Origin: Streptomyces antibioticus
GTDB lineage: Bacteria; Actinomycetota; Actinomycetes; Streptomycetales; Streptomycetaceae
NCBI RefSeq assembly: GCF_001514065.1
Contig: NZ_KQ948423.1
Location: 705,717-769,716, forward strand
Direction: 5' to 3'
DNA length: 64,000 nucleotides
Shown here: positions 1 through 64,000 of the stretch, piece after piece
How positions within the stretch are numbered: position 1 is the stretch's first letter
Layout of the letters: every line of letters begins with the position of its first letter
The notes under the pieces: model-generated
What the model saw: the letters and a program-made list of their open reading frames with translations, nothing else
Databases searched by the model: none
What the model was told of the DNA's origin: nothing
Program-made: the position numbers and the translations under genes

Positions 1-642
1 ATGATGGAGACGGCGATGGGCAAGGAGGTCGCCGACGTCTCCTTGCGGGTGTGGACGCCGGTCGGCACCACCATCAAGTTCGTCAAGCAGGTCGCGCCCA
101 CCGTCGAGCAGTTGACCGACCGCCGCACCGAGGCGGGCCCGCGCGCCGGGGACTACCCCACCGGCTCCTGGGGAGACGAGTCCCGTGACTACCACATCTG
201 CGTGGAAGTACCGGTCGCGAACCTCGGCCAGGAGATGCTGGCCGCCCGGGTCTCGCTCGTCATCCCCCAACCCGACGGCACCGCACAGAACTTGGGCGCC
301 CAGGGGCTGGTACGGGCGGTGTGGACCGACGACATGGTCGCCTCGACGTCGATCAACCCCCAGGTAGCCCACTACACCGGTCAGGCCGAACTGGCGCAAG
401 CCATCCAACAAGGCCTCGATCTGCGCAAAGCGGGCGATATGGATGGAGCAACGGCCAAACTGGGCCGGGCCGTTCAGCTCGCAAGCGCTTCCGGCAACGC
501 CGATACTGCGAAACTGCTTGCGAAGGTGGTGGACGTGGTCGATGCCGCGACAGGTACTGTGCGGTTGAAGGCGAAGGTCGAGGAGGCCGACGAGATGACT
601 CTCGAGACCCGGTCCACAAAGACTGTTCGTGTAAAGAAGTAA
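1..642 (+). CDS. VWA-type protein, C-terminal part (5' truncated by window)
   Basis: The reading frame is open from the first base and ends at TAA 640-642. What is seen is the last ~213 residues of a longer protein: a beta-rich stretch (about residues 10-110, alternating hydrophobic residues, a 'YHICVEVPV' strand), then an Ala/Leu-rich helical tail (residues 125-185) with an 'AGDMDGATAKLGRAVQLA' TPR-like helix. This matches the region after the MIDAS domain in streptomycete von Willebrand factor A proteins that sit next to FHA proteins. The catalytic or metal site itself would lie outside the window, so the family call rests on context and general resemblance. The ATG at position 1 is probably internal. 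The FHA gene starts 59 bp downstream on the same strand, so the two are probably co-transcribed in a phosphosignalling cluster. Confidence 0.6.
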   Translation: MMETAMGKEVADVSLRVWTPVGTTIKFVKQVAPTVEQLTDRRTEAGPRAGDYPTGSWGDESRDYHICVEVPVANLGQEMLAARVSLVIPQPDGTAQNLGAQGLVRAVWTDDMVASTSINPQVAHYTGQAELAQAIQQGLDLRKAGDMDGATAKLGRAVQLASASGNADTAKLLAKVVDVVDAATGTVRLKAKVEEADEMTLETRSTKTVRVKK

Positions 643-701
643 AGAAAAAGCAGACAGAAGCGACCGAGAAGTCTCCTTACGTGAGAGGGGGAAGCGCCGA
701 C

Positions 702-2300
702 ATGCCGACCTGCCCGAACGGACACCAGTCGGGTTCCGACGACTGGTGCGAGGTCTGCGGTCACCGCATGGCCGGTGCCGTGCCTCCGCCCCCTCCCCCG
801 CCGCCCCCCGGTGGCGGCTACGGCTTCCCGCCGCCCCCGCCGGGCGCCGGCGGCCAGCCCGGACGCTCGCATCTGTCCGCCGTGCCGGACCCCGAGCCGG
901 AGCTCTGCCCGCAGTGCCGCACGCCCCGCGAGGGCGGTGCGCCGTTCTGCGAGGAGTGCCGGTGGAACTTCCTGACGAACACGGCGACCTCGTACACCCC
1001 GGCCGCCCCGCGCCCGCCGGCCCCCGGCCCGGGCGTCCGCTTCCAGGGCCCGCCGCCGGGTGCGTCGTACGGCGGCGGTGACTCGTACGAGTACCAGGGC
1101 TCCCGCCCGTCCCAGATGAACCGCCCCGCCGAGCCGATCCCGCCCTTCGGCAGCGAGCGCCAGGGCCCGGGCGGCCCGGACGGGCCGAACGGTCCCGGCG
1201 GCGGCTTCGGCGGCCAGGGTGGACCTGGCGGCCCCGGCGGCCCTGGTGGTCCCGGCGCGTTCGGCGGCCCCGGCGGTCCCAACGGCCCTGGCGGCTTCGG
1301 CGGCACCAATGCCCCCAACGGTCCCGGCGGACCCGGTGGGCCCAACGGCCCCGGTGGTTACGGAACGCAGGGCGGCCCGGGTGGCCCCGGCGGGCCGAAC
1401 GGGCCCGGCGGCTTCGGGACGCAGGGTGGGCCCGGCGGTCCTGGTGGCCCCGGCGGGCCCGGTGGCCAGGGCGGCCCGAACGGCCCCGGCGGCTTCGGGC
1501 CCCAGGGCGGCCCCGGCGGCTACGGCTACCCGCAGCCCGGCTCCACGCAGCCCCCGTCCGGCCCCGGCGGCCCCTCCCCCTTCGGCAACGACCCCTCCCG
1601 TCCGGTCCCGCCCCCGCCGGGCCCGACACCGCCCGCGGGACCCGGCGGTCCCGGCGCCCCGTCGGCGTTCTCGCCGTCCGGTCCGCCCGCCCCGCCCGCC
1701 TTCCCGCAGGAGACGAACCGGCAACAGCCCGGCGGCCCGTCCTTCGGCGGCGGCGAGGACGACTGGGTGATCTCCCCGCCGTCCTCCTCCGCCCCCGGCG
1801 GCCCCGGTGGTGCCCCCGGCGGCTACGGCTACCCGCAGCCCGGCTCCACCCAGGCCCCGCCCGGCCCCGGCTTCCAGCAGCGGCCCGCCGGACCGGCGAC
1901 CTGGACGGCGACCATCGGCCCGGACCGCGAGTACTTCATGGCGATGATGCAGCGTTCGGGTCCCGAGGCCGCGGGTCTCAACCTGCCCGCGTACTCGCCC
2001 GAGCAGCAGCGCACGCTCACCGGCAACCAGGTCACCATCGGCCGCCGCCGGCACTCCACCGGCGACACCCCGGACATCGACCTGTCGGTGCCGCCGGAGG
2101 ACCCGGGCGTCTCGCACCAGCACGCGGTGCTGGTGCAGCAGCCCGACGGCTCCTGGGCGGTCGTCGACCAGAACTCGACGAACGGCACGACGGTCAACGG
2201 CGCGGAGGAGCCCATCCAGCCCTTCGTCCCGGTGCCGCTCCAGGACGGCGACCGGGTGCACGTGGGCGCCTGGACGACGATCACGGTCCGCCGCGGATAG
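702..2300 (+). CDS. Zinc-ribbon / Pro-Gly-rich / FHA domain protein
   Basis: Protein of 532 residues. The N-terminus carries two Cys4 zinc-ribbon-like knuckles ([17 protein letters not shown] at residues 4-20, and [18 protein letters not shown] about residues 66-83). A very long low-complexity middle follows (about 90-400), dominated by [10 protein letters not shown] collagen-like repeats. A C-terminal FHA domain (about 440-530) has the usual 'VTIGRRRHS', 'DPGVSHQHA' and '[11 protein letters not shown]' phosphothreonine-binding strands. FHA domains bind pThr peptides, so this is likely an adaptor for Ser/Thr kinase signalling together with the upstream VWA protein. The start was chosen at ATG 702, preceded by GAGAGGGGGAAG at a normal distance; the in-frame sequence upstream reads like a shadow of the VWA gene. 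The 12-residue segment [12 protein letters not shown] occurs twice (DNA near 1515 and 1816). Confidence 0.85.
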
Positions 2301-2309
2301 GACGACATC

Positions 2310-3299
2310 TCAGGGCAGCCGGAGGGGCCAGGCGTACGGCCCCTCCGGATCGTCCAGCCACGCCCACTCGTCCCCGCCGCTCACCGTGAGGCCGTACCGC
2401 CTGCGCGGCGGCTGCCCCTCCCGCTCCCAGAGCTGATACGCCTCCTGCGGCACCAGGCTGCCCCGGCTGAGGTCCAGCAGGAAGCGGAACAGCTCGTGCT
2501 CCCGCGCCTGGCGCGGCACCCCGCCCAGCGAGGCGGGCTCCGGCTCCGGCCGCCCCTCGCCGCGCAGCGGCACGAAGTAGGCGGGCGTGTGCAGGAAGCG
2601 TCCCTCGGCGTACCCCGTGTCCCGGACGGTCAGCAGGATCAGACCGGTGGCCAGCGGGGCCAGGACGCGGGCGCCCGGGTTGCACTGGACGAGCCAGGCC
2701 GGCGGGATCGAGGTCAGGGCGCAGGTCGCGATGATCCGGTCGAAGGGGGCCCGCTCGGGCACCCCGCGGGCGCCGTCACCGGTGACGACGACCGGACGGT
2801 GGCCGGCGGCGGCCAGATGCTGCCGGGCCGCCTCGGTGATGTCCGGCTCCAGGTCGACGGTGGTGACGAGGTCGTCGTCGCCGAGCCGGTGGGCGAGCAG
2901 CGCCGCGTTGTATCCCGTACCGGCACCGATCTCCAGGACCCGGTCGCCGTCCTCGACCTCCAGCGCGGCCAGCATCATCGCCATGAGGGAGGGCTGGCTG
3001 CTGGAGGAGACCAGTTCGCCGTCGCGCATCCGGGTGGCCAGCGGGGTGTCGGCGTAGGCGCCGCGCACCCAGCGTTCCCGGCCGCGGGCGTCGGGGCTCT
3101 CGCCCCAGCGGCGTTCGTAGCCGCCCCGGACGCCGACGTAGTAGTACGGCACGAACAGATGCCGCGGCACGGCCGCGAAGGCCTCCCGCCACACCGGGTC
3201 CTCCGCCCATGCCCCGCTCGCGTCGATCCGGTCCACGAGCTCGGCCCGCGCCTCGGCGGCCAGTTCTTCCAGGTCCTTGTGGACAGCGTGCGCACCCAT
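2310..3299 (-). CDS. Protein-L-isoaspartate O-methyltransferase-like SAM methyltransferase
   Basis: Protein of 329 residues, longer than bacterial Pcm (about 210). After an N-terminal helical region it has the PIMT signature: 'SSSSQPSLMAMML', the SAM-binding motif 'VLEIGAGTGYNAALLA' and 'VVTGDGARGVPERAPFDRIIAT'. The ~120-residue C-terminal extension is typical of actinobacterial PIMT-like methyltransferases. It probably repairs isoaspartyl residues or methylates a specific peptide or protein; the substrate is unknown. The start was placed at ATG 3299 (MGAHAVHKD), because the frame further upstream overlaps the divergent globin gene. It converges on the FHA gene with only 9 bp between the stops and lies back to back with the globin gene (69 bp apart). 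Confidence 0.8.
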   Translation of the reverse strand: MGAHAVHKDLEELAAEARAELVDRIDASGAWAEDPVWREAFAAVPRHLFVPYYYVGVRGGYERRWGESPDARGRERWVRGAYADTPLATRMRDGELVSSSSQPSLMAMMLAALEVEDGDRVLEIGAGTGYNAALLAHRLGDDDLVTTVDLEPDITEAARQHLAAAGHRPVVVTGDGARGVPERAPFDRIIATCALTSIPPAWLVQCNPGARVLAPLATGLILLTVRDTGYAEGRFLHTPAYFVPLRGEGRPEPEPASLGGVPRQAREHELFRFLLDLSRGSLVPQEAYQLWEREGQPPRRRYGLTVSGGDEWAWLDDPEGPYAWPLRLP

Positions 3300-3368
3300 A
3301 CCTCCACTGTCCTGCGGAAGGGTCCTAAGCCCCAAGTCCTGGTTCCCCTCGTCTGAGACCATGGAGCG

Positions 3369-3773
3369 GTGACAGAGATTCGGCGCGGCACGCTTCAGAC
3401 GGAGACCTTCTACGAGCAGGTCGGCGGGGAGGAGACCTTCCGCCGCCTCGTGCACCGTTTCTACGAGGGTGTGGCCGAGGACCCGCTCCTGAAGCCCATG
3501 TACCCCGAGGAGGACCTGGGCCCGGCCGAGGAGCGGCTGGCGCTCTTCCTCATCCAGTACTGGGGCGGTCCGACGACGTACAGCGAGAACCGCGGCCACC
3601 CCCGGCTGCGGATGCGGCACGCCCCGTTCCAGGTGGACCGGGCGGCGCACGACGCGTGGCTGAAGCACATGCGGGTGGCCGTGGACGAGCTCGGCCTGTC
3701 CGAGGAGCACGAGCACACGCTGTGGAACTACCTGACGTACGCGGCGGCCTCGATGGTGAACACCGAGGGCTGA
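3369..3773 (+). CDS. glbO: Group II truncated haemoglobin
   Basis: Protein of 134 residues, the normal length for a 2-over-2 globin. It starts with GTG at 3369. Residues 13-16 (FYEQVGGEETF) match the A/B helix of the TrHbO family. Later landmarks are 'YPEEDLGPAEERLALFLIQYWGGPTTYSE' with Tyr/Trp distal residues, the proximal histidine segment 'RHAPFQVDRAAHDAWLKHM', and Trp at the G8-like position. TrHbO proteins bind haem and handle O2, NO or peroxide in the cytoplasm. The gene is divergent from the methyltransferase gene, and no operon partner lies downstream. The 196 bp before the ABC permease gene hold a GAATTC-centred imperfect palindrome (about 3799-3826) and no ORF I would support. Confidence 0.9.
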   Translation: MTEIRRGTLQTETFYEQVGGEETFRRLVHRFYEGVAEDPLLKPMYPEEDLGPAEERLALFLIQYWGGPTTYSENRGHPRLRMRHAPFQVDRAAHDAWLKHMRVAVDELGLSEEHEHTLWNYLTYAAASMVNTEG

Positions 3774-3969
3774 TCCCGGCGCACGGACGCTGAGTCCCGA
3801 ATTCCGGTCGTACGACGCCGAATTCCGATCACGATCCGGTCAAGTCCGGCGCACAACCGCTTACTCGCCCCACTCCCCTCTGACAGCATCGCCAGCATCG
3901 CCCGCAGGTCTGGACAACGCGACGGACCGCGGCGGGGGTTGACGGTCACGACGGGGGTCGGGTGACGGG

Positions 3970-6900
3970 GTGGCGTGGTACGGGGGGTTCGCGAGGTTCG
4001 TCCTTCAGCGGGCGCGGGCGCATCGCCCGCTGCTCGCCGCCGCGCTGCTGACCGTCCTGCTGACGACGGCGGTCCTGGCGACGCTCGCCGCGTACTCGGG
4101 CGCGATCGGCGACGCCGCGCTGCGCCACTCGCTGGCGGACTCCCGCAATGCCGCCGACGCCGCCCTGGTCGTCAAGGCCGACGTCCCGGCCGCGTCCCGT
4201 GCCGCCGCCGACACCGCCGTACGCGAAGACGCCCGCAAGACCTTCGACGGGCTGCCGGTCACCGTACGGACGCTGCTGAAGTCCGGCCCGTACGCGCTGC
4301 CCCGCTCGCTCCGGCCGCCCGCCGAGCGGTCCGGGGACCCGGATCTCACCCACTTCGCGGCCCTGGACCCCTCCCAGGTGCGGATCACGGACGGCCACGC
4401 GCCGGCCGCGGCCGGCGAGGTGGCGCTGCCGCGGAGCGCCGCCCGGCTGCTGAAGCTGAAGCCGGGCGCCCGTCTCACCCTGGTCGACCGCCTCGGCGGC
4501 CCGAAGGTGAAGATCCACGTCGTCGGCCTCTACCGTCCCGCCCGCGCGGACACCCCGTACTGGCAGCTCCTGGACGATCTCCACGGCCGCGGTGTCAACA
4601 AGCTCGACTTCACCACCTACGGCCCCCTCCTCGCCGCCCCCGAGGCCCTGACCGGCGGCAAGGTCAGCGCCGGGCCCTCGGCGTGGCTGGCGACCGCCGA
4701 CTTCTCCACCCTGACGACCGGCCGGATCGGCGCCCTGCGCGAGGCGGCCCGCGACGGCAGCGCGGCGCTGCGCGACGAGGCCGCGCTCAGCGGCACCACC
4801 GCCGCGCACACCGATCTGCCGACCGTCCTCGACCGCGTCGACCGCTCGCTGCTGGTCTCCCGCTCCACCCTGCTGATCGTCGCGCTCCAGCTGGTGCTCC
4901 TCGCGGGCTGTGCGCTGCTGCTGGTGGCCCGGCTGCTGAGCGCCGAGCGCGCGGGCGAGACCCGGCTGCTCAGGGCGCGCGGTGCCTCCCGGCCGCGGGT
5001 CGCGGGGCTCGCCGCACTGGAGGCGCTGCTGCTCGCGGTGCCCGCGGTGGCGTGCGCGCCGCTGCTGGCGGGGCCGCTGACCCGGCTGCTGGCCGGGCAG
5101 GGCGCGCTGTCCCGGATCGGACTTGAGGTGGACGTGCCGGCGGCCGGGTCGTTCGCGGTGTGGCTGGTCGCGGCGGCGGTGGCGCTGGGCTGTGCGCTGG
5201 CGGTGACGCTGCCCGCGCTGACGTCGTCCGTCGCGATCGGACGGGCCCGCCCGCTGCCGGGCGCGCTGCGTTCGGGCGCGGACGTGGGGCTGCTGGTGGT
5301 GGCCGGGGTGGCGTACTGGCAGCTGGGCCGGCAGACGACGGGCGCGGTGACCGGCGACAGCTCGGGCACCCTGGGCGTCGACCCGCTGCTGGTCGCCGCT
5401 CCCGCCCTCGCGCTGCTCGCCGGTACGGTCCTCACCCTGCGGCTGCTGCCGCCGCTGGCCCGGCTCGCCGAACGCCGGGCCGCCGCCGGCCGCGGTCTCG
5501 CCGGGGCCCTCGCGGGCTGGCAGATCGGGCGGCGTCCGATGCGCGGCGCGGGGCCGGTGCTGCTGCTGGTGCTCGCCGTGGCGCTGGGCGTGCTGGCGAT
5601 CGGGCAGGGCGCCTCCTTCGACCGCTCGCAGGACGACCAGGCCGACTTCCGCGCGGGCGTCCCGGTGCGGGTCCTGGCCAACGGCGAGGACGATCTCGGC
5701 CGCACCGACGCCTACGCCGCCGTCCCCCACGTACGCGAGGCCGCGCCGGCCGCCCGGACCGAACTGCCCCTGTCCGGCGGCCGTTCGGCGACCGTGCTGG
5801 CCCTGGACACCGCGCACGCGGCGGACTCCGTACTGCTGCGCCGGGACCTGTCCGCCGAGCCGGTACGGCCCCTGCTGGCCGGCCTCGGCCCGAAGCGGGC
5901 GTCGGCCGGGGCGGCCGTCCCCGCGGGCAGCGCCCGCCTGCGCCTGACGGCGACCCTGCGCGGCGCGGCACCGGGCACGAGTGCCGACGTGACGGTCACC
6001 CTGGAGGACCGCTACGGCACCCCGTACCGGCTCCCGGCCGGGTCCCTCGCGGCCGACGGCCGCCAACACGCGCTGGAACTGGCGGTACCGCCGGGGAAGT
6101 TGCTGCTGACCGACGTACAGCTGGTGCTGCCGGTGCCGCGTGGGCGGGCGGAGCAACAGCGTTTCTCCCTGGACGCGGTGACCGCTGTGACGGCTCAAGG
6201 TTCCGAAAGGCGGGTCGAGTTGCCCACGGCCTGGACGGCCCGCACCCTCAGCGACAACACCTCGGAGTTCCCGGACCGCAGCAACGCGCCCGCCCCGCCC
6301 CGCGTGAGCGGGTCGGCCGTGGCGTACGGCACCGGTTACGTCCCGCGCGAGGACACCTGGACCCTGGCCTCGCTGACGGTCCGTCTCCAGGTCACACAGC
6401 CCGCGGCACCGCAGATCACCGCCGTCGCCACCGACCGCTTCCTCGACTCGGCGGGCGCCCGCACCGGGCAGCGCGTGGACGTGACGTTCGGCGGCCGGTC
6501 GCTGCCGGTGCGGATCGTCGCCGCGGTCCGGGCGCTGCCGACGACGGGCAGCGAGACCGGCGGGGCGCTGCTGGTGGATCTGCGGGCCGTGAACCGGGTG
6601 CTGGAGGCGAAGTACGGCGAGAGTGCCACGCCGACGGAGTGGTGGCTGGAGACGGACCGGCCGTCCTCGGTCGCCGCGGCGCTGCGGGCCCGCCCGGACC
6701 TGGACCCCGCGCAGGTCGTCGTCCGCGACGAGATCGCCGGGGAGCTGCGCGACGACCCGTTCGGGGCGGGGCCGGAGGCGGCGTTCACCGCGGCGGCCGG
6801 GGTGGCGGCGGCGCTGGCCGCGCTCGGCTTCGCGGTCAGCGCCACGGGCTCGCTGCGGGAGCGGGACTCCGAGTTCGCGGTGCTGCGCGCCCTGGGCGCC

Positions 6901-7191
6901 CCACGCCGCCGACTGGCCCGCACCATCGCCGTCGAACAGGGCGTCCTGGTGACGCTGGCGCTGCTCGTGGGCGCCGCGCTGGGCACGGTCCTGGCCCGGG
7001 CGGTGATCCCGCTGATCCTCCTGACGTCCGACGCGACCCGTCCCGTACCGGAGGTACTGGTGGAACTGCCGGTGGGACGGATGGCCCTGCTGCTGGCGGC
7101 GGTCGCGGCGACACCGCTGGCCGTCACCGCCGTCCTCGCGCTGCGGCGGGCGAATCCACTGGTGTCGCTGCGGCAGCAGGGAGGAGAGTGA
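3970..7191 (+). CDS. FtsX-like ABC transporter permease (large)
   Basis: Protein of 1073 residues. A membrane segment near residues 15-40 (ALLTVLLTTAVLATLAAYSG) is followed by a large extracytoplasmic domain, then a cluster of helices at about 300-530, a second large extracytoplasmic domain (550-910), and C-terminal helices (about 930-1060). These contain the FtsX/MacB-like motif 'EFAVLRALGAPRRRLARTIAVEQ'. The doubled FtsX unit is typical of actinobacterial DUF-type ABC permeases that work with a MacB/LolD-like ATPase. The start is GTG 3970. The next permease begins 1 nt after the stop (TGA-C-ATG), so translation is coupled. Substrate unknown; such systems export lipids, peptides or antibiotics, or transmit wall stress. 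Confidence 0.85.
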   Translation: MAWYGGFARFVLQRARAHRPLLAAALLTVLLTTAVLATLAAYSGAIGDAALRHSLADSRNAADAALVVKADVPAASRAAADTAVREDARKTFDGLPVTVRTLLKSGPYALPRSLRPPAERSGDPDLTHFAALDPSQVRITDGHAPAAAGEVALPRSAARLLKLKPGARLTLVDRLGGPKVKIHVVGLYRPARADTPYWQLLDDLHGRGVNKLDFTTYGPLLAAPEALTGGKVSAGPSAWLATADFSTLTTGRIGALREAARDGSAALRDEAALSGTTAAHTDLPTVLDRVDRSLLVSRSTLLIVALQLVLLAGCALLLVARLLSAERAGETRLLRARGASRPRVAGLAALEALLLAVPAVACAPLLAGPLTRLLAGQGALSRIGLEVDVPAAGSFAVWLVAAAVALGCALAVTLPALTSSVAIGRARPLPGALRSGADVGLLVVAGVAYWQLGRQTTGAVTGDSSGTLGVDPLLVAAPALALLAGTVLTLRLLPPLARLAERRAAAGRGLAGALAGWQIGRRPMRGAGPVLLLVLAVALGVLAIGQGASFDRSQDDQADFRAGVPVRVLANGEDDLGRTDAYAAVPHVREAAPAARTELPLSGGRSATVLALDTAHAADSVLLRRDLSAEPVRPLLAGLGPKRASAGAAVPAGSARLRLTATLRGAAPGTSADVTVTLEDRYGTPYRLPAGSLAADGRQHALELAVPPGKLLLTDVQLVLPVPRGRAEQQRFSLDAVTAVTAQGSERRVELPTAWTARTLSDNTSEFPDRSNAPAPPRVSGSAVAYGTGYVPREDTWTLASLTVRLQVTQPAAPQITAVATDRFLDSAGARTGQRVDVTFGGRSLPVRIVAAVRALPTTGSETGGALLVDLRAVNRVLEAKYGESATPTEWWLETDRPSSVAAALRARPDLDPAQVVVRDEIAGELRDDPFGAGPEAAFTAAAGVAAALAALGFAVSATGSLRERDSEFAVLRALGAPRRRLARTIAVEQGVLVTLALLVGAALGTVLARAVIPLILLTSDATRPVPEVLVELPVGRMALLLAAVAATPLAVTAVLALRRANPLVSLRQQGGE

Positions 7192-7192
7192 C

Positions 7193-9925
7193 ATGGCCGC
7201 CACGCCTTCCGGTCGGGCCTCGGGGGTGGTCGCCCCTTGGGTCCGTACCCGGCTGCGCACCGCTCCCGGCACGGCCCTCGCCCTCGCCCTGCTGGTGGCG
7301 CTGACCGCCTGCCTCGCCGCCGCCCTGCCTCGCGCCCTGGACCGGTACGCGGACGCGGGCCTGCACCGGGCCGTCGAACGGGCCGGCGCCGACCGCACCT
7401 CGATCCAGCTGTACGCCCAGCCCGAGTACGGCCTCGTCTCCGAGCAGGACCTGCGTCCCGCCACCCTGAGCGAGCAGTACGAGAAGATCCTGGCCACGGT
7501 CGAGAAGCCGCTCGTCGCCGACCGCCACCAGTCGACGTACGGCGTGCGCACCTCCACCAACATGGAGGTCCCGGACCCCTGGCTGCCGCGGCCGACCGGC
7601 ACGCCCGCGCAGGTCACCCTGGTCGCCCAGCAGGGCCTCGCCGGCCACGTCCGCTCGGTGGAGGGCCGGCTGCCGCGCGGGCCCGCCGCCCCGGCCGACG
7701 CGACGACGCCGGAGGTGGAGGCCGCGGTCAGCGCCGCGACCGCCAAGTCCCTGCACATCAAGGTCGGTTCGGTCATCCACGTGCCCGGCGAGTCGCGCGC
7801 CCCGCTGGCCGTACGGGTCACCGGCATCGTCACCCCCCGCGACCCCTCCGGGGCCTTCTGGTCCGGTCAGCCGCTCCTCCGCAAGCCCGCCCTGATCCGG
7901 ATGCCGGGTCCGAGCTCGGACGCCGACAAGTTCTGGCTCGGTGCCCTGCTGCTCGCCCCCGAATCGGCGCCCGCGATGCTGGGCACCCCCGGAAACCCCT
8001 GGCGCTACTGGCAGTTGGCGCCCGCGATGGGCTCCCTGCACGCCTACGACGTGGAGCGCCTCAAAACGGCCGTCGCCTCCCTGGAGTCCGGCCCGGCCCT
8101 CCAGCAGGCCCGCTCGGTCACCGGCGGCCTCATGGACACGGACACCGATCTGAGCGAGGTCCTGACCGCCTACTCCCGGCTCCGCGAGGGCGTCTCCCCG
8201 CTGGTCGCGGTGGCCGCGGTCGGCGCCGGTACGGTCGCCGCGGTCGTCCTGCTCATGTCGGGGGGCCTCGCCGCCGACCGCCGCCGCACCGAACTCGCCC
8301 TGCTGCGCGCCCGCGGCGCGTCCCTGCGCGGCCTCGCCGGACGCCTCCTCGCCGAGACGGCCACGGTCGCCGTACCCGCCGGCGCCCTCGGTCTGGCGGC
8401 GGCCGTGCTGGCGATCCCCGAGGGCAGAGCCACGTACGCCGTCGCCGCGGCGGCCGCCGTCACGGCCGTGGCCTGCGCCGCGCTCCCGCTGCGCGCGGCG
8501 GTGGCGCACCGGGCCGTCCGGGTGCACACCGGCCGCGAGGACGTGGCGACGCTACGACCGTCCCGGCGCCGTACGGTGGCGGAGCTGACGCTGCTCGTGC
8601 TGGCCGTGGCGGCGGTGGAGACCCTGCGCAGACGAGGCTCGTCCGGCGATGAACTGGCCTATGTCGCACCGGCGTTGACGGGCGTGATCGCGGCCCTGGT
8701 GCTGGTCCGCCTCTACCCGTTCCCGCTGCGCGGCCTGGCCCGCCCCGCCGGCCGCCTGCGCGGGGCGGTCGCCCACCTCTCCCTGGCCCGCGCGGGCCGT
8801 ACCTCCGCCTCGGCGGTCCTGCCCCTGCTGGCCCTGCTGACCGCCCTGACCACGGCGGCCTTCGGCGGCTCGGTCCTGACGGGCGTCTCCGAGGCCCGCG
8901 ACCAGGCGGCGCTGCTGGCGGTGGGCGCGGACGCCCGCGTCGACGCGGACGGACCGCTGCCGCCGGGCCTCGCGGACCGGCTCCGCCGCGCGCCCGGGGT
9001 GGCCGCCCTGACCGAGGTGAGCATCGCGTACCAAGCGAAGCCGACGGACGGCAGGGTGTCGGTACCGCTGGTGGGCGTGGAACCGGACGGATACGCGAAG
9101 TTGGCGGCAAGGACGGCCCTGGGCCCTTACGCCAAGGACGAGTTGACCGGCACCCGCCCCGGCGGCGTCCTCCCCGCCCTGGCCTCCCCCTCCGTCGCGA
9201 AGACGTACGGCACCCGCCCCTTCCCCGTCCTCCTGGAGGACGGCACGACGACGATCACCGTCCGCATCACGCTCGTACGGGAACGGACGCCGGCGGTGAA
9301 CGGCTCGGAGTTCCTCGTGGTGGACAGATCGGCCTTGAGCGGCGTTTCGGCACGCCCGACCACGATGCTGCTGACGGGCGCGGGGCTGTCCGGCGCGGAC
9401 CTGCGCGAGGCCGTCCACGACGCCGGCCACGTCCGGACACGGTCCGAGGAGCGGGCACGGTACGTCAACTCCCCCCTCCAGTCGGGCGCCGAGGACATCT
9501 ACACGGCAGCGGTGGCGGCGGGCGCCGGCTACGCCGTCCTGGCCCTCCTCCTCTCCCTCCTGCGCGCGGCCCCGGAACGCACGGCCCTCCTGGCCCGCCT
9601 CCGCACGATGGGCCTCACCCGGCCCCAGGGCCGCCGCCTCCTGATCCTGGAATCCCTGCCCCAGGCCATCCTGGCAGCGGCGGGCGGCATCCTGACGGGC
9701 TGGGCGACGGTCCACCTCCTGTCCCCGGGCATCGACCTGACGACCATCGCCCTGGCCACCGCGCCCTCCACCCCGGGAGGGGCACAACTGCGCACGTCCC
9801 CCGCGTCCCTGGCCATCCCGGCGACCGCGGTCGTACTGGTGACGGTGGGGGTGGCGGGGGTCCAGGCGTGGTGGTCGGGGAGACGGGGGTCGGTGACGGA
9901 GTTGCGGGCGGGGGACGCACGATGA
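7193..9925 (+). CDS. FtsX-like ABC transporter permease (second)
   Basis: Protein of 910 residues starting at ATG 7193, one base after the stop of the preceding permease, with GGAGAG as ribosome binding site. A first membrane helix (about residues 24-44) is followed by an extracytoplasmic domain, helices at about 335-440 (with 'TELALLRARGASLRGLAGRLLAE', the FtsX coupling motif), a second helix group near 470-590, another outer domain, and C-terminal helices from about 765 with 'LLARLRTMGLTRPQGRRLLILES'. It is the partner of the first permease. The cognate ATPase gene follows after a 220-bp spacer holding a dispersed repeat. Role inferred: heterodimeric membrane part of an exporter. Confidence 0.85.
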   Translation: MAATPSGRASGVVAPWVRTRLRTAPGTALALALLVALTACLAAALPRALDRYADAGLHRAVERAGADRTSIQLYAQPEYGLVSEQDLRPATLSEQYEKILATVEKPLVADRHQSTYGVRTSTNMEVPDPWLPRPTGTPAQVTLVAQQGLAGHVRSVEGRLPRGPAAPADATTPEVEAAVSAATAKSLHIKVGSVIHVPGESRAPLAVRVTGIVTPRDPSGAFWSGQPLLRKPALIRMPGPSSDADKFWLGALLLAPESAPAMLGTPGNPWRYWQLAPAMGSLHAYDVERLKTAVASLESGPALQQARSVTGGLMDTDTDLSEVLTAYSRLREGVSPLVAVAAVGAGTVAAVVLLMSGGLAADRRRTELALLRARGASLRGLAGRLLAETATVAVPAGALGLAAAVLAIPEGRATYAVAAAAAVTAVACAALPLRAAVAHRAVRVHTGREDVATLRPSRRRTVAELTLLVLAVAAVETLRRRGSSGDELAYVAPALTGVIAALVLVRLYPFPLRGLARPAGRLRGAVAHLSLARAGRTSASAVLPLLALLTALTTAAFGGSVLTGVSEARDQAALLAVGADARVDADGPLPPGLADRLRRAPGVAALTEVSIAYQAKPTDGRVSVPLVGVEPDGYAKLAARTALGPYAKDELTGTRPGGVLPALASPSVAKTYGTRPFPVLLEDGTTTITVRITLVRERTPAVNGSEFLVVDRSALSGVSARPTTMLLTGAGLSGADLREAVHDAGHVRTRSEERARYVNSPLQSGAEDIYTAAVAAGAGYAVLALLLSLLRAAPERTALLARLRTMGLTRPQGRRLLILESLPQAILAAAGGILTGWATVHLLSPGIDLTTIALATAPSTPGGAQLRTSPASLAIPATAVVLVTVGVAGVQAWWSGRRGSVTELRAGDAR

Positions 9926-9940
9926 CTGTTGACGTCCGGT

Positions 9941-9983
9941 TCGGCAACGCCCCCAAGGGGCGCGGGGAACTGCGCGACCAGCC
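9941..9983 (+). repeat. Dispersed Streptomyces-type repeat, copy 1
   Basis: This 43-bp sequence contains GGCGCGGGGAACTGCGCGAC and occurs again, inverted, at 62225-62267, with only a few differences in the run before GGGGCGCGGG. It lies between permease 2 and the ATPase gene. It is followed by an inverted repeat at 10035-10052 (GTGCCGC / GCGGCAC) that may belong to a longer version of the same element. I recognise this motif as common between Streptomyces genes. No coding sequence is supported in 9926-10145. Confidence 0.75.
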
Positions 9984-10145
9984 ACGACGACGCCGCAGTC
10001 GACCCTCCACCCGCCGCCCTAGCTGCGGGCAGTCGTGCCGCTTGGGCGGCACCCGGCCCAAAGACAGGGGCACCCCGCCAGCGCGGGCGAGTGAATCCCA
10101 CCCCACCTCAGCCCCCACCCAGGCCAGCGCCCAACGGAGGCCCCA

Positions 10146-11111
10146 GTGACCACCAACCCCACCCTCGCCGACCTGACCACCAAGGCCACCGCAGCCCGCA
10201 ACACCCCCACCTACGGTCACGACGCCCTGATCACCTGCGACCGCCTGGTCCGCATCTTCACCACGGACGGCATAGAGGTCCAAGCCCTCCAAGGCCTCGA
10301 CCTCCTGGTCCGCGAGGGCGAACTCATGGCCCTGGTAGGCGCGTCCGGCAGCGGCAAGTCCACTCTCATGAACATCCTCGCCGGCCTGGACACCCCCACC
10401 GCAGGCGCCGCCCGCGTCGCCGGCCACGACCTCCTCACCATGACCGCGAAGGACCGCCTCGCCTACCGCCGCAAGACCGTCGGCTTCGTCTGGCAGCAGA
10501 CCGCCCGCAACCTGCTCCCCTATCTCACCGCGGCCCAGAACATCACGCTCCCGATGCAGCTCTCCGGCGCCACCCGCACCCGCACCACCCGCAAGGCGAA
10601 ATCCGAACGCGCCCTGGAACTGCTGGAGTTGCTGGGCATCGCGGACTGCCGCGACCGCCACCCCCACCAGATGTCCGGCGGCCAGCAGCAACGCGTCGCG
10701 ATAGCCGTCGCCCTCGCCAACGCCCCCGCGGTCCTCCTCGCCGACGAACCCACCGGCGAACTCGACTCCCAGACCGCGGAACAGATCTTCGCCGCGTTCC
10801 GCACCGCGAACGAACAACTCGGCACGACCATCGTGATCGTCACCCACGATCAGACGGTGGCCGCCGAGGTCCGCCGCACGGTCGCCATCAGGGACGGCCG
10901 CACCTCCACGGAGGTCCTGCGCCGCAGCGAGGTCGACGCGACGACCGGCCACGAGACCGTCGTGGCCCGCGAGTACGCCATGCTCGACCGCGCCGGCCGC
11001 CTCCAACTCCCCGCCGAGTACACCGAGGCCCTGGGCATGCGCGACCGCGTGGCCCTGGAACTGGAGCCGGACCACATCGGCATCTGGCCGGACGACAGCG
11101 ACCACAGCTGA
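10146..11111 (+). CDS. ABC transporter ATP-binding protein (MacB/LolD type)
   Basis: Protein of 321 residues starting with GTG 10146 behind GGAGGCCCCA. It has Walker A 'GASGSGKSTLMNIL' (about residues 61-74), Q-loop 'FVWQQTARNLLPYL', signature 'MSGGQQQRVAIAVALA', and Walker B 'VLLADEPTGELDS' with the MacB-type ADEPTG. The ~70-residue tail after the core contains 'YTEALGMRDRVALELEPDHIGIWPDD', a short AbrB-like beta segment seen in related streptomycete ATPases. It supplies energy for the two FtsX-type permeases just upstream. The separation from them by a repeat-containing spacer is unusual for such an operon, but same-strand order and family pairing make the assignment firm. Confidence 0.9.
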   Translation: MTTNPTLADLTTKATAARNTPTYGHDALITCDRLVRIFTTDGIEVQALQGLDLLVREGELMALVGASGSGKSTLMNILAGLDTPTAGAARVAGHDLLTMTAKDRLAYRRKTVGFVWQQTARNLLPYLTAAQNITLPMQLSGATRTRTTRKAKSERALELLELLGIADCRDRHPHQMSGGQQQRVAIAVALANAPAVLLADEPTGELDSQTAEQIFAAFRTANEQLGTTIVIVTHDQTVAAEVRRTVAIRDGRTSTEVLRRSEVDATTGHETVVAREYAMLDRAGRLQLPAEYTEALGMRDRVALELEPDHIGIWPDDSDHS

Positions 11112-11127
11112 CCGGCGGCAGGGGCGC

Positions 11128-11796
11128 TCAGCGCACGCTGACGCCGAACGCCCCGAGTCCCGCCCGCCGCACGGCGATCGACCCGTACGGCGTACGCAGC
11201 CGCAGCCACGCGCCGCAGGACAGCAGCGCCAACTCCCCACCACCGCGCAGGAATCCGAGCGACTGCGCGGCATGCACGGCCCGCACCGGCAACTCCGTCT
11301 CCCCGACGGTCCGGGACCAGATCTCCCGCCCGACCCGGTCGAGTTCGGCACGGGTACGACTCTCCGGCGCCAACTCCTGGGTACGGGCCCGGAATTCGGC
11401 GACCCCGGCGCTCACCATGCCTCGCAGGGCATCAGGCGGGGGCAGTCCGGCGACGACCTGCCAGCCACCGCGCGGCGGCAGCACCCCCGCCCACGGCGGC
11501 CCCGTCACCGCCGCCGGCACCCCGGCCGTGGCGGCAGCCTCGTCGACGGACTCCAGCAACTCCCCCGCCGACACGGTCACATCGAGCGTGACAGCGAGCC
11601 CGTCCTCGTACGGCTTGGCCAGCCGTACCGCGCGGATCGCCAGTACCTCGAAGGACGGCGGCCGCCCGAACACGGCGAGCGCGGTCCCGGCGGCCTGGAG
11701 CCGCACGGCGGCCCCGCGGTCGTAATGCAGCAGACGGGAGAGGAAGGCCGCGAGATCCGCCGCCTCCCCCTCGTCGGCCAGGTGGAGCACCGTCAT
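11128..11796 (-). CDS. Conserved hypothetical protein, thioesterase-linked
   Basis: Protein of 222 residues, no family recognised. It starts at ATG 11796, overlapping the stop of the upstream thioesterase gene (ATGA), so translation is coupled. The sequence is soluble, alternating helices and strands, with 'RHLLHYD'-like and 'GPPWAGVLPPRGGWQVVAGL' segments, and ends in a Gly/Arg strand region (LRTPYGSIAVRRAGLGAFGV). No signal peptide or membrane helix is seen. The coupling suggests a role in the same acyl-thioester metabolism or a complex with the thioesterase; this is inference. It converges on the ABC ATPase gene, 16 bp apart. Confidence 0.7.
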   Translation of the reverse strand: MTVLHLADEGEAADLAAFLSRLLHYDRGAAVRLQAAGTALAVFGRPPSFEVLAIRAVRLAKPYEDGLAVTLDVTVSAGELLESVDEAAATAGVPAAVTGPPWAGVLPPRGGWQVVAGLPPPDALRGMVSAGVAEFRARTQELAPESRTRAELDRVGREIWSRTVGETELPVRAVHAAQSLGFLRGGGELALLSCGAWLRLRTPYGSIAVRRAGLGAFGVSVR

Positions 11797-12206
11797 GCGG
11801 CGACGGCCTCCTCCTCGTCGTCGTCCCGGTACCCCTCCAGGAACTCCCGCTCCTCGGAGGTGATCCGGCGCGGCCGCTGAGTCTCGAAGTCGAACGGCAC
11901 GATGACCGTCGAGGCCCGCACGTACACCAGGTCGTCGTCCTTCACCTCGTACGCGATGGTGAAGGACGCCGCCCTTATCTCCGTGACCCACAGCTCGATG
12001 TCCACGGGCGTGTGCCGGTGGACGAGCTGCCGCTTGTAGTCGATCTCATGGCGCGCCACCACGGACCCCTGCTTGAAGTCCTTCTCCGGGCGGAACAGGA
12101 AGTCGATACGGGCTTCCTCCAGGTAGCGGAGGAAGACCACGTTGTTGACGTGGCCGTACGCGTCCATGTCCGCCCAGCGCAGCGGGCAGTGGTAGAGGTG
12201 CCGCAA
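11793..12206 (-). CDS. Acyl-CoA thioesterase (4HBT hot-dog fold)
   Basis: Protein of 137 residues, standard for a single hot-dog domain. The 4HBT signature is clear: 'RWADMDAYGHVNNVVFLRYLEEARIDFLF' has the catalytic Asp (D in MDAYGHVNN) and the His-Val-Asn-Asn loop, followed by 'ARHEIDYKRQL' and 'DIELWVTEI'. It hydrolyses acyl-CoA thioesters in the cytoplasm. The start is TTG 12206, chosen because family members begin just before '(R)CPLRW' and no ATG is available until inside the domain. The Shine-Dalgarno is weak, and the gene begins 6 bp after the ettA stop, so it is probably translated by coupling. The acidic C-terminus (YRDDDEEEAV) is unremarkable. Confidence 0.85.
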   Translation of the reverse strand: MRHLYHCPLRWADMDAYGHVNNVVFLRYLEEARIDFLFRPEKDFKQGSVVARHEIDYKRQLVHRHTPVDIELWVTEIRAASFTIAYEVKDDDLVYVRASTVIVPFDFETQRPRRITSEEREFLEGYRDDDEEEAVAA

Positions 12207-12212
12207 GACCGA

Positions 12213-13877
<1,665 letters not shown>

Positions 13878-13918
13878 GAGAAACCGTCCGGCAGCTTGAA
13901 ATCTGGCAGTGGGCAGAT

Positions 13919-13986
13919 ACACCCCATCTTGCCCGAGGTCCACCCTCGGGTGGTAACCCGTTTGGTCGGGGGGCTGTGACCTGGGG
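13919..13986. repeat. Attachment-site direct repeat, left copy
   Basis: This 68-bp sequence is repeated perfectly, in the same orientation, at 25680-25747. The first mismatching bases are at 13918/25679 and 13987/25748. The two copies bracket the integrative element. The left copy lies 42 bp upstream of the ettA start and contains a CCCGAG-GTCCACC-CTCGGG stem. No tRNA signature (GGTTCGA T-arm or CCA end) is present. Confidence 0.93.
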
Positions 13987-14103
13987 GTTTGTCGTCGGCG
14001 CCGGTAGATCGACTGTCACTTTCGGTTGTCGTCGAGTGGCCTCGGGGAGCGTCGGACGGCCCAGGGACGGCCCAGCCACGAGCGTCCGGCCCAGGCGGCC
14101 GAC

Positions 14104-14625
14104 CTACTCAGCACGTGGCGGCAGCGGAACACGGGAGCCGACCATCACCCGATGCAGGTCGACAGGACCCAACCCGTCATCACGGCCAACCTCGGCTCTG
14201 ATGTGGGCAAAGACGCAGGCAAGGCTGTACACCGACCGTGGGTCGTCAGTACTGAAGCCACCTCGCTCCTCCAACTCGGCCATAAGCGAGCCGATCTTCT
14301 CGTCCCCATACATAGCCAGTCGGAACTTGGCCGAGATCCAGAGACCCAAGGCAGCGGTCCGCTGCTCCTCCAGGACTCGACGCCTCTCTTCTGTGAGTGC
14401 TGGGGAACGTAGCGCGATCTCGCTCTGACTGTGATCGATAAGCCCCCGCCAAGCATCCTGACATGCGTCGACAAGCAGCTGAACGCTCCGCTTCCGCTCT
14501 TCAAGCCTCCTGCTCGCTCGAATCTGCAGAAGGGCAACGATCACAGCAGAGCTGAAGGTCACTGCGGCAGCAGCGACGGTGGCATTGACCACGACATCCA
14601 AGGAGTCCATCCGAACGTCATACAT
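14104..14625 (-). CDS. Small membrane-anchored protein of unknown function
   Basis: Protein of 173 residues. An N-terminal hydrophobic helix (about residues 12-33, VVVNATVAAAAVTFSSAVIVALLQI) is followed by basic residues (RASRRLEERKR), so the bulk is predicted cytosolic. The rest is helical with no motif I recognise ('YGDEKIGSLMAELEERGGFS', 'VYSLACVFAHIRAEVG'). It reads toward the left attachment repeat. A later ATG at 14610 is a possible alternative start; neither start has a strong ribosome binding site. Its place beside the HEPN-type gene at the cargo end of the element suggests an accessory function. Confidence 0.6.
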   Translation of the reverse strand: MYDVRMDSLDVVVNATVAAAAVTFSSAVIVALLQIRASRRLEERKRSVQLLVDACQDAWRGLIDHSQSEIALRSPALTEERRRVLEEQRTAALGLWISAKFRLAMYGDEKIGSLMAELEERGGFSTDDPRSVYSLACVFAHIRAEVGRDDGLGPVDLHRVMVGSRVPLPPRAE

Positions 14626-14887
14626 CGATCATGGCTCTGATGTCCCTGGAAGCAGAGAGATACGCAGGGCCTTGGCATCCGCCTTGGACGTGCAGAAGCC
14701 TCTACGAGAGTTGCAAGGGCCAGCGGCGGACTGCTGGCCGCTCGGATTGGCGTGGTCCGCTGCCGTACGCGAGGACCTCACCGCTTGGTGGCACGAGTTG
14801 CATCGCGCCGCAACAAATCACCTGCGACGACCGCGCAGCAGATGCCAGAATGAGTCTCATTCTGTCTCGCAAAACAGGGAACTAGAA

Positions 14888-16138
14888 ATGCCAGATCAAG
14901 ATGCCTCTCTTGTTCGCTTCTTTCTCACACTTCCAGAACCTTTCCCAGTTCCCGACGGGCATGTCTTCCATGGCGTGCCCGGCAAACACGACGAAACCAC
15001 TCCCCCTCAGTCGGTCGTCCATCTAAGGTTCTTGCAATCTCAAGAAACTTCTCGACGCTACGGCTCATTTTCCGCTACAGCTAGGGCTACTGGGCGCTTT
15101 AAGACCATTCCCGAAACGCGAGAGGAAAAGAAGCTCGGAGAGCTGAAAGGGCAATACACGACAGTCGTAGCCACAACGATCGACGTTAGCCGTCCACAGG
15201 AGGGGGAATGGGAATCTCCACAGGACGTGCCAGCTGAGCATGACCCGCTGAACCGGTGCCTCCTTCTAATCAGTGAGATCATCCGAACATACCGCGTCGC
15301 CTTCGGGGTCTCATGCATAGTCCCAACCTATGAGCTCCTGGACATTTCCGTGCCTTTTCAGCGGGCAAGCGAAATCGTCGTAAGCGAAGACGGGTCGGAA
15401 GGTTTCAGTTTTGACGATGCCGATTGGGGCGAGGTTGGAATACTAACGCTGGATCATTTCAACCTACCCGACATTCCGCAGAGCGGCCAGGTCAGCATTC
15501 ATCACGACCGGATGGGATACTTTGGCGATCTTCTAAATATGAAGAGCCCGCTCTTCTTTTGGCTAGAGCGCTTCATCGAGGCACGCCGCGCTTTTAGCGT
15601 AGAGGGACAGTACGGTGCCGCAGTCACTCTGAGCAACACCGCTAGCGAAGTCCTCTTGGACGCTCTTTTGGCCTCTCTGTATTGGGAGGCGGGAAAGAGC
15701 CCAGACGACGTATCAGGAATATTCACTGAAGGACGTTTGGCCAAGCGAGTGAAGACCAATTTCTCGGAGCTCCTAGGGGGCAAGTGGGTACTCGACGGTT
15801 CGGGCCCCGTAGCCGATTGGTTTCAGAGGTGTTACAAGGTACGCCACAGGGTAGTGCACGGCGGATACAGCCCATCCCGCTTGGAGGCAAAAGCCGCATT
15901 GGATTCCGTTCTGGCGCTATCGAACTTTTGCTGGGATAGACTCGCAACGAGCAGAAAGAGGTTTCCTCGAACTGCACTCATGGCCCTTTCGGAAGATGGC
16001 CTAACTCGGAGAGGAAAGTGGTGCAGCTTCATGCAGAAGTTTAGTGCCGAGGTAGCGCCAAATGAGGATTCCTGGATTCGTCAGTCACACGAATGGCGGG
16101 AGGCTGTCTATGCACATTTGATGGCATCCGAACAGTGA
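14888..16138 (+). CDS. HEPN-motif protein, candidate cargo defence gene
   Basis: Protein of 416 residues. The N-terminal ~200 residues are beta-rich with no recognised family. The C-terminal half is helical (about 215-350) and contains R319-H-R-V-V-H324-G, fitting the R-x4-6-H motif of HEPN ribonuclease domains, inside 'RCYKVRHRVVHGGYSPSRLEAKAAL'. That arrangement is like the Apea-type HEPN proteins. HEPN proteins often cleave RNA in abortive infection or toxin systems. The start at ATG 14888 has AGGGAA ahead of it; the longer frame to 14579 overlaps the divergent gene. Base composition (visibly nearer 55% GC, with AT-rich codons such as TTT, GAA, ATA) is far from the host average, which indicates recent transfer. 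Function is inferred from one motif and location. Confidence 0.65.
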   Translation: MPDQDASLVRFFLTLPEPFPVPDGHVFHGVPGKHDETTPPQSVVHLRFLQSQETSRRYGSFSATARATGRFKTIPETREEKKLGELKGQYTTVVATTIDVSRPQEGEWESPQDVPAEHDPLNRCLLLISEIIRTYRVAFGVSCIVPTYELLDISVPFQRASEIVVSEDGSEGFSFDDADWGEVGILTLDHFNLPDIPQSGQVSIHHDRMGYFGDLLNMKSPLFFWLERFIEARRAFSVEGQYGAAVTLSNTASEVLLDALLASLYWEAGKSPDDVSGIFTEGRLAKRVKTNFSELLGGKWVLDGSGPVADWFQRCYKVRHRVVHGGYSPSRLEAKAALDSVLALSNFCWDRLATSRKRFPRTALMALSEDGLTRRGKWCSFMQKFSAEVAPNEDSWIRQSHEWREAVYAHLMASEQ

Positions 16139-16623
16139 TCTATTACCATCCGGAACGCCTAATACAGGGACAGCGGGCGGCGGAGCGGCTTTGGGCTGGA
16201 GCTGCTTTGGGGCGAGTGATCATGGCCCCTTAAGCTTCCGGCGAGTCGGGCAGTCTGTGGATCTGCCCGTTAAAGCACGACGTTGGGGCCATGATCTTAG
16301 AGGCTCGCCCCAAAGTGGCTGCCTAAAGCCGTGGAGCCGACCGCCCCAGCCACAGAGGGTTTCTCCCGCTCTTTGCCCGCATGCACGCAGCGCGCCGCCG
16401 TGGCGCGGCCAGCCGGGGCGAAGACAGAGGCAGGCCGCGCCGTCGAGGCGGCGCGCGCCCGCGCCGTGCGCGGGCCTTGATGAAGTAGGGAAAGTTCTAT
16501 CCCGCTGGGATGAGGCGCTTGCCGTCATGGCTCTGTATGTGAGGGCCGTTGGCAGTCAAAGCACCTGAGGACCGGACCGCGAAGACCCAGGTCATGCGCT
16601 TCGGACCTCGTCGGGGCAACCAC
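16139..16623. other. Non-coding region of the AICE with strong inverted repeats
   Basis: About 485 bp without a supportable gene between the HEPN-type gene and the Nudix gene. It contains the compound hairpin at 16205-16315. It also has a second inverted repeat: GCGCGCCGCC at 16390-16399 pairs with GGCGGCGCGC at 16447-16456. GC content changes sharply from AT-richer on the left to very GC-rich in the middle. It is a reasonable place for a cis-acting locus (transfer or replication). Confidence 0.5.
16205..16315. repeat. Compound inverted repeat, candidate cis-acting locus
   Basis: The outer arms are CTTTGGGGCGAG (16205-16216) with CTCGCCCCAAAG (16304-16315), then GATCATGGCCCC (16218-16229) with GGGGCCATGATC (16285-16296). 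That gives 24 paired bases with a 1-nt versus 7-nt bulge. Inside sits a second stem, CGGGCAG (16247-16253) with CTGCCCG (16263-16269), around a 9-nt loop. No U-run follows, so it is not a normal terminator. It could be a transfer (clt), single-strand origin or regulatory RNA structure; the sequence alone does not decide. Confidence 0.6.
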
Positions 16624-17109
16624 CTACGCCGCTAGGTCGCCCGGCGCCTGGCCGTGTTCGAGGTAAACCGGAGCACTCTCAGCGCGGGCCTCGATCGCCG
16701 CGAGGATGCGTCGGGCCAGCCGAGGGATCGTGCGATCCGCGATCTCCTGTGGAGCGACGAACCTGATGGCCTTCAGCTCGTCCGCCTGGAGCCGGATTCC
16801 CTCCACGAGATCCGTAGGAAGCTCGCCGCCGTCGAACAGGTACAGCACCTTGTCGCCCTCGGCACCGTTGGGCGCCCAGTCGACCGCCAGCAAGCGACCC
16901 AGCGCGGGCGTAATCCCCAACTCTTCGCGCACCTCCCGGCTGGCAGCTTGCAACGGGGACTCCCCTGTTTCGACGTACCCCCCGGGAATGTCCCAGTAGT
17001 CCTTGTAGGTGGGCTCCACCATGAGGACACGGCCGTCGACATCAAAGAAGAGCGCACCCGCGGCCATGCGCGGATGCGCCATCTTCGCTTCGTGCTCGTT
17101 CGCTGCCAT
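16624..17109 (-). CDS. Nudix hydrolase (possible Pif-like transfer immunity protein)
   Basis: Protein of 161 residues with a complete Nudix box, 'GGYVETGESPLQAASREVREELG', i.e. G-x5-E-x7-REVREEL-G. It is preceded by the usual 'DYWDIPGG' and followed by 'VDWAPNGAEGDKVLYLFDGG'. Nudix enzymes cleave nucleoside diphosphates linked to another moiety. In pSAM2 a Nudix-motif protein, Pif, gives the host immunity to redundant transfer, so the same role is possible here. The evidence is position on a pSAM2-like element and the motif, not proven homology. The start is ATG 17109, 18 bp after the XRE-regulator stop, so the two form an operon. Confidence 0.85.
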   Translation of the reverse strand: MAANEHEAKMAHPRMAAGALFFDVDGRVLMVEPTYKDYWDIPGGYVETGESPLQAASREVREELGITPALGRLLAVDWAPNGAEGDKVLYLFDGGELPTDLVEGIRLQADELKAIRFVAPQEIADRTIPRLARRILAAIEARAESAPVYLEHGQAPGDLAA

Positions 17110-17127
17110 GCAGCCGAGCGTACCGAC

Positions 17128-18351
17128 CTAGACCACGTGCAGCCGATCGGCCAGCTCGGCCATGGTCCGGCTCGGCCGTCCCTTCTGGTTGCGGACCCAC
17201 GTGAGCACCAGCTCGCGGGCCAGATAGTGACTGCGCACCTGCTCAGGGGCCCAGGACTCGGCTTCAAGGATCATGCCCAACGCGTCGTCGATGCGGTTGT
17301 GCGCACTCAGTGCACGAGCGACCTCGATGTTGTGCCGAGTCCGCCGCTCCGTGGGCAAGCCGCTCGTGTCGATCCGCGGGCCCAGGTCGACAGCGACCTG
17401 CATGTCCCCTAGCTCGCCCGCCGTGGCCACGCGGTGAATGTCGACGTTGGTCGGGCCAAACGCGGTCCACATGTGGTTCGCGTCCCGGCCCAGCTGGCGA
17501 GCTGCCTGATCGGCTTCGGCCAGGAACTCGCGCACGGTCGATCGGTCATCCGCTCGGGCGCCCGCCATCGATCCTGCGAGGAAGAGCGTCCCGTAGATCG
17601 AGAGGAAGTCAGGACCAGCCCCGTCGAGACCTGGCCTGAGGTAGTCGGCTGCGTCCCCTACGAGCTGCACAGCAGCGTCGAACCGGCCCGTCGTCAGGAG
17701 GCAGTGCGCGACTGACCGGAAGAGAGATCCAGTCACCGCAGGGTTGCCGGACTGCTGCGCTGCGCCCAGTCCGCGGTCGGCCGCGATCCAGGCGAGGTCG
17801 ACTTCGCCCACCTTGCCGAGCACCATGGCGGCGCTCTGGTACGTCAGGGCCAGCAGCTCGTTGGCCTTCTCGCGCTCGGCACCCTCGTAGGCCTGCGCCG
17901 CAATGAGCGCGTCCGCCAGCAACAACGGCAGGCGCCGAGTCGCGAAGCCGTAGCGCGAGGCTTGGTAGGCGTCCATTACTTCCGTAACACTGCTGCGCAA
18001 CTCATCGAGCCGCGTTGGATCTCCCTCGGTCGGGAGTCCCAACAGAGGAGTCAGCTGGCGGTAGTTCATCAGCGCCGACCGAAGCGCCGGCACAGTGCGC
18101 TTGCCGCTGTCCTGGGTCCACTCCATGAGTGTCGGCTCGGCGAGCAGATCGCCGAGAGACACGTCGAGTGCATCGGCCAAGCTCTTGATGACCGACAGGC
18201 GGTCCAGCTGCAGGCGGTTGTTCTCAGCCTTGCTCAGCCAGTCGACCGTTCGACCGACCAGCCCAGCCAAGACTTCTTGGGACATGCCACGCCTGCGGCG
18301 GTACCAAGCGACTCGCTCACCGATCGTCAGGTTCGTCGTCATTCCTCGCAT
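17128..18351 (-). CDS. XRE-family regulator with TPR-like C-terminal domain
   Basis: Protein of 407 residues. The N-terminal helix-turn-helix (about residues 10-68) is of Cro/CI type: 'IGERVAWYRRRRGMSQEVLAGLVGRTVDWLSKAENN'. The remaining ~330 residues are helical hairpins typical of TPR-like sensor domains ('AYEGAEREKANELLALTYQSAAMVLGKVGEVDLAWIAADRG'), and it ends with 'ELVLTWVRNQ...AELADRLHVV'. Such regulators bind a peptide or partner with the TPR part. It is followed by the Nudix gene and divergent from a small ORF. The 130-bp space upstream contains CTGACA (18431-18436) and TGTCAG (18448-18453) as an operator-like inverted repeat. Start at ATG 18351 behind a GGGGGGA; ATG 18342 is the alternative. 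Confidence 0.85.
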   Translation of the reverse strand: MRGMTTNLTIGERVAWYRRRRGMSQEVLAGLVGRTVDWLSKAENNRLQLDRLSVIKSLADALDVSLGDLLAEPTLMEWTQDSGKRTVPALRSALMNYRQLTPLLGLPTEGDPTRLDELRSSVTEVMDAYQASRYGFATRRLPLLLADALIAAQAYEGAEREKANELLALTYQSAAMVLGKVGEVDLAWIAADRGLGAAQQSGNPAVTGSLFRSVAHCLLTTGRFDAAVQLVGDAADYLRPGLDGAGPDFLSIYGTLFLAGSMAGARADDRSTVREFLAEADQAARQLGRDANHMWTAFGPTNVDIHRVATAGELGDMQVAVDLGPRIDTSGLPTERRTRHNIEVARALSAHNRIDDALGMILEAESWAPEQVRSHYLARELVLTWVRNQKGRPSRTMAELADRLHVV

Positions 18352-18482
18352 GGAAAGAGCGTCCCCCCGTCCCTCGGTATGGCCCCGGAGAGTTTTTCCG
18401 GGGTGGTGAGCTGACCCGGTCTTAGCGTTGCTGACAAGCCGAGGGGCTGTCAGATCGAGAAGGCAAAGAGGGGGCTGTAGCG

Positions 18483-18677
18483 GTGCTGACCCCGGCAGAG
18501 CAACGCGAACTGATCAACCAGGTAAGGGGACTTAGTGAGGAGTTGGCAGCGGTCGCGCGTCGAGCGGAAGCGCTGGTCATCGCCCTTGCACCTGCTGTCG
18601 AACCAGGTCCTCCAGCTGATCCATCCGCTCCGCGAGACGGCGCACATCCCGACGAACCTCCGAGAGGTACTCCGTGA
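18483..18677 (+). CDS. Small hypothetical protein
   Basis: A 64-residue frame starting with GTG 18483, preceded by AGAGGGGGCTGTAGCG. The first ~40 residues (LTPAEQRELINQVRGLSEELAAVARRAEAL) form a convincing amphipathic, coiled-coil-like helix. The Pro-rich tail overlaps the 3' end of the convergent GntR gene, so only the N-terminal part shows independent coding character. Similar tiny proteins next to the GntR regulator occur on other elements of this type, from memory. Moderate confidence. Confidence 0.42.
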   Translation: MLTPAEQRELINQVRGLSEELAAVARRAEALVIALAPAVEPGPPADPSAPRDGAHPDEPPRGTP

Positions 18678-18948
18678 TCTGCTCAAACTCAGGGCTCCGC
18701 TTGGTGGGCGTGGTCTCCCCCGGCAACGCTGCGAAGCTTCCTTTGCCCTGGTGGGAGATCGCGTAGCCGTCCTCACGGAGGCGCGAGATTGCCTGTCGGG
18801 CGACCGTTCGCGACACCGTGTGCTGCGCCATGAGCTCTGCCTCTGACGGCAGCTTCTCACCGGGTGCAAGCTCTCCGTCTCGGATCCGGCGCTTGAACTC
18901 GTCAGCGATCTGCAAGTACGCGGCGCGCCCGGCGGTGAAGTCGGCCAT
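18577..18948 (-). CDS. GntR-family transcriptional repressor (KorSA-like)
   Basis: Protein of 123 residues. The N-terminal winged helix is of GntR type: 'YLQIADEFKRRIRDGELAPGEKLPSEAELMAQHTVSRTVARQAISRLREDGYAISHQGKGSF' (about residues 10-75). A short C-terminal coiled coil follows ('FEQITEYLSEVRRDVRRLAERMDQLEDLVRQQ'), with no large effector domain. KorSA of pSAM2 is the same kind of protein and represses element replication and transfer. The start was set at ATG 18948, which has AGAGGGG just upstream; ATG 18960 lacks a ribosome binding site. It lies divergent from the conjugation operon, with the palindrome at 19057-19071 between them. Confidence 0.87.
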   Translation of the reverse strand: MADFTAGRAAYLQIADEFKRRIRDGELAPGEKLPSEAELMAQHTVSRTVARQAISRLREDGYAISHQGKGSFAALPGETTPTKRSPEFEQITEYLSEVRRDVRRLAERMDQLEDLVRQQVQGR

Positions 18949-19056
18949 AGCCCCTCTCATGGGTTGTCGTACCTAGTGCAGCACATCGCGCCGACACCCG
19001 TCGAGACAGCCACTTGACACACCAAGTAGTACAGGTTCATTCTCTATCTCAAGATG

Positions 19057-19071
19057 ACGTACTAAGTACGT
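19057..19071. promoter_or_regulatory. Palindromic operator candidate upstream of the transfer operon
   Basis: ACGTAC-TAA-GTACGT is a perfect 6-3-6 palindrome, 27 bp before the first transfer-operon gene and in the spacer shared with the divergent gntR gene. Related TAGTAC (19027-19032) and CGTACCTAG (18968-18976) motifs occur in the same spacer, with a TTGACA -35-like box at 19014-19019. GntR proteins bind short palindromes of this kind, so autoregulation and repression of the operon is inferred. Confidence 0.55.
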
Positions 19072-19098
19072 TAGGCTGGTCGATCCAAGGAGCTCGTC

Positions 19099-19455
19099 AT
19101 GCGTTCGATCCCCGTCAACACCTCCGACGCGACCGTGATGGTCGCCAAGTCCCCGCAGCCCAAGGTCAAGGACCGCCGTACCGGCGAGATCGCCACCGAC
19201 GCCGAGACCGGCGCGAAGATGATGACCGTCGACGTGATGTTCGCCGCCAACGACGAGGTGGAGATCCTCTCCATCACCGTCCCCGAGACCGGGATCTCCG
19301 GCGAGCTGGCCATGGGCACCCCGGTGGCGCTGACCGGTCTGATCGCCCGGCCGTGGGAGAACGAGTTCAACGGGCAGAAGCGGCACGGCATTGCCTTCCG
19401 CGCGGTCGCCGTCACCTCGCTCGCCGCCGCTGCCGCGAAGCCGAAGGCTGCCTGA
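19099..19455 (+). CDS. SCO3933-family regulatory protein
   Basis: Protein of 118 residues starting at ATG 19099 behind AAGGAG. It is a beta-rich small protein ('VMVAKSPQPKVKDRRTGEI', 'MTVDVMFAANDEVEILSITVPE', 'LAMGTPVALTGLIARPWE') ending with an Ala/Lys tail. I recognise it as the small protein that precedes traSA in streptomycete AICEs, known as the SCO3933 family. The strand pattern and GTPVALTGL segment resemble an OB fold, so nucleic-acid binding is possible; this is inference. The traSA start follows 2 nt after the stop, so they are coupled. Confidence 0.8.
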   Translation: MRSIPVNTSDATVMVAKSPQPKVKDRRTGEIATDAETGAKMMTVDVMFAANDEVEILSITVPETGISGELAMGTPVALTGLIARPWENEFNGQKRHGIAFRAVAVTSLAAAAAKPKAA

Positions 19456-19457
19456 CC

Positions 19458-20813
19458 GTGAACGCCTTTATGGTCGCTCTGGTGCTGGTCGTCGTCACTG
19501 CGGGTCTCCTGCGGTGGCGGCGCCCCGCCTGGTACTGGATGACCTTCGGCGTCGTCCTCGCCACGGTGCGCGTCCTGGTCCGGTACGGCTCGGTCATGGA
19601 CGCCTGCGGGCTGACGGTCCCGCCCTCGCGCTGGCGCCTGGCTCTGGCCCGGATCGCCAACCGTCCCGTGCCGGAGTCCCGGGCGCCGGGCATACGGCGG
19701 CTGCGTCCAACTCGTACCGGCCTGGTCCTGCGGCTCAAGCTGCGCCCCGGACAGGACGCCTTCGACATCGCCGCCGCCTCCGACCGGTTACGGCACTCCT
19801 TCTCGATGTACGGCGTGACCTCGCGCGAACTCCGCTCCGGCGTCGTCGAGTTGCGGATGACCGGCTACGACGTCCTCAAGCAAGTGCGCATGCCCGCCGA
19901 CCCCGACACCCGCCCGATGCGCGTCCCGGTCGCCCTGCGTGAAGACGGCACGATCCACTACCGCGACTACCGGGCGATCCCTCACGCCCTCACCCTCGGC
20001 GCCACCGAGTCCGGCAAGTCCGTCTACCAACGCAACCTGGTCGCCGGGCTGGCGCCCATGGACGTCGCCCTCGTCGGCATCGACTGCAAGCAGGGCGTCG
20101 AACTCTTCCCGCTGGCCCGCCGGTTCTCCGCCCTCGCCGACAACCCCGACACCGCCGCCGACCTCCTCGACGCCCTCGTCGCGCACATGGAGGACGTCTA
20201 CCAGCTCATCCGCGCTGAACAGCGCATCACCTCCGACGTCCCGGATGCCGACATCGCCGCCGACATCTGGGCCCTGCCCGCCGACCTGCGCCCGACCCCG
20301 ATCGTCATCCTGGTCGACGAGGTCGCCGAACTCGCCTTGTACGCCAACAAGGAAGAGGAGAAGCGCCGGGACCGGATCATCACCGCCCTCGCCCGGCTCG
20401 CCCAGCTCGGCCGTGCCGCCGGGATCTACCTGGAGATCTGCGGGCAGCGCTTCGGCTCCGAACTCGGCAAGGGCATCACGATGCTCCGCGCCCAGCTCAC
20501 CGGCCGTACCGCGCACCGCGTCAACGACGAATCCAGCGCCAACATGGCCTTCGGCGACATCTCCCCGGACGCCGTCCTCGCCGCCATCCAGATCCCTGCC
20601 GACATGCGCGGGCTCGCCATCGCGGGCGACTCCACCGGAGGCTGGCACCGCATCCGCGCCCCGCACACCACGCTGCGCAAGGCCGTCAACGTCTGCAACC
20701 GGTACGCCGACCTGACCCCGGACGTGCCCGCCCTGGCGCCCTTCCGGCCCGCGCTCGGCATCCCGCGGTCGATGACCGCCCCGGCCGTCGAGTCCGCCCC
20801 GGCCGCCGCCTGA
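19458..20813 (+). CDS. traSA: TraSA-like FtsK/SpoIIIE DNA translocase
   Basis: Protein of 451 residues starting with GTG 19458. The N-terminus has two hydrophobic stretches (about residues 2-18 and 25-41). The ATPase core carries Walker A 'GATESGKS' at 181-188 and Walker B 'IVILVDEVAEL' near 281-291, followed by 'IYLEICGQRFGSELG'. This is the single-protein machine that moves double-stranded DNA between mycelia in Streptomyces conjugation. Codon 111 (19788-19790) is TTA, a leucine codon read only by the bldA tRNA, which is rare in streptomycete housekeeping genes. The C-terminus is Pro/Ala-rich and presumably includes the DNA-recognition region. First large gene of the transfer operon. Confidence 0.92.
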   Translation: MNAFMVALVLVVVTAGLLRWRRPAWYWMTFGVVLATVRVLVRYGSVMDACGLTVPPSRWRLALARIANRPVPESRAPGIRRLRPTRTGLVLRLKLRPGQDAFDIAAASDRLRHSFSMYGVTSRELRSGVVELRMTGYDVLKQVRMPADPDTRPMRVPVALREDGTIHYRDYRAIPHALTLGATESGKSVYQRNLVAGLAPMDVALVGIDCKQGVELFPLARRFSALADNPDTAADLLDALVAHMEDVYQLIRAEQRITSDVPDADIAADIWALPADLRPTPIVILVDEVAELALYANKEEEKRRDRIITALARLAQLGRAAGIYLEICGQRFGSELGKGITMLRAQLTGRTAHRVNDESSANMAFGDISPDAVLAAIQIPADMRGLAIAGDSTGGWHRIRAPHTTLRKAVNVCNRYADLTPDVPALAPFRPALGIPRSMTAPAVESAPAAA

Positions 20814-20897
20814 TCCCTCCCGCTCCACGGTCGGCGCGACCGCACCCGCGCCAAGTCCCTACCCGACCCATGCCTGAACCGAGGGAGTCAACCCGCC

Positions 20898-21104
20898 ATG
20901 TGCCCGCCCTGTGAGGACTTCACCCGCACCGTCGGGATGCTGGCCGACCTGGCCCTGTACGCCCACACCGACGACGCCGACGAGGGGTTCATCGGCATCG
21001 TCGGGCCGTGCCTGGCCGCGTCCCTGCCGGAGCCGCCGCCCGGCCTCTTCCCCCCCGGCTACGACCCCAACGACGGCCCGGCCTACCCCGGCGGGGACTC
21101 CTGA
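20898..21104 (+). CDS. Small hypothetical protein of the transfer operon
   Basis: Protein of 68 residues, acidic and Pro-rich (starts MCPPCEDFTRTVGMLADLALYAH, ends GYDPNDGPAYPGGDS). ATG 20898 follows GAGGGAG at good spacing. Its stop overlaps the start of the next gene (TGATG at 21102-21106), which supports it as a real operon member. No domain recognised; the N-terminal CPPC could bind metal or form a disulfide. Confidence 0.65.
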   Translation: MCPPCEDFTRTVGMLADLALYAHTDDADEGFIGIVGPCLAASLPEPPPGLFPPGYDPNDGPAYPGGDS

Positions 21105-21784
21105 TGGCCCGCCCCGCCCTCCGCGTGGACGCCGTCCTCGTCCAGGCCATCATCGCCGGGGCCCTCTCCTTCGCCCACCTGCACGACCTTGCCGCCGCAG
21201 CGGGACAGGACGGCTGGAAAGCCTGGGCCTACCCGGTCTCCGTCGACCTGCTGCTGGTCGCGGCCTGGCGCCGCCTGCGCAACGACGGCCCGTCCCGGCT
21301 GGCCTGGTGCTGGTTCGTCATCGCCCTGGTCGCCTCACTCGGCGCCAACATCGCCACCGCCGGATTCCTCGACCTGGCCAACCCGCCCGCCCTGCTCCGC
21401 CTCGGCGTCGCCGGATGGCCCGCTCTCGCCTTCCTCGGCGGCACGCTCCTTGCCCACGCCTCGACCTCGGCCAGCGACCGGGTGCCGGTTCCGCCGACAC
21501 CCGCAACCGCACCCGAAGTCGAGCCCGATCCCACCCCCGACCCGACCCCGGAATCGGTCCCGGAAGCAGCCTCGGTCACCGCACCCGAACCGACCCCGGC
21601 CCTACCCGCCGCCGAACCGGCTCCGTCCATGCCGCCCGTCCCGGCCGCCCTGGTCGACCACGCGCGCAAGGTCGCCGACGACCACCGGTCCCGGACCGGC
21701 TCCCCGATCGACAACGACACCCTGCGCGCCCGCCTCGGCGTCCCGCCCCAGCTCGCCGCCGCCATCGCCTCCCAACTCGCCTGA
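21104..21784 (+). CDS. Spread protein SpdB-like, DUF2637 membrane protein
   Basis: Protein of 226 residues. Four predicted membrane helices lie in the first ~125 residues (VLVQAIIAGALSFAHL; AYPVSVDLLLVAAW; AWCWFVIALVASLGANIATA; GWPALAFLGGTLLAHA), matching the DUF2637 family of plasmid spread proteins. An acidic Pro/Thr-rich linker and a small C-terminal helical domain ('HARKVADDHRSRTGSPIDNDTLRARLGVP') resembling a helix-turn-helix follow. Spd proteins help transferred DNA move through septal cross-walls of the recipient mycelium. Start ATG 21104 overlaps the previous stop. Confidence 0.85.
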   Translation: MARPALRVDAVLVQAIIAGALSFAHLHDLAAAAGQDGWKAWAYPVSVDLLLVAAWRRLRNDGPSRLAWCWFVIALVASLGANIATAGFLDLANPPALLRLGVAGWPALAFLGGTLLAHASTSASDRVPVPPTPATAPEVEPDPTPDPTPESVPEAASVTAPEPTPALPAAEPAPSMPPVPAALVDHARKVADDHRSRTGSPIDNDTLRARLGVPPQLAAAIASQLA

Positions 21785-21805
21785 CCAGAAGGGAGAACCA
21801 CCGCC

Positions 21806-21997
21806 ATGCCCGCCAACGAGCACTTCCACTCGCTGATGCAGATCGGCCCCGTGCAGATCGGCACCCACCGAGACCGCAACGGCAGGACCGCCCACGCCGC
21901 CGTGTGCACCGCCGACCGCTGCGGCTGGTCCGCCGACTACACGAGCCGGAGCGCCGCCCAGCTCGCCGCCCGCACCCACCGTTGCCGCGTCCGCTAG
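21806..21997 (+). CDS. Mobile element transfer protein (SpdA-type small protein)
   Basis: Protein of 63 residues, ATG 21806 with AAGGGAG. The sequence 'GPVQIGTHRDRNGRTAHAAVC...CGWSADYTSRSAAQLAARTHRC' is the hallmark of the tiny transfer protein found between spdB and spdD genes in pSAM2-like elements. Cys residues at about 34, 39 and 61 plus His near 59 could form a zinc site. Biochemical role unknown. Confidence 0.8.
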   Translation: MPANEHFHSLMQIGPVQIGTHRDRNGRTAHAAVCTADRCGWSADYTSRSAAQLAARTHRCRVR

Positions 21998-22009
21998 GAG
22001 GCCACCGCC

Positions 22010-22165
22010 ATGGACGTCCCCCTCTGGTTCGCCCTGCTCGTCGTCGGCTACCTCGGCGTCAAGCTCATCCGCCCGCCCTGGTGGCTCATCGCCGTCCTCC
22101 TGCTCGGCGGCTACCTCCTCGCCGACAGCCTGCTCGCCCCCGCCATCAACGCCGCCGTCAAGTAG
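22010..22165 (+). CDS. Small two-helix membrane protein (Spd-type)
   Basis: Protein of 51 residues, ATG 22010 behind GGAGG with good spacing, 12 bp after the preceding stop. It is almost wholly hydrophobic: 'LWFALLVVGYLGVKLI', then a short loop RPPWW, then 'LIAVLLLGGYLLADSLL'. The start, ribosome binding site and operon position fit the small spread proteins of AICEs, which are often only 50-60 residues. Confidence 0.72.
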   Translation: MDVPLWFALLVVGYLGVKLIRPPWWLIAVLLLGGYLLADSLLAPAINAAVK

Positions 22166-22188
22166 CCCACAACTGAAGGGAGTTCACC

Positions 22189-22503
22189 ATGTTCCGCCCG
22201 AAGATCCCGACCATGCCGACGCCGACCGGCGTCACCACACCGCCGACCGTCATCGAGCCGACCGCCGTGGTCCCGCACACCCCGACCACGCCGATGTCCC
22301 CGGCCCCGGTCCCCGCCCGTCCCACGGTCCAGCTCACCCCCGGCACCGTGCTCGCCCTCGTCGGCGGCGGTACCGCCGTGGTCCTGGTCGTCGGCGCTGT
22401 CCTGGTCTCCATGCTGCTGGCGGTCGCCGTCACCGGCATGTCCGTGGCCGTGGTCGCGGTCGTCCTGCGCTCCTTGCTCGCCTCCGAGGCGAAGCGACGC
22501 TGA
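22189..22503 (+). CDS. Spread protein SpdD-like
   Basis: Protein of 104 residues starting at ATG 22189 after AAGGGAG. A Pro/Thr-rich N-terminal half (residues 1-50) is followed by one or two tightly packed hydrophobic segments 'VLALVGGGTAVVLVVGAVLVSMLLAVAVTGMSVAVVAVVL' and a basic end (EAKRR). That composition is characteristic of SpdD of Streptomyces plasmids, an intramycelial spread protein. It lies within the block traSA-spd-rep, all on one strand. Confidence 0.78.
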   Translation: MFRPKIPTMPTPTGVTTPPTVIEPTAVVPHTPTTPMSPAPVPARPTVQLTPGTVLALVGGGTAVVLVVGAVLVSMLLAVAVTGMSVAVVAVVLRSLLASEAKRR

Positions 22504-22592
22504 CCGGCCCCCGGAACGGCCTCAACCGCCAAGTCTCGTCCGCTCCGGGCGCCGTCCCTGTCCGATCCACTGAACCGGAAGGAACCTCCATC

Positions 22593-22787
22593 ATGACCGG
22601 CCTCACCTCGGCCCCGCAGTCCCTCACACGGGTCTGCCCGGACTGCGACGGCTTCGCCTCCGCCGCCGTCACCCTCGGCGGCCGTGACCGGCGCGGGCAC
22701 CTGCGCACCATCACCGCGCACTGCCCGGCTTGCAACGGCCTCGGCGTCACCCGCACCCGCCGCACGCGGGAGGGCGCCCGTGCCTGA
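22593..22787 (+). CDS. Small zinc-finger protein upstream of rep
   Basis: Protein of 64 residues, ATG 22593 behind GGAAGGAA. It contains two CxxC knuckles, 'CPDCDG' (about 15-20) and 'CPACNGLG' (about 44-51), spaced like a DnaJ-type zinc-binding hairpin, and a basic C-terminus (RTRRTREGARA). It overlaps the rep start by 8 nt (GTGCCTGA), so the two are translationally coupled. Probably an accessory to replication; no direct evidence. Confidence 0.75.
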   Translation: MTGLTSAPQSLTRVCPDCDGFASAAVTLGGRDRRGHLRTITAHCPACNGLGVTRTRRTREGARA

Positions 22788-24153
22788 CACGCTGCTCGAC
22801 CCGGCCACCCTCGGCGACCTGCTGAGGGTGGCTTCGGCCTCCGCCTACGACCGCTGGGAAGAGCAGATTCGCCGCACCGGCGGCTGCTCCGACCCGATCC
22901 ACCTGACCGGCTGGACTCTCCACAAGGACAAGGTCACCGGCGAGACCCTGCACCACTACTCCACCGAGAACGAACCCGGCGGACGCCTCCGCCTCGCCTG
23001 CGGCAACCGCCGCGCCTCCCGCTGCCCGTCCTGCGCCTGGACCTACGCGGGCGACACGTACCACCTCATCCGCGCGGGGCTGGCCGGAGACGACAACCGC
23101 GACATCCCCTCCACCGTCCGCGACCACCCCCGCGTCTTCGCCACCCTCACCGCCCCGTCCTTCGGCCCGGTCCACAACCGCCCCGACAAAGGCACCTGCC
23201 GCTGCGGCACCCGCCACCCGGCCGACGACCCCGCCCTCGGCACGGCCCTCGACCCGACGACGTACGACTACGCGGGCGCCGTTCTCTTCAACAACCACGC
23301 GGGCGACCTCTGGCAGCGCTTCACCACGCGCCTGCGCCGCGAGATCGCCGCCCGCGCCGGACTCACCCGCAGCGAACTCCCCGACCACGCCCGCGTCTCC
23401 TACGGCAAGGTCGCCGAGTTCCAGAAGCGCGGTGCCCTGCACTTCCACGCCGTGATCCGCATCGACGGCCCGGACGGCCCCGACACACCCCCACCCGCCT
23501 GGGCCACCACCGACCTCCTCACCGACGCCATCCAGGCCGCGGCCGCGCACTCCTACACCTCGGTCTCGGTCCCGGCCGCTGACGACCACCCCGCCCGCAC
23601 CTTCCGCTGGGGCACCCAACTCGACGTCCGCCCCGTCAAGGCCTTCGGAGACGGCTCCGACATCACCGAACAGGCCGTCGCCTCCTACGTCGCCAAGTAC
23701 GCCACCAAAGCCGCCGAGAACACCGGCACTCTCGACCGCCGCATCGGCGAACTCTCCGAACTCGACCCCCATCAGGTCCCCGACCACACCCGCCGCCTGA
23801 TCGAAGCCTGCAAGACCCTCGACCCGCTCTACCCGGACCGCCGCCTCTGGGCCTGGGCTCACATGCTCGGCTTCCGAGGCCACTTCAGCTCCAAGTCCCG
23901 GCGCTACTCGACGACCCTCGGCGCCCTCCGCCAAGCCCGCGCCGACTACCGCGCCGCGCAGGAACGCGAGTCCCTCGGCCTCGACGACCGCGAGCCGGAC
24001 ACCGTCCTTGTCCTCACCGACTGGCAGTACGCCGGACACGGCCACACCCCCGGCGAATCCGTCCTCGCCGCCACCATCGCCCGCAGCCTCCAACTCGGCC
24101 GCGAGACAGCCCGCGAAGAACTCCGCGCCCTGGCCGACGAAAGGGGGTGGTGA
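22780..24153 (+). CDS. repSA: RepSA-like rolling-circle replication initiator
   Basis: Protein of 457 residues, close to RepSA of pSAM2. GTG 22780 overlaps the zinc-finger gene. Features: Cys-rich region (CGNRRASRCPSC near residues 68-85; CRCG near 140), a His-hydrophobic-His metal motif 'LHFHAVIRID' with H221 and H223, and 'ASYVAKYATKAAE' near residue 305 carrying the candidate nicking tyrosines. It would nick the double-strand origin and start rolling-circle replication of the excised circle, required for conjugative transfer of this element class. The excisionase gene begins 1 nt after its stop. Confidence 0.9.
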   Translation: MPDTLLDPATLGDLLRVASASAYDRWEEQIRRTGGCSDPIHLTGWTLHKDKVTGETLHHYSTENEPGGRLRLACGNRRASRCPSCAWTYAGDTYHLIRAGLAGDDNRDIPSTVRDHPRVFATLTAPSFGPVHNRPDKGTCRCGTRHPADDPALGTALDPTTYDYAGAVLFNNHAGDLWQRFTTRLRREIAARAGLTRSELPDHARVSYGKVAEFQKRGALHFHAVIRIDGPDGPDTPPPAWATTDLLTDAIQAAAAHSYTSVSVPAADDHPARTFRWGTQLDVRPVKAFGDGSDITEQAVASYVAKYATKAAENTGTLDRRIGELSELDPHQVPDHTRRLIEACKTLDPLYPDRRLWAWAHMLGFRGHFSSKSRRYSTTLGALRQARADYRAAQERESLGLDDREPDTVLVLTDWQYAGHGHTPGESVLAATIARSLQLGRETAREELRALADERGW

Positions 24154-24154
24154 C

Positions 24155-24352
24155 ATGACGGCACTCCCGAACAGGTTCCTGACCCCGGAAGACCTAGTGG
24201 AGATGTTCGAGCTGCCCAGCGTCGAGACGGTCTACCAGTGGCGCCGTAAGCGCACCGGTCCCCGCGGCTTCCGTGTCGGCCGGCACCTCCGCTTCGACCC
24301 GGAGGACGTACGTGCCTGGGTGGACTCCCAGTTGAAGGGAGCTGCTGCCTGA
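24155..24352 (+). CDS. xis: Excisionase / MerR-like helix-turn-helix protein
   Basis: Protein of 65 residues: 'NRFLTPEDLVEMFELPSVETVYQWRRKRTGPRGFRVGRHLRFDPEDVRAWVDSQ' is the classic winged-helix excisionase fold of the HTH_17 family. It directs the integrase toward excision. It starts at ATG 24155 one base after the rep stop (TGA-C-ATG) and its stop overlaps the int start (ATGA), so rep, xis and int are one translational unit as in pSAM2. Confidence 0.9.
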   Translation: MTALPNRFLTPEDLVEMFELPSVETVYQWRRKRTGPRGFRVGRHLRFDPEDVRAWVDSQLKGAAA

Positions 24353-25614
24353 TGGCCGGACACGTCCAAGACCGCTGGTACAGGACCGAACCGGGCCCGG
24401 ACGGCAGGCCCCGCCGGGTCAAGACCGACCGCCACGGCATGGGCATGCGCTACCGCGCCCGCTACATCGGGCCGGACGGCACCGAGAAGTCCAAGAGCTT
24501 CCCGGACAAGCAGAAGCGCTTGGCCGACACCTGGCTCACCAACATCGAAGCCGACATGGCCCGAGGCCAGTACATCGACCCGAAGGCGGCCCGCGTCACC
24601 TTCCGTGAGTACGCCGAACGCTGGCTCGCCGCCCTCACCATCGACCTCACCAGCCGTGCTGCCGTGGAGGGGCGGTTGCGCCTTCACGCGTTGCCGTACC
24701 TCGGCTCCCGCCCCATCGGGTCGTTCCAGCCGGAGCACATCCGCGACTGGAACCGCCAGCTCGAAGACGCCGTGGCGTCGGCACAGTACCGGCGCCTCAT
24801 CTTCGACGCGGTCTCCTCGGTGCTCAACGCTGCCGTAGATGACCGCCTACTGGCCTCGAACCCCTGCCGGGCCCGATCGGTCAAGGCGCCTCGTCCCGCG
24901 CCGACACGCGTCCATCCGTGGTCCGCTGAGCGCGTGTTCGGCGTACGGGCCGGACTGCCCGACCGCTACCAAGCCATGGTGGACGTCGGCGCTGGGTGCG
25001 GTCTCCGACAGGGCGAGATCCTCGGACTCGCCGTCGACAACATCGGAGACCTCGGCTGGCTCTACGTCCGCCAACAGGTCAAGAAGGTGCGCGGGACGCT
25101 CGTCTTCGCCCCGCCCAAGCGAGGCAAGCTCCGTGACGTCCCCCTCGACCCCGAGGTCTCGGCGGCCCTGGCCGAGCACATGAAGCGGTTCCCTCCGGTC
25201 GAGGTGACGTTGCCGTGGCTCCGGCCGGACGGCCCGAAGGTGACACACCGTCTCGTGTTCACGAGCGGCATCGGCGCCGCCATCTGGAGCCAGGGCTTCA
25301 ACGATCAGGCGTGGAAGCCTGCGTTGGCGTCCGCCGGAGTCATCCCCGTCCCGGAGAAGGGCCAGCGCTACGCCCCGGCCCGCGAACACGGCATGCACGC
25401 CCTACGGCACTTCTACGCCTCGGTCCTCCTGGACGCCGGGGAGAACATCAAGGCGCTGAGCCTCTACCTCGGTCACAGCGATCCGGGGTTCACGCTCCGC
25501 GTCTACACGCACCTCATGCCGTCCAGCGAAACCCGGACCCGGAAAGCCATCTCCGCGATGTACCGGGCCGCCGGTCGCGCTCACGACGGCCCAGAGACGG
25601 CCCAGGCTGCCTGA
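24352..25614 (+). CDS. int: Tyrosine-type site-specific integrase
   Basis: Protein of 420 residues. The N-terminal arm-binding and SAM-like domain (about 50-180) is followed by the catalytic domain with the full set: Arg219 in 'CGLRQGEILGL', H349-x-x-R352 in 'HALRHFYAS', His375 in 'LGHSD' and the nucleophile Tyr385 in 'RVYTH'. All residues are present, so it should be active. It recombines attP with the chromosomal site, here the 68-bp sequence upstream of ettA. It sits next to the right repeat, 65 bp from its stop, the normal arrangement for AICEs. A GCCCCTCA hairpin follows the stop. Confidence 0.95.
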   Translation: MAGHVQDRWYRTEPGPDGRPRRVKTDRHGMGMRYRARYIGPDGTEKSKSFPDKQKRLADTWLTNIEADMARGQYIDPKAARVTFREYAERWLAALTIDLTSRAAVEGRLRLHALPYLGSRPIGSFQPEHIRDWNRQLEDAVASAQYRRLIFDAVSSVLNAAVDDRLLASNPCRARSVKAPRPAPTRVHPWSAERVFGVRAGLPDRYQAMVDVGAGCGLRQGEILGLAVDNIGDLGWLYVRQQVKKVRGTLVFAPPKRGKLRDVPLDPEVSAALAEHMKRFPPVEVTLPWLRPDGPKVTHRLVFTSGIGAAIWSQGFNDQAWKPALASAGVIPVPEKGQRYAPAREHGMHALRHFYASVLLDAGENIKALSLYLGHSDPGFTLRVYTHLMPSSETRTRKAISAMYRAAGRAHDGPETAQAA

Positions 25615-25618
25615 CACG

Positions 25619-25653
25619 GCCCCTCATCGGCGGGAAACCTGCTGGTGAGGGGC
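25619..25653 (+). terminator. Hairpin terminator after int
   Basis: GCCCCTCA (25619-25626) pairs with TGAGGGGC (25646-25653) around a 19-nt loop and is followed by TGTTTC. It lies just after the integrase stop, before the right attachment repeat. The weak U-run makes efficiency uncertain. Confidence 0.6.
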
Positions 25654-25679
25654 TGTTTCATGCCCTCATCCGGTAAGTA

Positions 25680-25747
25680 ACACCCCATCTTGCCCGAGGT
25701 CCACCCTCGGGTGGTAACCCGTTTGGTCGGGGGGCTGTGACCTGGGG
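25680..25747. repeat. Attachment-site direct repeat, right copy
   Basis: Perfect 68-bp copy of 13919-13986 in the same orientation, located 65 bp after the integrase gene. It marks the right junction of the AICE with the chromosome; the surface-protein gene ends 29 bp further on. Confidence 0.93.
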
Positions 25748-25776
25748 TTTCTCTCGGCTCTCGCCTCCGGCCCCGG

Positions 25777-27198
25777 TCAGTCCTGCGTCTTCCGCCGCTG
25801 CACCAGCACCAGCGCCGCCCCGCCGATCACCACCAGCGCCACCGCCACGCCCGTGATCACCGGCGTCACGCTGGACGTGCCGGTCTCGGCGAGGTTGGTG
25901 CCGGCCGAGGTGCCGCCCACCGTGAGCGGGCTCGGCTCGCTGAGGGTCTGGGTGGTGTCGCCGCCGGTCTCGTTGCCCTGGGTCTGGCAGTCGAGGACGC
26001 CGGTGAAGCGCTTGTCCAGCCCGGCGGGGCCGGTGATCGTGAAGTCGTACGCCTGGTCCTCCTGGAGCGGGATCGTCACCGTCCGTGACGCGCCCGCCGG
26101 AATGGTGTGCTCCAGGCCGAGCAGCTCGTAGGTGAACGGCTGGTCGCCCTCGTTGGCCGCGGTGATGTCGATGCCGCCCTCGGCGCAGTTCTTAGCCGCG
26201 GAGAGGGCCGGTATCGCACCCTTCTCGGCCCAGGCCGCGCTCGCCGTCGCGGACACCGTCGACTCGCTGGAGCCGGCCAGGATCTGCGTCTGGCTCCTGC
26301 TCTCGGAGGTGAAGGCACGACCCACCGGCACGGTCGTGGAGGCCTGCACGGCCACCTCGGCCGACCCGGCCGCCGCGCCCTCGGGAATCTCGAAGAAGAT
26401 CTGGCTGCCGTTCTTCGCGGACGTGAGGTCCATGCCGTTCTTGCCGACGATCCGTACCCCGCTGGTGACGGCGTCCGCCGGAGGCGTCACCGTCACACTG
26501 TCCGCGTCGGTGTGCACCGTCACCGGCCCGAGGAGCCCGCCGGAGCGGCCGGAGACCGCGGCCGGCGAGAGCGTCAGCGAGGCCGAGGGCTCCGCCAGCG
26601 CGCGGGCGCTGTCATGGAGGTAGTCGGCGAGCTTCTCGGCCTGCGGGTCGGCGGCGTCCACGTCCGCGCCGTCCGAGTAGCGCCAGATGGCCACCTGCGT
26701 GCCGGCCGCCGCGTCCTGCTCGGTGAGGCCGCCGCCGATGCCCGCCTTCGCGGCGAGCGCCGCGAGGTCGTTCACCTGCGGATAGGAGTTCTGCAGGATC
26801 CAACGGATCTTGCCGGCGTCCCGGTTGGTGCCCAGCGAGGTGCCGCTCCAGGGCGTCTCGTGGTACTTGGCGTCCCGCTGGGTCGGGTTGTAGAGGTCGA
26901 CGCAGTAGGTCTGGAGCGTGCCGCCGCCTTCGACGGACATCTCGAACAGGCCCGCCGAGACCTCCATGTCCCCGGAGTCGTCGTGTATGACCGCCGTGCC
27001 GTACGTCTTCAGGCCGCCTATGGTCGCGGTCGCCCCGCCCTGGATCTGCCCCGTACCGTCGCCGGCGGCGGCCGTGCCGGCACCGGCCAGCACACCGGCC
27101 GCGACGAGCCCGGACATCAGCGTCCCGGCGATGAGCCGGGCCACCCCTCGTCCGCGAGCCGACCGCCGCGTGCTGGGCGCAGAGAGCGAAGAAAGCAC
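25777..27198 (-). CDS. Thioester-domain (TQXA) surface protein with LAETG sorting signal
   Basis: Protein of 473 residues, GTG 27198 behind AAGGGGAA. Signal peptide with basic start and hydrophobic core ends near AGTAAAG (about residue 46). The N-terminal domain (about 50-205) holds 'LQTYCVDLYNPT' and 'AAGTQVAIWRYSDG', the Cys and TQ-x-A parts of a thioester-forming adhesion domain. Ig-like middle domains follow. The C-terminus is LAETG, then a membrane helix (TPVITGVAVALVVIGGAALVLV) and RRK, a sortase signal of the LAXTG type used by class E sortases. It would be covalently attached to peptidoglycan and could bond covalently to an external partner. In the uninterrupted chromosome it precedes ettA. 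Confidence 0.85.
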   Translation of the reverse strand: MLSSLSAPSTRRSARGRGVARLIAGTLMSGLVAAGVLAGAGTAAAGDGTGQIQGGATATIGGLKTYGTAVIHDDSGDMEVSAGLFEMSVEGGGTLQTYCVDLYNPTQRDAKYHETPWSGTSLGTNRDAGKIRWILQNSYPQVNDLAALAAKAGIGGGLTEQDAAAGTQVAIWRYSDGADVDAADPQAEKLADYLHDSARALAEPSASLTLSPAAVSGRSGGLLGPVTVHTDADSVTVTPPADAVTSGVRIVGKNGMDLTSAKNGSQIFFEIPEGAAAGSAEVAVQASTTVPVGRAFTSESRSQTQILAGSSESTVSATASAAWAEKGAIPALSAAKNCAEGGIDITAANEGDQPFTYELLGLEHTIPAGASRTVTIPLQEDQAYDFTITGPAGLDKRFTGVLDCQTQGNETGGDTTQTLSEPSPLTVGGTSAGTNLAETGTSSVTPVITGVAVALVVIGGAALVLVQRRKTQD

Positions 27199-27473
27199 AG
27201 AATTCCCCTTCAGGCAGGACCCGTTGACGTGGGGGGAACGGTCCCACCAGCAGAATCAGAAGCCCCGAGAGCCACGTTCGGCATCCTAAGGAAGCGCCGC
27301 ACCGCGGTTCCCGGTGATGCGGTCGCACGGCCGATCCGACTCGGAATCGTTATCGCCAAGATCACCTGCGAGCAGGGCTTATCGACAAATCCACCTGGCT
27401 GGTTCAGGGAGCATTCGCCGATAAGCCGCACTTCGGTACGGCACAAGTAGCCGCCCACCGCGATGGACTGAGG

Positions 27474-27941
27474 TCACGTCACCGCGACCGGTTCCGCCTC
27501 CCGTTGGCCGGCGCCGTCACCGACGGGTGTCTCCCAGTTCGGCTCCGGCTGCGCGGCGGTCGCGTCAGCCGCGCCCGCCTCCGGTTTCTGCCCGCGCCGG
27601 AACATGGCCGTCCCGCGCGCCAGGTCGTGTCCGATGGCCACCGCGTCGATGTCGGCCGAGGTCCAGTTCTGCCCCTCGCGCACGTCCGACCGGACCTTCA
27701 GCCGGCCCTGGACCACCACCGGATCCCCGACGTTCAGCGAGGCCGCCGCGTTCGTGGCGAGCTGCCGATTGGCCCACACGGTGAAGAAGTTGGTGTGCCC
27801 GTCCGTCCAGGCGCTCTTCTCGCGGTCCCAGTAGCGCTGGGTCACCGCCAGCCGGAACCGCGCCGACGGCCCGGCCGACAGCTCCCGGTACACCGGCTGC
27901 GTCGCGACGTTGCCCACCACGCACACGATCGTCTCGTTCAT
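27474..27941 (-). CDS. ssbB: Single-stranded DNA-binding protein, SsbB type
   Basis: Protein of 155 residues. OB-fold landmarks: 'VVGNVATQPVYRELSAGPSARFRLAVTQRYWDREKSAWTDGHTNFFTVWANRQLATNAAASLNVGDPVVVQGRLKV'. The C-terminal tail (about 115-155) is short and lacks the acidic DDxPF tip used by SsbA to recruit replication partners. Length and tail match the second streptomycete SSB, SsbB, linked to chromosome segregation during sporulation rather than bulk replication. Starts at ATG 27941. It lies on the same strand as, and downstream of, dynA-dynB after a 296-bp gap that contains a tandem repeat. Confidence 0.82.
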   Translation of the reverse strand: MNETIVCVVGNVATQPVYRELSAGPSARFRLAVTQRYWDREKSAWTDGHTNFFTVWANRQLATNAAASLNVGDPVVVQGRLKVRSDVREGQNWTSADIDAVAIGHDLARGTAMFRRGQKPEAGAADATAAQPEPNWETPVGDGAGQREAEPVAVT

Positions 27942-28172
27942 CTCGAACCCCTCCCTCGCCCGGCCGGCCCTCCGTACCGGGCGGATAGCGGACGGCGGAC
28001 ACGCCTACGGGCCCGTCCCGTACGGCTGCTGTGTCCGTCCCCTGTCCCGTCGACCGCGTCCGCCGCGATCGCCGTGGAGCCAGACTGCCTCCGCCGGGCC
28101 GAGCCCGCTGAGCGCTGTGGACCACCGTCCACCTGTGGAAAACCCCGCCACCCGAACGAGCGACCCACCCTC

Positions 28173-28262
28173 GGGAACCGGGCCCACCCGCCTCACCGCA
28201 CCCCGGCCTCCACCCTTGGGAACCGCCCCCACCCACCTCACCGCACCCCAGCCTCCACCCCC
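28173..28262. repeat. Tandem duplication of 45 bp at the 3' end of dynB
   Basis: Unit 1 (28173-28217) and unit 2 (28218-28262) both read GGGAACCG...CTCACCGCACCCC(A/G)GCCTCCACCC with a few differences. Unit 2 contains the last codons and stop of dynB (VEAGVR-stop on the minus strand); unit 1 repeats that end just downstream. The rest of 27942-28237 shows no gene I can support. Confidence 0.75.
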
Positions 28263-30229
28263 AGAACCCTCCCGTACTGCTCCCGAACCTCCCGGTACCG
28301 CAGCAACTCCGCCGCCAACGGATCCAGCACCCGGGCCCGCCCGCACCCGGCCGCCGCCTCCCGAAGCCGCCGCTCCGCCTCCATGCCGTACCGCCGCGCC
28401 GGCCCCCGCGCCGCGATCCGGCAGCTCCACTCCACCAGCGGACCGCCGATGATCCCGGCCACCATCAGCAGCACCGGCACCCCGAGGTTCGGTGCCATGA
28501 ACCCGACGATCTGCCCGACCAGCCACAGCCCGCCCACGATCTGAAGCAGCGTCATGGACGCCTGCGCGAGCACGGCCGCCGGCCACCACCCCGGCCGCGG
28601 CGGCCGCCCCGGCGGCAGTCCGGCCCGCGCCGCCAGCTCGTCCAGCGCCTCGGGCAGCCCCTGCGAGCCCCGTACGGCCGCCTCCCGCACCGCCTGCGCC
28701 CACGGCGCGGGCAGCCCGGCCGAGGCCCGGTCGGCGACGGTCCGCACCGCCTGCTCGACGCGCTGCCGCGCGGTCGCCTCCTCCTCGGCCTGCGCGCGCA
28801 ACGGCATCCGCCCGGTGACCGGTTCGAGCCGGTCCTGGTACCACCGCCACAGCCGCAGCCACGGCGTCCCGCACGCGCGATTGGCGTTGCGCAGCCAGGC
28901 CCGTTCGGCCGCCTCGCCCGCCGCCGTCGCGCCGACCGCGTCGGCGAGCCGTACGGCGAACTCGTCCCGCGCCTCCTCGCTCAGCCCGGTCCGCCGCCCG
29001 GTCGTGTACACGGGTCGCAGCCGCCACGCGGCGGCGTCCACGTCGGCGGAGATCCGGCGCGCGGCAGCCCCGCGCTCGGCCACGAACTGCCCGAGGGCCT
29101 CCCGCAGTTCACCCACGCCGTCGCCGGTGAGCGCGGACAGCGCGAGCACGGTCGCGCCCGGCTCGCCGTACTCCCCCAGCGCGATCCCGTCCTCGTCGAG
29201 GAGCCGCCGCAGGTCGTCGAGGACCTGCTCGGTGGCCTCGCCGGGCAGCCGGTCGATCTGGTTGAGGACGACGAACATGACCTCCGCGTGCCCCGCCATG
29301 GGCCGCAGATAGCGCTCGTGCAGCACCGCGTCCGCGTACTTCTCGGGATCGACGACCCAGATGACGGCATCGACCAGCGCCAGCACCCGGTCGACCTGCT
29401 CACGGTGCTGCACGGCCGCCGAGTCGTGATCGGGCAGGTCGACGAGGACCAGCCCGCGCAACTGCGCCTCCATCTCGGCGCTCTGCAGGGGCCGCCGCCG
29501 CAGCCGCGGCGGAATGCCGAGCCGCTCGATGAGCGAGGCCGACCCGTCGCTCCAGCTGCACGCGATGGGCGCGGCGGTGGTCGGCCGTCGTACGCCCGTC
29601 TCCGAGATGGTCACCCCGGCCAGCGCGTTGAACAGCTGCGACTTGCCGCTGCCGGTCGCGCCCGCGATGGCGACGACGGTGTGCTGCCCGGACAGCCTGC
29701 GCCGCGCGGCCGCCTCGTCGAGCACCCGGCCCGCCTCGGAGAGCGTCCGGCTGTCGAGCCGGGTACGGGAGAGCCCCACGAGCTCCCGCAGCGCGTCGAG
29801 CCGCGACCGCAGCGCCCCGTCGTACGCCAAGGGAGCGGCCACCGGCGCGCCGGCCCCCCGCGCCTCCACGACGGCCACCGGCGCACCCCCGGCGGTCTCG
29901 TTCACCCGCCGCGCGATCAGCCCGTCGTCCCAGGAGCCGGAGGCGTCCGTACGACCACGGGAGTCGTCCCTGCCGGCTTCCTCGGGCTCGACAGCTTCCA
30001 CGACTTCATCCGTCTCTACGGCGTCTACGGCGTCCATGGCGTCCACGGCTCCGTCCTCCACCGGCGCCCGGCCCCCGCCTCCGCCCTCGTCCCCGCTCCC
30101 GTCCCCACTCCCGTCCTCGGAAACGGTCTCCTCCGCGTGATCAGCAGGGCGAGCGGCGTGATCTGTGCGATCGGCGTGCTCGGTGTGATCGGTGTCATCG
30201 GTGTGGTCCTGGTCAGTGACGGCGGTCAC
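28238..30229 (-). CDS. dynB: Dynamin-like GTPase, membrane partner DynB
   Basis: Protein of 663 residues. The N-terminal ~95 residues are acidic and low complexity (DHTDDTDHTEHADRTDH, then Gly/Glu/Val). The G domain begins with P-loop 'GATGSGKSQLFNAL' near residue 188, then 'DLPDHDS' (G3) and 'NQID' (G4). Near the C-terminus two adjacent membrane segments (about 543-600; 'LAQASMTLLQIVGGLWLVGQIVGF' and 'VPVLLMVAGIIGGPLVEW') anchor it. In Streptomyces, two dynamin-like proteins encoded together stabilise sporulation FtsZ rings; DynB is the one with transmembrane segments. It starts GTG 30229, 3 nt after the stop of the upstream GTPase gene, so both are made together. The paralogue YfjP is the nearest generic annotation. 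Confidence 0.8.
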   Translation of the reverse strand: MTAVTDQDHTDDTDHTEHADRTDHAARPADHAEETVSEDGSGDGSGDEGGGGGRAPVEDGAVDAMDAVDAVETDEVVEAVEPEEAGRDDSRGRTDASGSWDDGLIARRVNETAGGAPVAVVEARGAGAPVAAPLAYDGALRSRLDALRELVGLSRTRLDSRTLSEAGRVLDEAAARRRLSGQHTVVAIAGATGSGKSQLFNALAGVTISETGVRRPTTAAPIACSWSDGSASLIERLGIPPRLRRRPLQSAEMEAQLRGLVLVDLPDHDSAAVQHREQVDRVLALVDAVIWVVDPEKYADAVLHERYLRPMAGHAEVMFVVLNQIDRLPGEATEQVLDDLRRLLDEDGIALGEYGEPGATVLALSALTGDGVGELREALGQFVAERGAAARRISADVDAAAWRLRPVYTTGRRTGLSEEARDEFAVRLADAVGATAAGEAAERAWLRNANRACGTPWLRLWRWYQDRLEPVTGRMPLRAQAEEEATARQRVEQAVRTVADRASAGLPAPWAQAVREAAVRGSQGLPEALDELAARAGLPPGRPPRPGWWPAAVLAQASMTLLQIVGGLWLVGQIVGFMAPNLGVPVLLMVAGIIGGPLVEWSCRIAARGPARRYGMEAERRLREAAAGCGRARVLDPLAAELLRYREVREQYGRVLGVEAGVR

Positions 30230-30232
30230 CGG

Positions 30233-31840
30233 TCACCTCTCCTTCTGCAGTACGGACAGCGCGGCGATGAGTTCGGCCTGGGGTTCGGGGTGTACGTCGA
30301 GCGCGTCGAGCGGCGCGAGACGGCGCTCGCGCTCGGCGTGCACGACCCGGTCCAGGTGCTCGCTGAGCAGCCGCCCGCCCCGGTCGCGCAACCGCAGCGC
30401 ACCGTGGGCGCCGAGGCGCTCGGCGAGGCCCTCACCGGCGGTCCGCGCGCGACGGCCGCCGAGCAGCGTGGTGGCGACGAGGGCGGCGATCACCTCGGGG
30501 TCGGGCGCGACACTCCGCTCCAGGTCGCGCACCTCTTCCTCGGCGTACTCCTCGAGCTCGCGCCGCCAGCGCCGTACGGCGAGCCCGATCCGGTGCTCGG
30601 GGGTCTCCAGTGCCGGGTCGCGGCCGGTGAGTTCCGGGGCGCCCGCAGCGGGTTCGCGCCGCCAGGCCTCGTCGACGCGTTCGTCGGCGGCGGTGACGGC
30701 GCACAGCAGGAGCGCGGCGAGGCTCTCCACGAGCGCGTCGAGGAGTTCCCCGGCGGTGCAGTCGAGCGGAAAGGCCCGCCACCGCTTCAAGGCGTCCCCG
30801 GCGAGCACGGCCCCCGCCTGCAAACGCCCCCGCACGCGCGCGTGCTCGCTGTCGTACGCCCCGTCGACGGCGGCGGTGAGCCGCAGGGCGGCGGCGTACT
30901 GGGCGGCGGCGGCGCCGGCCAGTTCGGGCATGCGGGCCTTGAGGGAGTCGAGGACGCCGTGCGCGGTGCGCGCGAGGGCGTGCTGCCGGGAGCCGGGGTC
31001 CTGGGCCTGGTGCACGAGCCAGGTCCTGAGCGGCGCGACGGCGGTGGCGGGGAGCAGTCCGCCGCCCCAGGCCGACTCGGGCAGCTCGGGCACGGTGAAG
31101 CGGGGTACGTCGCCGAGTCCCGCCTTGGTGAGCAGCGCGGCGTACTGGCGCGACACCTCGGAGACGACCTGGTGGGGCACCCGGTCGAGGACGGTCACGA
31201 GGGTGGCGTCGTACTCCTTGGCGGTGCGCAGCAGATGCCAGGGGACGGCGTCGGCGTAGCGGGCGGCGGTGGTCACCATGACCCAGATGTCGGCCGCGCA
31301 GATGAGTTCGGCGGCCAGGGTGCGGTTGTCGGCGACGAGGGAGTCGACGTCGGGGGCGTCGAGGAGGGCGAGGCCGGGCGGGAGGGTGTCGGCGGTCTCG
31401 ACGCGCAGCACGCGCGTGGGGTCCTCGCCGGGCAGCAACAGGTCGTCGCCGCCGTCCTGCTGGGGCACCCACACGCGCGTGAGGTCGGGCAGGACCCGCA
31501 TGCCGCTGAACCAGTGATGGTCCTCCGGATGGCACACGAGTACCGGGGTACGGGTCGTGGGGCGCAGCACGCCGGCCTCGCTGACCCGGCGTCCCACAAG
31601 GGAGTTGACGAGGGTCGACTTCCCGGCGCCGGTCGAACCCCCCACCACGGCCAGCAGGGGGGCTTCGGGTTGCCGCAACCGGGGCACCAAGTAGTCGTCG
31701 AGCTGGGCGAGCAGTTCGTCGCGGTTGGCACGCGCGCGTGGAGCCCCTGGGAGGGGCAGCGGGAAGCGTGCGGCGGCGACACGGTCGCGCAGGGCGGAGA
31801 GTGCGTCGAGCAGCTGAGGCCGTACGTCCAAGGTCACCAC
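30233..31840 (-). CDS. dynA: Dynamin-like GTPase, DynA
   Basis: Protein of 535 residues. P-loop '[17 protein letters not shown]' at about 67-83, switch '[10 protein letters not shown]', G3 'LLDAPDVDS' and a G4-like 'TVLDRVP'. The C-terminal part is a long helical bundle (stalk-like) with no clear membrane helix. Start chosen at GTG 31840 ([10 protein letters not shown]); GTG 31837 is equally possible, and the longer frame upstream has no coding character. It is the first gene of a two-gene operon with dynB and is expected to act with it at sporulation septa. Identification rests on family, pairing, and neighbourhood (ssbB, chaplins); not tested. Confidence 0.78.
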
Positions 31841-32160
31841 ATGCGAAGAATGCCCAATTTTAGGGGATTTCTGAAGCATATGAGCATGTCTGCGCGCCGA
31901 CAGGACACAAGGGACGGAAGGGGTGACCGGGACAACGGCATAGTCCAGGCATAACGAGTACACAACACCCGTGGCGTGAGACGCCAAAAGCGATGCACGA
32001 TTCGTACCTGCCTGCGATTATCAGGACCGCTTCACCGAACCTCCACATCGAGCCACGGAGGCGAAGCAACAGGGACAAGGATCCGGGAGCCCTATCCTTG
32101 TCCCCGGCAACGTCACGGATCAGCCCACACCCGGGCACCAGACACGAGGCCACCACACCG
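31841..32160. other. Intergenic region between dynA and tRNA-Arg
   Basis: This 320-bp gene-free stretch is divergent on the two sides (dynA leftward, tRNA rightward), so it must carry both promoters. It is AT-richer than its neighbours around 31850-32040. No clear consensus -10/-35 pair could be fixed for either direction. It contains the perfect hairpin at 32072-32104. Confidence 0.5.
32072..32104. repeat. Perfect 11-bp inverted repeat upstream of tRNA-Arg
   Basis: GGGACAAGGAT (32072-32082) pairs with ATCCTTGTCCC (32094-32104) around an 11-nt loop, 57 bp before the tRNA. There is no U-run, so it may be an operator or a transcript structure rather than a terminator. Confidence 0.6.
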
Positions 32161-32233
32161 GCCCCCGTAGCTCAGTGGATAGAGCAGGCGCCTTCTAAGC
32201 GCTTGGCCGCAGGTTCGAGTCCTGCCGGGGGCG
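32161..32233 (+). tRNA. tRNA-Arg (anticodon UCU)
   Basis: The full cloverleaf can be drawn. Acceptor GCCCCCG/CGGGGGC (32161-32167 and 32226-32232), D stem GCTC/GAGC, anticodon stem GGCGC/GCGCT with loop CTTCTAA giving TCT at 32194-32196, and T arm GCAGG-TTCGAGT-CCTGC. Discriminator base G at 32233; CCA is not fully encoded (CGCC follows). It reads AGA codons, which are rare at this GC content. No integration is seen here, although tRNA 3' ends are the usual AICE targets. Confidence 0.96.
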
Positions 32234-32242
32234 CCCACGCTC

Positions 32243-32267
32243 CGCCCTCCCTCGGGAGGGCGTTTTT
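32243..32267 (+). terminator. Rho-independent terminator after tRNA-Arg
   Basis: CGCCCTCCC (32243-32251), loop TC, GGGAGGGCG (32254-32262), then TTTTT. A textbook intrinsic terminator, 10 bp after the tRNA. It lies just before the convergent DUF2087 gene. Confidence 0.9.
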
Positions 32268-32272
32268 GCTGT

Positions 32273-32869
32273 TCAAACCACGAAGGCCACCCGCCGGTAA
32301 ATCCCCTCGCTCCGCCGCAGATGCTGCAAGTCCACTAGGTAGCGCCGGAGCGTCACATGGTCGGTGTCGCCGTCCTCGCACCAGGCCCGGAGCTTCTCGT
32401 TGACCGTCCGTTCCGGGTAGTCGACGCCCGGTTCGAAGGTCTGCTCGGCGATGTGTTTAAGCACCAGCTTCTTACGGGTCCACTGCGCCGGCAGGCGCAC
32501 GAGGCGGCCGTCCCGTACGAAGGTCCGCAGGAGCTGGTCGGTGTTCTCGTCGCCCGACCCCGCAGTCCCGGTCCCGGCGGCCTGCGTCGCCTTCTCCCGG
32601 TCCGCGCGCGCGTACCGGCGGAACAGGTCGTAGGCGACGACCAGCCGGGAGTCGGACTCGGACTCTGACTCGGACTCGCCCCCGTCGTCGTCCGCCGCCG
32701 TCACCACCCCCTGCTCGCGCAGCTTCAGCAGGGCGAGCGTCGTTTCCTTCGCGGGCACTCCGGCCGCCCGGGCGGCCTCCTCCGGGGTACCGGCCCCCAG
32801 CGCGACCGCGGCGAAGACCCGCACCCGGTTCTCGTCGGTGAACAGCCGGATGAGTCGCTCGGTAGCCAT
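32273..32869 (-). CDS. DUF2087 protein with N-terminal helix-turn-helix
   Basis: Protein of 198 residues, ATG 32869. The N-terminal ~60 residues look like an ArsR-type winged helix (LIRLFTDENRVRVFAAVALGAGTPEEAARAAGVPAKETTLALLKLREQGVV). A linker with SESESESDS follows. The C-terminal domain, 'RLPAQWTRKKLVLKHIAEQTFEPGVDYPERTVNEKLRAWCEDGDTDHVTLRRYLVDLQHLRRSEGIYRRV', is the DUF2087 signature. Such proteins are probable transcription regulators of unknown target. The Ser/Glu/Asp run is likely a flexible, phosphorylatable hinge. Convergent with the tRNA. Confidence 0.82.
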   Translation of the reverse strand: MATERLIRLFTDENRVRVFAAVALGAGTPEEAARAAGVPAKETTLALLKLREQGVVTAADDDGGESESESESDSRLVVAYDLFRRYARADREKATQAAGTGTAGSGDENTDQLLRTFVRDGRLVRLPAQWTRKKLVLKHIAEQTFEPGVDYPERTVNEKLRAWCEDGDTDHVTLRRYLVDLQHLRRSEGIYRRVAFVV

Positions 32870-32980
32870 GCCGGGAGGCTAGTGGAGGGCCCGCACCGCG
32901 GCTAAGGGATTTTCCGCCCTTCCCTCCAGGTGCACTCCAGGCGCCCCTCTGTTCAAAAAGGGTGATCCGCACATGATCGC

Positions 32981-33008
32981 CGTTACCAGTGGTGAGCGGC
33001 CGCGTTGA
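32981..33008 (+). promoter_or_regulatory. Sigma-BldN-like promoter of chpG
   Basis: CGTTAC (32981-32986), 16-nt spacer, CGTTGA (33003-33008). This matches the sigma-BldN consensus I know (CGTnAC ... CGTTGA) and lies 61 bp before the chaplin start, a fitting distance for an aerial-hypha gene. Confidence 0.7.
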
Positions 33009-33068
33009 ACGGGAAGTGCGGTGGCGCGTCCTGCTGCCGCGCGGTCATCGATCCAAAAGGAGAACGTG

Positions 33069-33353
33069 ATGTCTCGCATCGCGAAGGCTGCCGGAGTCGC
33101 GCTCGGCGCCGGTGCCGTGGCGCTCAGCGGCGCCGGTCTGGCCATGGCGGACGCGGGCGCCCACGGTGAGGCTGTCGGCTCGCCGGGCGTCCTGTCGGGC
33201 AACCTCGTCCAGGTCCCGGTCCACGTTCCGGTCAACGTGTGCGGCAACACCGCCAACCTGATCGGTCTGCTGAACCCGGCGTTCGGCAACACCTGCGCCA
33301 ACGTCAGCGACGGTCACGACGACAAGAGCGGCGGCTACGGCTACGGCGACTGA
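33069..33353 (+). CDS. chpG: Short chaplin, ChpG-like
   Basis: Protein of 94 residues; ATG 33069 after AAGGAG. A signal peptide ends near LAMA-DAGA (about residue 28). One chaplin domain follows: 'GSPGVLSGNLVQVPVHVPVNVCGNTANLIGLLNPAFGNTC', with the two conserved cysteines. A short Gly/Tyr tail (DKSGGYGYGD) extends beyond the domain, as in ChpG. Chaplins are secreted, assemble into amyloid fibres at the air interface and let aerial hyphae emerge. The sigma-BldN-like promoter is upstream and a terminator downstream. Name based on length and neighbourhood (adjacent to melC). Confidence 0.88.
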   Translation: MSRIAKAAGVALGAGAVALSGAGLAMADAGAHGEAVGSPGVLSGNLVQVPVHVPVNVCGNTANLIGLLNPAFGNTCANVSDGHDDKSGGYGYGD

Positions 33354-33370
33354 CGTCCCGTCCGTACCGA

Positions 33371-33405
33371 AGAGCCCCGGCACTCCGAGCGCCGGGGCTC
33401 TTCCC
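33371..33405 (+). terminator. Terminator after chpG
   Basis: AGAGCCCCGGC (33371-33381) pairs with GCCGGGGCTCT (33391-33401) around a 9-nt loop, followed by TCCCC. Because it also lies just past the end of the convergent melC2 gene (stop at 33424), it may serve both directions. Confidence 0.75.
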
Positions 33406-33423
33406 CTGTGCCGGGGCAAGGAC

Positions 33424-34290
33424 TCACGCGTACCGATAGATGCCGCCGACGTCCTCCAGCGAGTCCGGCGTCACGTCCCACGGCGGCAGCTTCTCGTGCC
33501 GCGCCACGATCCGCCGGTACTGCGCACTGCCCGGCTGCGCCGGCTTCGCGGGCAGATAGCGGGCGCCGGGATGCCGGCGCTGCCAGCGGGACCACTGGAG
33601 GTCGACGAAGGCGTGGTGCAGCCAGAACACCGGGTCGTTGACGGACGCGCCGCCGACCATGACACCGCCGACCCAGCGGTGCACCCGGTTGTGATTGCGC
33701 CAGGCGGCGGAGCCCCGTCCGCTCCCCCACCCCTCCAGCCGGTTGCGGAACCCCTTCGCCGCCGTCGAGTCCCACGGCGAGACGTCGTAGACCGGGTCGG
33801 CCAGCGCCGACTCCAGCTCGGCCTTGGTCGGCAGCTCGATCGGGTCGCGGGCGCGGCCGAGGTCCCGGGTGAGGAACTCCCCGTCCGTGACGCCCTCCTT
33901 GATGGTCCAGTTGCCCGTCGCGTAGGCGAACGGCCCGGTCGTCACCTGCCGGTCCGAGCGCCGTCCGGTGCCGCCGAGCAGGTCCGCGGTCCAGGGCCCG
34001 GCACCGGCCTTGCGGTCCTTGGTCCAGTCCCAGTACGGCACCGTGACCGACGCGTCGACCCGGCGCAGCGCCCGCTCCAGGTCCAGCAGGAACCGGCGGT
34101 GCCAGGGCAGGAACGACGGCGCCATGTGGGCCGTACGGAGTCCGCCCTCGCCGTCGGTGACGTAGTAGTCGATGTGCATCCGTACGAACTCGTCGTACTC
34201 GCCGCGCCGTTTGATCTCCAGCATCGCCTTCACGAAGCGCCGCTTCTCCGCGCTCGTGAGCGTGCTCGCGTCCTTACGGACGTACACCAT
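33424..34290 (-). CDS. melC2: Tyrosinase MelC2 (copper monooxygenase)
   Basis: Protein of 288 residues. CuA ligands H39 (in RMHIDYY), H55 (TAHMAPS) and H64 (LPWHRRF) are in canonical spacing; CuB ligands are the two histidines of 'NHNRVHRWVGG' and the His of 'FWLHHAFVDLQW'. It oxidises tyrosine and catechols to quinones, giving melanin outside the cell. It has no signal peptide of its own and is exported with MelC1. The start is ATG 34290, with GGGGGGA ahead; its start lies inside the end of melC1, so translation is coupled. Confidence 0.95.
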   Translation of the reverse strand: MVYVRKDASTLTSAEKRRFVKAMLEIKRRGEYDEFVRMHIDYYVTDGEGGLRTAHMAPSFLPWHRRFLLDLERALRRVDASVTVPYWDWTKDRKAGAGPWTADLLGGTGRRSDRQVTTGPFAYATGNWTIKEGVTDGEFLTRDLGRARDPIELPTKAELESALADPVYDVSPWDSTAAKGFRNRLEGWGSGRGSAAWRNHNRVHRWVGGVMVGGASVNDPVFWLHHAFVDLQWSRWQRRHPGARYLPAKPAQPGSAQYRRIVARHEKLPPWDVTPDSLEDVGGIYRYA

Positions 34291-34789
34291 GGTGTCCCCC
34301 CATGCCATCCATCTCCCCCGTGGTTCCCGTGTGTCCCATGGGTGTCTCGCGCAGTTGCTGTCCCGGCCCCAGTTCGTCGACGGCTGCGCGGGCCGCTTCG
34401 AGCGGGGTGTCGTACGACCGGTAGTGGTCGACCATGCTCAGCCAGGTGCCGTCGGCGCGGCGCATCAGCTCCAGTTGGCGGCCGTCGACGGTGACATGCC
34501 AGGAGTCGGCGCCGAAGTCGCGGCCCGCGGTGGTCTTGATGCCGCGGATGTGGCGGCCGCGGTAGGTCTCGTCGAAGGCGACCTCGCCGGGGTCGTCGGC
34601 GCCGCGCGGTGGCCGGGAGGCGGCGACGAGCGGCGCGAGCGCCAGGGCCCCGGCCGCGGCGAACAGCCCGCGCAGGACGTCCCGTCGGCCGCTCCCGCTC
34701 CGTACGACGTCCGGCACTCGGCCGGGTCTGGCCTGGCCGTCCAGGGCACCCGCGACTCCGCTCGTCACTCCACCGACACTCACGACCAT
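34274..34789 (-). CDS. melC1: Apotyrosinase chaperone MelC1 (Tat-secreted)
   Basis: Protein of 171 residues, ATG 34789 behind GGGAGGAG. A twin-arginine signal is present: 'SGRRDVLRGLFAAAGALALAPLVAASRP' (about residues 33-60), preceded by an unusually long 32-residue N-region. The body contains 'FDETYRGRHIRGIKTT...WHVTVDGRQLELMRRADGTWLSMVDHYRSYDTPLEAARAAVDEL', the MelC1 family core that delivers copper to MelC2 and carries it through the Tat pathway. The C-terminal HTGTT/His-Met region may hold copper. It overlaps melC2 by 17 nt. Confidence 0.94.
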   Translation of the reverse strand: MVVSVGGVTSGVAGALDGQARPGRVPDVVRSGSGRRDVLRGLFAAAGALALAPLVAASRPPRGADDPGEVAFDETYRGRHIRGIKTTAGRDFGADSWHVTVDGRQLELMRRADGTWLSMVDHYRSYDTPLEAARAAVDELGPGQQLRETPMGHTGTTGEMDGMGGHHGVRP

Positions 34790-34916
34790 CCTGTGCTCCT
34801 CCCGGTTCGGTAGATCCGTAGCGGTAACCGAGAAGGAGCCCGGACGGTCACCGTCCGATGGTCCGGACGGAGCCGTGCGGGCTCCCGAAGTGGGCGCGGG
34901 CGGGCGCGGGCCGTGT

Positions 34917-35432
34917 CTACAGTCCGGGTCCGGCGACCAGGTTCGCGGCCGGCACGGTCTGCAGCACCGGGGTGAGCACGCCCACCTGGGGCAGCTTCGG
35001 CTCGGGGAGGCCGAAGTTGTCGGCGTTCGGCGCGGTCAGCGGGGCGTCGACGGACAGGCCGGGGGCCAGCGTGCGCAGGTCGGAGGCGGGGGCGCCGACG
35101 CCGACGTGGTCGAAGTCGTCGCCGAGGATGTGCGGCAGCGGCGCGTGCACACCGGCGCCGGGCAGTCCGCCGGTGACCGGCAGCTGCGGGATGACCCGCT
35201 CGGGCAGGAGCCGTCCCTCGACGTACTGCGGGCCCTCGGGGGCGCCGGGCATCGGCAGCGGGATCTCGCCGCCGAGCTTGGGCAGTTCCACGTTGAGGGA
35301 CTTCTCGACGCCGTCCAGCGGCACCGGGACGGGGACCGTGTCCACCGCTGCGGCGGGGGTCGCGGCGGCGCCCACCGCGGCAGCGACGCCCGTGATGACG
35401 GCGGCAAGGGTTCGGCGGGTGGTCGGCTTCAT
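34917..35432 (-). CDS. Secreted protein of unknown function, Pro/Leu-rich
   Basis: Protein of 171 residues. A signal peptide is clear (KPTTRRTLAAVITGVAAAVGAAATPAAA, cleavage near AAA-VDT). The mature part has no cysteines and is rich in Pro, Leu and Val ('VPVPLDGVEKSLNVELPKLGGEIPLPMPG', 'LTPVLQTVPAANLV'). No domain recognised. The start was put at ATG 35432; GTG 35441 is the other candidate, and AAAGGGA serves either. It is one of several small exported proteins in the chaplin neighbourhood, so a coat role is possible but unproven. Confidence 0.7.
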   Translation of the reverse strand: MKPTTRRTLAAVITGVAAAVGAAATPAAAVDTVPVPVPLDGVEKSLNVELPKLGGEIPLPMPGAPEGPQYVEGRLLPERVIPQLPVTGGLPGAGVHAPLPHILGDDFDHVGVGAPASDLRTLAPGLSVDAPLTAPNADNFGLPEPKLPQVGVLTPVLQTVPAANLVAGPGL

Positions 35433-35669
35433 CTCAGGCACGGTCCCTTTCAGGGTTCAGCGGTCTCAACGTCCGTACCGCGTAACGATCCTGACCCGGT
35501 CACCAGCGCAAGATTCCCCCGGCTGCCGCAGTAGTACGACGGCTCCATAGGCTGAATATCAGTGGGGCGAAAAGTCAGCTCGTCCGTAAAACCCACCGGC
35601 GGGCCGGGTCGACACCCTGAGGGGCCGAGGCCCGGTCGCGCCGCCTCGGCCCCTCGTCACCCGGCCTTC

Positions 35670-36167
35670 TCAGCCCCGCAGGCTCCGCGCCGGCAGCACG
35701 ATGTGCGCCGCGGCGTTCAGCGTCTCGTCCGCCCCGGCGAACGCGGCCAGCGCCTCCGGCTCGACGGGCTTGCCCGGCTCGGCGTCGGGCCAGGGGCGGG
35801 TGGTGAACACGAAGTAGGCGAAGCCGCGTTCGGCGACGGCCTCCAGCCACTCCGGCGGCGGGGCGCACTGCGCGTTGAAGCCGGGCATGTTGACGACCGC
35901 CGTGCCGGACTCGACGAGCAGGCTGACCGGCAGGGTCGGCCGGGCGTTGCCGTCGACGAGGTCGCCGCCGACGGGCAGGCCGTTGTTCTCCAGCAGCGCT
36001 TCGACGGCGGCCGTCGCGGCCTCCGGTCCGGCCGCGGCGTCCCCGAGGGTGTAAGCGAGGAGGTAGGGCATGTCGCCGTCGGGGGCCTCGCCGCTCCAGG
36101 CCATGACGACGAGCGTGCCGAGGTCGGCGGCGTTGAAGGGGCGGGTTTCGCTTGAGGTTGAGGTCAC
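35670..36167 (-). CDS. DUF5949 family protein
   Basis: Protein of 165 residues starting with GTG 36167. Sequence landmarks 'LGTLVVMAWSGEAPDGDMPYLLAYTLGD', 'LPVGGDLVDG', 'FAYFVFTTRPWP' and 'AAHIVLPARSLRG' match a streptomycete family I recall as DUF5949. It is soluble, with no signal peptide. Function unknown. Confidence 0.75.
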   Translation of the reverse strand: MTSTSSETRPFNAADLGTLVVMAWSGEAPDGDMPYLLAYTLGDAAAGPEAATAAVEALLENNGLPVGGDLVDGNARPTLPVSLLVESGTAVVNMPGFNAQCAPPPEWLEAVAERGFAYFVFTTRPWPDAEPGKPVEPEALAAFAGADETLNAAAHIVLPARSLRG

Positions 36168-36310
36168 CGCGCGACCATATCGACGGGTCCGAATGGGTTC
36201 CCGTCCGTTCTCACTCGACCGGGCGACATCCCGCACACGGTCCACACGATCGAGGGACGCCTTCTCGAACACGCGGTGAAAAAAACACCGCGGAATGCCT
36301 TCCGAAAAAA

Positions 36311-36350
36311 CACAGGGCCGATTCCGTACGACGCGGAATCGGCCCTTGTG
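36311..36350 (-). terminator. Terminator of the small secreted-protein gene
   Basis: AGGGCCGATTCCG (36314-36326) pairs with CGGAATCGGCCCT (36334-36346). On the minus strand the stem is followed by GTGTTTTTTCGG, a run of six T. It lies 23 bp past the stop of the 36369-36656 gene. Confidence 0.85.
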
Positions 36351-36368
36351 CGGCAGGCGCGGAATACC

Positions 36369-36656
36369 TCAGCCGCCCAGCGGCAGACCGCCGAGCAGCC
36401 CGCTGGAGTTCAGCGTGCCGGTCGCGCCCTTGACGGTGTTGAGCACGGAGTCCTTGTTCTCGGTGTCGAGCGCGTTCGACTGGTGCTGGAGCGGCATCAC
36501 GTCGGCGGGGGCGAGCCGACCGCTGGTGAGCTGGTTCACGGCACCGGTGAGGCTGGTGGGCGTGACGTCGGCGGCGCTGTAGGCGAACGCGGGCGCGGCA
36601 GCGCCGGCGAGGGCCACGGAACCGGCAACTACAGCGGCAGCCTTCAGGGACTTCAT
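36369..36656 (-). CDS. Small secreted protein of unknown function
   Basis: Protein of 95 residues, ATG 36656 behind AAAGGAA. Signal peptide 'KSLKAAAVVAGSVALAGAAAPAFA', cleavage near residue 26. The mature part of ~70 residues has no cysteine: 'YSAADVTPTSLTGAVNQLTSGRLAPADVMPLQHQSNALDTENKDSVLNTVKGATGTLNSSGLLGGLPLGG'-like with a Gly/Leu end. The layout (tiny exported protein, strong ribosome binding site, strong terminator) resembles chaplin and rodlin genes, suggesting high expression and a surface role. No family recognised. Confidence 0.75.
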   Translation of the reverse strand: MKSLKAAAVVAGSVALAGAAAPAFAYSAADVTPTSLTGAVNQLTSGRLAPADVMPLQHQSNALDTENKDSVLNTVKGATGTLNSSGLLGGLPLGG

Positions 36657-36797
36657 CGTGTTCCTTTCTTCGGCGACCGAAGCCGCCCGCGAGAATTCTG
36701 ACGCCGTGCCTAACGATTCCTCACCGGCCCGGAAACCCCGTACGCAGAAATTTTCTGCAAGCCGACAGAACCAAGAGAAAACAATAGGAAATACAAA

Positions 36798-36847
36798 GCA
36801 GCCGTGGTGCCGACCGGACGGCCGGAACCACGGCTGCAAGAACAATG
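36798..36847 (-). terminator. Terminator of the 36858-37628 gene
   Basis: GCAGCCGTGGT (36798-36808) pairs with ACCACGGCTGC (36837-36847). Minus-strand continuation is TTTGTATTTCC. It begins 10 bp past the gene's stop. Confidence 0.8.
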
Positions 36848-36857
36848 CCGGGATGGC

Positions 36858-37628
36858 TCAGGAAGCGGGCAGCGGCACCGGCAGCCCGCCGGTCACCCCG
36901 CCCACCGTGTCGGTCGCGCCGCCGACCGCGCCGGTCGCGGCACCGGTGTCCACCGGGAGCGGTACCGGCAGCGGCAGCGGGAGGCCGCCGGCCAGCAGGA
37001 GCGCGAGGACGGCGTTGAGGAGCTTGCCCACGACCGCGGTCGCGGCCGGGATCACCTTGGTGGGGTCGCCGCCGGTGGCCGCCGCGAGCAGGTCGCTGAC
37101 CGCCTGCTGCAGGGCGGCGAGCGCGTCTCCGACGGCGTCCGCGGACGGCGCCTTGGAGTCGTCGCCGCTCTTGGTCACGGGCAGCGGGAGCAGCCCGGTG
37201 ACCGGGGCGGCCGCGGCCGGGGTGGTCGGCGTGGCGGTGGCCGCCGGGGTGGTGGGAGCCGCTGAGGTCGTCGGCGTCACCGGGGTCTCCGGGACCGGCA
37301 CCGGGGCCGCCGCGGTGATCTTGGCGATGGCCGCCTTCACCGCGTCCAGGAGCTGGGTGGCCTGTTCAGGCGAGACCTGGCCGTCGTCGGCCTTGAGCAC
37401 GGTGTTGAGCAGATCGGTGACCGGGGCGAGCAGGGACCCGAGGTTGCCCAGGGTCTGGACCTGGCCGAGGAGCGCGTCCGCGCCGGGGAGGGGTGCCTTG
37501 GCCGTCGCCTCGACGCGCTCGCGCTTCGACTCGTGGTCGGCCGCCACCGCGGCGGGCGCGGTGATTGCGAACAGCAGGGCGGCGGTGACGGCGGTGGAGG
37601 CGAGACGTAGTGCGGGCAGAGCACGCAT
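36858..37628 (-). CDS. Secreted low-complexity protein of unknown function
   Basis: Protein of 256 residues, ATG 37628 behind AAAAGGAA. Signal peptide (RALPALRLASTAVTAALLFAITAPAAVAA) then 'DHESKRERVEATAKAPLPGADALLGQVQTLGNLGSLLAPVTDLLNTVLKADDGQVSPEQATQLLDAVKAAIAKI', a helical segment. A Pro/Thr/Ala linker (about 115-150) and a second helical segment follow, and it ends with Val/Gly/Pro-rich repeats (LPLPLPVPLPVDTGAATGAVGG). No enzyme motif. Probably a wall-associated or extracellular structural protein; role unknown. Confidence 0.72.
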   Translation of the reverse strand: MRALPALRLASTAVTAALLFAITAPAAVAADHESKRERVEATAKAPLPGADALLGQVQTLGNLGSLLAPVTDLLNTVLKADDGQVSPEQATQLLDAVKAAIAKITAAAPVPVPETPVTPTTSAAPTTPAATATPTTPAAAAPVTGLLPLPVTKSGDDSKAPSADAVGDALAALQQAVSDLLAAATGGDPTKVIPAATAVVGKLLNAVLALLLAGGLPLPLPVPLPVDTGAATGAVGGATDTVGGVTGGLPVPLPAS

Positions 37629-37807
37629 GGAGATTCCTTTTCGGTGGGGGCGGATCTTGAGCCCACCGTGAAAGCGCTCGCCACACCCTGCAACCGAGGG
37701 AACGCGGGGCGTGATCGTCCGGCTCGCGCGTCGTCCCTGGTGAGACGCCCTGTCAAGCCCCACTCGCCAGGTCGGTGCAGCGACCCCCCATTTGGGGCAA
37801 CGCAAAA

Positions 37808-37848
37808 CCGGCCGCCCTCCTGAGGGGGAACCACAGGAGGACGGCCGG
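37808..37848 (-). terminator. Terminator of chpF
   Basis: CCGGCCGCCCTCCT (37808-37821) pairs with AGGAGGACGGCCGG (37835-37848), one mismatch; the minus strand then continues TTTTGCG. It lies 19 bp past the chaplin stop. Confidence 0.82.
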
Positions 37849-37867
37849 CGAAGGGGTCGAGCGGACG

Positions 37868-38107
37868 TCAGTCGTTGACGCAGGTGTTGCCGAAGGCGGG
37901 GTTCAGCAGACCGATGACGTTCACGGTGTTACCGCAGACGTTGACCGGAACGTGGACCGGAACCTGGACGACGTTGCCCGACAGGACGCCCGGGGAGTGG
38001 GCGGCCGCGCCCTGCGCGCCGGCGTCGGCGGCGGCGATGCCGGCACCGCCGGCGACGGCCGCGACAGCAGCGGAGGTAAGGACCAGGCCCTTCGCGATAC
38101 GCGACAT
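37868..38107 (-). CDS. chpF: Short chaplin, ChpF-like
   Basis: Protein of 79 residues, the ChpF length. ATG 38107 behind AAGGAG. A signal peptide ends near IAAA-DAGA. Chaplin domain 'SPGVLSGNVVQVPVHVPVNVCGNTVNVIGLLNPAFGNTCVND' has both cysteines. It is an amyloid-forming surface protein of aerial hyphae. The mature sequence is nearly the same as ChpG and ChpD in this window. A sigma-BldN-like promoter is 55 bp upstream. Confidence 0.9.
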   Translation of the reverse strand: MSRIAKGLVLTSAAVAAVAGGAGIAAADAGAQGAAAHSPGVLSGNVVQVPVHVPVNVCGNTVNVIGLLNPAFGNTCVND

Positions 38108-38161
38108 GGAGAGGTGCTCCTTGGGTTGACACAAACACCCGGGCGGATGCCCGGCGCTGTG

Positions 38162-38189
38162 TCAACGCGCGGCGCGCGCGAGGGTTGTG
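38162..38189 (-). promoter_or_regulatory. Sigma-BldN-like promoter of chpF
   Basis: On the minus strand: CACAAC (38189-38184), 16-nt spacer, CGTTGA (38167-38162). The -10 box is identical to the consensus I know; the -35 box matches at four of six bases. Confidence 0.6.
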
Positions 38190-38397
38190 CCGCCAATGGG
38201 GTGATCTCCGAACGGGCCCGAGTTCACCATTCCGACACACTTGTCTGCTTTCTCCGGATTAATACGCATAGCGGCTAGAGTTGCGGACCTCCCGACGCAC
38301 CCTTATAGCCAGCAAATCGCACTCATCTGACGCCCTGGCATCACGACCCGGGCGTGCCACCCGTGCCCCGCACCCTCCCGGAAGGGCCACCCCGGTC

Positions 38398-39480
38398 ATG
38401 CGCCAATCCCTGCGTCCGCTGCTGCGCCGAGCGACGGTGGGAGCCCTCGTCCTCGCCTCCGTCTGGGCACCGGGCGGCGCCCTCGCGGCGGCCCCGCCCT
38501 CCCCGGAGGCCGCACGCCTGCCATTCACCGAGCGGTACCGCGCGCTCCAGCACGGCGGGATCGTCCGCGCGGCCAACGCCGCCATCAGCTGCCGGGCGAC
38601 CGCGGCCCAGCCCTCGTGCCCGGCGGTCCGCGAGGGCGGCACGGCGGTCAACGGCGACCTCGACATGTTCTACGTCGACGTCGACACCGACCCGAACACC
38701 TACAACTCCTCCCGCGCGGAGGTCCGTCTGCCCGAGGGCGCCCGGGCCACGTACGCGCGCCTGTACTGGGGCGGCAACCTGCGCGTCGGCGAGCAGAAGC
38801 CGCCCGCGGACAACGGGCGGGTGCTGATCGCCGAGCCCGGCGGACAGTACAAGGAGGTGCTCGCCGACACCCTGGTCGGCCACCGGGTGGCCCAGGGCGC
38901 GGACGCCTATCAGGCCTCGGCGGACGTCACGAAACTGGTGCGGGAGAGCGGTTCGGGGCTCTACACGGTCGCGCAGCTCAACGTGGCCATGGGGAAGTCG
39001 AAGGCCGGGGCGTGGGGCGGCTGGACGCTGGTGGTGGCGTACGAGAAGGCGGCGGAGCCGCTGCGGCATCTGGCCCTGTGGGACGGCTTCGACACGCTGA
39101 CGTCCGGTCAGGACCTCGCGCCGACCGGTCTGCGCTTCCCCGCGGGTGCCTCCGGCCGGGTGGGTCTCGTCGGCTACGACGGCGACCGCGGCCGAACGGG
39201 CGACAGCCTCACCCTGTCGGCCGACCGCCGAGCCCCCGTCGTCCTGGCCGACTCCGCCAACCCCGGCGCCGACGTGCTGAATTCGACGATCAGCGAGCCC
39301 GGAGAGCGGCCGGCGACGCGCGTCCCGTCGTACGCGAACACCCTCGGCTACGACTCCGATGTGTTCGATCTCGGGACGGCTCTGCGGCCGGGTGGTGACC
39401 AGCTGGCCTTCCGGCTCGTTTCCCAGCGGGACGCGGCGTGGGCCGGGGCGCTCTTCGTCGCCGTCGACGCCCAGAGCTGA
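38398..39480 (+). CDS. Secreted DUF3344-like protein
   Basis: Protein of 360 residues, ATG 38398. Signal peptide 'LRRATVGALVLASVWAPGGALAAA' (about residues 8-32). The mature part is beta-rich with the DUF3344-type pattern 'NGDLDMFYVDVDTDPNTYNSSRAEVRLPEGARATYARLYWGGNL', 'GAWGGWTLVVAYE', 'SYANTLGYDSDVFDLG' and 'RLVSQRDAAWAGALFVAVDAQS'. These are streptomycete extracellular proteins with Ig-like or jelly-roll fold and no known enzyme activity. Two cysteines (about 68 and 77) may form a disulfide. It lies just before the exopolysaccharide operon on the same strand (51 bp), perhaps part of it. Confidence 0.75.
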   Translation: MRQSLRPLLRRATVGALVLASVWAPGGALAAAPPSPEAARLPFTERYRALQHGGIVRAANAAISCRATAAQPSCPAVREGGTAVNGDLDMFYVDVDTDPNTYNSSRAEVRLPEGARATYARLYWGGNLRVGEQKPPADNGRVLIAEPGGQYKEVLADTLVGHRVAQGADAYQASADVTKLVRESGSGLYTVAQLNVAMGKSKAGAWGGWTLVVAYEKAAEPLRHLALWDGFDTLTSGQDLAPTGLRFPAGASGRVGLVGYDGDRGRTGDSLTLSADRRAPVVLADSANPGADVLNSTISEPGERPATRVPSYANTLGYDSDVFDLGTALRPGGDQLAFRLVSQRDAAWAGALFVAVDAQS

Positions 39481-39531
39481 GGCGCGTTCCCGCCCGTCCC
39501 GAGTGCCATCCGTGAGCGAGGAAACCGCGCA

Positions 39532-40701
39532 ATGCACCAGTCAGCAACCGACCCTCGGCCACGGGTCCTGCACCTTACGCAGCCCGTGGAAGGCGGGGTC
39601 GCCCGGGTCGTGACGGACCTGGTGAGGGCCCAGCTCACGGCCGGTTTCCAGGTCGCGGTGGCCTGTCCGGACGGGGACTTCGCCGCGGGGCTGCGGGCGC
39701 TGGGCGCCGACGTACGGCACTGGACCGCGACGCGGTCCCCGGGGCCGTCGCTGCCGGGTGAGGTACGGCGGCTCGCACGGGTGGTCGAAGAGGTACGGCC
39801 CGAACTGGTGCACGCACACAGCGCGAAGGCCGGTCTCGCCGGCCGGCTCGCGGTGCGCGGGCGGATCCCGACCGTGTTCCAGCCGCACGCATGGTCGTTC
39901 GAGGCGGTCGGCGGGACCACCGCGGCGCTCGCCCTGAAGTGGGAGCGGTGGGGGGCGCGTTGGGCCTCCCGGGTGGTGTGTGTCAGCGAGGGGGAGCGCG
40001 CGACCGGCGTACGCGCCGGGATCGCCGCCCCCTGGAGCGTCGTCCCCAACGGGATCGACCCCGCCCGCTTCCACCCGGCCGCCGTGGGCACCGTACGCGC
40101 CTCACTCCTGCCCGAGGTCGATCCCGCCGCCCCGCTCGTCGTCTGTGTGGGGCGGCTGTGCCGGCAGAAGGGGCAGGACGTGCTGCTGCGGGCCTGGGAG
40201 GCGGTGCTGGAGCGGGTGCCGCGGGCCCGGCTCGCGCTCGTCGGCGACGGACCCGACCGCGAACGGCTGCGGCCGCCGGCACCGGAGTCGGTGCACTTCG
40301 TCGGCGCCGTCGCCGACGCTGCCCCCTGGTACCAGGCCGCCGATCTGGTCGTCCTGCCCTCGCGCTGGGAGGGCATGGCGCTCGCCCCGCTGGAGGCCAT
40401 GGCCTGCGGACGGCCGGTGGTGCTGACGGACGTGGACGGCGCCCGGGAGAGCCTGCCGCCGGGTCTCGTACCGCACTGTCTCGTCCCGCCGGAGCAGCCC
40501 GCGCCGCTCGCCGGGGCCGTCGCCGAGCTGCTGCTCGACCCGCTGCTGTGCGAGTCGCTCGGCCATCAGGGCCGCCGGCACGTCCTGTCCACGCACGACG
40601 TGCGGCACACCACCGAGGCGGTCGCGGACCTGTACCGCGAACTGCTCGGTACGACAGGTCGCGTCATGCCCTCCGAGTACAGGGAGTCGATCCACTCGTG
40701 A
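39532..40701 (+). CDS. Family 4 glycosyltransferase
   Basis: Protein of 389 residues, ATG 39532. GT-B fold: N-terminal 'VLHLTQPVEGGVARVVTDLVRAQL', C-terminal nucleotide-sugar region 'VVCVGRLCRQKGQDVLLRAWEAVLERVPRARLALVGDGPD' and the E-x7-E type motif 'LPSRWEGMALAPLEAMACGRPVVLTDVDG'. It transfers a sugar from a nucleotide donor to a lipid-linked acceptor at the inner membrane face. Its stop overlaps the start of the sugar-phosphate transferase gene (GTGA). First gene of the coupled operon 39532-49239. Confidence 0.9.
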   Translation: MHQSATDPRPRVLHLTQPVEGGVARVVTDLVRAQLTAGFQVAVACPDGDFAAGLRALGADVRHWTATRSPGPSLPGEVRRLARVVEEVRPELVHAHSAKAGLAGRLAVRGRIPTVFQPHAWSFEAVGGTTAALALKWERWGARWASRVVCVSEGERATGVRAGIAAPWSVVPNGIDPARFHPAAVGTVRASLLPEVDPAAPLVVCVGRLCRQKGQDVLLRAWEAVLERVPRARLALVGDGPDRERLRPPAPESVHFVGAVADAAPWYQAADLVVLPSRWEGMALAPLEAMACGRPVVLTDVDGARESLPPGLVPHCLVPPEQPAPLAGAVAELLLDPLLCESLGHQGRRHVLSTHDVRHTTEAVADLYRELLGTTGRVMPSEYRESIHS

Positions 40702-42122
40702 CCGCGGAAAGCACGCTCCCCTCGCCCGGCGGGCAGCCCCACGACCCCGGCTTCTCGCCCGTCGCGGTCCTCGCGTCGCGCGGCGTCACCGGCGGTTTCC
40801 GGTTCCCGCACCGCCGCCCGCAGCCCCGGCCCGCCTCGCCCGTGCCGCTGCTCGCCGCCGACCTGGCCGCCGCCCTGCTGGGCGCCCTCGCCCTCACCGG
40901 CACCGCGCACCAGCCGCTGCTCGCGGCCCTGCTGGTCGCCGCGTCGATGCTGCTGCGCCCGCAGGCGCCACGCGCGGTGCCGGGCGTCCTCGACGAACTG
41001 CCCGCCGTGTGCGGCCGGATCGCGGTCGCCTGGCTGGCGCTCGGCGCGCTGGTCGCCGCCCACACCCCGCAGTACGCCCTGTCCTACGGCACCCTCGCCG
41101 CCGGTCTCCTGCTCCAGTCGGCGGCGGCCTGCGCGGCCCGCGGCATCGTGCACCGGCGGCGCCGCACGGCCCTGCGCGACCGGCCGCGCGCGGCCCTCGT
41201 CATCGGCCCCGCCGCGACCGCGCAGCGCGTGGCCGCCGGGCTGCTGCGCCACCCGAGCTGCGGGGTGCGGCCGGTGGGCGTGGTGGCCGAGCAGCCCGAC
41301 GGCAGCGACGGCCTGCCCGTGCTGACCACCGGCGAGGAGGTCGAGCGGGCGCTCATCCAGAACGGCGTCCGGGACGTCCTCGTCGTGCACCCTCCCGTAC
41401 GGACGCAACAGGGGCCGCTGCTGCGGGCGCTCGCCGAGTCGGGCTGCGCGGTGTGGGAGGTCGACGCGGACTCCCCCTCGTACGCCTCCCGCGACCAGCT
41501 CGCCGGATACGCCTGCCGGCGGCTCGACATGGGCGGACGGCGGCCCGGCAGCGCCGGCAAGAGACTCCTCGACGTGGTCGTCGCCGGGACGCTGCTGCTG
41601 CTGGTCAGCCCGTTGCTGCTGGTGTGCGCGGTGGTCCTGCGGCTCACCGACGGACCTGGTGTCGTCTTCCGGCAGGAGCGCATCGGCAAGGACGGGCGCC
41701 CCTTCACGCTGCTGAAGTTCCGCACCCACCGCCCGGTCGACGAGCACGAGTCGGCGACCCGCTGGAGCGTGGCCGACGAACGCCAGATGTCGTGGTTCTG
41801 CCGCTTCCTGCGACGCAGCTCCCTCGACGAGCTGCTCCAGCTGTGGAACGTCTTCTGGGGCGACATGAGCCTGGTCGGGCCGCGCCCCGAACGCCCTTAC
41901 TTCGTCGGCAAGTTCAGCCAGATGCACCCCGGCTACGCGGCCCGCCACCGGATGCGCACCGGCATCACCGGGCTCGCCCAGATCCACGGGCTGCGCGGCG
42001 ACACCTCCATCGAGGACCGGGCCCGCTTCGACAACGCGTACATCGACAACTGGTCGCTGTGGCAGGACATCTGCATCCTCGCCCGCACCGCCGCCGCGCT
42101 CGTCCGCCCGACGGGGAGCTGA
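40698..42122 (+). CDS. Undecaprenyl-phosphate sugar phosphotransferase (WbaP/CpsE type)
   Basis: Protein of 474 residues, GTG 40698. N-terminal membrane helices (about 50-160), a nucleotide-fold middle, then a further membrane helix '[25 protein letters not shown]' and the bacterial sugar-transferase core '[27 protein letters not shown]', '[34 protein letters not shown]'. The last is the canonical [21 protein letters not shown]-like box. It begins glycan assembly by loading sugar-1-phosphate on undecaprenyl phosphate. The next gene follows after 2 nt. Confidence 0.92.
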   Translation: [474 protein letters not shown]

Positions 42123-42124
42123 CC

Positions 42125-43459
42125 ATGAGGGTGCCTCGGATGCTGCCGGTCCTGCCGGCCATCGCCGTGATCGCCCTGCTGGGGCTGCCGCTCGGGCCGG
42201 GCGGCGAGGGCGGCGCGGGTCCGGCCGACGCGGTCTCCGCGCTGATGGTGCTGTACTGCGGGATCCGGCTGGTACGGGACCGGCGGCGCCCCCTGTCCCG
42301 TACCGCCGCCGTGATCCTGGGTCTGCCGGTGCTCGGGCTGGCGATCGCCGCGACGGGCGCCGCGAGTCCGGGTGCCGGGGTCACCGGCATGGGCCGCTAC
42401 CTCCAGATCTTCGTCCTCGTCCCCGCGGCCGTCCTGCTCCTGATCCGGCACCGCGCTGACTTCCGCGTCCTCGCCTGGTCCTTCGTCGGGCTGGCCCTGT
42501 GGCAGGGGGCGATCGGCGTGCACCAGTTCCTGACCGGGACCGGTGCCTCGTACCAGGGCCAGGAGATCCGCGCCGTCGGCACCTTCGGGGCGCAGGACGT
42601 GATGGGGATGGCGACCGTCGTCTGCTTCGGGCTGATCTGCGCGGTGGGCCTTGCGCTGGGCACGACCGCCGTACGGCAGCGGGCGGTCGCCGCGTGCTGT
42701 GCGCTGGCGCTGCTCGTGCCGCTGGCCCTGTCGTTCAGCCGCGGGGCGTGGATCGCGACCGTGGTGACCTGCTCGGCGCAGCTGGTGCTGGCCGGGATGC
42801 GGCGGGCGCTGAAGGTGGCGGCCGTGGCCGCCGCGTTCGGGGTGATCCTCGTCGGCGGCTTCGGCGTCGGCTCGGCGATGCTCCAGGAACGCGTCAACAG
42901 CATCACGCAGGTCACCGACGCGCCCGACCAGTCCGTCACCGACCGGTACACGATGTGGGCGGCGGCCGTCGACATGTGGCGCGAACAGCCGCTGGCCGGC
43001 GTCGGGTTGAAGGGCTTCCCCGAACACCGGGACGCCCACGCCTCGCTCGCGCTGTCCGCGGGCAGCGACACGGAGGGCGCCGGCGCGGCCTTCCGCAAGC
43101 AGCCGCTGCTGTCCCCGCACAACATGTACCTCCTCATCCTCGCGGAGCAGGGCCTGATCGGGCTGCTCGCGCTGGCGGGAGGCTGGCTGGCGCTGCTCGT
43201 GTGCGGGCTGCGGGGGCTGGCCCGGGTGCGTCGCGCCGGGGGCGGCAACGGGCTCGACTGCGGGCTCGTCGCCTGCGGGCTGCTGGTCTGGCAGTTGACC
43301 GACTTCGTGTACGCCGACATCGGCGGGCCCTCGACCGTGCTGACGGCCGTGTGCTTCGGGCTGGCGGCGTGGTGGGGGCTGGCCGGGAGCGGCCTGCGGG
43401 CGACCGTGCCGGTGCCGCCGCCGGTGCCCGCCCGCGCCGAGGAGGCCGCGGCGCGATGA
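42125..43459 (+). CDS. O-antigen ligase / Wzy-like polymerase
   Basis: Protein of 444 residues with about ten predicted membrane helices and one large outer loop near 280-335 (VTDAPDQSVTDRYTMWAAAVDMWREQPLAGVGLKGFPEH ... SPHNMYLLILAEQG). The W-x-A...G-x-G...H-N-x-Y/L-L arrangement is the Wzy_C hallmark. It would polymerise or ligate lipid-linked repeat units. ATG 42125, and its stop overlaps the next start (ATGA). Confidence 0.85.
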   Translation: MRVPRMLPVLPAIAVIALLGLPLGPGGEGGAGPADAVSALMVLYCGIRLVRDRRRPLSRTAAVILGLPVLGLAIAATGAASPGAGVTGMGRYLQIFVLVPAAVLLLIRHRADFRVLAWSFVGLALWQGAIGVHQFLTGTGASYQGQEIRAVGTFGAQDVMGMATVVCFGLICAVGLALGTTAVRQRAVAACCALALLVPLALSFSRGAWIATVVTCSAQLVLAGMRRALKVAAVAAAFGVILVGGFGVGSAMLQERVNSITQVTDAPDQSVTDRYTMWAAAVDMWREQPLAGVGLKGFPEHRDAHASLALSAGSDTEGAGAAFRKQPLLSPHNMYLLILAEQGLIGLLALAGGWLALLVCGLRGLARVRRAGGGNGLDCGLVACGLLVWQLTDFVYADIGGPSTVLTAVCFGLAAWWGLAGSGLRATVPVPPPVPARAEEAAAR

Positions 43460-45630
43460 CGGTGACGCCTTCCCGGCTGCCGCGGGGCGACGAGGACAGG
43501 GAGGACGCCACGGACGCCCAGTCCGGTGGCGGTGCCGGCACCCGCGCGAGGGCCGCCACCCGCACCAAGTCCCTCGCCCACGCCGAGGCCGACACGAGCC
43601 CTCACGCCGACTCCGACGCCCGCCTCCACGCCGATACCCACACCAAGGCCGCCACCCGCCCCGAGGGTGCCCGGGCCAGCCTCGCCGCCCCCGGCCCCGA
43701 CAGTGCTCCGGACCTCGCCGCCCCCAGTCCCCGGAGCGCCCCGGCCCCGGCCGCCCCCCGCTCCGAGAGCACCCCGGCTCCCCCCGCCGCCACCCGCCCC
43801 GAGGGTGCCCCGGCCGGCCTCACCGCCCCCGGCCCCGAGAGCACCCCGGCACCGGCCTCCCCCGGCCCCGAGAACGCGCCGACTCGCCCCGCCGCCCCCA
43901 GTCCCAACAGCGCCCCGGCCGGCCTCGCCGCCCCCGGCCCCGAGAACGCCCCGACTCGCCCCGCCGCCCCCCGTCCCAACAGCGCCCCACCCCTCCCCGC
44001 CGCCCGCACCGCCGTACCGGCGCCCGGCACCGCCGTCCCGCCCCCCGGCGCCACCGACGTCGCCCCCGCCTCCCGTCGCTTTCTCGCCAAGGCCACCCTC
44101 GTCACCGCCGTCCTCACCGCCGCCGGTGCCGTGCTCGGGCTCGCCCGGGATCAGGCGTTGGCGCGGCTGTTCGGGGCCGGGAGCGAGACGGACGCGTTCC
44201 TCGTCGCGTGGACCATCCCGGAGTTCGCGTCCACCCTGCTCATCGAGGACGGCCTGGCCTTCGCGCTGGTCCCGGCGTTCAGCCTGGCGCTGGCCCGGCG
44301 GGCCCAGGGCGCTCCCGGCGACCCGGTGCGGGCCCTGGTCGGCAGTACGCTGCCCCGGCTCTGTCTCGCCTTCGTCGCCGTGTCCGCGCTAATCGCCGGC
44401 ACCGCCCCCTATGTCGTCGAGGCCCTCGCACCCGGCCTGCCCGACCCGGCGCTCGCCGTCGACTGCACCCGCCTCACCGCGGTCTGCGTGGTCGGCTTCG
44501 GGCTCGCCGGGTACGGCAGCGCGGCCCTGCGCGCGCACCGCAGGTTCCTCGCGCCGGCCGCGATCTACGTGGCGTACAACACCGGCATCATCACGGCGAT
44601 GTTCGTCCTGGGCGGGCAGTGGGGCGTGCGGTCGGCGGCGGTCGGGGTGGCCGTCGGCGGCGCGCTGATGGTCGTCGTACAACTGCCTTCTTTCGTACGG
44701 GAGTTGCGGCGCAAGACGCCCGCCGTCCAGGAGCCTTCGGCCGAGCCCGCCGAGCCTGCCGTCACCGGTGCGCTCGTCGCCACCGTCCTCCTCTTCGCGC
44801 TGTGCCGGCAGTCGCAGACCCTCATCGAGCGGTTCCTCGCCTCCACGCTCGACGCCGGGGCCATCTCGCATCTGAACTACGCGCAGAAGGTCGCCCAGAT
44901 CCCGATGACGCTGTCGATGATGCTGTGCACGGTCACCTTCCCGGTGGTCGCGCGGGCGCTGGCCGACGGTGATGTCGAGCGGGCCCGCAACCGGGTGGAA
45001 CGGGATCTGGCGCTGGCCACCTGTGTGCTGCTGCTCGGCGCCTCGGTGGTGATCGCCTGCGCTCCGCAGATCGTCGAACTCCTCTTCCAGCGGGGCGCGT
45101 TCACCCCCCGGGACACCGCCGCGACCGCGGACGTCATGCGGGTGTACGCCCTCGGGCTGCTCGGTCAGACCCTGACCGGCGTGCTCGTGCGGTCGTACTT
45201 CTCCGCGGCCCGCCCCAGCTGGTACCCGGTCGCCGCGATGGCCACCGGCATCGTCGCCACGTCCTGGATCGGCGCCTGGACCGTGGGCCCCTGGGGGGTG
45301 CTGGGCATCGCCGCCGCCAACGCCTCCGGCATCACCGTGACGGCCGTGGTGCTGCTCGCCGGGATGGGGCCGCGCAGTGTGCCGGTCCGGGTCCGGCGCG
45401 TGCTGGGCGAGCTGAGCAAGCCGGTGCGGGCGGCGGTGATCGCGACCGTGGCCGGGACGTTCGTCGCCGAGCAGGTGCCGGCGGCCGTGCCCGGGCTCGC
45501 CGCGGCAGGCGCGACCGCGGTCGCCGTGTTCCTTCTGCTCGCCTGGGCGCTGGACGCCCAGGGCGTCGTACCCGCACTCCGATCCGTACGCACCCTCACG
45601 CGGAGGCTCACGCATGGCCGCACCCGTTGA
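43456..45630 (+). CDS. MurJ/MVF-family lipid flippase with long repeat-rich N-terminus
   Basis: Protein of 724 residues. Residues ~30-200 are a cytosolic low-complexity tail with PEGAP/PGPENAPTRPAAP repeats. From ~210 on there is a complete MviN/MurJ domain of about 14 membrane helices ('ATLVTAVLTAAGAVLGLARDQALARLFG', 'SETDAFLVAWTIPEFASTLLIEDGLAFALVPAFS', 'LNYAQKVAQIPMTLSMMLCTVTFPVVARAL'). Given the cluster it is probably the Wzx-type flippase for the exopolysaccharide repeat unit rather than the lipid II flippase. The deacetylase gene starts 17 nt before its stop. The tail is unlike other members I know. Confidence 0.85.
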   Translation: MTVTPSRLPRGDEDREDATDAQSGGGAGTRARAATRTKSLAHAEADTSPHADSDARLHADTHTKAATRPEGARASLAAPGPDSAPDLAAPSPRSAPAPAAPRSESTPAPPAATRPEGAPAGLTAPGPESTPAPASPGPENAPTRPAAPSPNSAPAGLAAPGPENAPTRPAAPRPNSAPPLPAARTAVPAPGTAVPPPGATDVAPASRRFLAKATLVTAVLTAAGAVLGLARDQALARLFGAGSETDAFLVAWTIPEFASTLLIEDGLAFALVPAFSLALARRAQGAPGDPVRALVGSTLPRLCLAFVAVSALIAGTAPYVVEALAPGLPDPALAVDCTRLTAVCVVGFGLAGYGSAALRAHRRFLAPAAIYVAYNTGIITAMFVLGGQWGVRSAAVGVAVGGALMVVVQLPSFVRELRRKTPAVQEPSAEPAEPAVTGALVATVLLFALCRQSQTLIERFLASTLDAGAISHLNYAQKVAQIPMTLSMMLCTVTFPVVARALADGDVERARNRVERDLALATCVLLLGASVVIACAPQIVELLFQRGAFTPRDTAATADVMRVYALGLLGQTLTGVLVRSYFSAARPSWYPVAAMATGIVATSWIGAWTVGPWGVLGIAAANASGITVTAVVLLAGMGPRSVPVRVRRVLGELSKPVRAAVIATVAGTFVAEQVPAAVPGLAAAGATAVAVFLLLAWALDAQGVVPALRSVRTLTRRLTHGRTR

Positions 45631-46354
45631 CCGCGCCGCTCCCACCGGAGCGCGCACCGCTCCCTGGATCGCGATGTACCACTCGGTCGGCGACTGCTCC
45701 GACGACCCGTACCGCATCACGGTCACCCCGGACCGTCTCGACCTGCAACTGACCTGGCTCGCCCGGCGCGGCCTGCGGGGCGTCTCCGTGGCCGAACTGC
45801 TGGCGGCGCCCGACCGCACGGACCTCGTCGCGCTCACCTTCGACGACGGGTACGCCGACTTCGTCACCGGTGCCCTGCCCGTCCTGCGGCGGCACGGCTT
45901 CGGCGCCACCGTCTTCGTGCTGCCCGGCCGGCTCGGCGGCGACAACGCCTGGGACCCGCTGGGCCCGCGCAAGCCGCTGCTCACCGCCGACGGCATCCGG
46001 GAGGTGGTGCGGGCCGGCATCGAGATCGGCTCGCACGGTCTCACCCACGTCGACCTGACCTCGGTGGACGACCTGCGCCTCAAGGCGGAGGTGGTGGAGA
46101 GCCGGGCCGCCCTGGAGGAGCTGACCGGCGCCCCCGTCAACGGTTTCTGCTACCCGTACGGCACCCTCGACCAGCGGGCCGTCGACGCCGTCTCCGAGGC
46201 CGGATACGCGTACGCCTGCGCCATCGACCCCGGCCCGGTCGACAGCCCCCTGGCCCTGCCCCGCGTCCACATCGGGCAGAACGACACCGCCGTACGCCTC
46301 TTCCTCAAACACCGGCTGCACCGGCTTCGGCGCCGCCCGGTCGAGGGGGTCTGA
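45614..46354 (+). CDS. Polysaccharide deacetylase (NodB homology)
   Basis: Protein of 246 residues, ATG 45614. NodB motifs: 'LTFDDGYADFV' (catalytic Asp-Asp), 'IEIGSHGLTHVDL' (metal histidines H-x3-H) and 'VNGFCYPYGTLDQ' (R/Y-P-Y-G). No signal peptide, so it acts on cytosolic or lipid-linked sugars, unless exported another way. It removes N- or O-acetyl groups from the glycan. It overlaps the flippase gene by 17 nt and is 1 nt before the next glycosyltransferase. Confidence 0.88.
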   Translation: MAAPVDRAAPTGARTAPWIAMYHSVGDCSDDPYRITVTPDRLDLQLTWLARRGLRGVSVAELLAAPDRTDLVALTFDDGYADFVTGALPVLRRHGFGATVFVLPGRLGGDNAWDPLGPRKPLLTADGIREVVRAGIEIGSHGLTHVDLTSVDDLRLKAEVVESRAALEELTGAPVNGFCYPYGTLDQRAVDAVSEAGYAYACAIDPGPVDSPLALPRVHIGQNDTAVRLFLKHRLHRLRRRPVEGV

Positions 46355-46355
46355 G

Positions 46356-47501
46356 GTGAAGGCGCTCCATGTCATCACCGGCCTCGGCGTCGGCGGTGCC
46401 GAGCAGCAACTGCGGCTGCTGCTGCGGCACCTGCCGGTCGACTGCGACGTCGTGACGCTCACCAACCCGGGTGCGGTCGCGGACGGTCTGGTCGCCGACG
46501 GGGTGCGGGTGACGCACCTCGGCATGGCCGGCAACCGTGACCTGGCCGCGCTGCCCCGGCTGGTGCGGCTGATCCGTTCCGGCGGCTACGACCTCGTCCA
46601 CACGCATCTGTACCGGGCCTGCGTCTACGGCCGGCTCGCCGCCCGGCTCGCCGGGGTCCGCGCGGTCGTCGCCACCGAGCACTCCCTGGGCGACTCCCAG
46701 ATGGAGGGCCGCCGCCTCACCGCCGGCGTCCGTGGCCTCTACCTGGCCAGCGAGCGCCTGGGCCGCGCCACGGTCGCCGTCTCCCCCACGGTCGCCCAGC
46801 GCCTGAGGAACTGGGGCGTGCCCGCACCGCGCATCGAGGTCGTCCCCAACGGCATCGACCTGACCCGGTTCCGCTTCGACCCCCTCCAGCGCCTGAACAC
46901 CCGCCGCCGCCTGGGCCTGCCCGAGGAGGCGTACGTCATCGGCGGCATCGGACGCCTCACCGCGGGCAAGCGGTTCGGCACCCTCATCCACGCTCTCGCC
47001 CAACTCCCCGACGACTGCTGGCTGCTGCTGGTCGGCGGCGGCCCGGAGGAGAGCGTCCTGCGGCGCACCGCCCACGAGGCCGGCGTCGCCGACCGGGTCC
47101 TGTTCACCGGCGAACGGCCCTACCTCCCCGACGGCTCCCCCGGCCCCGACCTGCCGTCCCTCACCTGGGCGATGGACGTCCTCGCCTCGCCCTCGCCGGA
47201 GGAGGCGTTCGGCCTCGCGGCCGTCGAGGCGCTGGCGTCCGGGCTGCCGGTGCTCTACAGCTCCTGCCCGGCGATCGAGGACCTGCCCGCCGAGGCGGCC
47301 GTCCTCGCCCGTCAGGTCGGCGGCGGTGCCGACGAGTTCGCCCGCGCTCTCGCCGCGGCCCGCACCGAGGGCCCGGGTCCGCGCACCGCCCCCGAAGCCG
47401 CCCACCACTACTGCATCACCCGCAGCGCCGCCCAGTTGATGGACGTCTACGCGGCCGCATCCTCGTCGTCCCCGTCACCCCAGGGAGTCAGTTCCTCATG
47501 A
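46356..47501 (+). CDS. Family 4 glycosyltransferase
   Basis: Protein of 381 residues, GTG 46356. N-terminus 'ALHVITGLGVGGAEQQLRLLLRHLP' is the GT4 GGAE-like acceptor loop; C-terminal domain 'IGGIGRLTAGKRFGTLIHALAQLPDDCWLLLVGGGPEE' and 'LASPSPEEAFGLAAVEALASGLPVLYSS' carry the E-x7-E motif. It adds another sugar to the repeat unit. The start of the Wzz-like gene overlaps its stop (ATGA). Confidence 0.9.
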   Translation: MKALHVITGLGVGGAEQQLRLLLRHLPVDCDVVTLTNPGAVADGLVADGVRVTHLGMAGNRDLAALPRLVRLIRSGGYDLVHTHLYRACVYGRLAARLAGVRAVVATEHSLGDSQMEGRRLTAGVRGLYLASERLGRATVAVSPTVAQRLRNWGVPAPRIEVVPNGIDLTRFRFDPLQRLNTRRRLGLPEEAYVIGGIGRLTAGKRFGTLIHALAQLPDDCWLLLVGGGPEESVLRRTAHEAGVADRVLFTGERPYLPDGSPGPDLPSLTWAMDVLASPSPEEAFGLAAVEALASGLPVLYSSCPAIEDLPAEAAVLARQVGGGADEFARALAAARTEGPGPRTAPEAAHHYCITRSAAQLMDVYAAASSSSPSPQGVSSS

Positions 47502-48151
47502 CCGAGAACCCCACCGGACCGCGCCGCCCGGCGGTCCTCACCCGCGCCAAGACGCTCCCCGCCTGGTCCCTGCTCGCGGCCGGCGCCGTCGCGGGCGGCC
47601 TGCTCGGCGGCGGGTACGGCCTCGCCAAGACGCCCGCCTACACGGCGACCAGCTATGTGATCGCCGTACCGAACGAGAAGTCCGACCCGGCCTCCGCGCT
47701 CGGCTTCGCGCAGGCCTACGGCCGGGTCGCCACCCAGCTCGCGGTGCTCGGGGACGCGCAGGTGTGGGCGGGCGTGCCCGTGAAGACGCTGAAGTCCAGT
47801 GTGCAGACGGCGACCTCGCCGGACGCGCCGATGGTGGCGATCACGGCGACCTCCTCCCGCCCGGACCTCGCCGCCGACATGGCCAACGCGGTGGCCCGCG
47901 CCCTGACCCGGCACGCCGACAACACCGAGTCGGCCACCAACGTCGAGCTCCAGCAGTTCGCCCGCGCCACCAAGCCCACCGAGCCCTCCTCGGCCTCCCC
48001 CGCGCTGACCGGCCTGGTCGGGGCGAGCGCGGGCGGGCTGCTGGGCGGCCTGGTGCTGCTGGTCCGACCGCGCCGCACCACCGAGGAGCCGGGCCGGCCG
48101 GCCTCCGTGCCCGGCCCGGCCGTCGCCGCCGACGCCCACGGCCAGCTGTGA
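47498..48151 (+). CDS. Wzz-like chain length determinant protein
   Basis: Protein of 217 residues with two membrane helices (about 25-45, 'SLLAAGAVAGGLLGGGYGLA', and about 168-188, 'ALTGLVGASAGGLLGGLVLLV') and an outer domain between them starting 'TPAYTATSYVIAVPNE'. This topology is that of polysaccharide co-polymerases controlling glycan length. There is no cytosolic kinase domain. ATG 47498 and stop both overlap neighbours. Confidence 0.75.
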   Translation: MTENPTGPRRPAVLTRAKTLPAWSLLAAGAVAGGLLGGGYGLAKTPAYTATSYVIAVPNEKSDPASALGFAQAYGRVATQLAVLGDAQVWAGVPVKTLKSSVQTATSPDAPMVAITATSSRPDLAADMANAVARALTRHADNTESATNVELQQFARATKPTEPSSASPALTGLVGASAGGLLGGLVLLVRPRRTTEEPGRPASVPGPAVAADAHGQL

Positions 48152-49239
48152 CGTACACGACGGAACTCGTCACCGACGACACCGTCTTCGCCGCCCTCGC
48201 CCCCGACTGGACCCGTCTGTACCGCCGCTGCTCCGCCGCGACCCCGTTCCAGAACCACGCCTGGCTGCACTCCTGGTGGCTCTCCTACGGCCGTCCCGGC
48301 CGGCTGCGCGTGGTCGTCGTCCGCGACCACGACGACCTGGTGGCCGCCGCGCCCCTGATGCGCGTCCACCGCCCGGTGCCGTCGCTCGTGCCGCTGGGCG
48401 GTGCGATCTCCGACTACGGGGACGTCCTGCTGGACGACGAGCGGGGCGAGGAGGCGGTGGCCGCGCTGGTCGAGGGGCTCGCGGCGGCGGCCCGCACCGC
48501 GCTCGTCGACCTGCGCGAGGTGCGCCCGGGCGGCGCGGCCGAGCGGCTCTACGACCACTGGCCGGGCCCCCGGCGCCGGGTCGGCGACTCGCTGTGCCTG
48601 GAGCTGCCCGCCGTCCCCATGGACGAACTGGTCGCCCGGCTGCCGTCCGCGAAGGCCCAGCAGCGGGTGCGCGCCAAGCTGCGCAAGCTGACCTCGCTCG
48701 GCGTCGAACGGCATGTCGTCGAGCCGGACGAGGTCGACAAGGCACTGCGCCGGCTGCTGGAACTGCACCAGCTCCAGTGGCAGGGCCGGAAGGTGACGAG
48801 CGAGCACCTGCGGCCCCGGTTCCGGGACCATCTGGTGCGCTCGGTCGGGCCGATGGTGGCGGAGGGGGACGCGGTCGTCACCGAGTTCCGGCTGGACGAC
48901 GACGTGGTGGCCGTCGACCTGACCCTGCTGTCACGGCGGCTGGCGGGCGGCTATCTGTACGGCGCCCATCCGTGCCTGCGGGAACGCAAGGCGGACGTGG
49001 CGGTGATGCTGCTGGACGCGTGCACCGGGCATGCCCGCGGCACGCTGAGCCTGCTGCGCGGCAACGAGCCGTACAAGCACCACTGGAAGCCCGAACCGGT
49101 CGCCAACCAGCGGCTGCTGCTGGCCCGCCGGCACACCGCCCCGCTGCTGGCGGCCGCGCTGTGCGACGTCGCGGCCCGCCGGCACGGCAAGGAGGTGCTG
49201 CGCCGGTGGCGGGAACGCGGCGGTGGCGGCGGATCGTGA
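48148..49239 (+). CDS. GNAT / FemAB-like acetyltransferase (CelD/BcsL family)
   Basis: Protein of 363 residues, GTG 48148. 'PFQNHAWLHSWWLSYGRPGRLRVVVVRDHDDLVAAAPLM' at the N-terminus and the C-terminal 'DLTLLSRRLAGGYLYGAHPCLRERKADVAVMLLDAC...LSLLRGNEPYKHHWKPE' match the BcsL/CelD-type acetyltransferases common in bacterial exopolysaccharide loci. It probably acylates the glycan or adds an amino-acyl group. Last gene of the coupled operon. A 12-bp hairpin spans its stop and the convergent gene end. Confidence 0.85.
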   Translation: MTYTTELVTDDTVFAALAPDWTRLYRRCSAATPFQNHAWLHSWWLSYGRPGRLRVVVVRDHDDLVAAAPLMRVHRPVPSLVPLGGAISDYGDVLLDDERGEEAVAALVEGLAAAARTALVDLREVRPGGAAERLYDHWPGPRRRVGDSLCLELPAVPMDELVARLPSAKAQQRVRAKLRKLTSLGVERHVVEPDEVDKALRRLLELHQLQWQGRKVTSEHLRPRFRDHLVRSVGPMVAEGDAVVTEFRLDDDVVAVDLTLLSRRLAGGYLYGAHPCLRERKADVAVMLLDACTGHARGTLSLLRGNEPYKHHWKPEPVANQRLLLARRHTAPLLAAALCDVAARRHGKEVLRRWRERGGGGGS

Positions 49240-49256
49240 ACGACCCGCCGCCACCG
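49221..49256. terminator. Bidirectional terminator-like hairpin at the end of the EPS operon
   Basis: CGGTGGCGGCGG (49221-49232) pairs with CCGCCGCCACCG (49245-49256) around a 12-nt loop that includes the TGA stop. No U-run. It sits between the convergent acetyltransferase and glycosidase genes. Confidence 0.6.
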
Positions 49257-49269
49257 GGGCCGCCTTCCG

Positions 49270-50535
49270 TCAGCGGCTGCGCGACCACCAGTCGAAGCGC
49301 ATGCACAGCTTCCCGCCGATCCAGTACTCGACCCACTCGCCCAGATCCATCGGCGAACAGTTGGGCGGGTTGGTCGGAGTGGGGTCGGGAGTGGGATCCG
49401 GGCTCGGCTCGGGCGTCGGGTCGACCGGCGTCGGGTCCGTCGTCGGCTCCTCGGGAGTGCGGCCGAAGAGGACCGAGCGGTAGACGTCGGACGCCTTCGG
49501 GTTGTCCTCGCACTGCCAGACGCCGTGCGGGCAGTAGTCGGTCAGCGTGTTGTACAGCGGCTTGTGCTCGTCCATCCACGCGAGCATGCGCCGCATGTAT
49601 TCGGCGTTGTCACCGTTGCGGAAGAGTCCCCATTCAGGATAGGAAATTGCCTTGCCGTGGGCTTTGGCGAAATCCACGTGCTCCTGAAGTCCGTAGGGCT
49701 CTTTCACCTGCTGGTCGAACGAGAGTCCTTCCGGCTGGTCGTACGAGTCCATGCCGATGATGTCGACGGTGTCGTCGCCCGGATAACACTGCGTCCAGGC
49801 AATCGCGTCCCGGCCCCGGCTGGGCGTGAAATCGAAACGGAATTTCTGGCCCGGCACCGAACGCATGGTGGTGACGATCCTGTTCCAGTACGTCTTCCAG
49901 GCCTCCGGGTTTGGCCCGCAGCGATGGGTGTACGTGATGCCGTTCATCTCCCAGCCGAGCACGATCACCGTGTCCGGCACGTTCAGCTCGACCAGCCGCT
50001 CGGCGAGGCGGCGGAAGTGATGGTCGAACTGTCCCGCCGCGCCCCGGCGCAGCAGCAGCCGCACCTCGGCGTCGGAGACGTGGTCCTCGTTGCGCTCCAG
50101 CATGGGGACGTTGAGGACGAACATCCGGTCGTTCTTCGCGTTGCGCCAGTCCGCCCACACGTCGAGGAAGCCGGGGGCGCCCTCGATGTTGCTCCAGCGG
50201 TCGCCGGGCAGATAGGTGTGGCCGACGCGCAGCTCGGTGCCGCCCAGCCAGCGGCTGAGCTCGGCCATCCGGGCCACGCCGCGCGGGCCGTAGTCGAGGT
50301 AGGCGCCGAAGGCGGGCGTCTCGGGGGCCGGCTTGGTCCCGGGTTCGGTCGCGGGGGCGGGGGCCGGGGACGACTCCGCCGGGACCGCGGGCACGGCGGG
50401 CGTGGGAGCGGGCGGATCGGCGGCCCCCACCCCCACGGCGAATCCGGGCCCTACGGCCAGGGCGGCGGACGCGGCGGTCGCCACCGCGATGAACGCCAGC
50501 CGACCGGTCCGGGCCTTTCGCTGCTGTGAGTCCAT
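49270..50535 (-). CDS. Secreted GH26-like glycoside hydrolase
   Basis: Protein of 421 residues, ATG 50535 behind AAAGGAG. Signal peptide (about residues 8-38), a Pro/Ala-rich linker, then a TIM-barrel domain with 'LGWEMNGITYTHRCGPNPEAWKTYW' (acid/base Glu) and 'ISYPEWGLFRNGDNAEYM' (nucleophile Glu), typical of family 26 mannanases and related endo-hydrolases. After a Pro-Thr repeat linker it ends in a ~30-residue Trp/Cys-rich tail (CSPMDLGEWVEYWIGGKLCMRFDWWSRSR). It may trim or turn over the exopolysaccharide made by the operon next to it; substrate not known. Divergent from the ATP-grasp gene. Confidence 0.85.
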   Translation of the reverse strand: MDSQQRKARTGRLAFIAVATAASAALAVGPGFAVGVGAADPPAPTPAVPAVPAESSPAPAPATEPGTKPAPETPAFGAYLDYGPRGVARMAELSRWLGGTELRVGHTYLPGDRWSNIEGAPGFLDVWADWRNAKNDRMFVLNVPMLERNEDHVSDAEVRLLLRRGAAGQFDHHFRRLAERLVELNVPDTVIVLGWEMNGITYTHRCGPNPEAWKTYWNRIVTTMRSVPGQKFRFDFTPSRGRDAIAWTQCYPGDDTVDIIGMDSYDQPEGLSFDQQVKEPYGLQEHVDFAKAHGKAISYPEWGLFRNGDNAEYMRRMLAWMDEHKPLYNTLTDYCPHGVWQCEDNPKASDVYRSVLFGRTPEEPTTDPTPVDPTPEPSPDPTPDPTPTNPPNCSPMDLGEWVEYWIGGKLCMRFDWWSRSR

Positions 50536-50685
50536 GCCTGCTCCTTTCTCACTCTCGCGCTCCGGGGACAGGTGAAACGCGCTACCTGACACTCAGTCAT
50601 ATGAATATGAACGACGCCACCGTGCTTACGGCTTTCGGGTGGCCCGCTCGCCCGCACGGGTGAAACGACCGAAGGAATTGAATCC

Positions 50686-51960
50686 GTGTCGCTGTTCGAC
50701 ACCCGCGTCCCCGCCGTTCTGCTGCGGATCGACCGGAATCCCTTTCACCACGGAACGCTGGGAGCCGTGCGCTCGCTCGGCCGGGCCGGAGTGGAGGTGC
50801 ATGTGATCGCGGATTCCACCGGAAGTCCGGTGTCCCGATCGCGTTTTGTACGGCAGATCCATCCCCCGCCGCCACCGGGCGCGCCCGCCGCCGACATCGC
50901 CGTCGCCCTGCGCCGGATCGCCGCCCGGATCGCGCGCCCCGCGGTGCTGATCCCGATGGACGACGCAAGCGCGGTCGCGGTGAGCCGGCTGCGGGCGGAG
51001 CTGGCGCCCTCCTACCTGCTGCCGGCGACGCCGGGTCCGCTGGCCGAGCGGGTCGCCGACAAGGCGGAACTGGCCGCGCTGTGCGCGTCCGCGGACGTGC
51101 CGCACCCGCTCACGCTGATCCCGGACAGCCCCGCCGACGCCGCTGCCGCCGCCTGGCACCTCGGGCTGCCGGTGGTGGCCAAGTGGAGCCGCCCCTGGCT
51201 GCTGCCGGCCGGCAGCAGCCTGCGCAGCACGGTCCTGCTGCGGTCCGCGCACGAGGCCGGTGAGCTGTACCGGCGCTCCGCGGAGGCGGGCAGCCGACTG
51301 CTGCTCCAGGCGTTCCTGCCGCCGGAGCCGGACGGCGACCGCTTCTGCCACGGGTACGCGGACCGCTCGGGCGCCGTCCGCGGCGGCGGTGCCGGCGTCA
51401 AGCTCCAGTCCTGGCCGCGCGGCGCCGGGTTGACGGCGGTGGGCCGGTGGACGCCGGACCCGATCGTGCAGGAGCTCGCCGAACGCCTCACCGCCGAACT
51501 GGGCTACCGCGGCATCTTCGACCTCGACTTCCGCCGCGGCCCCGACGGCCACCCGCACCTCCTCGACTTCAACCCGCGCCCGGGCGCCCAGTTCCGGCTG
51601 TTCTGCGACACCGCCGAACTGGACGTCGTACGCGCCCTGCACCTGGACCTGACCCACCGTCCGCTGCCGGACGGGGTGCCGCGGGCCGGGCGGGAGTTCG
51701 TGGTGGAGAACTACGCCCCGCTGACCGCCCTGCGTCCGGCGCCCGCCGGCCGGGAGCCGGCCTGGTACGCCGCGGACGACCGGGCGCCGGGTCTTGCGAT
51801 GTGGGGATGGTGGGCCCGGCACGTGTCCCGGCGGGTCCTCCAGCGGTTGCGCAGGCTGTGCGCGCCGCCCGGTGAACGGGCGGGTGCGCGGGTGGTGCGG
51901 CAGGGATCCGCGCCGGACCTGAGCGACCTGACGGACGACGAGAAAGCGAGCAGCCGCTGA
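50686..51960 (+). CDS. ATP-grasp family ligase
   Basis: Protein of 424 residues, GTG 50686 with GAAGGAA. N-terminal preATP-grasp fold 'AVLLRIDRNPFHHGTLGAVRSLGRAGVEVHVIADS'; lid-like 'LAERVADKAELAALCASADVPHPLT' and 'LPVVAKWSRPWLLP'; and the Mg2+/ATP site 'GIFDLDFRRGPDGHPHLLDFNPRPGAQF', a Glu/Asp-x-Asn arrangement. It activates a carboxylate as acyl-phosphate to join it to an amine, thiol or hydroxyl. The product is unknown. Its stop overlaps the start of the oxidoreductase gene (TGATG), so the two form a pair. Confidence 0.82.
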   Translation: MSLFDTRVPAVLLRIDRNPFHHGTLGAVRSLGRAGVEVHVIADSTGSPVSRSRFVRQIHPPPPPGAPAADIAVALRRIAARIARPAVLIPMDDASAVAVSRLRAELAPSYLLPATPGPLAERVADKAELAALCASADVPHPLTLIPDSPADAAAAAWHLGLPVVAKWSRPWLLPAGSSLRSTVLLRSAHEAGELYRRSAEAGSRLLLQAFLPPEPDGDRFCHGYADRSGAVRGGGAGVKLQSWPRGAGLTAVGRWTPDPIVQELAERLTAELGYRGIFDLDFRRGPDGHPHLLDFNPRPGAQFRLFCDTAELDVVRALHLDLTHRPLPDGVPRAGREFVVENYAPLTALRPAPAGREPAWYAADDRAPGLAMWGWWARHVSRRVLQRLRRLCAPPGERAGARVVRQGSAPDLSDLTDDEKASSR

Positions 51961-53213
51961 TGTACGACCTGCTGGTGGTGGGCGCGGGCCCGTACGGCCT
52001 GTCGATCGCGTCCCACGCCGCGGCCGCCGGACTGCGGGTGGGTGTCTTCGGACGGCCCATGGCGTCCTGGCGCGACCACATGCCCCGCGGGATGTTCCTG
52101 AAGTCGGAGCCGTGGGCGTCCCACCTCTCCGACCCCGAGCGCCGCCGGCGCCTCGACGTCTACTGCGCCGAGCAGGGCCTGACGGCCCGGCACGGCGAGC
52201 CGATCCCGGTGGAGGTGTTCGCCGCGTACGGCCTGTGGTTCGCCCGCACCGCCGTTCCCGAGGTGGACGAGCGGATGGTGACCCGGCTGGTCCGGTGCGC
52301 GGGCGGCTTCGAGGCGGTGACGGACGACGGGGAGGTGGTGTCCGCCCGTACGGTCGCACTCGCGGTCGGCGTCATGCCGTTCGTCGAGATCCCCGCCTCC
52401 CTCGCCGGCCTCGACGCCTCCCTCGTGACCCACAGCAGCCACCACGGCGACCTCGGCCGCTTCCGCGGACGGGACGTCACCGTGGTCGGCGGCGGTCAGG
52501 CGGCACTGGAGACGGCGGCGCTCCTCGCCGAACAGGGCACGCGGGTACGGGTGCTGGCCCGCGCCGGTGAGCTGCGCTGGAACGACGTGCCCCCGCCCTG
52601 GGAGCGCCCCTGGTGGCGGCAGGCCCGCTCCCCGCTCGGCGGCCTGGGCTGCGGCTGGCGGAACTGGTTCTACGCCGAGCGCCCCGGCCTCTTCCGCCGC
52701 CTCCCGGAGCAGACCCGGACGCGGATCGCGGCGACGGCGCTGGGCCCGGCGGGCGCGTGGTGGGTACGGGACCGGTTCGAGTCGGCGGTGGAGGTGCGCC
52801 TGGACCACGAGGTGGCGGCGGCACGGGCGGTGCCGGGCGGACTGTGCCTGGACCTGACGGACGGCACGGGCTCACCACACGCCCTGGAGACCGAACACGT
52901 CATCGCCGCCACGGGCTTCAAGGCGACCACCGACCGCCTCACCCTTCTCTCCGCCGACCTGCGGACCGCCCTGGCCACGACCGCCGACGGCTCCCCTGAG
53001 GTCACCCGGGACTTCGAGTCCCCCTCCCACCCGGGCCTGTTCCTGGCCGGCCTGACGACGGCCTCGGCCTTCGGCCCCGCGATGCGCTTCGTGCACGGCG
53101 CGACCTACACGGCGGGTGCACTCGTACGAGGGGTACGGCGCCGCCTGCGCACGGGGCCGGCCCTGATCCCGGCACCGGGCCGGCACGGGACGCCGGAGAC
53201 TGCGCGACGGTGA
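51960..53213 (+). CDS. FAD/NAD(P)-dependent oxidoreductase (N-hydroxylase-like)
   Basis: Protein of 417 residues, ATG 51960. Rossmann motif 'LLVVGAGPYGLSIASHAA' (FAD), 'FLKSEPWASHLSDPER', second dinucleotide fold 'DVTVVGGGQAALETAALLAEQG' (NADPH) and late 'VIAATGFKA'. The layout resembles class B flavin monooxygenases of the lysine/ornithine N-hydroxylase type. Substrate unknown; tied to the ATP-grasp protein by translational overlap. A strong hairpin follows at 53221-53249. Confidence 0.83.
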   Translation: MYDLLVVGAGPYGLSIASHAAAAGLRVGVFGRPMASWRDHMPRGMFLKSEPWASHLSDPERRRRLDVYCAEQGLTARHGEPIPVEVFAAYGLWFARTAVPEVDERMVTRLVRCAGGFEAVTDDGEVVSARTVALAVGVMPFVEIPASLAGLDASLVTHSSHHGDLGRFRGRDVTVVGGGQAALETAALLAEQGTRVRVLARAGELRWNDVPPPWERPWWRQARSPLGGLGCGWRNWFYAERPGLFRRLPEQTRTRIAATALGPAGAWWVRDRFESAVEVRLDHEVAAARAVPGGLCLDLTDGTGSPHALETEHVIAATGFKATTDRLTLLSADLRTALATTADGSPEVTRDFESPSHPGLFLAGLTTASAFGPAMRFVHGATYTAGALVRGVRRRLRTGPALIPAPGRHGTPETARR

Positions 53214-53220
53214 CGGGGCG

Positions 53221-53249
53221 CGGGTGCCGGACCCGGGGTCCGGCACCCG
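53221..53249. terminator. Bidirectional terminator hairpin
   Basis: CGGGTGCCGGACC (53221-53233) pairs perfectly with GGTCCGGCACCCG (53237-53249), loop CGG. It sits between the convergent oxidoreductase gene and the long chaplin gene. No U-run on either side, as is common in streptomycetes. Confidence 0.75.
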
Positions 53250-53254
53250 GCGCG

Positions 53255-54148
53255 TCAGCGGTGGGATGCGGATCTGCCCCGGCGGTACAGGACAGCCCCG
53301 GCCGCGATCAGGGCGGCGCTGGCACCGGACGCGGCGAGCAGGGCCTCGCTGCTGCTGCCGGTGTCGGGGAGGTGCGGCGGCGGACCTTGGTGCCCGGGGG
53401 ACGAGGGCTGGCCACCGTTGCCGGGAGACGTCGGCGTGGGCGACTGATGGTCACCGGGGCCGGGAGACGTCGGCGTGGGCGTCGGCGACGGATGGTCACC
53501 GTGGCCGGGCGGGGTCGGCGTCGGAGTCGGCGTCGGATGGCCACCGGGGCCAGGGGGGCCAGGGGGCGTCGGAGTCGGCGTGGGCGTGGGTGTGTCCTCC
53601 CCGCCGTACGGCGGCGCCGTGTGCTCGTCGCCGTAGCCACCGCTGCCGCAGTCGTCGCCGAACGCGGGGTTGAGCCCGCTGATCACGTCCGCGGTGTTCC
53701 CGCACGCGTTCACCGGCACGTCGACCGGCGCACCGGCGTGGTTGCCGGAGCCCACACCGGGCGAGCCCTCGGTGCGGCCGTGCGTCGAGGAACCGGAGCC
53801 GGTCCTGTGGTGCCCGGAACCGTAACCGGAGTCATGCCCGGAGCCGTAACCGGAGTCGCCGCCGCCGTACGGTTCCCCGTACGACCCGCGCTTGGACGAA
53901 CCCGAGCCGTTGGCACAGGAGTTGCCGAACGCGGGGTTCAACAGGGCGACGGCGTCGACCGAGTTGCCGCAGGCGTTCACCGGTGCATCGACCGGGACCT
54001 GGACGTTGTTGCCGGACAGGACTCCGGGCGAACCCTTGGTGGCCCCGCTCGCGTCCGAGTCGGCGTGGGCGGGGCTGCTGCCGCACAGGGACAGAATGCT
54101 TGTCGCGGCGGCCGCCGCGACCATTCCCCTACTCAGGGTCTGTCGCAA
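53255..54148 (-). CDS. chpA: Long chaplin with two chaplin domains and LPDTG sorting signal, ChpA-like
   Basis: Protein of 297 residues. Start at TTG 54148 (LRQTLSRGM) with AGGAAG ahead; longer frames add no signal-peptide character. A signal peptide runs to about residue 30. Chaplin domain 1 (about 34-78, 'VNACGNSVDAVALLNPAFGNSC') and domain 2 (about 121-165, 'VNACGNTADVISGLNPAFGDDC') are separated by a Ser/Gly/Tyr spacer. A Thr-Pro repeat wall-spanning region follows, then LPDTG near 260, a membrane helix and RRGR. Sortase links it to peptidoglycan so that short chaplins can polymerise on it. Length and place next to chpD and the rodlins match ChpA. Confidence 0.9.
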   Translation of the reverse strand: MRQTLSRGMVAAAAATSILSLCGSSPAHADSDASGATKGSPGVLSGNNVQVPVDAPVNACGNSVDAVALLNPAFGNSCANGSGSSKRGSYGEPYGGGDSGYGSGHDSGYGSGHHRTGSGSSTHGRTEGSPGVGSGNHAGAPVDVPVNACGNTADVISGLNPAFGDDCGSGGYGDEHTAPPYGGEDTPTPTPTPTPPGPPGPGGHPTPTPTPTPPGHGDHPSPTPTPTSPGPGDHQSPTPTSPGNGGQPSSPGHQGPPPHLPDTGSSSEALLAASGASAALIAAGAVLYRRGRSASHR

Positions 54149-54181
54149 TCTCGTTGTCTTCCTGCTTGAAGAAGTGGGAAA

Positions 54182-54221
54182 AGCCGGCCTTGGAAGGCAA
54201 GGAAGCTGTCCAAGGCCGGCT
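54182..54221 (-). terminator. Terminator between chpD and chpA
   Basis: AGCCGGCCTTGGA (54182-54194) pairs with TCCAAGGCCGGCT (54209-54221), a perfect 13-bp stem with a 14-nt loop; the minus strand continues TTTCCC. It ends chpD transcription 34 bp past the stop and lies just upstream of chpA. Confidence 0.85.
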
Positions 54222-54255
54222 GTCACATAGCCGGAGCGGCCTATGCGCTACGACG

Positions 54256-54483
54256 TCAGTCGTTGACGCAGGTGTTGCCGAACGCCGGGTTCAGCAGGGC
54301 GATGATGTCGATCGAGTTGCCGCACACGTTGATCGGCACGTGGACCGGGACCTGGACCACGTTGCCCGAGAGAACGCCCGGCGAACCGAAGGCGGCACCC
54401 TCGGCGCCCGCGTCCGCGAATGCGGGGGCGGCCATACCCAGAGCCATGATCGCGCCCGCGACGACAGCAGCGGTCTTCTTCAT
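54256..54483 (-). CDS. chpD: Short chaplin, ChpD-like
   Basis: Protein of 75 residues (ChpD length), ATG 54483, AAGGGAT upstream. A signal peptide ends near AFA-DAGA. The chaplin domain 'GSPGVLSGNVVQVPVHVPINVCGNSIDIIALLNPAFGNTCVND' includes both cysteines. Amyloid-forming, surface-active. It differs from ChpF in the signal peptide but is nearly identical in the mature domain. No sigma-BldN-like promoter could be recognised in its 248-bp upstream region. Confidence 0.9.
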   Translation of the reverse strand: MKKTAAVVAGAIMALGMAAPAFADAGAEGAAFGSPGVLSGNVVQVPVHVPINVCGNSIDIIALLNPAFGNTCVND

Positions 54484-54654
54484 GAGCTATCCCTTCTCTG
54501 CGGTCATGCCCCAATGACGTGACCTGCAGGCTGTAAACGAGGGATAGACATCCAGGGAAACTACGGAACGTGTGGCGCCCGGTAATTCACCCGAACGCCT
54601 TCACAGGATTGACACCGGCCCTCCATATGAGGAGAAACGCTTCGCCTGAGTGGC

Positions 54655-54701
54655 GGAAAAAGGCCCGGGCAGCCCGCGGGGAATTCAGGCGGCCCGAGCC
54701 T
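54655..54701 (-). terminator. Terminator of rdlA
   Basis: AGGCCCGGGC (54661-54670) and GCCCGAGCCT (54692-54701) pair with one mismatch. The minus strand continues with TTTTTCCGC, a U-run. It lies 31 bp past the rodlin stop. Confidence 0.72.
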
Positions 54702-54731
54702 TTCAGATCCGAGCTCTTTCGAGCGGAGGGA

Positions 54732-55133
54732 TCAGTGGTTGCCGGTGCCGTTGCCGGCCAGGACGGAGATGTCGTCCAGGATGTGCGACACCGGCTCGTC
54801 ACCCTTGGCCTGGGTGGAGTTGTCGGCGCACTGCTGGTTCTGCGCGGCCGACAGGACCGGGATGTCCTGGGCGACACCGACGGCGGCGATGACACCGAGG
54901 ATGGCCTGGGCGTTGGCCTTCACCGGCACGCCGAGGCAGAGCTTGTTGGCGGTGCCCTGGACCAGCGTGGCCTGCGGGCTCATGTTGCCCTTGGTGATCG
55001 AGTTGCCGAACTTCGAGTGGGCCTCGTTGCCGCTGGCCGAGGTGGTGCCGTCGTTCCCGATGGCCATGGCCGGGGAGGCCGCACCGACGACGGAGGCGGC
55101 GACCGCCGCAGCGGCCATTGCCTTCTTCAGCAT
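54732..55133 (-). CDS. rdlA: Rodlin protein, RdlA-like
   Basis: Protein of 133 residues. Signal peptide ([23 protein letters not shown]), cleavage before IGNDGTT. The mature part matches the rodlin family: '[46 protein letters not shown]' and '[33 protein letters not shown]', with two cysteines. Rodlins organise chaplin amyloid into the paired rodlet fibres on spores. Divergent from rdlB, as in model streptomycetes; a sigma-BldN-like promoter is upstream. Confidence 0.93.
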
Positions 55134-55186
55134 TTGGGTTTCCTTTCCTGGCGTGCATCACCACGACGCATGCTCCTGCTTCCGCA

Positions 55187-55214
55187 TCAACCCCCTGCAC
55201 GGGGAATGGTTGCG
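55187..55214 (-). promoter_or_regulatory. Sigma-BldN-like promoter of rdlA
   Basis: Minus strand: CGCAAC (55214-55209), 16-nt spacer, GGTTGA (55192-55187). The motif lies 54 bp before the rdlA start. Confidence 0.65.
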
Positions 55215-55322
55215 AGGCTTCACTCGATCGGGCCGCGTACGCACGGCGAATTCACGGAAAGGTCCGACCGCCCCGATATCGGGTTCCACCCGCTTCCTTT
55301 GTGGGCCATCGGAGTGAATGCC

Positions 55323-55350
55323 AGGAACCAAGCGGGTCCCGGGCAGTTGA
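55323..55350 (+). promoter_or_regulatory. Sigma-BldN-like promoter of rdlB
   Basis: AGGAAC (55323-55328), 16-nt spacer, AGTTGA (55345-55350). The -35 match is weak (four of six) but spacing and distance to the start (45 bp) agree with the other four. Confidence 0.5.
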
Positions 55351-55395
55351 CCAGTGCGCTCCGGTGGACGGGGTTTCTTCAGAAGGGACTAGCAA

Positions 55396-55794
55396 GTGAT
55401 CAAGAAGGTTCTGGCTTCCGCCGCGGTCGCCGCTTCCGTCGTCGGTGTCGCCTCCCCCGCCATGGCCATCGGGAACGACGGCACCACCTCCGCCAGCGGC
55501 AACGGCGCGCACCAGTCGTTCGGCAACTCGGCCACGTACGGCAACATGAGCCCGCAGATGGCGCTCGTCCAGGGCTCGCTCAACAAGCCCTGCATCGGCC
55601 TGCCGGCCAAGGCGAACCTCCAGGGCATCGTCGGCGCCGTCGCCGTCGGCGTTCTGCAGGACGTGCCGATCCTGTCGGCCCCGCAGAACCAGCAGTGTGT
55701 CGAGAACTCCACGCAGGCCAAGGGCGACGAGCCGCTGTCGCACATCCTGGACGACATCTCCGTCCTGGCGGGCAACGGCAAGGACAACCACTGA
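55396..55794 (+). CDS. rdlB: Rodlin protein, RdlB-like
   Basis: Protein of 132 residues, start GTG 55396 with GAAGGGA. Signal peptide '[23 protein letters not shown]' then '[52 protein letters not shown]', ending '...[32 protein letters not shown]'. Clear rodlin with the two cysteines. It is divergent from rdlA. A strong terminator follows. The C-terminal coding half is nearly identical in DNA to the third rodlin gene at 57057. Confidence 0.93.
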   Translation: MIKKVLASAAVAASVVGVASPAMAIGNDGTTSASGNGAHQSFGNSATYGNMSPQMALVQGSLNKPCIGLPAKANLQGIVGAVAVGVLQDVPILSAPQNQQCVENSTQAKGDEPLSHILDDISVLAGNGKDNH

Positions 55795-55850
55795 GCCGTC
55801 CCCAGGGGCTCCGTTCGCTGAGCCTTGGGGCTGCAATCTGAGTCCCCGTC

Positions 55851-55885
55851 AGCGGGCCGCCGGTTTCCCGGCGGCCCGCTGTTTT
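55851..55885 (+). terminator. Terminator of rdlB
   Basis: AGCGGGCCGCCGG (55851-55863) pairs with CCGGCGGCCCGCT (55868-55880), 13 perfect bp around TTTC, followed by GTTTTA. It lies 13 bp before the LCP gene start, so that gene may have its own promoter inside rdlB or depend on readthrough. Confidence 0.88.
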
Positions 55886-55897
55886 AGCGTGCGTCGC

Positions 55898-56923
55898 GTG
55901 ACGACGAAGAGAACCCTTTCTTCCCTGGCCATCCCCGTACTCGTCCTCGCCGCCGGCTCGACCGTGCTCGGCAGCGCTCCCTTCCCTGAGCGGCAGGCCC
56001 CCCGCCCCCTCAACATCGTGCTGATGGGCACGGACGGCCGGGACACCATCACCGCCGCCGAGAAGCGCAAGTTCCACGCCGGCGGCTTCGCCTGCGACTG
56101 CACCGACGTTTTGATGCTGGTGCACGTCTCCGCGCGCCGGGACCGGGTCAGCGTGGTGAGCCTGCCGCGTGACTCCTACGCGGACATCCCGCCGTACCGC
56201 GACTCCGCCGGCGGCAAGGAGCACGCCTCGCACCCCTCGAAGATCAACGGCGCGTACGCCGAGGGTGGTCCCGCGCTCACCGTGAACACGGTCGAGTCGA
56301 TGACCGGGGTGCGGATCGACCGCTTCCTCCAGGTGGACTTCCGGCGTTTCATCGACGCCGTGAACGCAGTCGGCGGGGTGGAGGTGTGCACACCTCGGAC
56401 CCTGAAGGACTCGGCGACGAAGCTGCACCTCAAGCCCGGCAAACACCGCCTGAAGGGCGGGCCGTCGTTGCAGTACGTGCGCTCCCGGCACGTGGACACC
56501 AGTGCCGACCTAGGGCGGATCCAGCGCCAGCATCGGTTCCTGGTGAACGCCCTGCGCGGGCTGAAGGCGAAGAAGGCGCTGACCGACCCGGTGGGCATGG
56601 CACGCGTGGTGGACACGCTGCTCGGGTCCGGCAAGGTCGAGCAGGGCTTCGCGGCGGGCGAGCTGGTGCAGCTGGCGGCGGCGCTGGACAAGGTGCCGGC
56701 GCGGGCCCTGGAGTTCACGACCGTGCCGATCGCCGGGTTCAACCCGACCAAGCCGGACATCGGCTCGACGCTGGCCTGGGACCGCAAGCGGGCGGACGCG
56801 ATGTTCGCCAAGCTGCGCGCCGACCGGCCGCTGCTGAAGGCCGACGCCGACCCCAAGCCCAAGGACCCGCCCGGGCTGATGGGTTACGACCCGGTGCGGG
56901 GCAGCCGGTTCGCCTGCAAGTGA
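55898..56923 (+). CDS. LytR-CpsA-Psr (LCP) family protein
   Basis: Protein of 341 residues, start GTG 55898. An N-terminal membrane anchor or signal (RTLSSLAIPVLVLAAGSTVLGS) is followed by the LCP domain: 'LNIVLMGTDGRDTI', 'DVLMLVHVSARRDRVSVVSLPRDSYADIP', 'KINGAYAEGGPALTVNTVESMTGVRIDRFLQVDFRRFIDAVNAVGGVEVC', 'YVRSRHVD...DLGRIQRQHRFLVNAL'. LCP enzymes move lipid-linked glycans onto peptidoglycan. In this location, between two rodlin genes and next to an exopolysaccharide operon, it could attach a surface glycan to the wall of aerial hyphae; that is inference. Confidence 0.88.
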   Translation: MTTKRTLSSLAIPVLVLAAGSTVLGSAPFPERQAPRPLNIVLMGTDGRDTITAAEKRKFHAGGFACDCTDVLMLVHVSARRDRVSVVSLPRDSYADIPPYRDSAGGKEHASHPSKINGAYAEGGPALTVNTVESMTGVRIDRFLQVDFRRFIDAVNAVGGVEVCTPRTLKDSATKLHLKPGKHRLKGGPSLQYVRSRHVDTSADLGRIQRQHRFLVNALRGLKAKKALTDPVGMARVVDTLLGSGKVEQGFAAGELVQLAAALDKVPARALEFTTVPIAGFNPTKPDIGSTLAWDRKRADAMFAKLRADRPLLKADADPKPKDPPGLMGYDPVRGSRFACK

Positions 56924-56928
56924 GCGGG

Positions 56929-56953
56929 GCGGGGGCGCCCGAACGGCCCCCGC
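56929..56953 (+). terminator. Hairpin after the LCP gene
   Basis: GCGGGGGC (56929-56936) pairs with GCCCCCGC (56946-56953) around a 9-nt loop, 5 bp after the LCP stop. No U-run; the sigma-BldN-like box of the third rodlin gene follows. Confidence 0.5.
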
Positions 56954-56980
56954 ATGCGCTGCGCCAATCGGGGCAAAGAG

Positions 56981-57009
56981 CGCAACCCCGGCCGGGGTGG
57001 TCCCGTTGA
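56981..57009 (+). promoter_or_regulatory. Sigma-BldN-like promoter of the third rodlin gene
   Basis: CGCAAC (56981-56986), 17-nt spacer, CGTTGA (57004-57009), 47 bp before the rodlin start. Strong match to the consensus I know. Confidence 0.68.
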
Positions 57010-57056
57010 CGATCACGCAGCTCCTCACCGGAGTCCGCTTCTCGAAGGGAATGAAC

Positions 57057-57452
57057 ATGAAGAAGCTGTGGGCAACCGCGGCTATCGCCGCCACCGTTGT
57101 CGGCGCCGGCTCCCCCGCCATGGCCATCGGTGACGACGGCACCACGTCCGCCAGCGGCAACGGCGCCTCGCAGGAGTTCGGCAACTCGGCGACCTTCGGC
57201 GACATGAGCCCGCAGCTCTCGCTGGTCCAGGGTTCGCTGAACAAGCCCTGTGTCGGCCTGCCGGCCAAGCTCAACCTCCAGGGCATCGCCGGCCTCGTCG
57301 CCGTCGGTGTTCTGCAGGACGTTCCGATCCTGTCGGCGCCGCAGAACCAGCAGTGTGTCGAGAACTCCACCCAGGCCAAGGGCGACGAGCCGCTGTCGCA
57401 CATCCTGGACGACATCTCGGCCCTCTCCGGCAACGGCCAGGGCAACGGCTGA
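57057..57452 (+). CDS. Third rodlin protein
   Basis: Protein of 131 residues, start ATG 57057 (MKKLW), six bases after the alternative ATG 57051; GAAGGGA fits 57057. Signal peptide 'KKLWATAAIAATVVGAGSPAMA', mature part '[52 protein letters not shown]' with two cysteines. More like rdlB than rdlA. An extra rodlin gene with its own BldN-type promoter; its role beside RdlA and RdlB is unknown. Confidence 0.92.
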   Translation: MKKLWATAAIAATVVGAGSPAMAIGDDGTTSASGNGASQEFGNSATFGDMSPQLSLVQGSLNKPCVGLPAKLNLQGIAGLVAVGVLQDVPILSAPQNQQCVENSTQAKGDEPLSHILDDISALSGNGQGNG

Positions 57453-57470
57453 TCCTCGGATCTCCCGCCA

Positions 57471-57503
57471 CGGCGGGTCACCGGTTCCTCCGGTGACCCG
57501 CCG
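57471..57503. terminator. Terminator of the third rodlin gene
   Basis: CGGCGGGTCACCGG (57471-57484) pairs perfectly with CCGGTGACCCGCCG (57490-57503), loop TTCCT. It lies between the rodlin stop and the convergent acyl-CoA ligase stop (57520). Confidence 0.82.
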
Positions 57504-57519
57504 TTCGGCTGTGCCGGGG

Positions 57520-59445
57520 CTACTTCTCCTTGCGGTAGATCGCCTCGATCTCCTCCGTGTACGCCGCGAGGACCGCGTGCCGCTTGACCTTCAGGGACGG
57601 CGTGAGCAGACCGTTGTCCTCGCTGAACTCGCCCTCGACCAGGGTGAAGGCACGGATCGACTCGGCGCGCGAGACGGCCTCGTTGGCGTGGTCCACGGCC
57701 TTCTGGACGGCCGCGCGCAGCGCGGGGTCGCGGACGAGTTCGGACAGCGGGGTGTCGGCGGGGCGTTTGCGGACGGCCAGCCAGTGGGCGACCGCCTCGG
57801 GGTCGAGGGTGATCAGGGCGGCGACGAAGGGGCGGTTGTCGCCGACGACGAGGCACTGCCCGACCGGTGAGCGGCTGCGCAGCCGGTCCTCCAGGACGGC
57901 CGGGGAGACGTTCTTGCCGCCGGAGGTGACGAGGATGTCCTTCTTGCGGCCGGTGATGGTGAGGTAGCCGTCCGCGTCGAGGGAGCCGAGGTCGCCGGTG
58001 GCGAACCAGTCGCCCTGGAGCACGGCGTCGGTGGCGGCCGGGTTGGTCCAGTACGCGCCGAAGACGATGCCGCCCTTGATCAGCACCTCGCCGTCGTCGG
58101 CGATGCGCACCGCGGTGCCGGGGACCGGGATGCCGACCGTGCCGGGGCGGGGGCGCAGGGGCGGGACGATCGTGGCGGCCGCGCTCGTCTCGGTCAGGCC
58201 GTAGCCCTCGTAGACGATGATCCCGGCGGCGTAGAAGAACAGGTTGAGGTCGCGGTCGAGCGGGGAGCCGCCGCTGATGGCGTAGCGCATGCGGCCGCCG
58301 AGTTCCTTGCGGACCCGGCGGTAGACCAGCAGGTCGTACAGGGCCCAGGCGGCGTAGAGGCCGGGGCCCGGGCCCTTGCCGTGGCCGAGGAACTTCTCCA
58401 GGTAGCGCTCGCCGAAGCGGACGGCGATGCGGTCGGCGCGGTCGAAGGAGGCGGCGCGGCCCATCTTCTCGGCGGTGGCGCGGCCGGTGTCGTGGATCTT
58501 CTCGAAGAGGTACGGGACGCCGACGAGGAAGGTGGGGCGGAACTCCTTGAGGGCGGGCCGGAGTTCGTCGGGCTTGATGCTCGGGCAGTGGCCGATCTCG
58601 ATACGGGCCATCAGGCAGGCGATCTGGAGGGTGCGGCCGAGGATGTGGGCGAGCGGGAGGAAGAGCAGGGTGGAGGCGATCTGGCGGGTGACCTCCTTGA
58701 AGATGGGGTGCAGCAGCTCGACCGTGTTGGCGGCCTCGGCGTAGAGGTTCGCGTGGGTGAGGACGCAGCCCTTGGGTTTTCCGGTGGTGCCGGAGGTGTA
58801 GCAGATCGTCGCCACGGTGTCGGGGGTCAGGCTGGTGCGGCGCTTGGTGACCTCCTCGTCGGGGACGTCGCGGCCGAGCTGTTCGAGTTCGGAGAGGGCC
58901 TGGGCCTCCAACTGCCAGATGTGCGGCGGTTCTTGGTGGCGGGCGGTGCCGGTCGTCACCGTGGCGGCGTTCTCCGCCGTCTCCGTGATGACGTGGCGGG
59001 CGCCCGAGTCGCGGACGATCCACTCCACCTGGTCCGCCGAGGAGGTGGCGTAGATCGGGACGCTCTGGCCGCCTGCCGCCCAGATCGCGAAGTCCAGGAC
59101 CGTCCATTCGTAGCGGGTGCGGGACATCACCGCGACCCGGCCGCCCGGTTCGAGACCCGCCGCGATCAACCCCTTGGCCACCGCGGTGACTTCGCGGGCG
59201 AACGCGGCGGCCGTGACGGGCTGCCAGTCGGCTCCCTGCTTGCGGCGCAGGACCACCGCGTCGGGGGCCTCGGCCGCGTTGGTGAACGGGATGTCGGCGG
59301 TGCTGCCGGTCGGGGCGGGCGGCGCGAGGGGGGCGGTGCGGGCCTCGCGGACCACCCCCCGGTCGTCCCTGACGATCTCGACCTCGGTGCGGTTCGCCAG
59401 GTCGGTGCGTTGTTTCGCCCGCTTCAGATCCTTGCGTACGCCCAT
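57520..59445 (-). CDS. Long-chain fatty acid-CoA ligase (FadD15-like)
   Basis: Protein of 641 residues, ATG 59445. AMP-binding motifs: 'YTSGTTGKPKGCVLTHANL', 'YGLTETSAA', 'ATGDLGSLDADGYLTITGRKKDILVTSGGKNVSP', all intact, and the C-terminal catalytic Lys region 'NGLLTPSLKVKRHAVLAAY'. It activates fatty acids to acyl-CoA via acyl-adenylate in the cytoplasm. The 641-residue length and 'QSVPIYATSSADQVEWI' match the FadD15 branch of actinobacterial long-chain ligases. It ends the coat island and converges on the third rodlin gene. Confidence 0.92.
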   Translation of the reverse strand: MGVRKDLKRAKQRTDLANRTEVEIVRDDRGVVREARTAPLAPPAPTGSTADIPFTNAAEAPDAVVLRRKQGADWQPVTAAAFAREVTAVAKGLIAAGLEPGGRVAVMSRTRYEWTVLDFAIWAAGGQSVPIYATSSADQVEWIVRDSGARHVITETAENAATVTTGTARHQEPPHIWQLEAQALSELEQLGRDVPDEEVTKRRTSLTPDTVATICYTSGTTGKPKGCVLTHANLYAEAANTVELLHPIFKEVTRQIASTLLFLPLAHILGRTLQIACLMARIEIGHCPSIKPDELRPALKEFRPTFLVGVPYLFEKIHDTGRATAEKMGRAASFDRADRIAVRFGERYLEKFLGHGKGPGPGLYAAWALYDLLVYRRVRKELGGRMRYAISGGSPLDRDLNLFFYAAGIIVYEGYGLTETSAAATIVPPLRPRPGTVGIPVPGTAVRIADDGEVLIKGGIVFGAYWTNPAATDAVLQGDWFATGDLGSLDADGYLTITGRKKDILVTSGGKNVSPAVLEDRLRSRSPVGQCLVVGDNRPFVAALITLDPEAVAHWLAVRKRPADTPLSELVRDPALRAAVQKAVDHANEAVSRAESIRAFTLVEGEFSEDNGLLTPSLKVKRHAVLAAYTEEIEAIYRKEK

Positions 59446-59538
59446 GACGGCTCCCCGGTCGGCGCTGACTGGGACGTCAACTTACTCACGCGTAAGGAAA
59501 GGTCAATGGGGCCGGCAGTACCTGGACCGGTGTGCGCG

Positions 59539-61059
59539 TCAGTAGCGCAGGCGCTGGGCGTCGCCGATCGCGTCGGCCAGCTGTGACACGTCCTCGTCCT
59601 CGGTGGTCCGCGCCAAGTGCCCGGCTTCCTCGCCGAGTTCGGACAGCGAGGGGCAGCCCGGCAGGGCGGTGCGGTCGCCGTCGGTGGAGCGGAGGGTGTC
59701 GGCGAAGTAAGCGGCCAGGGTGGTGACTTGGAAGCGGGTGCTCGCCCGGTGGACCGAGCTGTCCAGGGCGTCGGTCTCCAGCTGCCCCGACTCCTCGTGG
59801 GGTTCGCGGGTCTCGGGGTCGAGCCAGCGGACGCTCGCGGTGGCGAGGTGGCCGTCGGCGCCCTCCTTGGTGCGGACCGCGTAGAGGGCGGTGACGGTGT
59901 GGCCGGGGCCGACCTCGCCGCCGTCGACGCTGTCGTCGCGGAAGTCGGCGTCGGCGACCTTGCGGTCGTCGTAACCGACCAGGCGGAACTCCCGGACCGT
60001 CTCGGGGTCGAAGGCGACCTGGGCCTTGGCGTCGCGGGCGGTCAGGTCGATGTTCTGCGGGAGCTGCTCGACGAAGACCTTGCGGGCGTCCTCGTCGTCG
60101 GAGACGTACGCGGTGTGGCCGTCGCCCTTGTCGGCGAGCTCCTCCATCAGTTCGTCGCCGTAGTCGCTGCCGACGCCGACGCCGAAGAGGGTGATGCCGT
60201 GCTCGCGGCGTTCGCTCGCGATGCGTTCGAGGATGGTCTCGGAGTCGGTGTCGCCGGTGTTGGCGAGGGCGTCGGAGATCAGGACGACGCGGTTGGTGGC
60301 GCCGTCGCGCAGGCCGTCCTCGGCGGTCTCGTAGCCGGTCTCGACGCCCGCGCCGAGGTTGGTGGAGTCGGTGGGCTCCAGGCTGTCGATCGCGTCGTGG
60401 ACCTCGCCGCGCCGACCGTCGAGACGAGTCATCGGCAGGACCCGCTCGGCCTCGTCGCTGAAGGTGACGATCGCGACGGAGTCGTCGTCGCGGAGCTGGT
60501 CCGTCATCGTGTCGAGGGAGTCCTTGGCCAGGTCCAGGCGGCCCGGTTCGCCCATCGAGCCGGAGATGTCGATGACGAAGGTGAGCGCGGCGGGCGGGCG
60601 GTCGTCGGCGTCCTCGGCGCCGCGGGTGGCGAGGCCGACGCGGACCAAGGACCAGTCGTCCTCGGAGGTGCGGGCGCCGTCGACGGTGACCGTGAAGCCG
60701 TTGCCGTCGGGGCGGTCGTAGTCCTGGCGGAAGCTGTTGACGAACTCCTCCGGCCGGACCGTCGACGGGTCGGGCAGCCGGCCCTCGGCGAGGGTGCGGC
60801 GGGCATAGCCGTAGGAGGCGGTGTCGACGTCGAGGGCGAAGGTGGAGAGGTAGTCGGGTGAGGGGGCCACCTCGCGGGAGTCGCCGGGGGTGGTGTGTTG
60901 TTCGCCGCGGGGTGCGGGGGCGAGCCCGCTGCCCGACTTGTCCGACGCGTTGCTGCCGCTGCCGTCGTCCGTCCCGCTGCACCCCGTCAGCAACAGGCCG
61001 CTCACCGCGGTCACCGCGAGCAACGCCACGCGCAGGCGCCGTATTCGATACCGCTCCAT
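59539..61059 (-). CDS. YfbK-like von Willebrand factor A lipoprotein
   Basis: Protein of 506 residues, ATG 61059. A lipobox 'LLLTGC' at about residues 22-27 marks lipid anchoring after signal peptidase II. After a Ser/Gly/Asp-rich spacer the VWA domain (about 150-330) has an intact MIDAS 'FVIDISGSMGEPGRL' (D-x-S-x-S) and 'DALANTGDT' nearby. The N-terminal 'DYLSTFALDVDTASYGYARRTLAEGRLPDPSTVRPEEFVNSF' and the C-terminal portion belong to the YfbK family (DUF3520-type end). It probably binds a partner protein at the cell surface in a metal-dependent way. No operon partner is evident. Confidence 0.87.
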   Translation of the reverse strand: MERYRIRRLRVALLAVTAVSGLLLTGCSGTDDGSGSNASDKSGSGLAPAPRGEQHTTPGDSREVAPSPDYLSTFALDVDTASYGYARRTLAEGRLPDPSTVRPEEFVNSFRQDYDRPDGNGFTVTVDGARTSEDDWSLVRVGLATRGAEDADDRPPAALTFVIDISGSMGEPGRLDLAKDSLDTMTDQLRDDDSVAIVTFSDEAERVLPMTRLDGRRGEVHDAIDSLEPTDSTNLGAGVETGYETAEDGLRDGATNRVVLISDALANTGDTDSETILERIASERREHGITLFGVGVGSDYGDELMEELADKGDGHTAYVSDDEDARKVFVEQLPQNIDLTARDAKAQVAFDPETVREFRLVGYDDRKVADADFRDDSVDGGEVGPGHTVTALYAVRTKEGADGHLATASVRWLDPETREPHEESGQLETDALDSSVHRASTRFQVTTLAAYFADTLRSTDGDRTALPGCPSLSELGEEAGHLARTTEDEDVSQLADAIGDAQRLRY

Positions 61060-61206
61060 CTTCCGTGCCCCCTTGGTCCGTTGACGTCGACTTCTGTGAC
61101 TGTGACGGGCCAGGGGGCCGGAACGTGCGCTACGGAGCGTTGCGGAAGTGTCTCGAAGAGGGCACGGAGCAGGGCCGTTGAGACCGGTATGCGATCGTCC
61201 GTTGAC

Positions 61207-62061
61207 CTAGGAGACCACGTCCTTGCGGGCAAAACCGCGGAAGGCCAGCGCGAACAGCACGAGGGCGTACGTTACCGAGACCGCGGCGCCCTGGATCATG
61301 CCGGACCACTCCATGCCGGGCTGTACGGCGTCCGCCCACGCGAACTGCCAGTGCGCGGGCAGGAAGTCACGCCAGTCGCCGAGGGCGGTCACCGCGTCCA
61401 GGACGTTGCCGACGATCGTCAGGCCCACCGCGCCGCCGACCGCGCCCAGCGGGGCGTCCGTGCGGGTGGAGAGCCAGAACGCCAGCCCTGCGGTGACCAG
61501 TTGGGAGACGAAGATGAACGCGACGACGATCACGAGTCGTCCGGCCGCGGTGCCGGGCGCGAGGGACCCTCCCGTCGGGATCTCCAGCGGACCCCAGCCG
61601 TACGCGGCCGTGCCCACGGCCAGCGCCACCACCGGCAGCAGGATCATCGCGGCCAGGCTCAGGCCGAGGCCGACCACCAGCTTGGACCACAGGAGGCGGG
61701 CCCGCGGGACGGGTGCGGCCAGCAGATAGCGCAGGGAGGACCAGCCGGCCTCCGACGCGACCGTGTCGCCGCAGAACAGGGCGACCGGGATGACCAGCAG
61801 GAAGCCCGCGGACACGAACAGGTTGACGGCCGCGAAGTTGGCGCCGGAAGCGGTCGCCGTGTCCATCAGGGAGACGGTGTTGTTGCGGCCGCCGGGCTCG
61901 CCGCCGATGGCGAAGGCGATCAGCAGCACGAAGGGGAGGGCGGCGAGGATGCCGAACATCACCATCGTGCGGCGGCGTTTGAGCTGGCGGACCAGCTCTA
62001 CGCGGAGGGGGAGGGTGTGGCGGGGCTGGTAGCCGGAGGCGGTTTCGGTGACAGTGGTCAT
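61207..62061 (-). CDS. ABC-2 type transporter permease
   Basis: Protein of 284 residues with about six predicted membrane helices ('TMVMFGILAALPFVLLIAFAIG', 'ASGANFAAVNLFVSAGFLLVIPVALFCGDTVASEAGWSSLRYLLAAPVPRARLLWSKLVVGLGLSLAAMILLPVVALAVG', and others). This matches ABC-2 permeases of the NatB/CcmB class. ATG 62061 overlaps the stop of the upstream gene (ATGA), so it is coupled to the ATPase fused in that gene. Confidence 0.88.
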   Translation of the reverse strand: MTTVTETASGYQPRHTLPLRVELVRQLKRRRTMVMFGILAALPFVLLIAFAIGGEPGGRNNTVSLMDTATASGANFAAVNLFVSAGFLLVIPVALFCGDTVASEAGWSSLRYLLAAPVPRARLLWSKLVVGLGLSLAAMILLPVVALAVGTAAYGWGPLEIPTGGSLAPGTAAGRLVIVVAFIFVSQLVTAGLAFWLSTRTDAPLGAVGGAVGLTIVGNVLDAVTALGDWRDFLPAHWQFAWADAVQPGMEWSGMIQGAAVSVTYALVLFALAFRGFARKDVVS

Positions 62062-64000
62062 GCTGAGCCTCCGATCAGGGTGAGGAAGGCGTCTTCCAGG
62101 CGGCGGTGGGGGCCTATTGAGGCGACCGGTACCTCTAGACGGACCAGGTCTACGAGGAGGGCGGCGGCGTGGGTGCGCTCCGTGAGTGCCGGGTCGGGCT
62201 GTGGTGCGTCTGCGGGTTCGTGGGGGCTGGTCGCGCAGTTCCCCGCGCCCCTGAGGGGCGTTGCCGACAGGCGTACCAGGAGGCCGCCGTCTGTTCTTGT
62301 TGCCGACTCGACCTGCGGCAGAGTCGCCACCTTCTCCACCAGGGGATCGTCGATGTCTGCCGCCAAGCCCACCAGCAGCGTGTCTCCCGCGCCGATGATC
62401 TCTGCCACCGGGCCCGCCTGGACCAGCTGTCCCCGGTCCATCACCACCAGGTGGGTGCAGGTCTGTTCGACCTCTGCCAGGAGGTGGCTGGAGACTATGA
62501 CCGTGCGTCCGGCGGCCGCGTAGCGGATCATCACCTCGCGCATCTCGCGGATCTGGGGCGGGTCGAGTCCGTTGGTCGGTTCATCGAGGATCAGGAGGTC
62601 CGGGAGGCCGAGCATGGCCTGGGCGATGGCCAGGCGCTGGCGCATGCCCTGGGAGTAGGTGCGGACCGCGCGGGCCAGCGCGTCGCCGAGGCCGGCGATC
62701 TCCAACGCCTCGTCCAGATGGGCGTCCTCGGGCGGGCGGCCGGTCGCCGCCCAGTACAGCTCCAGGTTCTCCCGGCCGGAAAGGTGCGGCAGGAAGCCCG
62801 CGCCCTCGACGAAGGCGCCGACCCGGGAGAGGACCGGGGCGCCGGGGCGGATGGCGTGGCCGAAGACGCGGATCTCGCCGCCGTCCGGCTTGATCAGGCC
62901 CATCAGCATGCGGAGCGATGTGGTCTTGCCGGCGCCGTTCGGGCCGAGGAGGCCCAGTACCTGGCCCTTCTCGACACGGAAGGAGAGGTCGCGGACGCTG
63001 TAGCGGTCGCTGCCCGGGTACTTCTTGCTCAAGTCCGTGATCTGGAGCGGGACTTCGGCCAGCTCCGGGTCCGGGGCGGGCATCGCGGTGCGGCGCCGGG
63101 CCGTGAGGAGGAGGGTGAGGGCGACGAGCGCGCCCGCGAGCGGCAGCCACCAGACCCACGAGGGCAGCGGGGCGGCGGCGGTCTCCACACCGGGGGCGGT
63201 CGGGACCGTCAGGTCGCCCTTCAGGGAGACCGTGTACGTCGCCGGGGCCGCCGGGGAGGCGTAGCCGAGGTCCGTGGAGGCGAGGACCAGGCGGAGCCGG
63301 TGACCGTTCTCGATCTTGTGGTCGATCGCCGGGAGGGTGACGGTCACGTCTTTGCCGGACTTGGCGCCCTCGACGCGCAGGGGCGTCACCAGCTGGGAGG
63401 GCAGTACCTGTCGGGCGCCGCCGGGGCCGACGTCGTACAGCTTGGCGAAGAGCACGGCGTCGTCGGACGTGGACTGCACGTGGACCGCGGCCGTCGGGGC
63501 GCCGGTGATGCGGAGGTCGTCGGTGACCGGCGCGGACTCGAACTGGGCGTACTGGCCCGGGAAGTCCAGGGAGACGCCGACGCCGAGGGAGGAGAGCTGG
63601 GCGAGGCCGCCCGCGCTGCCGAGGCCGGGGAGGGCGGAGACGCCGGGCGGGTTGGCGCCGGCCGGGTTGATGACCCGCTGCTCCTCGCGGCCGGTCAGGG
63701 CGAACGTGCGGTCGCCGCTGTGCAGGCCGGGGTAGGTGTCGGAGCTCGCGCCCCTGAGCTGGGCGGCGCCGTCGGTGGAGTCGACGCCTCCGGTGCGGGT
63801 GACGCGGAAGGCGGGGCCGGTGTCGGCGCCGGTGTCCTTCTTGAGGTAGCGGTCGAACCAGGACTCCGTGCGGGCCTGGACGCGGCTGCCCTCCATGTCG
63901 CCGCCGTCGTGGCCGCCCGCGATCCAGTCGACGTCGACGGGGGCGCCGTTGGCCTTGATGGCCTTCGCGGCGGCGTCGGACTGGTCGAGCGTGAAGAGGG
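62058..64000 (-). CDS. Hydrolase (S15/CocE-like) fused to an ABC ATPase; 5' end beyond window
   Basis: 647 residues are visible and the frame stays open to the window edge. Order: end of an alpha/beta-hydrolase with 'DWIAGGHDGGD' (catalytic His); a jelly-roll domain like the X-Pro dipeptidyl-peptidase C-terminal domain ('FESAPVTDDLRITGAPTAAVHVQSTSDDAVLFAKLYDVGP'); a membrane helix 'WVWWLPLAGALVALTLLLTA'; then an ABC ATPase with Walker A 'GPNGAGKTT', 'TYSQGMRQRLAIAQAM', and 'LLILDEPTNGLD'. The permease gene overlaps. The ATPase would be on the cytoplasmic side and the hydrolase outside. Near the C-terminus a dispersed repeat is translated in frame (LRGAGNCATSPHE). Confidence 0.85.
   Translation of the reverse strand, partial: LFTLDQSDAAAKAIKANGAPVDVDWIAGGHDGGDMEGSRVQARTESWFDRYLKKDTGADTGPAFRVTRTGGVDSTDGAAQLRGASSDTYPGLHSGDRTFALTGREEQRVINPAGANPPGVSALPGLGSAGGLAQLSSLGVGVSLDFPGQYAQFESAPVTDDLRITGAPTAAVHVQSTSDDAVLFAKLYDVGPGGARQVLPSQLVTPLRVEGAKSGKDVTVTLPAIDHKIENGHRLRLVLASTDLGYASPAAPATYTVSLKGDLTVPTAPGVETAAAPLPSWVWWLPLAGALVALTLLLTARRRTAMPAPDPELAEVPLQITDLSKKYPGSDRYSVRDLSFRVEKGQVLGLLGPNGAGKTTSLRMLMGLIKPDGGEIRVFGHAIRPGAPVLSRVGAFVEGAGFLPHLSGRENLELYWAATGRPPEDAHLDEALEIAGLGDALARAVRTYSQGMRQRLAIAQAMLGLPDLLILDEPTNGLDPPQIREMREVMIRYAAAGRTVIVSSHLLAEVEQTCTHLVVMDRGQLVQAGPVAEIIGAGDTLLVGLAADIDDPLVEKVATLPQVESATRTDGGLLVRLSATPLRGAGNCATSPHEPADAPQPDPALTERTHAAALLVDLVRLEVPVASIGPHRRLEDAFLTLIGGSA
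62225..62267 (-). repeat. Dispersed Streptomyces-type repeat, copy 2 (inside a gene)
   Basis: Minus-strand copy of the 9941-9983 repeat: GGCGCGGGGAACTGCGCGAC preceded by TCGGCAACGCCCC. It lies within the coding sequence of the fused hydrolase/ABC gene, between the ATPase core and the last ~40 residues, and is read without frameshift. Confidence 0.75.

Follow-up and report, generated by a model that had tools for sequence, protein, structure and literature searches.

The window, by which we mean the whole stretch of 64,000 nucleotides of Streptomyces antibioticus DNA that was analysed, contains the following features in and around a mobile element upstream of ettA.

12213–13877, minus strand: ettA, encoding the ABC-F energy-dependent translational throttle protein, TTG start at 13877
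13919–13986, minus strand: attL, the ettA-side 68-bp repeat, element-derived to the right of the core under the proposed crossover
14104–14625, minus strand: cargo ORF with no family match
14579–16138, plus strand: cargo ORF with no family match and lower GC
16624–17109, minus strand: NUDIX protein, Pif-like candidate (weak PADLOC match, PDC-S07)
17128–18351, minus strand: XRE-type HTH/TPR-like regulator
18577–18960, minus strand: GntR regulator
19014–20813, plus strand: FtsK/SpoIIIE-type Tra ORF (PF01580, 2e-42), true start probably later
21104–21784, plus strand: DUF2637 membrane protein, spread gene candidate
21806–21997, plus strand: SpdB-type mobile element transfer (spread) protein (SpdB, 5e-30)
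22684–24153, plus strand: repSA replication initiator ORF (NCBIfam equivalog NF041486, 876 bits against a cut-off of 700), true start probably later
24155–24352, plus strand: xis-like small HTH protein, Xis candidate (HTH_17)
24352–25614, plus strand: int, tyrosine integrase
25612–25660, plus strand: strong hairpin past the int stop with a 19-bp stem (z -6.4), likely the int terminator
25680–25747, minus strand: attR, the int-side 68-bp repeat, chromosomal to the right of the core under the proposed crossover
25777–27198, minus strand: thioester-domain surface protein gene (TED match), the usual chromosomal neighbour of ettA, on the far side of attB

Self-comparison of the window gave a 71-nt repeat pair, identical at 70 of 71 positions, whose first 68 nt are exact and whose copies lie 11,761 bp apart; chance cannot be the source of 68 exact bases. 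The first-pass annotation had described perfect 68-bp direct repeats at this spacing as bracketing a pSAM2-type element, and the description was confirmed by the repeat comparison and by the matches to RepSA, Tra, SpdB, an Xis candidate and an integrase. It had also placed the repeat 42 bp upstream of ettA. The repeat does lie directly upstream, but the gap is 41 bp (13878–13918) when counted from the TTG start at 13877. The identity of ettA follows from two NCBIfam EttA models, which score 928 and 901 bits and exceed their cut-offs.

The element shows the hallmarks of an AICE: an FtsK/SpoIIIE translocase, RepSA, SpdB and DUF2637 spread genes, and a tyrosine integrase with an Xis candidate beside one att, with direct repeats at both ends. 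The ORFs given general family searches showed no type IV secretion genes. The element has in common with pSAM2-type AICEs a RepSA at the equivalog level, an FtsK-type Tra, SpdB, GntR and NUDIX proteins, an Xis candidate and an int gene beside one att. We take the GntR regulator (18577–18960) to occupy a KorSA-like position, and we liken the NUDIX protein (16624–17109), by assumption, to Pif. A scan of T-runs for terminators after int gave no consensus terminator. Overall, the gene content supports the assignment of the element as a pSAM2-type AICE, and the element sits at a non-tRNA site just upstream of ettA. According to the available excerpt of one survey (PMC3218068), pSAM2 itself targets the 3′ end of a tRNA gene, whereas the target here is DNA upstream of ettA.

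The absence of tRNA features from the repeat, as first proposed, was also borne out. ARAGORN and Rfam at gathering thresholds placed no RNA on either copy; across the whole window, ARAGORN found its sole tRNA at 32161–32235, away from the repeats, and Rfam returned that tRNA only. Relaxed Rfam scans of 13800–14150 and 25600–25850 gave six matches, all far under their family gathering scores. Five lie off the repeats, and only the sixth, SECIS_3 (15 bits, gathering score 63), overlaps a copy, the right-hand one. A disguised tRNA site, in which the 68-bp repeat would descend by decay from a tRNA or other RNA gene, would fit the palindromic core described below. We nevertheless consider it highly improbable, because neither ARAGORN nor Rfam at threshold found an RNA on the repeat, the same palindrome precedes ettA in other genera and the RNA of the block folds no better than shuffled sequence.

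The host palindrome and the proposed recombination core

The ettA-upstream site is conserved across the genus. A 120-bp query comprising the ettA start and its upstream DNA matched 293 of 295 Streptomyces genomes, the weakest rows aligning solely over the last 24–25 bp, at the ettA start. Within this region lies a 22-bp palindrome of the form GGCAAGAT-N7-ATCTGCC. When as many as 3 mismatches are allowed, 216 of the 295 genomes have it and 79 lack it; in G247, the one such genome inspected, the palindrome is there with an overlap one base shorter. Across the family, the same search located it in 50 of 121 genomes and 4 of 17 genera, with none in the other 71 genomes. ettA follows directly downstream in all 30 loci inspected from three other genera. 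Judged from these sequences, the palindrome is a host sequence.

Several counts come from a sample of 60 genomes, mainly few-contig genomes from the matched rows together with near relatives of the window, which were not chosen by occupancy. Its conservation figures are biased upward because the sample comes from the best-matching rows, as the genus-wide 216/295 indicates. Loci chosen for second core copies or integrases were excluded from every prevalence count. In this sample, 55 of 60 genomes have a homologue of the thioester-domain gene within about 20 kb upstream of ettA, in either orientation.

At nine occupied sites the exact run shared by attL and attR ranges from 15 to 68 bp, and the run common to all nine pairs is ACACCCCATCTTGCC, 15 bp. 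This indicates that 68 bp is a local repeat length and that the recombination core shared by the relatives is smaller. We read ACACCCCATCTTGCC as containing a 7-bp overlap between the half-sites GGCAGAT and ATCTTGCC. The set of nine leaves out G003, G119, G239, G087, G267 and the middle copy in G157, which have no complete integrase, as well as G082 and G293 (unaligned) and G228, G123 and G221 (without both ends). The exact shared run in the left-out pairs is 130 bases in G003, 48 in G119 and only 3 in G239. The proposed site components in the window are as follows.

13911–13933: proposed core at attL, with half-site GGGCAGAT, inferred overlap ACACCCC (13919–13925) and half-site ATCTTGCC
25672–25694: proposed core at attR, with element half-site GGTAAGTA, overlap ACACCCC (25680–25686) and half-site ATCTTGCC
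13952–13961, minus strand: conserved box of the GGAAACSCGT type, here GGTAACCCGT, at fixed spacing from the core; possible ettA -35 region
14056–14074, plus strand: two ACGGCCCA repeats 11 bp apart, putative left-arm integrase sites
25586–25604, plus strand: two ACGGCCCA repeats 11 bp apart, at the end of int, putative right-arm integrase sites

The triple GGGCAGAT / ACACCCC / ATCTTGCC is exact in 52 of the 60 sampled genomes. The ACGGCCCA repeats at the two element ends account for 4 of just 8 in the 64-kb window. In the 400 bp past the ettA block, such repeats occur at 20 of 60 loci but in just 67 of 2,460 control windows, which is an enrichment. The GACCTGGG motif is also present at most of the sites where no element could be detected, and the enrichment therefore does not separate a host motif from an element relic.

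Integrase clades and their target sites

Among the matches listed from the 295 Streptomyces genomes, all nine integrases at least 85% identical to that of the window are followed by the same ettA-upstream core (eight confirmed by sequence, the ninth, on contig C7 of G024, by coordinates). The named genomes, a set that overlaps the former, gave 20 of 21 integrases at this identity with the core 64–66 bp after int; in the one remaining case, L255, other DNA separates int from a perfect core about 860 bp further on. Two further close relatives, L357 and L358, also fit the ettA site. In the integrase tree, the 16 ettA rows (15 distinct genes) group together with an SH-aLRT of 85, which is moderate support for a single ettA clade.

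Elsewhere in this integrase family, clades end at protein genes that include glutamine-synthetase, nusG and gpm-type genes, and some relatives use the 3′ ends of other housekeeping genes. One clade ends at a CIRCE-like repeat of the groES promoter. The comparison of these sequences shows that the target site follows the clade across housekeeping protein genes, in a tree in which 31 of 92 rows lack a motif-assigned site and were counted as their own label in the change count. The non-ettA targets were assigned mostly from the int-side flank alone. Among 15 longer stretches, a second copy of the int-side sequence is clear in L229, L231, L233, L236, L237, L239 and L242 and short in L230 (14 bp) and L232 (19–21 bp); the remaining six (L234, L235, L238, L240, L241 and L243) have none or only a 13-base match at chance level. 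Target genes were named by frames holding known C-terminal peptides together with Pfam. Naming by the longest open frame was dropped as unreliable in GC-rich DNA. The target gene termed 'HEAGH' had no Pfam match, and a PMT match fell under its curated cut-off.

Among the 30 best integrase loci, a few of them incomplete, the only tRNA lies 1.4 kb from int (L047). Of 92 integrase rows, two of them shorter than 350 bp, one (L177) has a motif resembling a T-arm in the 350 bp nearest int. The view of the ettA-site element as an exception among tRNA-using AICEs fails for this integrase family, whose other clades end at protein genes.

This result is in line with published elements, which we compare through excerpts of the cited papers. 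The pSLS-subfamily AICE integrases are described as the one tyrosine-integrase subfamily absent from tRNA genes, at sites that the excerpt does not name (Ghinet et al. 2011, PMC3218068). A survey of AICEs in a Streptomyces population found 14 AICEs inserted in protein genes and one in intergenic DNA and named rlmN (Choufa et al. 2022, PMC9513070); ettA is not among the sites named in the excerpt. These non-tRNA integrases mean that the ettA-site element is no lone exception (PMC3218068, PMC9513070). AICEs at protein genes are already known. Streptococcus ICEs that use the 5′ end of rbgA, ftsK or ebfC likewise sit at the start of a housekeeping gene (Ambroset et al. 2016, PMC4701971); some keep 15–64 bp upstream of the start codon and others replace promoter-bearing sequence, whereas here the core, a host palindrome, lies 41 bp ahead of the start codon and the element bears a matching upstream copy. 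SXT/R391 ICEs also use a tyrosine integrase and the 5′ end of a translation-factor gene, prfC, but they insert at that 5′ end itself, have other conjugation machinery and are unrelated (PMC2791158, PMC4489591). TnGBS also inserts next to promoters, upstream of -35 boxes, but has a DDE transposase and duplicates targets without sequence similarity (PMC4701971).

The block upstream of ettA and the proposed mechanism

On the element arm, the next ~43 bp past the core are a diverged copy of the DNA upstream of ettA, which means that this upstream stretch is restored, not broken. The 41-bp leader is intact and the sequence here is unchanged to ~109 bp upstream of the start codon. The earlier suggestion that each integration or excision rebuilds the ettA leader is not supported.

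Comparison of attL and attR in the nine pairs gave identities of 135/135 in the core, 142/162 (88%) in the spacer and 85/90 (94%) in the box (positions 34–43), falling to 65% at positions 44–58 just past the box and to 101/270 both further out and on the ettA side. The diverged copy could reflect inherited similarity rather than a selected function. A plain AICE insertion, at a fixed intergenic site unrelated to ettA expression, would need no more than a conserved, safe palindrome and an attP likeness due to ancestry. The short block decaying outward fits this explanation, as do the relatives at the 3′ ends of other housekeeping genes and the lack of a measured link between the element and ettA transcription. 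However, the box is better kept between the element-derived and chromosomal halves than the spacer before it or the positions after it, and its offset from the core is identical in 59 of the 60 sampled genomes while the distance to ettA varies. Weighing both sides, we regard plain insertion as possible but somewhat doubtful.

The conservation and fixed spacing of the box are the reason for the label promoter, and we infer that the block is the ettA promoter; a sigma-70 consensus scan gave no promoter match at the site. A folded leader RNA was rejected as the cause of conservation, because shuffled sequences fold as well as the RNA upstream of ettA. The short hairpin hardly varies, which makes covariation unusable as a test of the fold.

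We are fairly confident of a joint explanation in which a pSAM2-type AICE integrase recombines attP with the conserved host palindrome upstream of ettA. The integrase would bind GGCAGAT and ATCTTGCC, half-sites that form an imperfect inverted pair, and exchange strands inside the 7-bp overlap ACACCCC, probably assisted by arm sites (the paired ACGGCCCA repeats) at both element ends. Past its core, attP would carry the diverged ~43-bp copy with the box at the spacing fixed in the host. After integration, ettA would keep its 41-bp leader, the core and a functional-looking upstream half supplied by the element, much as a tRNA gene has its 3′ end supplied by the elements that target it. Excision aided by Xis would restore attB, and the element may still be mobile.

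The first-pass annotation went further and proposed that the ettA promoter lets the element sense translation or energy state. Position alone, with a copy of the ettA-upstream block at each element end, speaks for such sensing, which we judge to be very unlikely. At attR the copy is directed into the 3′ end of int, from which the strong hairpin with its 19-bp stem separates it, clades of the same family occupy glutamine-synthetase, nusG, gpm-type and groES sites, and no element regulator is tied to the site.

A broader and speculative scenario, to which we give little weight, is that some integrase clades co-opted host promoter palindromes as cores: at groESL the CIRCE heat-shock operator, and at ettA an operator or leader element. 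Elements at ettA would carry an upstream copy that keeps the gene running, and repeated insertion and decay would leave many species with element-derived promoter halves upstream of ettA, so that the control of a translation factor is slowly rewritten.

The 23-bp core gives a precisely defined att site, and with the palindrome upstream of ettA in 216 of 295 Streptomyces genomes it may serve as a site for integration vectors. The ettA palindrome of several genera is a regulatory candidate for EttA, and the element offers a case, testable by expression, of insertion beside the upstream control region of a gene without breaking it. The comparison also shows one AICE integrase family that has come to occupy a range of housekeeping protein genes, the site following the clade.

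An integrative element at the ettA leader

The repeat comparison in the window gave two direct copies, exact over 68 bases and 70/71 identical overall, at a spacing of 11,761 bp. The features are as follows.

13919..13986, left repeat (attL), beside ettA, the gene for the ABC-F energy-dependent translational throttle protein
14104..16138, two left-end cargo ORFs
25680..25747, right repeat (attR), beside the integrase gene int

Profile searches showed that a pSAM2-type AICE with all expected modules fills the interval: a GntR regulator, an XRE-type regulator, a NUDIX protein, an FtsK-type Tra, a DUF2637 protein, SpdB, RepSA, a small HTH protein (Xis candidate) and a tyrosine integrase; the stop codon of the latter lies 65 bp before the right repeat. 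The TTG start of ettA (NCBIfam; start from a 29-locus alignment) is 41 bp downstream of the left repeat. ARAGORN and Rfam placed no tRNA and no curated RNA family at threshold over the repeat. The repeat pair, the modules and these negative searches bear out the first-pass annotation, which had placed an AICE at a non-tRNA site upstream of ettA. The two cargo ORFs matched no family in Pfam, NCBIfam or PADLOC, and one of them has a GC content below that of the rest of the element.

Identity of attL with attR begins at ACACCCC in nine occupied sites, and one base sooner in one of them (genome G238). Over the nine sites, attL and attR are identical at 135/135 positions in the first 15 bp, 142/162 in the following 18 bp, 85/90 in a 10-bp GGAAAC-type box, 88/135 at positions 44–58, 52/72 over the GACCTGGG motif, 60/126 at positions 67–80 and 101/270 past position 80, equal to the ettA side. 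GGGCAGAT precedes the core, the 15 bp common to both element ends, on the ettA side in all nine sites, and the integrase side carries a related, variable half-site, for example GGCAAGTA. From this pattern we infer a standard tyrosine-recombinase site, with half-sites flanking the 7-bp overlap ACACCCC. The long repeat in the window mirrors how little host and element copies differ in this strain group. Each element end carries a pair of ACGGCCCA repeats, 11 bp apart (together four of all eight in the window); these are candidate integrase arm sites.

A crossover in the overlap would leave both the leader and the left half-site chromosomal and would make all attL sequence upstream of the overlap element-derived; the element would thus carry a substitute for the upstream half, in which the box is largely kept. 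The ettA 5′ region in the window is unchanged for ~109 bp, which, together with a leader that would remain chromosomal, speaks against the earlier proposal that integration rebuilds it. With such a crossover, this would be a restoring strategy resembling that of tRNA-targeting elements, used here for a gene's upstream region. The attR copy is directed toward the int 3′ end, from which a 19-bp-stem hairpin separates it, and this duplicate offers no obvious sensor.

The ettA-upstream site as a host feature

A 120-bp query comprising the ettA start and the upstream block matched 293/295 Streptomyces genomes, and 288/288 in the subset with completeness of at least 90% and contamination of at most 5%, although in the weakest rows the alignment covers only the final 24–25 bp, the ettA start. 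The 22-bp palindrome GGCAAGATGGGGTGTATCTGCC (ettA sense) was found with at most 3 mismatches in 216/295 genomes (213/288 in the same subset), with matches to the reversed-palindrome control in 3 genomes of the 295-genome search. These searches support conservation of the site in the genus, which the first-pass annotation had proposed to look for. In G247, which has no palindrome at this threshold, the same sequence is present with an overlap 1 base shorter, a form also seen in 3/29 loci of the ettA-start alignment.

We then considered 60 genomes, a sample of mostly contiguous assemblies biased toward good matches, 54 of which have the 15-bp core ACACCCCATCTTGCC exactly. In 55/60, the ~20 kb of DNA before ettA contain, in either orientation, a homologue of the thioester-domain gene that borders the right repeat in the window; in 35/60 it lies at most 2.1 kb from the core, and these represent uninterrupted or nearly uninterrupted sites. 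In 4/60, a second core follows a near-full-length integrase relative; in a fifth (L142) the integrase is cut off at the region end, and two further genomes have integrase fragments. Decayed elements at the ettA site, with second cores and/or integrase fragments and without a full integrase, were seen at L153 (G003), L156 (G119), L122 (G267), L157 (G239), L161 (G087), L121 (G164) and L155 (G201).

The most conserved positions in the 60 genomes include the core, its left half-site and the box GGAAAC. The box-to-core offset is identical in 59/60, and the core-to-ettA distance varies from 34 to 41 bp by the measure used. This fixed spacing of box to core suggests a promoter; no match to the sigma-70 consensus was found at the site.

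In a family-wide search the palindrome was present in 50/121 genomes and 4/17 genera including Streptomyces (20/28 Streptomyces rows), with no control matches and, at the same threshold, no palindrome in the other 13 genera. In 30 loci from three other genera (L327–L356) it is nearly invariant, with ettA 27–54 bp downstream in 30/30. Its presence before ettA in other genera indicates that the palindrome is a host feature and is not confined to element-bearing genomes. A second ettA leader, which includes the palindrome and runs into the first few codons of the gene, lies ~5 Mb from ettA at L364 (G012:C1:8075500-8078500); the frame after those codons is unrelated to ettA, making it a truncated duplicate.

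Target choice in the integrase family

Relatives of the integrase at E ≤1e-60 occur in 181/295 Streptomyces genomes. Among the matches listed, all nine integrases at least 85% identical have the ettA core directly after int, as judged by sequence for eight and by coordinates for one (a short contig of G024). Among named genomes, a collection that overlaps the 295 so that the recurrence counts are not independent, the core lies within 300 bp of int in 23 of the best 80 relatives and in 20 of the 21 within these that are at least 85% identical; in the remaining one (S. monashensis) a perfect core lies ~860 bp further on. The closest named relative among the best 80 listed, from Streptomyces sp. 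GKU 895 (99% identity), is at the same place, and the core is present in both close relatives from a later third draw (L357 and L358). The ettA-upstream site is a genuine, recurrent and specific target.

At L101 and L162 (G221), the core, integrase and thioester gene lie ~30 kb from ettA, inverted, with two RepSA-like genes, an arrangement suggestive of an inversion between two elements. At L163 (G031) and L164 (G064), far from ettA, the ettA block recurs as a solitary copy (85–91% over 71–76 bp); no integrase, Rep or Tra was found in the stretch extracted, and the copies are either rearranged att remnants or secondary-site insertions.

Integrases 47–70% identical to that of the window end at other sites, several of which were named by Pfam on the flanking frame, the target assignments being based on the int-side flank: the 3′ ends of glutamine-synthetase genes (two types), nusG, a phosphoglycerate-mutase-type gene, a MurA-like gene, a PMT-type gene (weak match, under the curated cut-off) and a gene without a Pfam match, as well as a region adjoining cdsA and the groES promoter. 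A second copy at the far end of 15 longer stretches was clear in 7, short in 2 and absent in 6. In L229 (G093; 8081 and 18991, reverse orientation), the only groES element compared at both ends, the ends share the 20 bp TGGCACTCTAGTTGACTGAG, which includes the –35-like hexamer TTGACT and one arm plus the spacer (half) of what we take to be the CIRCE operator.

An integrase tree with 92 rows (91 different) groups the sites by clade, with 21 changes for 11 labels against a mean of 56 for shuffled labels and 21 reached in 0/200 shuffles; labels are incomplete, the 31/92 rows with no assigned site being counted as one. The ettA rows form one group (SH-aLRT 85). No tRNA site was seen by ARAGORN, which may miss a 3′ tRNA fragment, at the 30 best integrase loci, the sole tRNA lying ~1.4 kb from int; a T-arm motif scan flagged 1/92 rows.

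Tyrosine-integrase AICEs are reported to be nearly all at tRNA 3′ ends, except every one of the pSLS subfamily (PMC3218068), and the AICE insertions of one Streptomyces population comprise 36 tRNA, 14 protein-gene and 1 intergenic (PMC9513070). Streptococcal ICEs occupy the 5′ ends of rbgA, ftsK and ebfC, with the upstream region kept in some, and TnGBS elements insert upstream of –35 boxes (PMC4701971); SXT/R391 is at the prfC 5′ end (PMC2791158, PMC4489591). In the titles and abstracts of the best matches of literature searches, no AICE was reported at ettA or the groES operator, which is no claim of absence from print. Other clades of the integrase family also use protein-gene sites, which weakens the view of the ettA element as a rare non-tRNA exception. 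The interest lies in the host palindrome, the element's own copy of the ettA-upstream sequence and the second promoter target at groES.
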